This document shows, one piece after another, positions 1 through 41,384 of a stretch of DNA of 41,384 nucleotides. This DNA is from Myceligenerans pegani (GTDB taxonomy: Bacteria > Actinomycetota > Actinomycetes > Actinomycetales > Cellulomonadaceae): assembly GCF_014892515.1 (NCBI RefSeq), contig NZ_JADBGR010000059.1, positions 1-41,384 of the forward strand, written 5' to 3'. How positions within the stretch are numbered: the stretch's first letter is position 1; every line of letters starts with the position of its first letter. Below the pieces are notes generated by a model, which made no database searches, had not been told where the DNA came from, and saw only the letters and a list, made by a program, of their open reading frames with translations. The position numbers and the translations under genes are program-made.

Positions 1-254
1 CCGCGGCCGCCGCCCTCGCCTACGCCGCCACCTGCCTGCCCGGCCAGCTCCGCGCCGCCGCCGAACCGTCCGCGAGCGCCGCCCGCGCCGCCACCCGCTC
101 GGGCCTGCACGCGATGATTCCCCTCCAGGCGACCTGGGCCGCCCGGTCCGGCAGTCCGGTGACCGCTCTGATCCTGGGCGGCGTGGCCGCCGCCGGCCAG
201 GCACTCCGCGCCCGCGCCCGGGCCCGCGGCCGCCGGCAGGTGAGCATCACATGA
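1..254 (+). CDS. UbiA-family prenyltransferase, C-terminal fragment (EboC-like)
   Basis: Partial gene cut by the left edge; the open frame begins at base 3 and ends at the TGA at 252-254, leaving 83 residues. The visible part is Ala-rich with two hydrophobic stretches (a segment containing LHAMIPLQATWAA and one containing ALILGGVAAAG), then a very basic Arg-rich tail, as expected for the last membrane helices of a UbiA-type prenyltransferase. The fragment alone is weakly diagnostic. The call rests mainly on context: in Ebo clusters a UbiA prenyltransferase (EboC) sits beside the TIM-barrel, EboA, TatD and EboE genes that follow here. Its stop overlaps the next start by 4 nt (ATGA), so the two are translationally coupled. 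Confidence 0.5.
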   Translation, partial: AAAALAYAATCLPGQLRAAAEPSASAARAATRSGLHAMIPLQATWAARSGSPVTALILGGVAAAGQALRARARARGRRQVSIT

Positions 255-1108
255 GGCCGCCGTTCCTGCTCGGCTACGGCACCAACGGGCTGGCCGACCA
301 CCCGCTGCCCGCCGCCCTCGGCCTGCTCGACGACGCCGGGTACGACGCCGTCGCGCTCACGCTGGGGTTCCCGCACCTGGACCCGCTGTCGGCGCCGCCC
401 GGCGCCGTGGCCGCGGTCGGCGCGCGGCTGGCGTCGATGCGGCACGGAGCCGGCGCCGCCGTCGTCGTCGAGACCGGCACGCGCTACCTGCTCGACCCGG
501 TGCACAAGCACCGGCCCACCCTGGTCGACCGGGACGCCGACCGCCGGATGCGCTACCTGACCCGCGCCATCGACGTGGCCGCCGAGCTCGGCGCGCAGTG
601 CGTGTCGTTCTTCTCCGGCGTCCTGCCCGCGGACGACCGGCACGCCGAGGGCCGCGCCCGACTGCTCGGCCGCCTGCCGGCGCTGGTCGAGCACGCGGCC
701 GCGCGGGACGTGTCGCTGGCGCTCGAACCCGAGCCCGGGATGCTCGTCGAGACGGTGGACGACGGGCTGCGGGTGCTCCGCGACCTGGGTGACCCGCCCG
801 TGCTCGGCCTGACGGTCGACGTCGGGCACTGCCTCGTCGTGGAGCCCGGCGGCGTCGACGGCGCCCTGCGCGCCGCCGCGCCGGTCCTGCGGAACGTGCA
901 GCTCGACGACATGCCCCGCACCCACCACGAGCACCGCCCGTTCGGTGAGGGCGACCTCGACCTGGCGGCCACCCTCGCCACCCTGGCCGACATCGGCTAC
1001 CGCGGCGTGGCCGCCGTCGAGCTGCCCCGCCACTCCCACGCCGCACCCGACCTCGTCGCCGCGTCCATCGAGGCCCTGACCAGGGCCTGGAAGGAGGTCA
1101 CCGCATGA
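251..1108 (+). CDS. Sugar phosphate isomerase/epimerase-like TIM barrel protein of the Ebo cluster
   Basis: 285 residues, full length for an AP-endonuclease-2/xylose-isomerase-like TIM barrel. Likely metal ligands on successive strands are visible: Glu159 in LEPEPG, Asp190 and His193 in TVDVGH, the His-rich stretch at 225-228 followed by FGEGDLD, and Glu257 in VELPRHSH. The family binds a divalent metal and isomerises or epimerises sugar-like substrates; the substrate here is unknown. The ATG at 251 overlaps the previous stop (ATGA), and the stop overlaps the next ATG at 1105. Its fold is related to EboE four genes downstream, so the operon carries two TIM-barrel isomerase-like proteins. Cytoplasmic; no signal peptide. 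Confidence 0.85.
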   Translation: MRPPFLLGYGTNGLADHPLPAALGLLDDAGYDAVALTLGFPHLDPLSAPPGAVAAVGARLASMRHGAGAAVVVETGTRYLLDPVHKHRPTLVDRDADRRMRYLTRAIDVAAELGAQCVSFFSGVLPADDRHAEGRARLLGRLPALVEHAAARDVSLALEPEPGMLVETVDDGLRVLRDLGDPPVLGLTVDVGHCLVVEPGGVDGALRAAAPVLRNVQLDDMPRTHHEHRPFGEGDLDLAATLATLADIGYRGVAAVELPRHSHAAPDLVAASIEALTRAWKEVTA

Positions 1109-1953
1109 CCGGCGTCCCTCGGAGCGCGGGCGATCTCGCCCTGGACCCTGCCGCCCTCCGCCCGCTCCTCCGCAACCCAGGATGGTTCGACACCGCCCGC
1201 GCCGCCGTCGCCGCCGACCCGTCCGCTCTCCCCCGCGCCTTCGCACTCGCCGGACGCCGCGCCGGGCGCGGGCCGCTCCACCCCGCCACCGACCCGGCCG
1301 GCGTCGTTCACGGCACCGTCGACGACGCCGCCCGCGCCGCACTCGTCGTCGCGCTCGCGACCGTCGACACGAGGACGCCCCACCATGACGTCCCCCGCCC
1401 CGGCACCCACTCGCCCGAGATCGCCGCTACGGAGCTCGCCACCCGGCTCACCACGCTCTACCACCAGGGCGACACCGCCGAACGCCGCGGCGTCCTCCGC
1501 GCCCTCGACGCACTCGTCGTCCGCGGATCAGCGCCGACCGCTCTCACCGGACATGCCGTGCCACGCGAACGCACCGCGCCCTCAAGGTCCCCGCGCACCC
1601 CGCTCGAACCGGACGTCCCCGGCACGTCGGCCACCCCTGCGTCGTCTCTTCCGGAACCGCTGGCCACCGCCGGAATCCCCCTCGCCGAGGACGCCCTCCG
1701 CGCGAACGACACCAGCCTCGTCGCCGCGGCCGTCGGCCCGTTCGGCGCCCGGCACCTCGACGCACACACCTGGCGCCACGCCGTGCTGAAGCTCGTGTTC
1801 CTGGGCGTACCGCTGGACGCCGTCGCGCACCTGGACGAACGCGCCGACGCCGAACTCGCCCGCATGGCCCGCGACCTGGCCGCGGAACGCCGGGCCGCGG
1901 GACGGGACATCCCGCCCGACCTCACCCGGCTGCTGAGAATCACGAAGGAGTGA
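1105..1953 (+). CDS. EboA-domain protein
   Basis: 282 residues. The C-terminal half has the features I associate with EboA: LYHQGDTAERRGVLRAL near residue 115, then an ALRANDTSLVAAAVGPFGA segment, then HLDAHTWRHAVLKLVF and VPLDAVAHLDER. EboA has no established enzymatic activity; it is encoded with EboB-F in clusters linked to metabolite transport or modification. Between the first block and the rest lies a Pro/Ser/Thr-rich, probably disordered insertion of about 50 residues (roughly 140-190). The start is set by AAGGAGG at 1091-1097 and the 4-nt overlap with the preceding gene. Predicted soluble. Confidence 0.85.
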   Translation: MTGVPRSAGDLALDPAALRPLLRNPGWFDTARAAVAADPSALPRAFALAGRRAGRGPLHPATDPAGVVHGTVDDAARAALVVALATVDTRTPHHDVPRPGTHSPEIAATELATRLTTLYHQGDTAERRGVLRALDALVVRGSAPTALTGHAVPRERTAPSRSPRTPLEPDVPGTSATPASSLPEPLATAGIPLAEDALRANDTSLVAAAVGPFGARHLDAHTWRHAVLKLVFLGVPLDAVAHLDERADAELARMARDLAAERRAAGRDIPPDLTRLLRITKE

Positions 1954-1955
1954 GC

Positions 1956-2834
1956 ATGCGCATCCTGGACCCGCACATCCACATGACCAGCCGCACCACC
2001 GACGACTACGAGGCGATGTACGCCGCGGGGGTCCGCGCCGTCGTCGAGCCGGCCTTCTGGCTGGGCCAGCCCCGCACGTCGGCCGCCTCGTTCACCGACT
2101 ACTTCGACTCCCTCGTCGGCTGGGAGAGATTCCGCGCCGCCCAGTTCGGCATCCGGCACCACGCCGCGATCGCGCTCAACCCCAAGGAGGCGAACGACCC
2201 CCGCTGCCGCGAGGTCCTCACCGAGATCCCGCGCTACCTGCTGAAGGACGGCGTGGTCGCCGTCGGCGAGGTCGGCTTCGACTCCATGACACCCGCCGAG
2301 GACGAGGCGTTCGCCGCCCAGCTCGAGCTGGCCCGCGACGCCGACCTGCCCGTCCTCGTGCACACTCCCCACCGGGACAAGCTCGCGGGCACGCGCCGCA
2401 CGCTCGACGTCGTCCGCGAGTCCGGGCTCCCGCCCGAGCGGGTGCTCGTCGACCACCTCAACGAGACCACCGTCGCCCTCGTGCACGACGCCGGCATGTG
2501 GGCCGGTTTCTCCGTCTACCCCGACACGAAGATGGACGAACGCCGCACCGTGGCACTGCTGCGCGAGTACGGCACCACCCGGATGATCGTGAACTCCGCG
2601 GCGGACTGGGGCCGCTCCGACCCGCTCAAGACGGCCCGGACCGGCCGGGAGATGCTCGCCGCCGGGTTCTCGGACGACGACGTCGACCAGGTGCTCTGGC
2701 GCAACCCGGCGGAGTTCTACGGCCAGTCCGGAAACCTGGTGCTGGACCCTGTCCCCGGGTTCGTCGCGGGCGAACCACCGGCGCCCGGCGTCGAGTTCGA
2801 GGGCTCGTCGGTCCTGCGCGGCGTCCGGGCATAG
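1956..2834 (+). CDS. TatD-family metal-dependent hydrolase (EboB-like)
   Basis: 292 residues. The amidohydrolase/TatD metal site is visible: H7 and H9 in DPHIHM, E105 in GEVGFD, H136 in LVHTPH, H167 in VDHLNE and D217 in NSAADWG. TatD proteins are divalent-metal hydrolases, some with nuclease activity; within Ebo clusters this member is called EboB and its substrate is unknown. A GTG at 1950 overlaps the previous stop, but the ATG at 1956 is preferred because AAGGAG (1945-1950) lies 5 nt upstream and the HxH motif then sits at residues 7-9 as usual. It is separated by 10 nt from eboE. Confidence 0.87.
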   Translation: MRILDPHIHMTSRTTDDYEAMYAAGVRAVVEPAFWLGQPRTSAASFTDYFDSLVGWERFRAAQFGIRHHAAIALNPKEANDPRCREVLTEIPRYLLKDGVVAVGEVGFDSMTPAEDEAFAAQLELARDADLPVLVHTPHRDKLAGTRRTLDVVRESGLPPERVLVDHLNETTVALVHDAGMWAGFSVYPDTKMDERRTVALLREYGTTRMIVNSAADWGRSDPLKTARTGREMLAAGFSDDDVDQVLWRNPAEFYGQSGNLVLDPVPGFVAGEPPAPGVEFEGSSVLRGVRA

Positions 2835-2844
2835 GGAGGCGGGC

Positions 2845-4038
2845 ATGCATCTCTCCTACTGCACCAACGTCCATCCCGCCGAGGACCTGGACGGCGTCGT
2901 CGCCCAGCTCGGCGCGTACGCCGGACCGGTCCGGGAGGCCGCGGGCCTCGACGTGCTCGGCGTCGGGCTGTGGCTGCCGGCCCGCGTCGCGCACGCGCTC
3001 GACCGTTCCGCCGACGACGTCGGCCGGCTGCGTGAGGCGCTCGCGGACCGGGGCCTCGAGGTCCGGACGCTCAACGCGTTCCCGTACGGCGGTTTCCACA
3101 GCGAGGTGGTGGGCCGTTCCGTCTACCGTCCGACCTGGGCCGAGCGCGCCCGCCTGCAGTACACGCAGGCCTGCGCGCGCGTGCTGGCCGCGCTCCTGCC
3201 CGACGGCGCGGCCGGGTCGATCTCCACCCTGCCGCTCGCGTGGCGCGCGCCGTGGACCCCGGCCGACGACGAGGAGTCGGCCCGGGCGCTGGCCACCCTG
3301 TCCCGCGACCTGCGCGACCTGGCCGACCGGACCGGGAGCGTCGTCCGGATCGCGGTGGAGCCGGAGCCCGGCTGCGTCCTGGACACCGTGGACGACGTCG
3401 TCCGCTGGCTCGCCGCGCGGACGGACGCGACCCTCCCGGCGGAGCGGCGGATCGACCCGGAGCACGTCGGCGTCTGTCTGGACACCTGCCATCTGGCCGT
3501 GTCCTTCGCCGACCCGGCCGGCGCCGTCCGGCAGATCACCGACGCCGGGTTGCGGGTGGTGAAGGTGCAGGCCTCGGCCGCACTGCAGGTGGACGCCCCG
3601 GGACAGGAGGCGTCGCGGGCCGCCGTCGGACGGTTCGCCGAGCCGCGGTACCTGCACCAGGTGCGGGAGCGCACGCCGTCGGGCACCGCGCTGGCGGCCG
3701 ACGACCTGGACGAGGCGCTGGGCTCCGCGCGCGGACGCCCCGGCCTGCCGGGCGAGGGGCCGTGGCGCGTGCACTTCCACGTGCCGCTGCACGCGCGGCC
3801 GGAGCCGCCGCTGGCCTCGACCACGGGGGTGCTGCGCGAGGCGGTCGCGGCGGTGCGCACGACGCCGCACGGCGACGAGGCGCACCTGGACGTGGAGACG
3901 TACACGTGGTCGGTGCTGCCCGCCGGCGTCGCGGGCCTCGGCGGGGACGACGACGGCCTCGTGGCGGGCATCGCGGCGGAGCTGCGGTGGGCGACCGAGA
4001 ACCTGATGGACGCGCGGGAACGGGAGGGCGTCGCATGA
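2845..4038 (+). CDS. eboE: Metabolite traffic protein EboE
   Basis: 397 residues. The N-terminus has the EboE hallmark YCTNVHPAEDLDGVV; a TIM-barrel isomerase fold follows with putative metal ligands E172 (VEPEPG), D213 and H216 (CLDTCH), a VVKVQAS strand near 238, HFHVPLH near 317 and VETYTW near 352. EboE belongs to the cluster known from cyanobacteria, where it is connected with moving a scytonemin precursor to the periplasm, and from Pseudomonas and other bacteria. No reaction is established. GGAGG just upstream (2834-2839) serves as ribosome site. The stop overlaps the next ATG at 4035 (ATGA). Confidence 0.9.
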   Translation: MHLSYCTNVHPAEDLDGVVAQLGAYAGPVREAAGLDVLGVGLWLPARVAHALDRSADDVGRLREALADRGLEVRTLNAFPYGGFHSEVVGRSVYRPTWAERARLQYTQACARVLAALLPDGAAGSISTLPLAWRAPWTPADDEESARALATLSRDLRDLADRTGSVVRIAVEPEPGCVLDTVDDVVRWLAARTDATLPAERRIDPEHVGVCLDTCHLAVSFADPAGAVRQITDAGLRVVKVQASAALQVDAPGQEASRAAVGRFAEPRYLHQVRERTPSGTALAADDLDEALGSARGRPGLPGEGPWRVHFHVPLHARPEPPLASTTGVLREAVAAVRTTPHGDEAHLDVETYTWSVLPAGVAGLGGDDDGLVAGIAAELRWATENLMDAREREGVA

Positions 4039-5450
4039 GACAGGTACTGCTGCTCGACGTCGTCGGGCTGACCGAGGGCGCCCTGGCACACATGCCGCGG
4101 CTGGGCCGGCTGGCGCGCGCGGGCTGGTCGTCGCGGCTGGCCACGGTGCTGCCGGCCGTGACGTGCAGCGTGCAGTCGACGATACTGACCGGGCTGGCGC
4201 CGCGCGACCACGGGATCGTGGGGAACGGCTGGTACTTCCGCGACCTGGGCGAGGTGTACCTCTGGCGGCAGCACAACCGGCTGGTCGCCGGCGAGAAGCT
4301 GTGGGAGACGGCCCGGCGGGCCGACCCCCGCTACCACGCCGTGAACGTGTGCTGGTGGTACGCGATGGGGATGACCACGCAGGTCACGGTGACGCCCCGG
4401 CCGGTGTACCACGCGGACGGCCGCAAGTCCCCGGACGCGTACGTCCGCCCGCCGGCCCTGCACGACGAACTGACGGAGGCGTTCGGCGACTTCCCGCTGT
4501 TCCGGTACTGGGGCCCGACGGCGTCGATCGACTCCACGCGGTGGATCGTGTCGGCCACCCGGCACCTCCTGACCACCCGCGCCGCCGATCTGACCATGGC
4601 GTACGTGCCCCACCTGGACTACGACCTGCAGCGGTTCGGCCCCCGGGCCTCGGAGGCCGACCGGGCGGCGGCCGACCTCGACGTCGCGCTGACGCCGCTC
4701 CTCGACCAGGCGGAGGCCGACGGCGTGACGGTGGTGGTCGTGTCGGAGTACGGGATCGGGCCGGTGTCACGGCCCGTCCACCTGAACCGGCTGCTGCGGC
4801 GCGAGGGCCTGCTCGAGGTGTACACCCAGCAGGGGCGAGAGCTGCTGGACCCGTGGACCTCTCGGGCGTTCGCCGTCGCCGACCACCAAGTGGCGCACGT
4901 GTACGTGGCGGACCCGACGGACGTGCCGCGGGTGGCGGCGATGCTGCGGGCGGAGCCCGGCGTGGACGAGGTGCTGGACCGGGAGGCACAGGCGGCGTAC
5001 GGCCTGGACCACGAGCGCTCCGGGGAGCTCGTGGTGGTGGCCGAGCCCGATTCCTGGTTCACGTACTACTACTGGCTGCGGAACGACCGGGCGCCGGAGT
5101 TCGCCCGCGGCGTGGACATCCACCGCAAGCCGGGCTACGACCCGGCCGAGCTGTTCTTCGACCCGGCGGACCGGTTCTCGAAGGCGCGCGCGGGACTGAA
5201 CCTCGTGCGCAAGAAGCTCGGCCTGCGCTACGCGATGAGCACGACGCCGCTGGACGCGACGTGGGTGCGCGGCTCCCACGGGCGCCTGCCGGACTCGGCC
5301 GCGGACACACCCCTGGTGCTGTGCTCGGATCCGGAGGTGCCGACGGTCGTCGCGCGGCAGGTGTCCGACGACGACGGGCTGGTTCCCGCGGCGGCGGTGC
5401 GCGACGTCGTGCTCGAGCTGCAGGGGGTGGACGTGCACCAACGGGCGTGA
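4035..5450 (+). CDS. Alkaline-phosphatase-superfamily nucleotide pyrophosphatase/phosphodiesterase (EboF-like)
   Basis: 471 residues. Alkaline phosphatase superfamily signs: metal ligand D8 (LLLDVVGLT), the nucleophile region AVTCSVQSTILTG with T43 as the likely catalytic Thr, HGIVGNGWY, and a C-terminal GSHG His. The central metal motifs differ from textbook members: where a D-x3-H and an SDHG motif are expected one reads HLDYDLQRFG (193-202) and SEYG (237-240), so two usual His ligands and one Asp are replaced. This may be normal for the Ebo subfamily. Last gene of the operon, with a 4-nt overlap to eboE. No signal peptide visible, so probably cytoplasmic. A hairpin follows at 5513-5543. 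Confidence 0.82.
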   Translation: MRQVLLLDVVGLTEGALAHMPRLGRLARAGWSSRLATVLPAVTCSVQSTILTGLAPRDHGIVGNGWYFRDLGEVYLWRQHNRLVAGEKLWETARRADPRYHAVNVCWWYAMGMTTQVTVTPRPVYHADGRKSPDAYVRPPALHDELTEAFGDFPLFRYWGPTASIDSTRWIVSATRHLLTTRAADLTMAYVPHLDYDLQRFGPRASEADRAAADLDVALTPLLDQAEADGVTVVVVSEYGIGPVSRPVHLNRLLRREGLLEVYTQQGRELLDPWTSRAFAVADHQVAHVYVADPTDVPRVAAMLRAEPGVDEVLDREAQAAYGLDHERSGELVVVAEPDSWFTYYYWLRNDRAPEFARGVDIHRKPGYDPAELFFDPADRFSKARAGLNLVRKKLGLRYAMSTTPLDATWVRGSHGRLPDSAADTPLVLCSDPEVPTVVARQVSDDDGLVPAAAVRDVVLELQGVDVHQRA

Positions 5451-5512
5451 CGCCGGCGGGCTCCGGGCCGGTGCGGCCGACCGTGGCCGCGACCGCCGGG
5501 CCGGACACGGAC

Positions 5513-5543
5513 GATCCCCACCACCGCGCGGGTGATGGGGATC
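5513..5543. terminator. Hairpin between convergent ebo operon and ilvE
   Basis: Inverted repeat with 13-bp arms (one C-A mismatch) and a GCGCG loop between the stop of the EboF-like gene and the stop of ilvE. There is no clear T run on either side, so termination is inferred from its position between converging genes. Confidence 0.55.
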
Positions 5544-5585
5544 TCCGAGGTGCCGGCCGCCCGCGACGCGGGCCTGTCGGGCGAT

Positions 5586-6716
5586 TCAGGCCAGGCGCGT
5601 CATCCAGCCGTGCCGGTCCTCGGCGCGCCCGTACTGGATGTCCGTGAGTTCGGCCCGCAGCGCCATCGTCAGTTCGCCGGGCTCTCCGCCGTTGGCCTCG
5701 ACGTCGAACTCCGACGACGCCAGCCGCCCGATCGGCGTGACCACCGCCGCCGTGCCGCACGCGAAGAACTCGCGCACCTGGCCCGACCCGATGCCGTCCA
5801 CGAGCTCCCGCGCGGGGATGCGGCGCTCGACCACCTCGTACCCGCGGTCGCGCGCGAGCTGGATGATCGACTTGCGGGTGATGCCCTCGAGGATGGAACC
5901 CAGCTCCGGGGTGTGGAGCGTGCCGTCGGCCATCACGAGGAAGACGTTCATGCCGCCGAGTTCCTCGAGGTAGGTGCTCTCGGCGCCGTCGAGGAAGCAG
6001 ACCTGGTCGAACCCGCGCTGCTGGGCCTCCATCTGCGGGAGCAGGCTCGCGGCGTAGTTGCCGCCGAACTTCGCGTCGCCCGTGCCCCCGGGCGGGCCGG
6101 CGCGGTGGTACTTCTCCGACAGGTAGATCGACACCGGCTTCACGCCGCCGGCGAAGTACGGGCCCACCGGCGACGCGATGACGAGGTGCTCCACCTCGAC
6201 CGCCGGCCGGACGCCGAGGAACGACTCGCTCGCGAACATGAAGGGCCGCAGGTAGAGGGAGGAGTCCTCGCCCTCGGGGACCCATTCGACGTCGGTCCGC
6301 ACGAGCGCGGCGATCGAGGAGAGGAAGTCCGCCTCGCTGAGCTCCGGCAGGGCGAGGCGGTGCGCGCTGCGGGCGTACCGGCGCGCGTTCTGCTCGGGCC
6401 GGAAGGTCCAGATCGAGCCGTCGGCGTGCTTGTACGCCTTCATGCCCTCGAAGATCTCCTGGGCGTAGTGCAGCACGGCCGTCGCCGGGTCGAGCTGCAG
6501 CGGGCCGTACGGCTCGATGCGGCGGCCGGACCAGCCGTCGGCCGCACGCCAGGAGACGCGGGCCATGTGGTCGGTGAAGACCGTGCCGAACTTGGGCTTG
6601 GCGAGCAGGGATGTGCGCTCGTCCTCCGGCGTGGGCGCGTCGGTGCGCCGCACGTCGTACCGGGCCACGAGGTCTTCGAGGTCGGCCGGGAGGATGTGAT
6701 GGGACGTAGTGGTCAT
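5586..6716 (-). CDS. ilvE: Branched-chain amino acid aminotransferase
   Basis: 376 residues, usual length for the actinobacterial class IV enzyme. Seen: HYAQEIFEGMKAYKH near residue 83, the PLP-binding lysine in GDAKFGGNYAASL near 215, YLEELGGMNVF, and the C-terminal ACGTAAVVTPIG phosphate-binding segment. It catalyses the last step of Val, Leu and Ile synthesis, transferring an amino group from glutamate to the 2-oxo acids. The ATG at 6716 has AAAGG about 9 nt upstream. It lies downstream of leuB in the same direction but is separated by a hairpin, so it probably has its own promoter. Confidence 0.97.
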   Translation of the reverse strand: MTTTSHHILPADLEDLVARYDVRRTDAPTPEDERTSLLAKPKFGTVFTDHMARVSWRAADGWSGRRIEPYGPLQLDPATAVLHYAQEIFEGMKAYKHADGSIWTFRPEQNARRYARSAHRLALPELSEADFLSSIAALVRTDVEWVPEGEDSSLYLRPFMFASESFLGVRPAVEVEHLVIASPVGPYFAGGVKPVSIYLSEKYHRAGPPGGTGDAKFGGNYAASLLPQMEAQQRGFDQVCFLDGAESTYLEELGGMNVFLVMADGTLHTPELGSILEGITRKSIIQLARDRGYEVVERRIPARELVDGIGSGQVREFFACGTAAVVTPIGRLASSEFDVEANGGEPGELTMALRAELTDIQYGRAEDRHGWMTRLA

Positions 6717-6796
6717 GATCAGAAGCCTTTCACCGGATGAAGTCAGTGTTCCATGCCCAGCCGGTAAAGGGGACCTGTCCTGTGGAGACGCTCCCT

Positions 6797-6821
6797 ACGG
6801 CCGGGCGGCGAGCCCGGCCGT
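6797..6821 (-). terminator. Hairpin downstream of leuB
   Basis: Perfect 10-bp stem (ACGGCCGGGC / GCCCGGCCGT) with a 5-nt loop, starting 10 nt after the leuB stop. It lacks a T run, which is common for actinobacterial terminators. Confidence 0.6.
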
Positions 6822-6830
6822 GGGGTTGTG

Positions 6831-7895
6831 CTACCCCGCGACCCGGGCCGCGATGTCGGCGCCGATCTGCGCCGTGGTGCGTACGGAGGACGTCGTCGCC
6901 CGGTCCGCGAGGTCGGCGGCTACGGCAGCCTGCACCGCGGCGGACTCGTCGGCGCGGCCCAGGTGGTCCAGCAGCAGCCCGACCGACAGGATCGTCGCGG
7001 TCGGGTCGGCCTTGCCGGTGCCCGCGATGTCGGGGGCGGAGCCGTGCACCGGCTCGAACATGCTCGGCGCGGTGCGGTCCGGGTTGATGTTCGCCGACGC
7101 CGCCAGCCCGATCCCGCCCGTGATGGCCGCCGCCTGGTCGGTCAGGATGTCGCCGAACAGGTTGTCCGTGACGATCACGTCGAAGCGGCTCGGGTTCGTC
7201 GTGAGGAAGATCGTGGCGGCGTCCACGTGCAGGTAGTCCGTGGTGACCTCGGGGAACTCGGCGTTCACCGCCTCGACGGTGCGGCGCCAGAGGTGGCCGG
7301 CGTGCACGAGCACGTTGTGCTTGTGCACGAGCGTGAGGTGCTTGCGCTCACGCTTCGCGGCGCGGGCGAACGCGTCGCGCACCACGCGCTCGACGCCGAA
7401 CGCGGTGTTGACGCTCACCTCGGTGGCGATCTCGGCCGGCGTGCCGACCCGCAGCGCGCCGCCGTTCCCCGTGTACGGGCCCTCGGTGCCCTCGCGGACC
7501 ACCACGAAGTCGACCTCGCCCGGATCGGCCAGCGGGCTGGTCACGCCCTCGAAGAGCTTGGACGGGCGCAGGTTGACGTAGTGGTCGAGCGTGAAGCGCA
7601 GCTTGAGCAGCAGGCCGCGCTCCAGCACGCCGGACGGGACGGTCGGGTCGCCGATCGCACCGAGCAGGATCGCGTCGTGCTGCCGGATCCGCTCCAGGTC
7701 CTCGTCGGTGAGGGTCTCGCCCGTGGCGTGCCAGCGGCGGGCACCCAGATCGAACTCCGTGGTCACGACCTTCGTGCCGCTCGGCGCGAGCGCCGCCTCG
7801 AGAGTTCTCAGCCCCTGCTCCACGACCTCGGTACCGATGCCGTCACCCGCCACCACGGCCAGGTCGATCTGCTGGTCCGTCACGTTCTGCGCCAT
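6831..7895 (-). CDS. leuB: 3-Isopropylmalate dehydrogenase
   Basis: 354 residues, full length. N-terminal [14 protein letters not shown], the [13 protein letters not shown] substrate segment, [17 protein letters not shown], the catalytic Lys region LVHKHNVL and the metal-binding [11 protein letters not shown] followed by [14 protein letters not shown] identify the isocitrate/isopropylmalate dehydrogenase family, leucine branch. It oxidises 3-isopropylmalate to 2-oxoisocaproate with NAD+. No good ribosome site precedes the ATG; instead TAGGCT (7902-7907) stands 6 nt upstream, which fits a leaderless transcript. It is in the same direction as ilvBNC and ilvE, but the ASCH and transporter genes interrupt the block. 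Confidence 0.96.
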
Positions 7896-7901
7896 GCACG
7901 G

Positions 7902-7907
7902 AGCCTA
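7902..7907 (-). promoter_or_regulatory. Putative -10 element of leuB (leaderless start)
   Basis: TAGGCT matches TANNNT and lies 6 nt before the leuB ATG, with no Shine-Dalgarno sequence in between. No convincing -35 is seen. Confidence 0.45.
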
Positions 7908-7921
7908 GCGCGGATCCGGGC

Positions 7922-7943
7922 AAAAATGAGACAGGGGTCTCAT
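7922..7943 (-). terminator. Rho-independent terminator of the ASCH gene
   Basis: On the minus strand a 7-bp perfect stem (ATGAGAC / GTCTCAT) with a CCCT loop is followed directly by a run of T, 14 nt after the stop codon of the ASCH gene. This is the most canonical intrinsic terminator in the window. Confidence 0.8.
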
Positions 7944-7957
7944 GCTCTGGGACGCCG

Positions 7958-8731
7958 TCAGCGCCTGGGGTACAAGAGCTCGAACCGCTCGACGACGACC
8001 GGCATCCCGGGGTCGAACTCGCGTCCCGCGGGCATGTTGCGGCGGAAGTACTTCTCGTGCTCCGCCCGCCAGTGGTCCAGCGTCCTGTCGCCCTCGCCCT
8101 CGGCGTCCGCCACGTCGTCGTCCACCTCGTCGAACGGGACCGTCTCCACGCTCGTGGTGCGGATCAGCGCCCGGGGCTGCCGCTCGCCGTCGAGCAGGAT
8201 GGACAGCTCGCCGGTCTGCGGCACCGGCTCGCCGGCGTCCTCGTACTCCCACGCGAGCGACGACGTCGCCGTCTTGGTGCCGTCCAGGACCAGGTCCAGC
8301 AGCTCGTCGGCGATCTCCGGCTGGTCGCCGAACGACCACGCCGGCGGCGGCACCGTCTCCGACGCCAGCACCCCCGTCACCACGCCCGTCCTGGCCATCC
8401 CGGCGTACGGCCGCACCGCCTCCCAGAAGGACTGGACCGCGACGGCGACATCCTCGTCTCCCGGCTCGGCGTCCGCGAAGTCCTCGGGGTCGAACGTCGC
8501 CGGGTCGAAGTCGTCGGGCTCGACCTCGTCGGGATCGATGTCCTCGGGATCGACGTCGTCCGCGTCGTCGGGGACGAGCTCCTCCCCGTGGAGGTTCTCG
8601 GGGTCGACGTCTTCCGGCTCGAACTCCTCGGGGTCGAAGTCCTCCTCGGGCTCGAACTCCTCGGGGTCGCTCTCGGGGGGCGCCGTGGCCGCCTCGTCGT
8701 TCTGCTCGGGTTCACGCGTCTCGTCGCTCAC
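7958..8731 (-). CDS. ASCH-domain protein with acidic DPE-repeat N-terminus
   Basis: 257 residues from the preferred GTG start. The C-terminal part has an ASCH-like fold: FWEAVRPYAGM, then SFGDQPEIADELLDLVLDG, KTATSSLAWEY, LSILLDGERQPRALIRTTS, and HWRAEHEKYFRR. ASCH domains resemble PUA folds and bind RNA or nucleosides; some hydrolyse N4-acetylcytidine. About 70 residues before the domain consist of Asp/Glu/Pro repeats of the DPEEF / EPEDV / DPEDI type and are probably disordered. The GTG at 8731 is chosen because GGCAGG lies 9 nt upstream; an in-frame ATG at 8740 abuts that motif. Divergent from the transporter gene. The start is uncertain by three codons. Confidence 0.82.
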   Translation of the reverse strand: MSDETREPEQNDEAATAPPESDPEEFEPEEDFDPEEFEPEDVDPENLHGEELVPDDADDVDPEDIDPDEVEPDDFDPATFDPEDFADAEPGDEDVAVAVQSFWEAVRPYAGMARTGVVTGVLASETVPPPAWSFGDQPEIADELLDLVLDGTKTATSSLAWEYEDAGEPVPQTGELSILLDGERQPRALIRTTSVETVPFDEVDDDVADAEGEGDRTLDHWRAEHEKYFRRNMPAGREFDPGMPVVVERFELLYPRR

Positions 8732-8826
8732 GCCGCCCATCCTGCCGTATCGGGGGGAAATTGTGACCCACGCTACGTGTGACTCACCCGACCCGCTCGG
8801 GCAGGCCGCGAGCCCGCGGCGGAACA

Positions 8827-8832
8827 TACCCT
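8827..8832 (+). promoter_or_regulatory. Putative -10 element of the YdcZ-type transporter
   Basis: TACCCT (TANNNT) stands 7 nt before the GTG start at 8840, which suggests a leaderless mRNA. The upstream region is too GC-rich to call a -35. Confidence 0.35.
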
Positions 8833-8839
8833 CGGAGTC

Positions 8840-9835
8840 GTGTCCCGCTCCGCCGCCCGGCCCTCCGGCTTCTCGCTCGTGGCGCCCGTCGTCCTGGCCG
8901 TCCTCGCCGGCGCGGGTCTCGCCACGCAGAGCAGGATCAACGGCACGCTCGCCGATCACGTCGGCAGCGGGTACCTCGCCGCGGTGATCTCGTTCGGCTC
9001 CGGCCTGGTACTCCTGAGCGCCGCCCTGCTCGTCTCGCGCCGCGGGCGCGCGGGCATGGGGCGGATCTCCCGGGCGCTGCGCAGGCCGGCGGACGGGCCC
9101 GGAACCGGCTCACGCCCCGTCCTGCGGCCCTGGCAGTGCCTCGGCGGGGCCGCCGGTGGGTTCTTCGTGGCGTCGCAGGGCCTCGCCGTCGGCACGCTCG
9201 GCGTCGCGCTGTTCATCGTGGCGTTCGTGACCGGGCAGTCGGTCGGATCGCTCGTCGTCGACCGGCTCGGCATCGGCCCTGGAGGCGTGCGCTTCGTGAC
9301 GCTGCCCCGCGCCGTCGGACCGCTGCTGACGGTCGTGGCGGTGGCGATCGCCATGTCCGGCGGCGTCGGCGCGCCGGCGGCGCTCGCGCTCGCGGTCCTG
9401 CCCCTGCTCGCGGGTGCCGGGTCGGCGTGGCAGCAGGCCGTGAACGGGCGGGTGCGCGCCGCCGCCGACGACGTCCTGGCCGCCACCTTCGTCAACTTCC
9501 TCGTGGGCACGGCCGCGCTCGTCCTGGCGCTCGGGGTGTCGATGCTGTTCGACGGCGTGCCCGACGGCGCGCTGCCCGGCAACCCGCTGTTGTACACGGG
9601 CGGCGCGATCGGCATCGGGTTCATCGCGATCGGCGCCGCGGTGGTGCACCGCGTGGGCGTGCTGCTGCTCAGCCTGAGCATGATCGCGGGGCAGATCGTG
9701 GGCGCGCTGGTGCTCGACGTCGTCGTCCCCGGTGCGGACGCGCCCGGCGTCCGCACCTACGTGGGCGCGGCCCTCACCCTGGTGGCGGTGGCGATCCCGC
9801 TGGCCTTCGAACGGCGCGGGGCGCGCCCCGCCTGA
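8840..9835 (+). CDS. DMT-superfamily transporter, fused YdcZ (DUF606) pair
   Basis: 331 residues with about ten hydrophobic helices. The DUF606 signature occurs twice: QSRINGTLADHVGSGYLAAV near residue 30 and WQQAVNGRVRAAADDVLAAT near 200, so the protein is an internal duplication of the roughly 150-residue YdcZ module. Members are inner-membrane proteins of the drug/metabolite transporter superfamily; the substrate is unknown. GTG start with a weak CGGAG 3 nt before it and a -10-like TACCCT 7 nt before it. It lies between leuB and ilvC, pointing the opposite way. A large inverted repeat overlaps its 3' end. Confidence 0.9.
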   Translation: MSRSAARPSGFSLVAPVVLAVLAGAGLATQSRINGTLADHVGSGYLAAVISFGSGLVLLSAALLVSRRGRAGMGRISRALRRPADGPGTGSRPVLRPWQCLGGAAGGFFVASQGLAVGTLGVALFIVAFVTGQSVGSLVVDRLGIGPGGVRFVTLPRAVGPLLTVVAVAIAMSGGVGAPAALALAVLPLLAGAGSAWQQAVNGRVRAAADDVLAATFVNFLVGTAALVLALGVSMLFDGVPDGALPGNPLLYTGGAIGIGFIAIGAAVVHRVGVLLLSLSMIAGQIVGALVLDVVVPGADAPGVRTYVGAALTLVAVAIPLAFERRGARPA

Positions 9836-9864
9836 TCCTTCACCGAGGATCGAGCGGGGCGCGC
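9821..9864. terminator. Bidirectional terminator between transporter gene and ilvC
   Basis: Nested inverted repeat: 11-bp arms GCGCGCCCCGC / GCGGGGCGCGC enclosing a second 6-bp pair GATCCT / AGGATC. It spans the last codons of the transporter gene and ends 10 nt before the ilvC stop, so it can serve both converging transcripts. Confidence 0.7.
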
Positions 9865-9874
9865 GCAGAGGGAC

Positions 9875-10996
<1,122 letters not shown>

Positions 10997-11521
10997 TCAG
11001 GCGGACCGCACCACGCGCTCCAGCGCGCGGTCGGTGATGGATCGGGGGCCCCGGCCGATGGCGAGGGTCCCGGACTTGACGATCTCGCGGACCCCGTACG
11101 GTTCCAGCGCCGCGAGCAGGGCGTTCAGCTTGGCGCCGGTTCCGGTCGCCTCGATCACCACGGCGTCGGGCGTCACGTCGACGACGTGCGCCCGGAACAG
11201 CTCGACCACCTCGAGCACGCCGGAGCGCGCGGCGGCGTCGGCCCGCACCTTGACGAGCAGCAGCTCGCGCTGGACGGACGACTCCGGGTCGAGCTCCACG
11301 ATCTTGATGACGTGCACGAGCTTGTTGAGCTGCTTCGTCACCTGCTCGAGGGGGTGCTCCTCCACGTCCACCACGACGGTGATGCGGGAGATCTCCTCGT
11401 GCTCCGTGGGTCCCACGGCGAGGGAGTGGATGTTGAACGCGCGCCGGGCGAACAGCCCGGCGACGCGCGTCAGGACGCCGGGCTTGTTCTCCACCAGGAC
11501 GGAAAGGGTGTGACGGCTCAT
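10997..11521 (-). CDS. ilvN: Acetolactate synthase small (regulatory) subunit
   Basis: 174 residues, usual length. It starts with the ACT-domain motif LSVLVENKPGVLTRVAGLF, then FNIHSLAVGPTE, and the second regulatory half with RELLLVKVRA and VIEATGTGAKLNALL. It activates the catalytic subunit and confers valine feedback inhibition. The start is the ATG beginning MSRHTLSVL; the purine-rich GAGGAAGAGAAG precedes it. The gap to the ilvB stop is 23 nt, so the two are co-transcribed. Confidence 0.97.
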   Translation of the reverse strand: MSRHTLSVLVENKPGVLTRVAGLFARRAFNIHSLAVGPTEHEEISRITVVVDVEEHPLEQVTKQLNKLVHVIKIVELDPESSVQRELLLVKVRADAAARSGVLEVVELFRAHVVDVTPDAVVIEATGTGAKLNALLAALEPYGVREIVKSGTLAIGRGPRSITDRALERVVRSA

Positions 11522-11544
11522 GTTCTTCTCTTCCTCGTCCTCGT

Positions 11545-13386
11545 TCAGTCTTCGCGTTCCCACGACGGCGAGATGCCGCGCGCGTACTGGATGTCGTCGT
11601 TGCTCACGCCGGCGGCGACCATGGGCCACACCATCGCGTCGCGCGAGACGGTGAAGTCCACGACCACGGGCCGGTCGTCGATCTGCTGGGCCCGCTTGAT
11701 CGCGTCGTCGACCTCGGACGGGCTCTCGACGCGGATGCCCTCGCAGCCGTACGCCTCCGCCAGCTTGACGAAGTCGGGCACGCGGGCCGTGCCGTGACCC
11801 GTGTGCAGGTCGGTGTTCGAGTAGCGCTCGTTGTAGAAGAGCGTCTGCCACTGCCGCACCATGCCGAGCGACGAGTTGTTGATCACCGCCACCTTGATCG
11901 GGATGTCGTTGATCGTGCAGGTCGCCAGTTCCTGGTTGGTCATCTGGAAGCAGCCGTCGCCGTCGATGGCCCACACCTCGGCGTCGGGCTGCCCCACCTT
12001 CGCGCCCATCGCGGCCGGCACGGAGTAGCCCATCGTGCCGAGGCCGCCGGAGTTGATCCACGTGCGCGGCTTCTCGTACCTGATGAACTGCGCCGCCCAC
12101 ATCTGGTGCTGGCCCACGCCGCCCGCGTAGATGGCGTCGGGACCGGCCAGCTCGCCGAGCCGCTGGATGACGTGCTGCGGGGCGAGATGGCCGTCGGCGG
12201 TGTCGGTGAAGCCGAGCGGGTACGTCTCGCGCCACCCGTCGACCTGGCGCCACCAGCCCTCGAGATCGGGCCTGCCGACGGACTCGTGCTCCTTGGCGAG
12301 CTCCGGCAGGAGGTCCCCGATCACCTCGCGCAGATCGCCGACGATCGGCACGTCGACAGCACGGTTCTTGCCGATCTCCGCGGGATCGATGTCCGCGTGG
12401 ATGACGGCGGCGCGCGGGGCGAACGAGGACAGCTTGCCCGTGACGCGGTCGTCGAACCGGGCGCCGAGCGCGAAGATCAGGTCCGCCTTCTGCAGCGCCG
12501 CGACGGCCGGCACGGTGCCGTGCATGCCCGGCATGCCGAGGTTCTGCGGGTGCGAGTCGGGCACGGCCCCGCGCGCCATGAGCGTCGTCACGACGGGCGC
12601 GCCCGACAGGTCCACGAGCTTGCGCAGCAACTCCGAGGCGCCGGCACGGATCACGCCGCCGCCCACGTACAGCACGGGACGCCGGGCGGTGGCCAGCAGC
12701 TTCGCCGCCTCACGGATCTGCTTGGCGTGCGGCTTGGTCACCGGGTGGTAGCCGGGCAGCTGGAGATCCTGCGGCCAGGAGAAGGTGGTCCGCGCCTGCA
12801 TGGCGGACTTGGCGATGTCGACCAGCACCGGGCCGGGCCGGCCCGTCGCGGCGATGTGGAACGCCTCGGCGACGGTCCGCGGGATGTCGGCCGGGTCCGT
12901 GACGAGGAAGGAGTGCTTGGTGATGGGCATCGTGATCCCCACGATGTCCGCCTCCTGGAACGCGTCGGTCCCGATCGCCCCCGCGGCCACCTGTCCGGTG
13001 ATCGCGACCAGCGGGATCGAGTCCATGTGCGCGTCGGCCAGCGGCGTGACGAGGTTCGTCGCGCCGGGGCCCGACGTCGCCATCGTCACCCCGACCTTGC
13101 CCGTCGCGTGGGCGTAGCCCGACGCGGCGTGACCGCCGCCCTGCTCGTGCCGCACGAGGATGTGCCGGAGCCGCTTGCTGTCCATGAGCGGGTCGTAGGC
13201 CGGAAGGATGGCCCCGCCCGGGATGCCGAAGACCGTGTCCGCACCGACCTCCTCGAGGGACCGGACGATCGATTCCGCCCCGGTCACCTCCTCGGTGGTG
13301 ACAGCCTTGGCGCGAAGGTCCGCGCGTACCTGCTCACGCGCCTCGGCGCGCGCCGCGAGCTGGGCCGGTGTCGGTGTGGCGGTCAT
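11545..13386 (-). CDS. ilvB: Acetolactate synthase large (catalytic) subunit
   Basis: 613 residues. Thiamine-diphosphate enzyme motifs: [16 protein letters not shown] and the catalytic Glu in [33 protein letters not shown], the FAD domain [17 protein letters not shown], and the ThDP/Mg motif [18 protein letters not shown]. It condenses pyruvate to acetolactate, or pyruvate with 2-oxobutyrate. The ATG at 13386 has AGGAG 6 nt upstream; a longer reading from 13407 lacks such support. It is preceded by a promoter, leader peptide and attenuator at 13441-13593. Confidence 0.97.
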
Positions 13387-13440
13387 GTCGGTCTCCTGCC
13401 GTCGCACCCTGCGTCGGGGTGCCTGCGGATGTGTTCGGAC

Positions 13441-13482
13441 AACAAGAAACCCTTCGGTCGTCCGTGGACGACAGGCGAGGGG
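13441..13482 (-). terminator. ilvBNC attenuator terminator
   Basis: On the minus strand the arm CCCCTCG-CCT-GTCGTC pairs with GACGAC-CGAAGGG (6-7 bp inner stem, 3-nt bulge, 7-bp outer stem with one mismatch), followed by the T-rich tail TTTCTTGTT. It lies between the leader peptide and ilvB, the expected place for an attenuator. Confidence 0.75.
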
Positions 13483-13483
13483 C

Positions 13484-13527
13484 GAGCGCGCTGACGATGC
13501 CTGCGAGTGGCGTCAGTCCGCGCGCTC
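13484..13527 (-). promoter_or_regulatory. Pause hairpin of the ilvB attenuator
   Basis: GAGCGCGCGGACTGACG (13511-13527), which contains the end and stop of the leader peptide, pairs with CGTCAGCGCGCTC (13484-13496) in two blocks of 7 and 6 bp around a GGA bulge. A ribosome stalled on the Ile/Leu/Val codons just upstream would leave or disrupt this stem in the classical attenuation manner. Confidence 0.65.
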
Positions 13528-13557
13528 GGGAAGAAGTACTACAAGAATCGTCTGCAC
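13513..13557 (-). CDS. ilvB leader peptide MQTILVVLLPERAD
   Basis: A 14-codon frame, GTG to TGA, carrying six consecutive branched-chain residues (ILVVLL). These use ATT, CTT and GTA, codons that are rare in this GC-rich genome and suited to sensing charged tRNA. It starts exactly where transcription is predicted to start, 7 nt after TAACGT, so it is probably translated from a leaderless mRNA. An in-frame GTG three codons upstream lies before the predicted transcription start. Its role is inferred by analogy with the ilvBNC attenuation described in Corynebacterium glutamicum. Confidence 0.8.
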   Translation of the reverse strand: MQTILVVLLPERAD

Positions 13558-13564
13558 GTGACGC

Positions 13565-13593
13565 ACGTTACGCCGAAATGACGTCCGTGTCAC
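13565..13593 (-). promoter_or_regulatory. ilvBNC promoter
   Basis: -35 GTGACA (13588-13593), a 17-nt spacer and -10 TAACGT (13565-13570), with the leader-peptide GTG 7 nt downstream. This is a close match to the housekeeping sigma consensus. Confidence 0.7.
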
Positions 13594-13645
13594 CTGCCGG
13601 GCCGAAGATCCCACGATCCGAGATGCCCGCGGCTGGGGGTCCAGG

Positions 13646-14404
13646 TCAGCGGAGTTCCCGGCGCCGGAACGCGAGCAGGCCGACCGTCGTCACGACCGCC
13701 ACGGCGCCGAGGAGGAACAGGCCGCTCAGCCACCAGGGCCCGACCGATGTGCCCGCGTCGCTCGCCGCCGGCCCCGCGACCCACGCGCGGGCGTGCGCCA
13801 GCGGCGACCACCGCTCGGCGGCCAGCCCTGCGAGGATCACCTCGAGGCCGAGCAGCGCCACGGGCACCACCGACACCGCCGCCCACCAGCGCCCGACAGC
13901 CGCGCCGACGGCGGCCCCGGCGACCGCCGCGCACCCCGCGAGCACCAGGACTCGCGCCCCGGACCACGCCAGCGCGGGGAGCAGCCCGGCGGCGTCCGTC
14001 GTCGTCCCCGGATCGTCCGCGGGACCGGCGACGAGGGCGACGCCCCACAGACCGGACGCGAGGAGCAGGTAGGCGGCCGCGACGCCGGGGAGCACGGCGA
14101 GTGCGGCGGCCACGGCCCGCAGGCGGTACACGCGGTCGCGGCGGGGCTCGACCGTGAGGAGCGCCCGGGTTCCCCCGTTCGGTCCCGCCGCCAGGAGGGC
14201 CCCTGCCACGCACGCGAACAGGACGGGGACGAGGGCGTATCCGGCGAGCTCGCCGTCGGTGACGGTGCGGGCGAGGCCGCCGCCGTCGCTCGTGAACGCA
14301 GCCAGGACGACCACCGTGACGACGTACACCAGCATGCCCGCCGCCACCCACCGAGCGGCCGGGCGGACGGCGAACCGCTGCAGTTCCTTGGCCACCAGGC
14401 GCAT
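13646..14404 (-). CDS. ABC-2-type transporter permease
   Basis: 252 residues with about six hydrophobic helices (for example VAAGMLVYVVTVVVLAAF near residue 20, LVPVLFACVAGALLAAG near 58, and LSGLFLLGAVAVVTTVGLLAF at the end) and a C-terminal basic FRRRELR tail typical of ABC-2 permeases. Its ATG follows the stop of the ATPase gene with no gap (TAGATG), so the two form a transporter pair. The substrate is unknown. It is the last gene before the ilvB promoter, which lies just beyond its stop; no clear terminator hairpin was found between them. Confidence 0.8.
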   Translation of the reverse strand: MRLVAKELQRFAVRPAARWVAAGMLVYVVTVVVLAAFTSDGGGLARTVTDGELAGYALVPVLFACVAGALLAAGPNGGTRALLTVEPRRDRVYRLRAVAAALAVLPGVAAAYLLLASGLWGVALVAGPADDPGTTTDAAGLLPALAWSGARVLVLAGCAAVAGAAVGAAVGRWWAAVSVVPVALLGLEVILAGLAAERWSPLAHARAWVAGPAASDAGTSVGPWWLSGLFLLGAVAVVTTVGLLAFRRRELR

Positions 14405-15649
14405 CTACGCGGTCTCCTCGGTGTCGTCGTTGCTGCGGCTGCCGGGCGACGGTTCCGGGGTTCCGTCCCGCTTGCCGGGGCCGCCCTGTGCGGGCTTCCG
14501 GCGGCCGTCGCGCGTGGCCTCCTTCTCGGCCGCGGCACGTTCACGGGCGGCGACCCGGGCGGCGTAGGCGGCCTGCTTCTCCGCGACCCTGGCCTCGAAC
14601 GCCTCGCGGCGCCTCTGGCGCCACGAAGGCCGCGCAGCCCTCCGCCTCGCCTCCTGGCGCGCGGCCCGCCGTTCCGCACGCGACGGAGCGGCGGGCGTCG
14701 GCTCGGGCTCCGGAGCGAGCCGCCGCACGAGCGACTCCAGGGACTCCCGGCGTGTACTCATCTCCGTGACGTACAGCTTCTTGCGGGCGAGAGCCCGGGT
14801 CACACCGGCCGGCTCGGCGACGCCGTCGACCACCACCGCGTCGCCGTCACGGCGTACGTGGAACCCGGCGGCCTTCAGCTCGGCGACGGCGCGATCGCCG
14901 TCGTCCACCCGCAGTCGGACGGCGGTCGCGAGGTCCCCGATCACGTCGGCCGCGGGTCCGTCGCCGACCACCCGACCGCCGGCCAGGACGGTGACCGTGT
15001 CGGCGAGTTGCTGGGCCTCGACGAGTTCGTCGGTGGTCATGAGGACCGTCGTGCCGCGGCCCGCGATCCTGCGCAGGAGCGTGCGGACCTCACGGGCGCC
15101 GGTGGGGTCGAGGCCGCGGGTCGGGTCGTCGACGATCAGCAGGTCCGGGCCTGACAGGAGGGCCGCGGCGAGCGCGAGCCGTCGTCGGTCACCGAGCGAG
15201 TACGAACCGACGGCGTCCGCCGCGGCGTCGGCGAGCCCGGTCTGCCGGAGGGCGAGATCGACCTGTTCCCGGCCCGTCGCGGCGGGGTGCATCAGGAGGT
15301 TGCGGCGTCCGGTCAGCCGGTCGAGGAATCCCGGATCGCCGACGAGGGCGCCGACGCGCCCGGCCAGCTCGCGCCCGACGTCCGGCATCGCGACGCCCAG
15401 CAGCCGCGCGGCCCCCGCGTCCGCGCGGGCCAGTCCGAGGAGGAGACGCAGCACGGTCGACTTCCCCGCCTTGGCGGGGCCGAGCAGCGCGTGCACGCCA
15501 CGGGCGGGCACCAGGAGGTCGAGGCCGTCGACGGCGATCGTCCGGCCGCGGACGCCGGCGTAGGTCTTCCGCAGGCCGAGCGTCTCGACGGCGACGGCCG
15601 CGGCTGCCTGCGGGTGATCGGCCCGGTTCACCCGGACAGGGTAGGGCAT
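14405..15649 (-). CDS. Degenerate ABC transporter ATP-binding protein with basic C-terminal tail
   Basis: 414 residues. The ABC fold is clear but several catalytic positions deviate. Walker A is GPAKAGKST (57-65, normally GPNGAGKST). The signature is YSLGDRRRL. Walker B is LIVDDP, with Asp175 where the catalytic Glu is usual. The switch His is replaced by Asp207 in VLMTTDEL. After the nucleotide domain come an alpha/beta regulatory region (about 230-310) and a roughly 100-residue Arg/Ala/Glu-rich tail likely to be helical or disordered. Either a slow ATPase or one that works by nucleotide binding is possible. It is paired with the downstream permease. ATP binding is likely; efficient hydrolysis is doubtful. 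Confidence 0.82.
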   Translation of the reverse strand: MPYPVRVNRADHPQAAAAVAVETLGLRKTYAGVRGRTIAVDGLDLLVPARGVHALLGPAKAGKSTVLRLLLGLARADAGAARLLGVAMPDVGRELAGRVGALVGDPGFLDRLTGRRNLLMHPAATGREQVDLALRQTGLADAAADAVGSYSLGDRRRLALAAALLSGPDLLIVDDPTRGLDPTGAREVRTLLRRIAGRGTTVLMTTDELVEAQQLADTVTVLAGGRVVGDGPAADVIGDLATAVRLRVDDGDRAVAELKAAGFHVRRDGDAVVVDGVAEPAGVTRALARKKLYVTEMSTRRESLESLVRRLAPEPEPTPAAPSRAERRAARQEARRRAARPSWRQRRREAFEARVAEKQAAYAARVAARERAAAEKEATRDGRRKPAQGGPGKRDGTPEPSPGSRSNDDTEETA

Positions 15650-15723
15650 TCCGGATACGCGCTGGCGCCGCCGACTACCGAGACCGGTCCCCGGAGTCGT
15701 CGCGCATCACGAGCGCCCGCCGG

Positions 15724-16713
15724 TCACCAGAATCCCGCGCCGAGGATCGAGGTGGCGGGCGGGTCGACGCCGAGTCGGTCGCGCAGCACCGTGAGGTCGT
15801 AGGTGCGCTCCATCGCGAGGTGGCTCAGCGCGTACCGGGACAGTCTCGGCTCCGTGCCGGCCAGCTTCGCGAGCCGCTCGGCGACCACCGCGGCCCGCCG
15901 TGCCGCGCGCTCGGGCACGGGGACGACGCGCACGTGCCTGCCGCGCGCGAGCATGAGCAGTTCCAGGATCTCGCGCAGCACGACCGGTTCGGCGTCGGCG
16001 ACGTTGGCGACCAGCGGCGTGCCTGCGGCGATCTCAGGCGACAGGTCCGCCGCGAGGGCCGCGCGGACGGCCGCGGCGAGCGTGGCGACGTGCGTGAGGT
16101 GGTGCAGTGTCGTTCCCCCGCCGGGCAGCGGCAGCCAGCGGCCCGCGACCAGCGCCGCCTCGAGCCGCGGCAGCAGCGTCGTGTCCCCCGGCCCGTACAC
16201 GGCGTGCGGGCGCAGGACGACGACGGGGCCGTGGTCGGGCTCGGCCGCGTCGAGGGCGAGCCAGTGCTCGGCCGCGGCCTTGGTGGCGCCGTAGGAGTTG
16301 AGGTAGCGGAAGGGTCGGCGGCCCCGGTCCGCCGTCGGGCCCTCGTCCTCGCGCACACGGACACTCGGCGTCGCCGGGTCGTACACGCTCCCCGACGAGA
16401 CGTGCACGAACCGCGCCTTGGCGAATGTCGTGCGCACGGCACGCGTGCCCTCGACGTTCACCACCCAGGCCGCGGCCCGGGAGCCGCCGTCGCCCACGGC
16501 CGCGGCGCAGTGCACGACGGCATCGACGTCGCCCGGATGCGCGCGCCCGTCGAGGGGGCCGTCGCGCACGTCCCAGGACAGGTGGCGAGCGGCGCCGGGC
16601 AGTTCCGCGGGGACTCGCCGCGAGCACGCGAGCACCTCGTGCCCGTGCGCGGCAAGGTCCCGTACGACGGCGCCTCCGACGAAACCGGACGCCCCGGTCA
16701 CCGCCACCCGCAT
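15724..16713 (-). CDS. NAD(P)-dependent epimerase/dehydratase (OleD-like SDR)
   Basis: 329 residues. Extended short-chain dehydrogenase: nucleotide motif VTGASGFVGGAVV (5-17), VVHCAAAVGD, VHVSSGSVYD and the catalytic YGATK, then VVLRPHAVYGPGD. OleD enzymes of this family reduce the 2-alkyl-3-keto acid made by OleA to the hydroxy acid. That assignment here depends on the OleC-like and OleA-like genes nearby; sugar epimerase or 3-beta-HSD-like activity is the alternative. The ATG is supported by GAGGGA about 5 nt upstream. It lies downstream of the AMP-ligase gene in the same direction, across a repeat-rich spacer of 295 nt. Confidence 0.75.
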   Translation of the reverse strand: MRVAVTGASGFVGGAVVRDLAAHGHEVLACSRRVPAELPGAARHLSWDVRDGPLDGRAHPGDVDAVVHCAAAVGDGGSRAAAWVVNVEGTRAVRTTFAKARFVHVSSGSVYDPATPSVRVREDEGPTADRGRRPFRYLNSYGATKAAAEHWLALDAAEPDHGPVVVLRPHAVYGPGDTTLLPRLEAALVAGRWLPLPGGGTTLHHLTHVATLAAAVRAALAADLSPEIAAGTPLVANVADAEPVVLREILELLMLARGRHVRVVPVPERAARRAAVVAERLAKLAGTEPRLSRYALSHLAMERTYDLTVLRDRLGVDPPATSILGAGFW

Positions 16714-16786
16714 GCATTCCCTCGCCTTCTCCGGCCGCATGGTCCTCGGCCGGGAGATCCCTTCCACCGGTTCCACGACGGTTCCT

Positions 16787-16834
16787 GGCCGTGTGTTCGG
16801 CCGTGTGTTCGGCCGTGTGTTCGGCCGTGTGGCC
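16787..16834. repeat. 12-nt tandem repeat (GGCCGTGTGTTC, four units)
   Basis: Three exact copies of a 12-nt unit and a fourth altered one (GGCCGTGTGGCC), in the spacer between the OleD-like and OleC-like genes. It has no coding frame I can support. Confidence 0.9.
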
Positions 16835-16934
16835 CTGGCCGTACGTTCTTCGACGCCCACCCGGCCGCATGGCCCCGACCGCAGATCCGACAGACCGAAC
16901 CGTACCGGTCGAATGTGTACGGACCCCGGCTTCC

Positions 16935-17004
16935 GAGCGGACTTCTGCGAGCGGACTTCTGCGGGCGGACTTCTGCGGGCGGACGTCTGCGAGCGGACTT
17001 CTCG
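16935..17004. repeat. 14-nt tandem repeat (GAGCGGACTTCTGC, five units)
   Basis: Five consecutive 14-nt units with single-base differences, ending just inside the 3' limit of the spacer before the AMP-ligase stop. The units have no spacers, so this is not a CRISPR array. The rest of the spacer 16714-17008 shows nothing else I can call. Confidence 0.9.
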
Positions 17005-17008
17005 CCCC

Positions 17009-19024
17009 TCAGGTCCGTGCGGACTCCCGCACGAGCGACGCGGCCGCGGCGGCGAGGGCTGACCGGTCCGGCTTGCGGGACCGGCCCGCCAGTGGCACGA
17101 ACGGCGCCTCGACCACCAGGTCGGGCAGGGCCCCGTGGTCCAGGACCCCGAGCAGGCGGGGCCCGACCGCACGGGCGAGGGCGGTGTTCTCGGTGAGCGT
17201 CACGGCGGTGCGTGTCATGTCGGTGCGCGTCGCGTCGATGCGCGTCGCGTCGGTGCGCGTCGCGTCGGTGCGCGTCGCGTCGGCCGGCGACGACGGCACG
17301 TCCCGCCCGCGAGCGTCGCCGGACCTGACGTGATCACGATCCGCCACGAGGACGAGAACCACCCGCTCATCGCCGTCGTCCATCGGGACACCGACCATCA
17401 GCGCGTCGCCGACGCCCGGCAATGCCCGGACACGCGGTTCGAACAGGCCCGGATAGATGTTCACCGTGCCGCGGATGATCATGTCGCGGGTACGGCCGAC
17501 GAGCATGAGCCGGCCGAGGTCGTCGACCCGCGCGAGGTCACCCGTTCGATGCTCGACGGCGGCGGGCCGGCCGGCGTCGAGGTCGGCGAGGTAGCCGGCC
17601 ATGAGGGACGGGCCCGAGATCACGAGTTCGCCGACGCCGTCGTCGTCCGGGGCGTCGATGCGGGCCGTGACGCCGTCGAGCGGGGTACCGACAAGATCAC
17701 CGGCGGGTGGTGCGGGCACGGGCGAGACGACGGCCGACGACACGGCGGCCGACGGCGACACAGCCGACGACTCGCGCGACGACCGGACGGCGGCGGCCTT
17801 GTCGGCACCGTCGACGACGGCGACGGGAAGCATCTCCGTGGCCCCGTACACACAGATCCAGTGCGTCTCGGGCAGCACGCGGACCGCCCGCTCCATCAGC
17901 GCGGGAGTCACCGGTGCAGCCCCGACAGCCATCACCCGCGGCCCCGTCGGCGCCCGGCCCGCGCCGCCGGATTCGGCCGCGATTCCCGCCTGGTCGTCGC
18001 ACGCACGCCGTGCCCACCCGTCCGAGCGTGCTGCACGACCAGCTCGGCGGACCGTGCGCGCACCGCGGTGACCCTTCTCGATCACGTCGAGGAGTGCCGT
18101 GACGTCCGCGGGGACCGCGAACGACGTGTCCGCACCCGCCACTCCCCTGGCGAACGCGGCCGGGTCGGCAGCGGGTGTCCGCGCCGGGATCTCCCAGGTA
18201 CCGCCCGCCAGGAGCGCGGGCAGACCGAGGAACATCTGGTCGGTGTGCGCACGCTGCCCGGGTCGCGGGTCCCCGACCTGAGCGAACAACGCGAGCATCC
18301 CGCCGAGGGACGAGGTGGTGTGCACGACGGCCCGTGGGTCCGACGTGGTGCCCGACGTGAACACCACAAGCGCCTCACGCTCCCCCGGGGCGTTCTTCTC
18401 CTCGACCCGCTCGTCCGCCGGACGCCCGTCCGGCGAACCATCGCCTGCCACAGCGCCGTCCGCCGCCGGTTGCCGGCCGAGCGCCAGCCTCGCCACTCGC
18501 CGGGCCCCGCGCGGGACACCGGGAAGCCAGGTTCCCGAGTACAGGTGCCGGACGGGGAGACGGGCGTAGTCCGGCAGGAGCAGCCCGCGGGCCCTCGCGA
18601 GACGGGCGAGCGGACCCGACGACGCCACGTACAGCAGAGCCTCGGTCGCCGCCCAGCGTGGTCGGGCGGCCGCGAGGCGCGCCTCGAAGAGCTCGGGCGT
18701 CGACCCCGGGTCGACGAACACGATCGAGCCGCCCGCATGAATCACCGCGAGGCAGAGAACGACGCCCTCGGGACGCGGCCGGATGCTGAACAGCACGCGC
18801 TCACCGACCCGCATGCCGGCTGCCCGGAGGCCGGTGGCGGTGCCCTCGACGCGGTCCGCGAGTGCCGCGAACGTGACCTCCTCGCGGACGCGACATCCGC
18901 GACGGGCGCCACGCGCTCCTGGAAAGGCGTCACCGAACCAGCGCAGCGCGACCTCGTCGCGATCGATCCCGCCGTCGGCCACCGATGTCAGCAGTTCGTC
19001 GACGAACGTCTTCCCCGTACTCAC
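17009..19024 (-). CDS. Fatty acid-AMP ligase/synthetase (OleC-like)
   Basis: 671 residues. ANL-superfamily motifs in order: VFVDPGSTPELFEARLAA near 102 (reminiscent of OleC), the ATP loop FTSGTTSDPRAVVH at 222-235, ICVYGATEM, the hinge motifs RTGDLARVDDLGRLMLVGR and DMIIRG, and the C-terminal Lys in RSRKPDR near 650. Such enzymes adenylate a carboxylate; OleC converts a beta-hydroxy acid to a beta-lactone. A DATRT pentapeptide is repeated five times (about 585-610) between the small C-terminal domain's strands, coded by a 15-nt tandem repeat. The GTG start lies 8 nt downstream of a promoter, suggesting a leaderless message. AMP ligase is near certain; OleC specificity is an inference. Confidence 0.8.
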   Translation of the reverse strand: MSTGKTFVDELLTSVADGGIDRDEVALRWFGDAFPGARGARRGCRVREEVTFAALADRVEGTATGLRAAGMRVGERVLFSIRPRPEGVVLCLAVIHAGGSIVFVDPGSTPELFEARLAAARPRWAATEALLYVASSGPLARLARARGLLLPDYARLPVRHLYSGTWLPGVPRGARRVARLALGRQPAADGAVAGDGSPDGRPADERVEEKNAPGEREALVVFTSGTTSDPRAVVHTTSSLGGMLALFAQVGDPRPGQRAHTDQMFLGLPALLAGGTWEIPARTPAADPAAFARGVAGADTSFAVPADVTALLDVIEKGHRGARTVRRAGRAARSDGWARRACDDQAGIAAESGGAGRAPTGPRVMAVGAAPVTPALMERAVRVLPETHWICVYGATEMLPVAVVDGADKAAAVRSSRESSAVSPSAAVSSAVVSPVPAPPAGDLVGTPLDGVTARIDAPDDDGVGELVISGPSLMAGYLADLDAGRPAAVEHRTGDLARVDDLGRLMLVGRTRDMIIRGTVNIYPGLFEPRVRALPGVGDALMVGVPMDDGDERVVLVLVADRDHVRSGDARGRDVPSSPADATRTDATRTDATRIDATRTDMTRTAVTLTENTALARAVGPRLLGVLDHGALPDLVVEAPFVPLAGRSRKPDRSALAAAAASLVRESART
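17206..17280. repeat. 15-nt in-frame tandem repeat in the AMP-ligase gene
   Basis: Five units of CGGTGCGCGTCGCGT with a few substitutions, read on the minus strand as DATRT, DATRT, DATRI, DATRT and DMTRT. The unit is a multiple of three, so copy-number change would keep the frame. Confidence 0.9.
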
Positions 19025-19032
19025 GAGAGCCG

Positions 19033-19061
19033 AACGTAACCGAGCATCGATGACACGTCAC
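19033..19061 (-). promoter_or_regulatory. Promoter of the OleC-like gene
   Basis: -35 GTGACG (19056-19061), a 17-nt spacer and -10 TACGTT (19033-19038), with the GTG start 8 nt downstream and no ribosome site. It is nearly identical in layout to the ilvB leader promoter. Confidence 0.6.
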
Positions 19062-19181
19062 CCCTGCTCCGGTTCTCTGCGAGGCGGTTGCGTGTCGGTG
19101 TGTGCATCTAGCGTCTCCTTCGGACGGCCACGTGTCGTCGTCTCGAGCCCATGGGATCACTGTCACGGTCGATGCGGCAAG

Positions 19182-19190
19182 TTATCCACA
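19182..19190 (+). other. DnaA-box-like sequence TTATCCACA
   Basis: A perfect 9-nt match to the classical DnaA box in the AT-richer stretch 19160-19260 before the HNH gene. Only one copy was seen, so an origin is not claimed; the remainder of 19062-19276 holds the upstream region of the HNH gene. Confidence 0.4.
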
Positions 19191-19276
19191 GATTCTCGTT
19201 TCTGATAGCGATAGTGACGTACTGAACATAGGATCGAACACAACGACGAGCGACCAAACGGAAGGGGGTGCGACCG

Positions 19277-21523
19277 ATGGCCGGTTCGATGTTCGACGAC
19301 GGCGCCGGGCGCGCTCCCTCCGTGGGCATACCGCCCGGCGAGGTGGAGTGGGTCGGCCCGACCGGCGCGATCGACTATCGGTGCGCCGAGGAGTTCGGCC
19401 GCGGGTTCGATGACTGCGGGTCGGACGACGCGGACGTGGTGGACGAGTTCGGGCGGCCCGTGCCGGCGCCGGATCACACGGAACGGGAACTGGCCGCGAT
19501 TCTGGCGACCGACCCGTATGCCGACCGGGATGTGGAAGCCTCCAGGTCGGAGGTCGCGGGCACGGCGGGCTGCCCGCACGGTGGTGTGGGCGCCGCTGGA
19601 GGCACGGACCGTGGCACCGGTGGTGGCGTGTCGTCGGAGGCTGGTGGCAGAGACGTCGTCGTCGATGTCTCAAGGCTGCTGCTGGAGGACGTGGATCGCC
19701 TGTCCCCGGGGGTGGCGCTGGCGGGTGTCCTGAGGGACCTGGCCGGCTTGGAACCGCCGTTCGGCGCCCGCAGGGAGCGTGGCGCCGTGGACGGCGCCTC
19801 TGCGGATCGTGCCGACGCGGACCGTATCGGCGTGGACGATGCGTCCGGGCGTGCGTCGGAGAGCTTGGAGAGTCTCGCCGATGACGAGTTGCGCAGCGTG
19901 ATCGCCGGCTGGGAGCGAGTGGCCTCCTGGGTGCGTGCCGCTCAGGCGCGGGTGGCGGCGGAGCTGATGGCTCGCACCGACGGCCCGTTGGGACGGGACT
20001 CGGCCGCCGGTGAGATCGCGGCCGAGCTGCACGTCACCACGCCCGAAGGCTGGCAGATCGCCATGCGCGGCGAGGGAACCGCGATGTATCCGCGGTTGGG
20101 TGAGTCGCTGGCCGCCGGGCGGATCGATACGCGCAAGGCGGACACGTTCCTGCGCGCCGGCACCGACCTGACCCCCGAGGAACGCGGCGAGGCCATCGAT
20201 GATCTGCTGCCCGGTGCACGCACGCGCACGTGGCGGTGGGTCAGCGAACAGATGAACGCCCGCGCCGCCGATCTGCACGGCAGGAAGGCGCGCCGACGGG
20301 AGATCATCGAGCGGTGCAACGTGTGGGCCGAACAGGCCGGCCCGGGCATGGGCCGCCTGATCGCCGACCTGCCCGTGGTGGACGCGGCTCGTACGTTCAA
20401 CACCGTCCAGGCCGCGGCCAAAGCCCTCAAGGACACCTCCGGCGAGACCCGCCCCCTGGGCGCCCTGCGTGCCGCCGCGCTCGCCGCGCTGATCACCGGC
20501 GACCTCGTCCTGCCCTGCCCCGACAGCACCAACACCACCGGCACCGGCACCGGCACCGGCATTGACGAGGCCGGCGACGGCAACCGCGGCATCGACCACC
20601 ACAACGCCGACCACCACAACGCCGGTTCCGCCGGTCACGGCGCCACCACCGGCCGTGGTGGTGAGCTCGGTCGTGGTGATGAGGTGGTAGGAGAGCCGCC
20701 GCGGCTGGTCGAGCCGGTGCTGGACACCGACCTGATCCCGATCCCCGACGACCCGCACGGTATCGTCCTGACCGGCCCCGCACACGGCGCTACCGGCAGC
20801 GCGCCCACCAGCAACAACACCGGCAACCAGGACGCGAGCGCTGCGGAGTCCGGCAGCCACACGCGGCTCCGCGTGGTGGACGTGTCCACCACGGTAAACG
20901 TCACCGTGCCCGCCACCATGCTGCTGGATCCCGAGGACACGACACCCGGAATCCTGGAGGGCATCGGTCCGATACCGGCCGACTCGGCCGCACGCATCGC
21001 CGCGGACGCCACCTGGCGACGTCTGCTGACCGACCCGGTCACCGGCGTCCTGACCGACTACTCGGCCCGCACCTACACCCCCGGCAGCATCCTGCGCGCC
21101 GCCGTCACGGCCCGTGACCACACCTGCCGGTTCCCCGGCTGCCACCGACCCGCCACCACCGGCGGCCGGGCCGCCCTCGACCTGGACCACATCCGGCCTT
21201 TCGACCACGACCATCGGTACCAGCCCGGCGAACCCGGCCAGACCCGCGCCACGAATCTCCATCCTCTATGTCGCAAACACCACAATCTGAAAACGCATGC
21301 GAACTGGCAGGTCACCCGTGACGCCGACACCGGGACCACCCGATGGACGCCACCCAGCGGCACACCCGCCGTCGTCGAGCCCGGTATCACCGACCCCACC
21401 ATCCGCTACGCCCTCGCACACGGCATGACGCTCGCCGCACCACCCACGACCACGGGGAGCGGGCCCGGCGAGGCGAAGGCCGGCCGGCCACGTGGACGCC
21501 ATCCGGAAACGCCACCGTTCTGA
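19277..21523 (+). CDS. HNH endonuclease with DUF222 domain (13E12-repeat-like family)
   Basis: 748 residues. The DUF222 region covers roughly residues 195-415 (LADDELRSVIAGWERVASWV, through GRIDTRKADTFLRAGTDLT). A Gly/Thr/Asn/His-rich low-complexity linker follows near 415-455, and a C-terminal HNH nuclease domain carries CRFPGCHRP, LDLDHIRPFDH and LHPLCRKHHNLKT. This is a multi-copy actinobacterial family related to the Mycobacterium 13E12 repeats; mobility is suspected but the role is not settled. The ATG at 19277 has GAAGGGGG 8 nt upstream. It runs opposite to both neighbours and separates the OleC/OleD genes from the OleA-like operon. Confidence 0.88.
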   Translation: MAGSMFDDGAGRAPSVGIPPGEVEWVGPTGAIDYRCAEEFGRGFDDCGSDDADVVDEFGRPVPAPDHTERELAAILATDPYADRDVEASRSEVAGTAGCPHGGVGAAGGTDRGTGGGVSSEAGGRDVVVDVSRLLLEDVDRLSPGVALAGVLRDLAGLEPPFGARRERGAVDGASADRADADRIGVDDASGRASESLESLADDELRSVIAGWERVASWVRAAQARVAAELMARTDGPLGRDSAAGEIAAELHVTTPEGWQIAMRGEGTAMYPRLGESLAAGRIDTRKADTFLRAGTDLTPEERGEAIDDLLPGARTRTWRWVSEQMNARAADLHGRKARRREIIERCNVWAEQAGPGMGRLIADLPVVDAARTFNTVQAAAKALKDTSGETRPLGALRAAALAALITGDLVLPCPDSTNTTGTGTGTGIDEAGDGNRGIDHHNADHHNAGSAGHGATTGRGGELGRGDEVVGEPPRLVEPVLDTDLIPIPDDPHGIVLTGPAHGATGSAPTSNNTGNQDASAAESGSHTRLRVVDVSTTVNVTVPATMLLDPEDTTPGILEGIGPIPADSAARIAADATWRRLLTDPVTGVLTDYSARTYTPGSILRAAVTARDHTCRFPGCHRPATTGGRAALDLDHIRPFDHDHRYQPGEPGQTRATNLHPLCRKHHNLKTHANWQVTRDADTGTTRWTPPSGTPAVVEPGITDPTIRYALAHGMTLAAPPTTTGSGPGEAKAGRPRGRHPETPPF

Positions 21524-21578
21524 CCCGGACGCGTGTGAGCACGTCCACCCTGTCCGGCAGGCCCGGAGGATTCGCCCT

Positions 21579-21595
21579 GTCCGACAAGGTCGGAC
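21579..21595. terminator. Hairpin between HNH gene and P450 gene
   Basis: 7-bp perfect stem GTCCGAC / GTCGGAC with an AAG loop in the 102-nt space between the converging stops. There is no T run. Confidence 0.45.
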
Positions 21596-21625
21596 CCGTC
21601 GGACGCCCCGCCACCGCACGGACCG

Positions 21626-22951
21626 TCACAACCCGACGATCCGCCCCTGGCCGTGCTCCACCGCCCGCCCCCGGCCGTGCCCTCCGTCGAGCGTGAGCTC
21701 CAGCCCCCGGTAGCCCGGCACGAGCACGCCGCGCGCAGGCCGGCGTCGTCCCACGACGACGCGACGGCCGGTCGCGGCGAGCGGCGTGAGCGCGTCCAGC
21801 ACAGCCTCCACCTGCGCCATCGCCAGCGGCATCCCCAGGCAGAAGTGCGGGCCGGCACCGAACCACAGGTGCCGCACGTCGGGGTCGACCGGCCGGTCCG
21901 GATCGAACGCGCCAGCGGCCCGGCAGCAGTTCACGGTCGCGATGACGACCCGGTCCCCGGCACTGACCCGCTCTCCGCCGACGACGGCGTCGGCCCGCAC
22001 GGACCGCAGCATCGCGGGCGTGGGCACGGTCACGCGCAGAGCCTCCTCGACGACACGGCGGCGCAGGTCGTCCCCGGAGACCTCGCTCCGAGAGCCCGCC
22101 TCCTCGACGCCGAGCAGCCTCCCCGTCCACCCCGTGTCGTAGGCGATCGCGAGCAGCCGCGGCACGAACGACTGCACCGTCTCCGTCCCGGTGAGCACGA
22201 ACGCCCCGACCGCGCCCATCGCCTCGCGCTCCGACAGGCCGAGCCCGCGCATCCGCCCGGGCACGGTCGACTCGTCGCCCGCGCGATACGCGTCACGTGC
22301 CGGTGCCGTCAGTTCCCCCAGCACCCGCCGCGCGTACGCCACCTGCGACGTCGTGAGCCGGCGCCGATGCAGGCGCACCATCCCGGTCACCACCTGCGCC
22401 GCCGCGATCGACGTCCGCACCGCCGCGTCCGTGGGTGGCAGCCCCACGAGCCCGCAGATCACGGACCCTGCCTGGGCGGCGACGACCCGGGCGAGGTCCA
22501 CGGTCTCACCCGCGTCGAGGCGCGCCACCATGGCGGCGAGCGGACTCGTGGCATCTGGGTCCCGCCCGGCCCGCTCCCGTCCTCGCCCTTCGACCAGTTC
22601 CCGCACCGCGCGCGGCGAGAAGATCGGCCCGAGCGCCCGGCGCAGCGCGGCGTGCTCCGCGCCCTCCATGTTCAGCAGCACGGACGGCCCCAGGATCGGG
22701 GTCCAGAGGTCCGACGGAGCCCCGGGGCCCACCTTCGAGAAGCGGCCGACGTCGAGAAGCACCTCGCGCGCGATCGCAGCGTCGTTCACCACCAGCCCGA
22801 CCCGCGGTATCCGCACGACAGGCCGGGACCGCAGCGCCCTCACCGCGGGATAGGCGACGGGATGTGCGGCGCGCTGGACGCGCTCCTCCCATCGAGCCTC
22901 GGCCGGGCGAGCCTCCGTCGCACGACCCTCACCGCGCCGCCCGCCCGTCAC
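21626..22951 (-). CDS. Cytochrome P450 (first of a related pair)
   Basis: 441 residues. Heme-binding loop FGAGPHFCLG with Cys near 371, the ExxR helix VVEEALRVTVPTP, and the I-helix LTGTETVQSF. No membrane anchor, as usual for bacterial P450s; it would need ferredoxin and reductase partners not seen in this window. The GTG start overlaps the glycosyltransferase stop by 4 nt (GTGA), so it is the third gene of an OleA-like/GT/P450 operon. It shares segments with the P450 at 25061, for example HLWFGAGPHFCLG against QLWFGAGRHLCLG, and VPGY near both ends. The substrate is unknown; a lipid made by the neighbouring enzymes is plausible. Confidence 0.9.
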   Translation of the reverse strand: MTGGRRGEGRATEARPAEARWEERVQRAAHPVAYPAVRALRSRPVVRIPRVGLVVNDAAIAREVLLDVGRFSKVGPGAPSDLWTPILGPSVLLNMEGAEHAALRRALGPIFSPRAVRELVEGRGRERAGRDPDATSPLAAMVARLDAGETVDLARVVAAQAGSVICGLVGLPPTDAAVRTSIAAAQVVTGMVRLHRRRLTTSQVAYARRVLGELTAPARDAYRAGDESTVPGRMRGLGLSEREAMGAVGAFVLTGTETVQSFVPRLLAIAYDTGWTGRLLGVEEAGSRSEVSGDDLRRRVVEEALRVTVPTPAMLRSVRADAVVGGERVSAGDRVVIATVNCCRAAGAFDPDRPVDPDVRHLWFGAGPHFCLGMPLAMAQVEAVLDALTPLAATGRRVVVGRRRPARGVLVPGYRGLELTLDGGHGRGRAVEHGQGRIVGL

Positions 22952-23712
22952 CGGATGTCCACCACCTCGGGCCGGTACCGATGGTCCGCGTACCAGCCCA
23001 GCGTCCGCACCACGCCCCAGGCGTGCACGCGCCGCGTGGAGGCCCGCACCCACACCTCCCGGTGCTCCCCGTACGCGGTCGTCAGCCGCCGGACCGCGTT
23101 GACCAGAGCCCGGTCCTCGTGCACGTCCTCGATCCGGGTACGCGGGAACCCGCCCGCCCGCTCGTACAGCTCCGCCGTGATCGCCATGTTGCAGCCGGGT
23201 GCCATCACGTAGGGCCCCAGGTATCCCTCGCCGCGGTTCCCGGGCCGCACCTTGCCGAACGCGGCGGCCAGCCACACGACGCCCGCCAGCACGGACTGCT
23301 GCACACGCGACACCGGCCGGTCGTCCGTCCGCGGCACGAGCCGCCCCGCGATCAGCTCGTCCCCCGTGCGGAACGCGTCCCGGACGGCCCGCGTCCATCC
23401 GGGCGGCGGCAGGCAGTCGGCGTCGGTACGGGCCAGCAGCTCCGCCCCGCCGGCGATCGCCACGCGCATGCCCGTGTCGGCCGCGGCACCCGTTCCCTTC
23501 TGCGGTTCGTGCACCACCCGCCACCGCCGCCCCCGCCCGAGCCGCGCGATCGTCTCGCCCGCCAGTTCCGCGGTCCCGTCCGTGGACCCGTTGTCCACGA
23601 CGACCAGGTTGAAGTCGTCGTCCTCCTGCGCGTGCAGCGCCTCGAGCGTGCGCACGATCCCGTGCTCGTGCGCCTCGTTCAACGCCGGGACGACGACGGC
23701 GAGCCGCACCAC
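22948..23712 (-). CDS. Family 2 glycosyltransferase
   Basis: 254 residues from the preferred start. GT-A fold motifs: VRLAVVVPALNEAHE at the N-terminus, LVVVDNGSTDGT, the DxD-type ARTDADCLPPPGW, GPYVMAPGCNMAITAELYERAG and IEDVHEDRAL as the acceptor/base region. It transfers a sugar from a nucleotide donor; acceptor and sugar are unknown. The GTG at 23712 has GGAGG 8 nt upstream. A longer reading from the GTG at 23787 would overlap the OleA-like stop by 4 nt and cannot be excluded. It is coupled to the following P450 gene by a GTGA overlap. Soluble or peripheral; no strong membrane helices. Confidence 0.85.
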   Translation of the reverse strand: MVRLAVVVPALNEAHEHGIVRTLEALHAQEDDDFNLVVVDNGSTDGTAELAGETIARLGRGRRWRVVHEPQKGTGAAADTGMRVAIAGGAELLARTDADCLPPPGWTRAVRDAFRTGDELIAGRLVPRTDDRPVSRVQQSVLAGVVWLAAAFGKVRPGNRGEGYLGPYVMAPGCNMAITAELYERAGGFPRTRIEDVHEDRALVNAVRRLTTAYGEHREVWVRASTRRVHAWGVVRTLGWYADHRYRPEVVDIR

Positions 23713-23783
23713 CCGGACGTCCTCCGGCGCCGCCCCCGCATCCCCGGACCGCCCTCCCGACCCGACACGGCCCCGATCCCCGC

Positions 23784-24956
23784 TCACCACCGCATCACCA
23801 TCGCCCCCATGCTGATCCCGCCGGCGAGGCCCACCAGCAGCGCCACGTCCCCACGCCGGAGTCGTCCGCTCCGCTCCGCCAGGCTGAGCTGGAGCGGCAG
23901 GCTCGCCGACGCCACGTTGCCGTGGTCGGAGATGGTCACGATCGTGCGTTCCCGGGGCACCCCCAGACTCCCGAACACGTCGTCCAGATAGGCGACAGCC
24001 ACCTGGTGCACCGCCACGAACGCGACGTCGTCCCACGTCACGTCCGCCTTCGCCATGGCTTCGACGACGACCTCGGGACCGAGCTCGTCGAACGCCTCCC
24101 GCAGCCGCGACCCGTCGATCTCGAAGTAGCTGCGCTCGGGATCACGTGGATTGAACGTCCCGCCGCCCGGCAGCATCCCGACGTCCCAGTGACGCGACGC
24201 CGCCGTGAAGGCCGAGGCCAGGATGCCCGACGGCGCCGCCCCCGCCAGGTCCGCGAGCTCCGCGTCGAGACCCGGCCCGCCCAAGTCCGGGCCGTCCAGG
24301 TCCGCCCCGCCGAGGCCCGCCCCGCCGAATCCTCCGGCGCCCCGCACCGCCTCGACAAGCACCGCCGCACCCGCGTCCGACATCGTGTACCCCGGCGCCG
24401 ACAGCGCGTACGTCGCCCGGTCGGGCACGTCCCAGCGCACGGCCCGGCTCGGCATCTCGCCGCACGCGATCAGCACCCGCTGGTACCGCCCCGTGCCGAT
24501 CAGCGCCTCGGCCACCTCGATACCGTTCAGCACCGAGTTGCAGGCGTTCTTCACGTCCATCACCGGGCACGACGCGCCCAGCTTCGCGGCCACGATGTGC
24601 GCGGTGGCGGGCTCGACCATGTCCTGCGACGCCGACGCGAAGATCAGCAGGTCGACGTCCGACGGCGTCAGCCCCGCCCCGCCGAGCACCGTCCGCGCGG
24701 CCACCACCGCCAGATCCGACGCCTGCTCGTCCTCGCCCGCGACGTGCACCGTCCGTGCCCCCGTCAGCCGGGAGACCATGGGAACCCGCGGCACCACCTT
24801 CGGGTTCCGGCGGTGCAGATCCCTCTCGACCTCGGCGACGTCCCGCGTCCCGGCAGGCAGATGGACGGCGACCCCCGCAATCCTGGCGACAGGCTGCGTC
24901 GGCTCCGGTACGACCGCGGTCGACGGCTCGACGGCGGCCCTGATTTCGATCGGCAC
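23784..24956 (-). CDS. OleA-like thiolase / 3-oxoacyl-ACP synthase III family
   Basis: 390 residues. Thiolase-fold catalytic set: Cys139 in DVKNACNSVLNGIEVA, His317 in VAVHQVAVAYLDD and Asn347 in SDHGNVASASLPLQL. The NAC...NGIEVA pattern and Glu115 in MVEPATAHIVAAKLG resemble OleA, which joins two fatty acyl-CoAs head to head, more than FabH. A Gly/Leu/Asp-rich insertion sits near 207-236. The GTG at 24956 is preferred because TACCGT stands 7 nt upstream and a longer reading to 25046 would almost reach the divergent P450. First gene of the operon with the GT and P450. The family is secure; the OleA assignment is probable. Confidence 0.83.
   Translation of the reverse strand: MPIEIRAAVEPSTAVVPEPTQPVARIAGVAVHLPAGTRDVAEVERDLHRRNPKVVPRVPMVSRLTGARTVHVAGEDEQASDLAVVAARTVLGGAGLTPSDVDLLIFASASQDMVEPATAHIVAAKLGASCPVMDVKNACNSVLNGIEVAEALIGTGRYQRVLIACGEMPSRAVRWDVPDRATYALSAPGYTMSDAGAAVLVEAVRGAGGFGGAGLGGADLDGPDLGGPGLDAELADLAGAAPSGILASAFTAASRHWDVGMLPGGGTFNPRDPERSYFEIDGSRLREAFDELGPEVVVEAMAKADVTWDDVAFVAVHQVAVAYLDDVFGSLGVPRERTIVTISDHGNVASASLPLQLSLAERSGRLRRGDVALLVGLAGGISMGAMVMRW
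24247..24350. repeat. Imperfect GC-rich repeats coding the Gly/Leu/Asp insertion of the OleA-like gene
   Basis: Near-repeats of a short unit resembling GCCGAGGCCCGCCCC, translating on the minus strand to GGAGL, GGADL, DGPDL and GGPGL. They form an insertion compared with ordinary thiolase-fold enzymes. Confidence 0.6.
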
Positions 24957-24963
24957 CTGGCAC

Positions 24964-24969
24964 ACGGTA
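24964..24969 (-). promoter_or_regulatory. Putative -10 of the OleA-like operon
   Basis: TACCGT lies 7 nt before the GTG start at 24956 with no ribosome site. The divergent space 24957-25060 also has to hold the promoter of the P450 at 25061, for which I see only a weak CACACT. Confidence 0.4.
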
Positions 24970-25060
24970 GCGACCCTGACGGACACCCCCCGCAAAAGTC
25001 CGCCGCACGCGTCCGCCAGGATTTCGTCACGAAGGAACGGCGGCACGGCACACTCTCCTC

Positions 25061-26377
25061 ATGACTCCGCTGCCCACCACCCGGCACGAGCTGGGACTGC
25101 TCTGGCGAGCCCGTCCGGCGATGGCCGGGCTGCTGCTCGCCGGACAAGGCCTCGCACGTCTGCCCGGACCCGCGATCCGCAGGGTCCCCGGTATCGGCTG
25201 GGTGACCGGTGACCCCGTCGTCGCGCGCGTCGTCCTCAAGGACCACCGCTCCTTCACGATGGTGGGTGAGGGCGGCGTCGGCGACCTCTGGGCACAGATC
25301 CTCGGCGAGTGGGTACGCGATCTGTTCGACGGTCCCGGCCACCACGACCTGCGCACGCGCGCCCGCGACCTGTTCACCGAGAGGTCAGCCGCCGCCCTGG
25401 TGGCGGAGACGTGGGGACCGGTCCTGAGCGACGTCCGCGCGCGGCTGTCCACCGGCGAGCCCGTCGACGTCGCCCACACCGCACGCGTGCTCGTGGGCCG
25501 CATGATGATCGAGCTCCTGGGCATCCCGGCGCCCGACGACGCCGGAAACCGCACCGGCCCCGGCACCGGCACCAACAAGGACCCCGCGTGGCCCGACGAC
25601 GCCGGGGCGCTCGCCGCCTTCCGCACCGGCGAGCGGCTCGCGAGGCTCGCCCTGGGCACGGCCGCGTCCACCACGCTCTCCCCCGCCGCGATCGCCGAGG
25701 CGAAGCTCATCACCGACGAGCTGACCGCCGGCGTCCCGCGCGCCTTCCGCACCGCGCCGCCCGACCGGCTCCTCGGGCGCGCCCGGGAGCTCGGGCTGGA
25801 CCTCGAGGAGACCACCGGCCTGGCCAGCCTGCTCATGGTCGCCGGGACGGAGACGTCCGCGAGCGCCATGATGCGCACGACGGCGCTCCTGATCGACACC
25901 GGCGAACAGCACCGCCTGCTCGCCGGACTGAACGACCACGACCACCAGAACGACCGCACGTCCGCACCCACGGGGCGACCGCCGTCGGACACCGACCCGT
26001 GGGAACCGGTGGTCCGCGAGGGGCTGCGCGTGACGAGCCCCGCCTCGGTCATCGGGCGCGGCGTCTCCCGCGACGTCGAGATCGGCGGCGCCCGCCTCCG
26101 CGCGGGGGAACGGATCATGCTGCTGGTCTGGTCGGCGAACGCGGCGGCGGGTCCGTTCCGCGCGGACCGGGAGTACGTCCGGGAGACCCGCCAGCTCTGG
26201 TTCGGCGCGGGCCGCCATCTCTGCCTCGGCGCGGCGCTCGCCCGTGCGGAGATCTCCGCGCTGCTGCGGGTGCTGTGGCCCGCGGAGGGCGCCGTCCCGC
26301 TCCGCGTGGTCCGGCGTCGTGCCGCGCGGCGGGTGGTCGTGCCGGGTTACGAGGAGCTGGTGGTCGCGCGTTCGTAG
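25061..26377 (+). CDS. Cytochrome P450 (second of a related pair)
   Basis: 438 residues. Heme loop FGAGRHLCLG with Cys near 388, I-helix VAGTETSASAM, and the ExxR motif VVREGLRVTSPAS, in which the residue after Glu is Gly. There is a Gly/Thr/Asn-rich insertion near 165-175 and a polar stretch before the ExxR helix. It is divergent from the OleA-like gene and related in sequence to the P450 at 21626, so the two probably arose by duplication and may act on successive positions of one product. The last 31 nt overlap the convergent ABC ATPase gene. No redox partner genes are visible. Confidence 0.9.
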   Translation: MTPLPTTRHELGLLWRARPAMAGLLLAGQGLARLPGPAIRRVPGIGWVTGDPVVARVVLKDHRSFTMVGEGGVGDLWAQILGEWVRDLFDGPGHHDLRTRARDLFTERSAAALVAETWGPVLSDVRARLSTGEPVDVAHTARVLVGRMMIELLGIPAPDDAGNRTGPGTGTNKDPAWPDDAGALAAFRTGERLARLALGTAASTTLSPAAIAEAKLITDELTAGVPRAFRTAPPDRLLGRARELGLDLEETTGLASLLMVAGTETSASAMMRTTALLIDTGEQHRLLAGLNDHDHQNDRTSAPTGRPPSDTDPWEPVVREGLRVTSPASVIGRGVSRDVEIGGARLRAGERIMLLVWSANAAAGPFRADREYVRETRQLWFGAGRHLCLGAALARAEISALLRVLWPAEGAVPLRVVRRRAARRVVVPGYEELVVARS

Positions 26378-27399
26378 ATCCGGCGCACCACGTCCTCGAT
26401 GGCCGGCTCGGCGATCGTCAGGTCCAGCACGTCGGCCTGCTCGGAGACGGCGGCGAGCACGCGGGCGGCGGTCGTCGTGGCGGGGTCGAACGCGAGGTGC
26501 TGCCGCAGGCCGCCGCCCTCGCTGCGCAGGTGGCGCGCATCGGGCACGGCCAGTTCGGCGCGCGGTTCGGCGAGGTCCACGATCAGCACGCGCTCCGCCC
26601 CGACGGTCCGCCCGAGCCCGTCGAGGCTCCCGTCGTAGGCGAGCCGCCCGTGGTCGACGACGAGGATCCGGTCGCACAGCCGCTCGACGTCGCCCATGTC
26701 GTGCGTGGTGAGCAGCAGGGTCGTGCCGTGCTCCGCCCGTTCGCGGACCAGGAACTCGCGCAGCCGCTGCTTGGACAGCACGTCGAGCCCGATCGTCGGC
26801 TCGTCGAGGACGAGGAGCTCCGGCCGGTGCAGCAGCGCGGCCGCGACCTCGGCGCGCATCCGCTGCCCGAGTGACAGCTGCCGCACGGGTGTACCGAGGT
26901 AGTCGCCCATGTCGAGGGTCTCGACGAGCTCGTCCGTGCGGGTCCGCTCCTGCGCGCGGGACAGGGAGTGGATCGCCGCGAGGATGCCGAAGGACTCCCG
27001 CACGGGCAGGTCCCACCACAGTTGCGACCGCTGCCCGAAGACGACCCCGATCCGCCGCGCGAGCTTCTTGCGGTCCTTGACCGGCCGCAGCCCGCAGGTG
27101 AGCACCTCGCCGGCGGTCGGCACGAGGATTCCGGCGAGCATCTTGATCGTGGTGGACTTCCCGGCGCCGTTGGCGCCGATGTATCCGACCGCCTCGCCCG
27201 CCGCGATGCTCCAGCTCATGTCGTCGACGGCGGTCAGCCGCCGCACCTTCAGCCCGTCCCGCACCCGGAAGTCGCGGCTCAGTCCGCGCACCTCCACGAT
27301 CGTGTCCGACGACGGCGTCCGGCCGTCCGCCGGCACCCTGGCCGTCGCCCGTGGCCGGGCCGTGCCCGGGCCCGCCGTCTCCGGCGTCGTCCTGCTCAC
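26347..27399 (-). CDS. ABC transporter ATP-binding protein (DUF990-type exporter)
   Basis: 350 residues. Intact motifs: Walker A GANGAGKSTTIKMLAG near 75-90, a Q-loop region VVFGQRSQLWWDLP, signature LSLGQRMRAEVAAAL, Walker B LLVLDEPTIGLD and switch His in LLLTTHDM. The RSQLWWDLP segment is typical of ATPases that go with DUF990/ABC2_membrane_6 permeases, two of which lie immediately upstream. The GTG start overlaps the permease stop by 4 nt. An N-terminal 30-residue Pro/Thr/Arg-rich extension precedes the domain. An export role is likely; the substrate is unknown. Confidence 0.92.
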   Translation of the reverse strand: MSRTTPETAGPGTARPRATARVPADGRTPSSDTIVEVRGLSRDFRVRDGLKVRRLTAVDDMSWSIAAGEAVGYIGANGAGKSTTIKMLAGILVPTAGEVLTCGLRPVKDRKKLARRIGVVFGQRSQLWWDLPVRESFGILAAIHSLSRAQERTRTDELVETLDMGDYLGTPVRQLSLGQRMRAEVAAALLHRPELLVLDEPTIGLDVLSKQRLREFLVRERAEHGTTLLLTTHDMGDVERLCDRILVVDHGRLAYDGSLDGLGRTVGAERVLIVDLAEPRAELAVPDARHLRSEGGGLRQHLAFDPATTTAARVLAAVSEQADVLDLTIAEPAIEDVVRRIYERATTSSS

Positions 27400-28202
27400 C
27401 CTCCACCTCCCTGGTAGTGCCGTACACCCGCCCGCCACGCGAGCAGTGCGAGGATCCACGCCCACAGCGCCGCCACGGGTGCGAACCACCCGAGCCACGC
27501 GGGCAGCCAGTCCGCGCCGGGCTCGCCGAGCAGCAGCATCGCGGGCAGGTAGGCGCAGAACGCCATGGGGAACACGAACCCGAAGATCACCGTGATGCCG
27601 CGCACCCACACGGTGGCGGGCTGCGTGGACGCGTGCCGCCCGCCGTACACGAACGCGTTGGTCACTTGTTCCGCGTTGAGCAGGAAGAACTGCAGTCCGC
27701 CCGCCGCGACGAAGTTGGCGCAGAAGATCGCGAACCCGCACACGAGCGCCAGGGCCAGCAACGCCACGGCGCGCGGGCCCCAGTCGATGTCGTTCGCGGC
27801 GAGCGCCCAGATCAGCACGACGACGGCGAGCGCCGTGCGTCCCAGACGCCGCAGGCTGATGTCGCTGGTCACGAGCTGCGCGAGCAGCGGCTGCGGCCGC
27901 AGGTACAGGACGTCGACGGTCCCGGCCCGGACCTGCTGCGCGAGGCTGTCGACGTGCCCGAACATCATGTCGGCGTTCGAGAACGCGAGTTCGGCGAGGC
28001 CGAACACGAGGAGCGCCTGCATCAGGTCGAGGCCGCCCAGGGTGCCGTTCGCGGCCGAGAAGAGCACGATCACCTCGGCCATCTCCGTCAGCCCGACGAG
28101 CGCGGTGCCGAACAGGTCGGCCCGGAAGCTCGTGCGGTAGGCGCGTTGCGCGCGGATCCGCGACGCGAGCACGGCGCGATAGGGCCGCAGGAGGTCACCC
28201 AC
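27396..28202 (-). CDS. ABC-2 permease of DUF990 family (second subunit)
   Basis: 268 residues with about six membrane helices. Features of the family: LRPYRAVLASRIRAQRAYRTSF at the N-terminus before the first helix (residues 4-25), YLRPQPLLAQLVTSD near 97, and a FANFVAAGGLQFFLL-like helix pair in the middle. It forms a heterodimeric membrane channel with the product of the upstream gene. The start overlaps that gene's end by 8 nt, and the stop overlaps the ATPase start, so the three genes are tightly coupled. Confidence 0.88.
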   Translation of the reverse strand: MGDLLRPYRAVLASRIRAQRAYRTSFRADLFGTALVGLTEMAEVIVLFSAANGTLGGLDLMQALLVFGLAELAFSNADMMFGHVDSLAQQVRAGTVDVLYLRPQPLLAQLVTSDISLRRLGRTALAVVVLIWALAANDIDWGPRAVALLALALVCGFAIFCANFVAAGGLQFFLLNAEQVTNAFVYGGRHASTQPATVWVRGITVIFGFVFPMAFCAYLPAMLLLGEPGADWLPAWLGWFAPVAALWAWILALLAWRAGVRHYQGGGG

Positions 28203-28989
28203 CCTGCACCTCCAGCTTCCGCCGCCCGAGCCGGGTCGCCACCTGGCCCGCCGCGAGGGCGAGAGCCAGCCACCCCGCCTGCGCGGCGATCAGCCACAGC
28301 GCGTCGGCGCCGGTGGTCCGGCCGCTGAGCACGTCGATCGGGTACATCATCACGGCGGGGAACGGCGTGGCGAGAGCGATCACCTTCAGCCAGTCCGGGA
28401 ACAGCCAGACGGGGGTCATGAGGCCGGTCAGCAGGCCGGACACGCCCATGTAGAGCACCTGCAGCCCGCGGATCTCGACGAGCCAGAACCCGGCGGTGCC
28501 CAGGAGGTAGGCCAGGGAGTGCGAGAGCGCGATCCCCAGCAGCAGGCTCACCGCGCCGAGCACGTACGGCAGCACCTGGGCCGGCATGGCCATGCCCACC
28601 ACGAGCACGCCCACGCCCACGCTCGGGAGACCGCGCGGGATCAGCGCGAACACGCCACGGCCGACGTCGTCGGCGATGCCGGCGAGCTGCACGTCCACGG
28701 GTCGCAGGAAGTCCACGGCGATGGCACCGGACTTGATGCGCTCCGCCGAGCCGGGCAGGGACCAGATGTTCACCGAGCCGAGCAGGCCCTGGCTCAGCCA
28801 GACGTAGGCCGCCATCGTCCCGGCGGTGTAGCCGGCGATCTCGCCCCCGCCGTCGTCGACGAGGGTCAGCAGGATCCCGGACTTGAGCAGCCCGAACGTG
28901 GCGTTGGCGAGCAGTCCGGCGAAGGCGGCGGGGAGGTAGCGGCTCTGGGTGCGGAAGCCGGCGGCGAGGATCCGGGCGTAGACGCGCAC
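28195..28989 (-). CDS. ABC-2 permease of DUF990 family (first subunit)
   Basis: 264 residues, about six helices. Seen: AAFRTQSRYLPAAF-type N-terminus, a central DFLRPVDVQLAGIADDVGR loop typical of DUF990, and the final LALAAGQVATRLGRRKLEVQGG with its basic end. It is the first gene of a three-gene ABC exporter operon. The GTG at 28989 lies 9 nt after TAGGGT, which with TTGCCC makes a plausible promoter. It is oriented like ilvD, whose terminator hairpin lies just upstream. Confidence 0.88.
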   Translation of the reverse strand: MRVYARILAAGFRTQSRYLPAAFAGLLANATFGLLKSGILLTLVDDGGGEIAGYTAGTMAAYVWLSQGLLGSVNIWSLPGSAERIKSGAIAVDFLRPVDVQLAGIADDVGRGVFALIPRGLPSVGVGVLVVGMAMPAQVLPYVLGAVSLLLGIALSHSLAYLLGTAGFWLVEIRGLQVLYMGVSGLLTGLMTPVWLFPDWLKVIALATPFPAVMMYPIDVLSGRTTGADALWLIAAQAGWLALALAAGQVATRLGRRKLEVQGG

Positions 28990-28998
28990 AAGCGCGAG

Positions 28999-29027
28999 AC
29001 CCTACTCGCCCGTCAACTCAGGGGCAA
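28999..29027 (-). promoter_or_regulatory. Putative promoter of the DUF990 ABC exporter operon
   Basis: -35 TTGCCC (29022-29027), 17-nt spacer and -10 TAGGGT (28999-29004), with the GTG start 9 nt downstream. Confidence 0.45.
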
Positions 29028-29073
29028 CGCAATTTCGCGGTATCCGCGGTCGGACCGTCCACGGTCCTCGGAA

Positions 29074-29094
29074 GTCGCGGGAGCCTCCCGCGAC
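29074..29094 (-). terminator. Hairpin downstream of ilvD
   Basis: Perfect 9-bp stem GTCGCGGGA / TCCCGCGAC with a 3-nt loop, 27 nt after the ilvD stop. There is no T run. Confidence 0.55.
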
Positions 29095-29121
29095 GCCGCT
29101 CCCTGCTCGCCGCGGGACCCC

Positions 29122-30984
29122 TCAGCGCGCGGGAAGCCTCGACAGGTCCCGCACCGCGCCCTTGTCCGCGCTCGTGGCGAGCGCCGCATACGCGCGCAGT
29201 GCGGGCGAGACGTACCGGTCGCGCGAGGCGGGCTGCCACGGCCGCTCGGACGACTCCATCTTCAGGCGCCGCTCCGCCAGGACGTCGTCGGGCACGTGCA
29301 GCACGATGGACCGCGCCTCGACGTCGATCGAGATCTCGTCCCCGTCCTCGACCAGCCCGATCGTGCCGCCGGCGGCGGCCTCCGGGGAGACGTGCCCCAC
29401 GGAGATCCCGCTGGACCCGCCCGAGAAGCGCCCGTCGGTGATGAGCGCGACCTGCTTGCCCAGGCCGCGACCCTTGATGAAGGACGTCGGGTACAGCATC
29501 TCCTGCATGCCCGGCCCGCCGGCCGGACCCTCGTACCGCACGACGACGACGTGCCCCGGCTCGACCTGCTTGGACAGGATCTTCTCGACGGCCTCGTCCT
29601 GCGACTCGCACACGAGCGCCCGCCCGCGGAACCGGAACACGTCCGGGTCGACGCCCGCCGTCTTGAACACGGCGCCGTCCTCGGCGAGGTTGCCACGCAG
29701 CACGGCGAGGCCGCCCTCGACCGTGTACGCGTGCTCGATGTCGCGGATGCAGCCCTCGGCGGCGTCCGTGTCGAGCGACTCCCAGCGGTTCGACGTCGAG
29801 AACGCCTGCGTGGTCCGCACGCCGCCGGGGGCGGCGTGGAACAGTTCGAGCGCCTCGTCGGTGGCCTTGCCGCCGCGGATGTCCCAGTCGTCGAGCCACT
29901 CGCGCATAGTGGGGGTGTGCACGGTGGTGACCTCGTGGGACAGCAGCCCGGCGCGGTCCAGTTCGCCGAGCAGTGCGGGGATGCCGCCCGCCCGGTGCAC
30001 GTCCTCCATGTGGAAGTCCGGGTGGTTCGGCGCCACCTTGCTCAGGCACGGCACCCGGCGGCTGAGCTCCTCGATGTCGGCGAGCGTGAAGTCGACCTCG
30101 GCCTCCTGGGCCGCGGCGAGGATGTGCAGCACCGTGTTCGTGGAGCCGCCCATCGCGACGTCGAGTGCCATCGCGTTCATGAAGGCGTCCTTGGTCGCGA
30201 TCCCGCGCGGCGCGGCGGTGTCGTCCTCGTCCTCGTAGAAGCGGCGCGCCAGATCCACGACGGTGCGGCCCGCGTTCAGGAAGAGCTCCTTGCGCGCGGC
30301 GTGCGTGGCGAGCGTGGAGCCGTTGCCCGGCAGCGACAGGCCGAGCGCCTCGGTGAGGCAGTTCATCGAGTTCGCGGTGAACATGCCCGAGCACGACCCG
30401 CAGGTGGGACAGGCGTTCTCCTCGACCATGCCGAGCGCCTTGTCGTCGACGTTCTCGTCGGCGGAGTAGTTGATCGCGTTGATGAGGTTGAGGGGGGTCC
30501 TGGCGACGCCGTCGGCCACGACCGCCTTGCCGGCCTCCATCGGCCCGCCCGAGACGAAGATCGCCGGGATGTTCAGCCGCAGCGCCGCGTTGAGCATGCC
30601 CGGCGTGATCTTGTCGCAGTTGGAGATGCACACCAGCGCGTCGGCGGTGTGGGCGTTGACCATGTACTCCACCGAGTCGGCGATGAGGTCGCGGCTCGGG
30701 AGCGAGTAGAGCATCCCGCCGTGCCCCATCGCGATGCCGTCGTCGACGGCGATCGTGTTGAACTCCTTGGCGACGCCGCCGGCCTCACGGACGGCGCTCG
30801 CGACGAGGTCGCCCATGTCCTTGAGATGCACGTGGCCCGGGACGAACTGGGTGTACGAGTTCGCGATCGCGATGATCGGCTTGCCGAAGTCCTCCGACCC
30901 CATGCCGGTGGCGCGCCACAGGGCGCGCGCTCCCGCCATGTTCCGGCCGTGCGTGGAGGTGCGGGATCGCAGCGGACGACTCAT
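29122..30984 (-). CDS. ilvD: Dihydroxy-acid dehydratase
   Basis: 620 residues. Iron-sulfur ligand cysteines are in [11 protein letters not shown] near 120 and [19 protein letters not shown] near 190; the N-terminus has [20 protein letters not shown], and the C-terminal region [19 protein letters not shown]. It dehydrates dihydroxyisovalerate and dihydroxymethylvalerate in the Val/Ile/Leu pathway. The ATG at 30984 lies 6 nt after a -10 TATCGT and has no ribosome site, pointing to a leaderless mRNA; a longer reading to 31080 lacks support. It stands alone, about 16 kb from ilvBNC. Confidence 0.97.
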
Positions 30985-30990
30985 GCGGGC

Positions 30991-31020
30991 ACGATAGTCC
31001 CGCTGTCCGGCAGCTGACAC
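30991..31020 (-). promoter_or_regulatory. ilvD promoter
   Basis: -35 GTGTCA (31015-31020), 18-nt spacer and -10 TATCGT (30991-30996), ending 6 nt before the ilvD ATG. Confidence 0.55.
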
Positions 31021-31048
31021 ACCCGGGTCACAGTACGGACAGCTCGCC

Positions 31049-31067
31049 CGTAAGATCTTCGTAAGAT
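31049..31067 (+). promoter_or_regulatory. Direct repeat CGTAAGAT, 11-bp period
   Basis: Two exact copies of CGTAAGAT (31049-31056 and 31060-31067) one helical turn apart, in the ilvD / DoxX divergent region. The spacing suits a regulator binding on one DNA face. Each copy also contains TAAGAT, a possible -10 for the DoxX gene. Confidence 0.45.
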
Positions 31068-31119
31068 AAACGATTTGCATGCTGCCGCAACGACTGTGCG
31101 CCCCTCCACGATGCAGCGC

Positions 31120-31656
31120 ATGACGTCCACGAAGGCAGCGCCCGCGACCACCCTGACCACCTCCGACTCACCCGCCGCCCGGATGCTCGCCGTGTGCCGC
31201 GTCCTGCTCGGGTTCGTGTTCCTCTGGCCCGCGCTCGACAAGTCGTTCGGGCTCGGCTACGCCACCCCGGCCGATGCCGCGTGGCTCACCACCGGCAACT
31301 CGCCCACCGCCGGCTACCTGGGCCACGTCGAGGGCCCGCTCGGCGGTTTCTTCGCCGGGCTCGCGAGCCCCGTCTCCGACGTCCTGTTCGTCGCCGGGAT
31401 GGCGGGCACCGGCATCGCGCTGCTGCTCGGCATCGGGCTGCGCGTCGCGGCGGCGTCGGGCGCGCTCATCATGACCCTGCTGTGGCTCTCGGCCTGGACC
31501 TTCGCGCCCGGCTCGACCAATCCGATCGTCGACACCCACGTGATCTACGCGGCGCTCGTCGTCACCCTCGCCGTCGCGCGGGCCGGCGACGTGTGGGGCC
31601 TCGGCCGCGCCTGGGCCGCCTCGGGGATCCCCGGAAGCCGGACCTGGCTCCGCTGA
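31120..31656 (+). CDS. DoxX/DoxD-like membrane protein
   Basis: 178 residues with about four membrane helices: [20 protein letters not shown], then [36 protein letters not shown] and [17 protein letters not shown]. The [10 protein letters not shown] after the first helix, and the overall plan, match the DoxX family that includes the large subunit of thiosulfate:quinone oxidoreductase; actual function is unknown. The start is uncertain: ATGs at 31111 and 31120 and a TTG at 31075 are in frame, and none has a good ribosome site. I chose 31120 as the last Met before the disordered N-terminal stretch and first helix. Confidence 0.78.
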
Positions 31657-31681
31657 CCGCACCGGACGACCGACATCGCGG

Positions 31682-32266
31682 TCAGTCGTTCGCGCTCACG
31701 TACTCGTCCTCGAGGACACTCATCACGTACGCGTCCGACCAGCCGTCGCCGTCCGGGTAGACGTCGCGCAGCCGCCCCTCCTCGCGGAAGCCCAGCGATT
31801 CGTACAGGGCCTTCGCCCGCGGGTTGATGCTCAGGACGTCGAGCCCGACCCGGTGCAGCCGGGGGCCGGGGTGCTCCGGACCGCCGACGAAGGCGAACCG
31901 GAGCACCTCCTCGATCGCCTCGCGCCCGTATCCGCGGCCGCGGTAGTTCGGCAGCATCTGCAGGCGGAGGTTGGCGGACCGCCGCTCCGGGTCGATGTCG
32001 TTCAGCACGATCTCGCCGATCAACTCGTCGCTGACGGGGACGCCGTCACGCACGGCCGCGGGCACGATCGCCCAGTCGAACCGGCCGGGACGGTCCGAGA
32101 CGACCGCCGCCCACTTGTCGATCTGCTCCCGCGTGAACGTCTCCGTCGTCCCGGTCAGGCGCATGCCCTCCGGGTCCTGGACCGCCTCCCAGAGACGATC
32201 CGCGTCACGCGGTTCGATCGGCCGCAGGCGCACCAGCTCGCCGTGCAGCACCGGCCCTCTGGTCAC
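31682..32266 (-). CDS. GNAT-family N-acetyltransferase (RimJ/RimL-like)
   Basis: 194 residues. N-terminal [19 protein letters not shown], the acetyl-CoA binding [22 protein letters not shown] near 105-126, and the C-terminal [22 protein letters not shown] and EGRLRDVY are standard for RimJ/RimL-type acetyltransferases. It acetylates an amino group of a protein or small molecule; the substrate is unknown. The GTG start overlaps the gatB stop by 4 nt, so it is the last gene of the gatCAB operon, though probably unrelated in function. Confidence 0.93.
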
Positions 32267-33774
32267 TGCCCGATCCGCTCCAGCACCAGTTCACGCACGC
32301 GCTTCGCGTCCGCCTGGCCCTTGGTCGCCTTCATCACCGCGCCGATGATCGCGCCGACGGGCCCCTGGTTGCCGCCCCGGACCTTCTCCACGACGTCGGG
32401 CTGCGCGGCGAGCGCCTCGTCGATGGCCGCCAGCAGCGCGCCGTCGTCGGACACGACCTCGAGACCGCGCGACCGCACGACCGCGGCCGGGTCGCCCTCG
32501 CCCGCGAGCACGCCGTCGAGCACCTGGCGGGCCAGCTTGTCGTTGATCGTGCCGGCCGCGACGAGCTGCTCGAGCTCGGCGATCTGGGCGGGAGTGACCG
32601 CCATGCTCGCGAGCGCGACGTCGGCCTGCTTGGCCCGCCGCGCGAGCTCGCCCATCCACCACTTGCGGGCCCCGGCGGGCGAGGTGCCCCCGGCGACGGT
32701 CGCCTCGATGAGGTCGACCGCACCGGCGTTGACGACGTCGCGCATCTCGGCGTCGGCGTACCCCCACTCCTTCTGGAGGCGACGGCGGCGCGCCGCCGGC
32801 ATCTCCGGCAGGCTCGCCCGGATCTCCTCGACCCACTCGCGGCTCGGCGCGACGGGGACCAGGTCCGGCTCGGGGAAGTAGCGGTAGTCCTCCGCGTCCG
32901 ACTTCACGCGGCCCGACGTGGTGATGCCGGTGTCCTCGTGCCAGTGCCGGGTCTCCTGGACGACGGCCTGCCCCGCGTCGAGCACGGCGGCCTGGCGTGA
33001 GATCTCGTGCCGCACCGTCCGCTCCACCGAGCGGAAGGAGTTCACGTTCTTCGTCTCCGTGCGGGTCCCCAGCGGGGCGTCGGGGCTGGTGCGCAGGGAG
33101 ACGTTCACGTCCGCGCGCACGTTGCCGCGCTCCATGCGCGCCTCGGACACGCCGAGGGCACGGAAGATGTCGCGCAGTGTCTGCACGTAGGCCCGCGCCA
33201 CCTCCGGCGCCCGCTCACCGGCGCCCTCGATGGGCTTGGTGACGATCTCCACCAGCGGGATGCCCGCGCGGTTGTAGTCGACGAGGCTGTACTCCGCGCC
33301 GTGGATCCGGCCCGTCGCGCCGCCGACGTGCGTGTTCTTGCCCGCGTCCTCCTCCATGTGGGCGCGCTCGATCTCGACGCGGAAGATCTCGCCGTCCTTG
33401 AGCTCGATGTCGATCCAGCCGTCGTAGGCGATGGGCTCGTCGTACTGCGAGGTCTGGAAGTTCTTCGGGACGTCCGGGTAGAAGTAGTTCTTCCGCGCGA
33501 ACCGGCAGGACTCCGCGATCTGGCAGTTCAGCGCGAGGCCGATGCGGATCGCGTACTCGACGGCGGTGCCGTTGACCACGGGCAGCGCGCCCGGCAGCCC
33601 GAGCGACACGGGCGTGGTCTGCGTGTTGGGTTCGCCGCCGAACTCGACCTCGGCCGCGCAGAACATCTTGGTCCGTGTGCCGAGCTCGACGTGCACCTCG
33701 ATGCCGAGCACCGGGTCGTACCGGCGCACGGCGTCGTCGTAGGCCACGAGTTCGGTGGTCGGTGCGGCGGTCAT
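32263..33774 (-). CDS. gatB: Aspartyl/glutamyl-tRNA amidotransferase subunit B
   Basis: 503 residues. Motifs: [16 protein letters not shown] near 24, [68 protein letters not shown] and the C-terminal YqeY-like domain ending [17 protein letters not shown]. It activates and amidates Glu-tRNA(Gln) or Asp-tRNA(Asn) together with GatA and GatC. Its ATG overlaps the gatA stop by 4 nt. Confidence 0.98.
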
Positions 33775-35297
33775 CGGGTCAGCTCCGTGGTCTTCAGCTC
33801 GGGGGCCCGGGCCAGCAGCGGCCCGCCCCAGGTCTTCTCGAGGGCTGCCTCGAGGGCGGCACCCACGCGGTACATGCGGTCGTCGGCCTTCGCCGGGGCG
33901 AGGATCTGGAAGCCGACCGGAAGGCCGTCGTCGGACAGGCCGTTCGGCACGGACACGCCGGGGACGCCGGCAAGGTTGGCCGGGATCGTCGCGACGTCGT
34001 TGAGGTACATGGCCAGCGGGTCGTCGAGCTTTTCGCCGAACGTGAACGCCGTGGTCGGCGCGGTCGGCGACACGAGGACGTCCGCCTGCTCGAACGCGGC
34101 CGCGAAGTCGCGCTGCACGAGCGTGCGGACCTTCTGCGCGCTGCCGTAGTAAGCGTCGTAGTAGCCGGCGCTCAGGGCGTAGGTGCCCAGGATGACGCGG
34201 CGCTTGACCTCGTCGCCGAAGCCGGCACCGCGCGTGGCGGACATGACGCGCTCGGCGGTGACGGGGCCCTCGGCGGGCTGGACCCGGAGACCGAAGCGCA
34301 TGCCGTCGAACTTGGCGAGGTTGCTGGACGCCTCCGCCGGCATGATCAGGTAGTACGCGTCGAGCGCATAGGTGAAGTGGGGGCAGGAGACCTCGACCGC
34401 CTCGGCGCCGAGCGAGCGCAGCGTGTCGAGCGACTCCGTGAACCGGGCACTGACGCCCTCCTGGTAGCCCTCACCGGAGAGCTCCTTGACGACGCCGACG
34501 CGCAGACCCTTCAGGTCCCCGGTGGCGCCGCGACGGGCGGCCTCGACCAGGCCGGGCAGCGGCTCGGCGATCGAGGTCGAGTCCCGCGGGTCGTGCCCGC
34601 CGATGAGCTCGTGGAGCAGTGCCGCGTCGAGGACCGTGCGGGTCACGGGGCCCGCCTGGTCGAGGCTGCTCGCCATCGCGATGAGGCCGTAACGCGAGAC
34701 GCCGCCGTACGTCGGCTTGGCGCCCACCGTTCCGGTGACCGCGCCGGGCTGGCGGATCGAGCCGCCCGTGTCCGTCCCGATCGCCAGGGGCGCCTCGAAG
34801 GCGGCGACCGCGGCGGCCGACCCCCCTCCGGAGCCGCCGGGGATGCGCTCGAGGTCCCAGGGGTTCTTCGTGTTGCCGTAGGCCGAGTGCTCGGTGGAGG
34901 AGCCCATCGCGAACTCGTCCATGTTGGTCTTGCCGAGGATCGGCAGGCCGGCGGTCTTGATCCGCTCGACGAGCGTGGCGTCGTAGGGCGGGATCCAGCC
35001 CTCGAGGATCTTCGAGCCGGCGGTGGTCGGCAGGCCCTTGGTGACGACGACGTCCTTCACCGCGATCGGCACGCCGGCGAGCGGCCCGAGTTCGTCGCCG
35101 GCAGCGCGGCGGGAGTCGACCTCGGCCGCGGTCGCCAGCGCCTCATCGGCACTGACGTGCAGGAACGCGTTCAAATCGCCGTCGACGGCGGCGATGCGGT
35201 CCAGGTGGGCCTGCGTGGCCTCGACGCTGGAAACCGTGCCGTCGGCGATCGCCGCGGCGAGCTCGGACGCGCTCAGGCGCGTGATGTCACTGGTCAT
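33771..35297 (-). CDS. gatA: Aspartyl/glutamyl-tRNA amidotransferase subunit A
   Basis: 508 residues. Amidase-signature enzyme with the Ser-cisSer-Lys triad: Lys in [14 protein letters not shown] near 81, the [13 protein letters not shown] loop near 155, and the nucleophile region [13 protein letters not shown] near 179. It releases ammonia from glutamine for transamidation of mischarged tRNA. It is 3 nt downstream of gatC and overlaps gatB. Confidence 0.98.
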
Positions 35298-35300
35298 CTC

Positions 35301-35597
35301 TCACTCCTCGCCGAGGATCTGCGGGACGAGGAACCGGCCGTCCTCCTGCTCCGGGGCCGCTGCCAGGACGTCCTGCTGCGGAAGCGGCTGCTGCGGGACG
35401 TCGTCGCGGAACACGTTCGTGAGCGGGATGGGGTGGCTCGTCGCGGGGACGTCGGCGGTGGCTACCTGGCTCACGCGGGCGATGGACTCGACGATGACGT
35501 CGAGCTCACCCGCGAGACGGTCGACCTCGTCGGAACGCAGGTCGATCCGGGCCAGGCCCGCGACGCGCGCGACCTCGTCTCGGGAGATGGTGGACAT
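35301..35597 (-). CDS. gatC: Aspartyl/glutamyl-tRNA amidotransferase subunit C
   Basis: 98 residues, normal length. N-terminal SRDEVARVAGLARIDLRSDE and VDRLAGELDVIVESI, then ATSHPIPLTNVFRDD and the C-terminal GRFLVPQIL are typical. It stabilises the GatA-GatB complex. The ATG is 6 nt after TAGACT, with no ribosome site, suggesting a leaderless start for the gatCAB operon. Confidence 0.96.
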   Translation of the reverse strand: MSTISRDEVARVAGLARIDLRSDEVDRLAGELDVIVESIARVSQVATADVPATSHPIPLTNVFRDDVPQQPLPQQDVLAAAPEQEDGRFLVPQILGEE

Positions 35598-35603
35598 GGC
35601 GTC

Positions 35604-35609
35604 AGTCTA
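35604..35609 (-). promoter_or_regulatory. Putative -10 of the gatCAB operon
   Basis: TAGACT stands 6 nt before the gatC ATG. No clear -35 is visible. The rest of 35610-35717 shows nothing further. Confidence 0.4.
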
Positions 35610-35717
35610 GTGGCGATGGGGCGCGGGGTTGCTCGCGGCGAGGGTGATGCTGTCCGGGCCGGTGCTGTGGTGGGGGCGTGGGGGGGTGGAGTTGTTGGGC
35701 AGGGTGCGGGGGTATGG

Positions 35718-35753
35718 CAGAAGCCCCCGAACCATCAGGTTCGGGGGCTTCTG
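35718..35753 (-). terminator. rRNA operon terminator
   Basis: Perfect 16-bp stem (CAGAAGCCCCCGAACC and its complement) with a 4-nt loop, about 10 nt after the 3' end of 5S rRNA. It is the strongest hairpin in the window and separates the rrn transcript from gatCAB, which is read in the same direction. Confidence 0.85.
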
Positions 35754-35763
35754 TGAAAGGGGG

Positions 35764-35880
35764 TCCGGCGGCGTCCTACTCTCCCACCCCCTGGCGGGGG
35801 CAGTACCATCGGCGCTGTAGGGCTGAGCTTCCGGGTTCGGAATGGAGCCGGGCGTTTCCCCTACGCTATGACCGCCGTAA
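35764..35880 (-). rRNA. rrf: 5S ribosomal RNA
   Basis: About 117 nt. On the minus strand it begins TTACGGCGGTCATAGCG, contains CCATTCCGAACCCGGAAG and GCGCCGATGGTACTGC, and closes with GGGAGAGTAGGACGCCGCC, pairing with its 5' end. The ends are set by this helix and may be off by 1-3 nt. Confidence 0.95.
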
Positions 35881-35972
35881 CACTATCGAGTTCACCAACC
35901 AACCCAGGGCTACAGGCCCCCCCTCTTCGTTGTGCCTGCCGGCACCCGTGGGGGGTGGTTTGGTCGTTTCTC

Positions 35973-35994
35973 GGGAACCGTACAGTGGACGCGA
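35973..35994 (-). other. 3' arm of the 23S rRNA processing stem
   Basis: This 22-nt segment in the 23S-5S spacer is complementary in the transcript to 39257-39278 in the 16S-23S spacer, with two G-U pairs and one mismatch. It forms the long stem flanking 23S that RNase III-type enzymes cut. The remainder of 35881-36031 shows nothing else. Confidence 0.65.
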
Positions 35995-36031
35995 ACAGCC
36001 GGCACACACACAGTGTGTGGGTGTGGGGTGT

Positions 36032-41224
<5,193 letters not shown>

Positions 41225-41384
41225 AGAAAACACTCTTCACAGAGCTTAACTGATACCAGCTCAGACCAGACAGACAAACTGCCCGATCCGATCCAAAACA
41301 ACCCCTCCCACAAAAGGGAAGAGCCTTAAACATTGGCATTGACTATCAAGCACACTGTTGAGTTCTCAAACAACCGACGCACAC
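41225..41384 (-). promoter_or_regulatory. rRNA operon leader with antitermination-like box
   Basis: Partial leader cut by the window edge. On the minus strand it carries TTGTTTGAGAACTCAACAG (41353-41371), a motif widespread before actinobacterial 16S genes and echoed in the 16S-23S spacer. The rrn promoters themselves lie beyond the window. Confidence 0.6.

Follow-up and report, generated by a model that had tools for sequence, protein, structure and literature searches.

Beta-lactones are reactive, drug-relevant lipids. In beta-lactone-making actinobacteria, the lipstatin and nocardiolactone clusters are oleACD clusters without oleB, and pathways that begin with OleA and have unknown products are probably numerous, according to PMC7064751. 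The same source describes a cluster from Actinoplanes atraurantiacus that encodes OleA, a glycosyltransferase, OleC, a P450 and OleD without oleB; its OleA was assayed and found to be active, and its product was predicted to be a hydroxylated, glycosylated beta-lactone (Smith et al. 2020, PMC7064751).

The preliminary description of the locus studied here took its combination of P450 and glycosyltransferase genes to be undescribed. That claim does not stand: the same paper already places the combination in print for A. atraurantiacus (Smith et al. 2020, PMC7064751). The kind of cluster is already known. To it this work adds how widely the cassette occurs, where in the genome it has its fixed seats, evidence on the ancestry of OleA and OleC, and the finding that oleB is absent from the genome. 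A type of cluster that we know from a single published genome proves to be a cassette conserved across at least 80 named records from actinobacteria. In the literature searched, which comprised papers outside subscription, we recognised no product or survey of this cassette, and the available part of PMC7158056 contained no mention of Promicromonospora, Cellulosimicrobium or P450.

Layout and distribution of the cassette

The window, that is, the whole 41,384-nucleotide stretch of DNA analysed, is the entire contig 47 of a 5.87-Mb, 111-contig Myceligenerans genome. A minus-strand run reads oleA, GT2 (family 2 glycosyltransferase), P450, AMP ligase and SDR, and is flanked by ilvD and ilvB. The locus also holds another P450, divergently oriented, and ABC transporter genes in two sets. 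The features are as follows; counts refer to the 82 related loci described below.

11545..13407, minus strand: ilvB-like acetolactate synthase large subunit, flanking housekeeping gene (TPP enzyme domains)
13646..14404, minus strand: probable ABC permease partner (adjacent hydrophobic frame, no Pfam family; 12/82 loci)
14405..15649, minus strand: ABC transporter ATPase (PF00005; 19/82 loci)
15724..16713, minus strand: oleD-like SDR, core (best NCBIfam family NF042422, OleD, 9.5e-32, below cut-off)
17009..19024, minus strand: oleC-like AMP ligase (ANL), core (PF00501, 3.7e-36; in tree with canonical OleC)
19268..21523, plus strand: HNH-like gene between P450 a and ligase (weak Pfam HNH match, E 0.16, below cut-off)
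21626..22951, minus strand: cytochrome P450 a, core (PF00067, 7.4e-11; 80/82 loci)
22948..23706, minus strand: GT2, core (PF00535, 4.7e-20; 82/82 loci)
23784..24956, minus strand: oleA-like thiolase/KAS III, first gene of the run (Pfam ACP_syn_III; tree; OleA-type Glu; Glu115, Cys139, His317, Asn347)
25061..26377, plus strand: cytochrome P450 b, divergent from oleA, accessory (PF00067, 1.9e-10; 45/82 loci)
26347..27336, minus strand: ABC transporter ATPase, second three-gene set (PF00005, 7.2e-28, from a longer frame)
27396..28202, minus strand: ABC-2 permease, second set (PF06182, 2.6e-38)
28195..28989, minus strand: ABC-2 permease, second set (PF06182, 2.7e-16)
29122..31080, minus strand: ilvD, flanking housekeeping gene (NF009103, 1102 bits)

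The SDR, AMP ligase, thiolase and P450 b are open frames that show third-position G+C bias. Frames and family matches agree on the SDR, AMP ligase, thiolase, P450s and GT2 where the preliminary description had put them, and its span of about 9 kb from SDR to thiolase measures 9.2 kb. P450 a and P450 b share 33% identity over 378 columns. Compared with the Myceligenerans relative G054, dN/dS was 0.09 for GT2, 0.13 for the SDR, 0.18 for P450 a, 0.20 for OleA, 0.28 for the ligase and 0.29 for P450 b. Because core gene order is kept in relatives and the genes show purifying selection in this comparison with one relative, the cluster is more than a chance arrangement.

The plus-strand HNH-like gene interrupts the minus-strand run and had not been seen in the first reading, nor had the setting between ilvD and ilvB with its two ABC sets. 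This gene, at 19268-21523, is presumably akin to 13E12-type genes. By tblastn it was found in 3 of 20 stretches from the family, each of them from the same genus, and it occurs in two of the 82 loci, both Myceligenerans. The insert is outside the pathway and, among the loci seen, is found in Myceligenerans only.

Of 150 family genomes, 47 had an OleA relative (E <= 1e-30, up to 12 candidates scored per genome), and these span 10 of the 25 genera. Neighbourhoods were compared for 20 of those 47: OleA, GT2, P450 a and the ligase were present in all 20, the SDR in 18 and P450 b in 15, and ilvD and ilvB lay on either side within the stretch in 14. A contig search confirmed 162 relatives, and the best 80 of these 162, all with actinobacterial titles, were kept. 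Together with two more distant loci they make 82, some of which end at contig ends; OleA and GT2 were found in all 82, P450 a in 80, the ligase in 78 and the SDR in 74. P450 b, present at 45, is accessory. In Arthrobacter/Paenarthrobacter, ten loci have the cassette flanked by secY on one side (10/10, with adk also in 9/10) and by a methionine-aminopeptidase-type M24 gene on the other (10/10). A sample across the phylum (E <= 1e-60) gave at least 3 of 396 genomes, the window's own genome counted, a lower bound because scoring stopped at five candidates per genome.

The cassette's core of five genes is old and common to many actinobacteria. Genes of the two most divergent loci have direct matches to canonical OleA, OleC and OleD, at 30%, 29% and 37% identity, and thus bridge the gap between the cassette and the canonical genes. 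Carriers include cultured Promicromonospora, Cellulosimicrobium, Arthrobacter and Streptomyces rimosus, so deletion mutants and mass spectrometry could be used to look for the product directly.

In Cellulosimicrobium-type genomes a second dihydroxy-acid dehydratase (DHAD) stands by the cassette, and we considered self-resistance, with a DHAD inhibitor as the product and this copy as the resistant target. This idea was ruled out: the ilvD type concerned occurs in 136 of 150 family genomes (E <= 1e-180), mostly without a cassette match, and in the window's genome it is on another contig.

Relationships of the thiolase, ligase and SDR

Family scores and solved structures favour FabH for the thiolase. 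It scored 164 bits against beta-ketoacyl-ACP synthase III and 134 bits against the family matched by canonical OleA, and sequence comparison with solved structures put FabH first. Such matches would fit a KAS III of FabH or starter-unit type, working for a polyketide or a fatty acid, with the ligase, P450s and GT2 serving another natural product. A structural model of the thiolase (pLDDT 88.5) matched FabH and OleA alike in a fold search and did not discriminate between them. Identity to canonical OleA of Micrococcales was about 25-28%, over long matches.

Phylogeny gave a different answer. The KAS III tree held 74 rows, among them 29 cassette rows out of 35 extracted (row L058, whose frame ran on, was dropped). 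Cassette thiolases fell into a single clade (100/99), which joins canonical OleA (99/95), with FabH elsewhere in the tree; the program gave a long-branch warning. Without far outgroups three groups are left and the order of sisterhood cannot be rooted. The genome's separate FabH (L009) was placed with the FabH rows. The OleA-specific glutamate was present in 29/29 cassette and 8/8 canonical OleA rows, 0/16 FabH rows and 3/21 other KAS III rows; of these last three, two come from oleABCD clusters, and in the tree the third (L226) falls on the side of OleA. Glu115-Pro116 was invariant in 34 aligned rows and aligns with X. campestris Glu117, a residue type described as unique to OleA homologues by Smith et al. 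2020 (PMC7064751). Catalytic Cys139, His317 and Asn347 were conserved in 29/29 cassette rows, but FabH has them too and they are not diagnostic.

On tree and glutamate we reject a FabH origin despite the scores, and the window frames scanned gave no hit to a carrier protein or PKS gene; the starter-unit reading as a whole is improbable. Placement with FabH, a result named beforehand as refuting the proposed cluster, was looked for by phylogeny and was not obtained.

The ligase had been proposed to be OleC-like, and both ANL trees place it with canonical OleC. In the first (24 cassette rows), which set it beside seven ligases of the same genome, the grouping had support of 99/96; in a quick tree (16 cassette rows) with six ligases of the genome and 21 additional actinobacterial acyl-CoA ligases, it had SH-aLRT 95. 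Further NF006754 matches, L242 and L250, also fell on the OleC side. A position among ordinary acyl-CoA ligases, the second result named as refuting, was sought by tree and did not emerge.

Other features of the ligase are less like OleC. It keeps the usual motifs and the C-terminal lysine region and holds low-complexity in-frame repeats, but its A8 region, compared by eye, is RDMIIRGTVNIYP, like that of an ordinary acyl-CoA ligase, whereas a canonical OleC has SHIVTAPGGVVTP. Against the NCBIfam OleC model NF045786 it reached 73 bits, where the cut-off is 900; an oleBC-encoded canonical OleC of the order, at 291 bits, fails this cut-off too. Since canonical OleC and OleD of the order fail them, the curated NCBIfam cut-offs are uninformative for actinobacteria. 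Identity to the nearest relative was 72% for the ligase vs 95% for GT2.

The A8 region, the weak model match and this much faster evolution favour a plain acyl-CoA or acyl-AMP ligase that would feed the thiolase. Entry through OleA would be the same, and the product would be a long-chain ketone, alcohol or 3-hydroxy acid that bears hydroxyl and sugar groups but has no beta-lactone. The grouping with canonical OleC in both ligase trees argues against this, as does the retention of both SDR and ligase in most loci, which is expected for one path acting on the OleA product. We regard a plain ligase as a serious but rather unlikely explanation.

The SDR had been called OleD-like. Its best NCBIfam family is indeed OleD (NF042422, 110.6 bits against a cut-off of 580; 9.5e-32), and it shares 35-38% identity with canonical OleD loci. 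The family match fits the call, but phylogeny adds no placement, the cassette clade having support of 36/0 in the SDR tree.

Search for oleB and the proposed pathway

Pfam scans of 32 window frames, a subset of the possible frames and probably including a few non-genes, gave no alpha/beta-hydrolase family, in agreement with the earlier observation that OleB is lacking there. An oleB elsewhere in the genome, with olefins produced, had been named as a third refuting result. The whole genome was searched and none was found: the best OleB-query match was only 3.6e-16 over 117 residues, and in the same search of twelve genomes the four oleB-bearing ones gave 5.2e-94 to 1.1e-116. An OleB-class match was absent from the window's genome (G000) and from seven others of the ten cassette genomes searched. 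G021 and G087, two of the four oleB-bearing genomes, contain both the cassette and an OleB-class match, so the two can coexist in one genome. Where oleB occurs it is in a separate frame of oleBC length, and the G021 locus was read as oleA-oleBC-oleD. OleC-type matches (E <= 1e-40, up to 8 candidates scored per genome) were found in 69 of 149 genomes of the order; in the window's genome there was none among the 8 scored of its 21 candidates.

A long-chain olefin pathway completed by an oleB elsewhere in the genome would be in keeping with the frequency of oleBC-type genes in the order and with the two genomes that have both. The missing OleB-class match in the window's genome and most other cassette genomes, and the separate location of oleB where it occurs, speak against it, and we consider it very improbable.

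On balance, and with slightly more confidence than doubt, we read the locus as an oleACD-type lipid pathway without OleB, equipped with glycosyltransferase and P450 tailoring genes, whose product would be a hydroxylated, glycosylated beta-lactone. Homology and the catalytic residues observed suggest that the OleA-like thiolase would join two acyl-CoAs by non-decarboxylative Claisen condensation to give a 2-alkyl-3-oxoalkanoate. The SDR would reduce the keto group to yield a 2-alkyl-3-hydroxyalkanoate, and the OleC-like ligase may then adenylate the hydroxy acid and close the ring to a beta-lactone. With no OleB, the lactone would not be decarboxylated to an olefin. One or both P450s may hydroxylate an acyl chain and GT2 may add a sugar to the hydroxyl, with no order implied between these two steps. 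From their position, the neighbouring ABC genes could be guessed to export the product.

The tailoring enzymes gave few clues to their substrates. The GT2 model (pLDDT 88.2) matched GT-A-type fucosyl-, mannosyl- and other transferases in the PDB at 12-23% identity, and this fold search pointed to no acceptor. GT2 enzymes commonly act on polysaccharides or phospholipids, and for this reason the acceptor proposed here is a guess. For the P450s, matches to solved structures were weak and pointed to no substrate.

More speculatively, the cassette might define a class of actinobacterial long-chain beta-lactones, P450-hydroxylated and GT2-glycosylated, in organisms from Arthrobacter to Streptomyces, soil and marine, with a role unrelated to olefins and to lipstatin-type inhibitors. 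Its stable seat in housekeeping operons (ilvD-ilvB, secY-adk-map) would point to a constitutive cell-envelope lipid and not an occasional antibiotic. We hold this wider proposal to be doubtful at present.

Comparison with known systems

The canonical oleABCD and oleA-oleBC-oleD olefin clusters of Micrococcales share homologous OleA, OleC and OleD with the window. In contrast to them, the window is without OleB and has GT2 and P450 genes, and its ligase and SDR are in separate clades. The lipstatin and nocardiolactone clusters, as described in PMC7064751, resemble the window in being oleACD without oleB in actinobacteria. We know of no GT2/P450 set in either.

By its published description, the A. 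atraurantiacus cluster has the same content: OleA, glycosyltransferase, OleC, P450 and OleD, with no oleB. Two of our loci, L145 and L146, have the gene order listed there for A. atraurantiacus and fall in the clade of the window's genes in the OleA and ligase trees. The window differs in order, with GT2 followed by the P450 and then the ligase. It also differs from that description in having a second P450, ABC genes, the HNH-like insert and a fixed seat in the ilv region.

Insertion, repeats and rRNA operon in the window

The operon is interrupted by an HNH-like gene at 19268-21523 (+), an insertion that among the loci seen was found only in Myceligenerans. In-frame 15-bp tandem repeats were seen in the ligase gene (17190-17283) and in the thiolase insert (24266-24328), and the gap between the ligase and SDR genes (16787-17002) carries repeats of 12 bp and 14 bp. 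A complete rRNA operon adjoining gatCAB closes the contig:

35763-41224, (-) strand, rRNA operon (16S, 23S, 5S)

Genomic seat and individual loci

The same cassette was found in Arthrobacter-type genomes within the ribosomal protein region, flanked by secY-adk and a methionine-aminopeptidase-type gene (loci L105, L116, L118, L120, L122, L124, L125, L132, L133 and L137). Locus L079, from a record titled Sphaerisporangium cinnabarinum, holds the cassette of family genome G105 adjoining ilvD and ilvB; because of this match, its species label is doubtful. When gene content was compared across 82 loci, Promicromonospora kroppenstedtii (L077) showed two matches to P450 a and none to the ligase; this cassette looks rearranged, possibly through a deletion or an assembly fault.

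Adjoining KAS III genes

In locus L239 of genome G187, at approximately 9234-11199, a KAS III gene (L226) with the OleA glutamate adjoins a second KAS III gene. These two genes are possibly a nocardiolactone-type pair.
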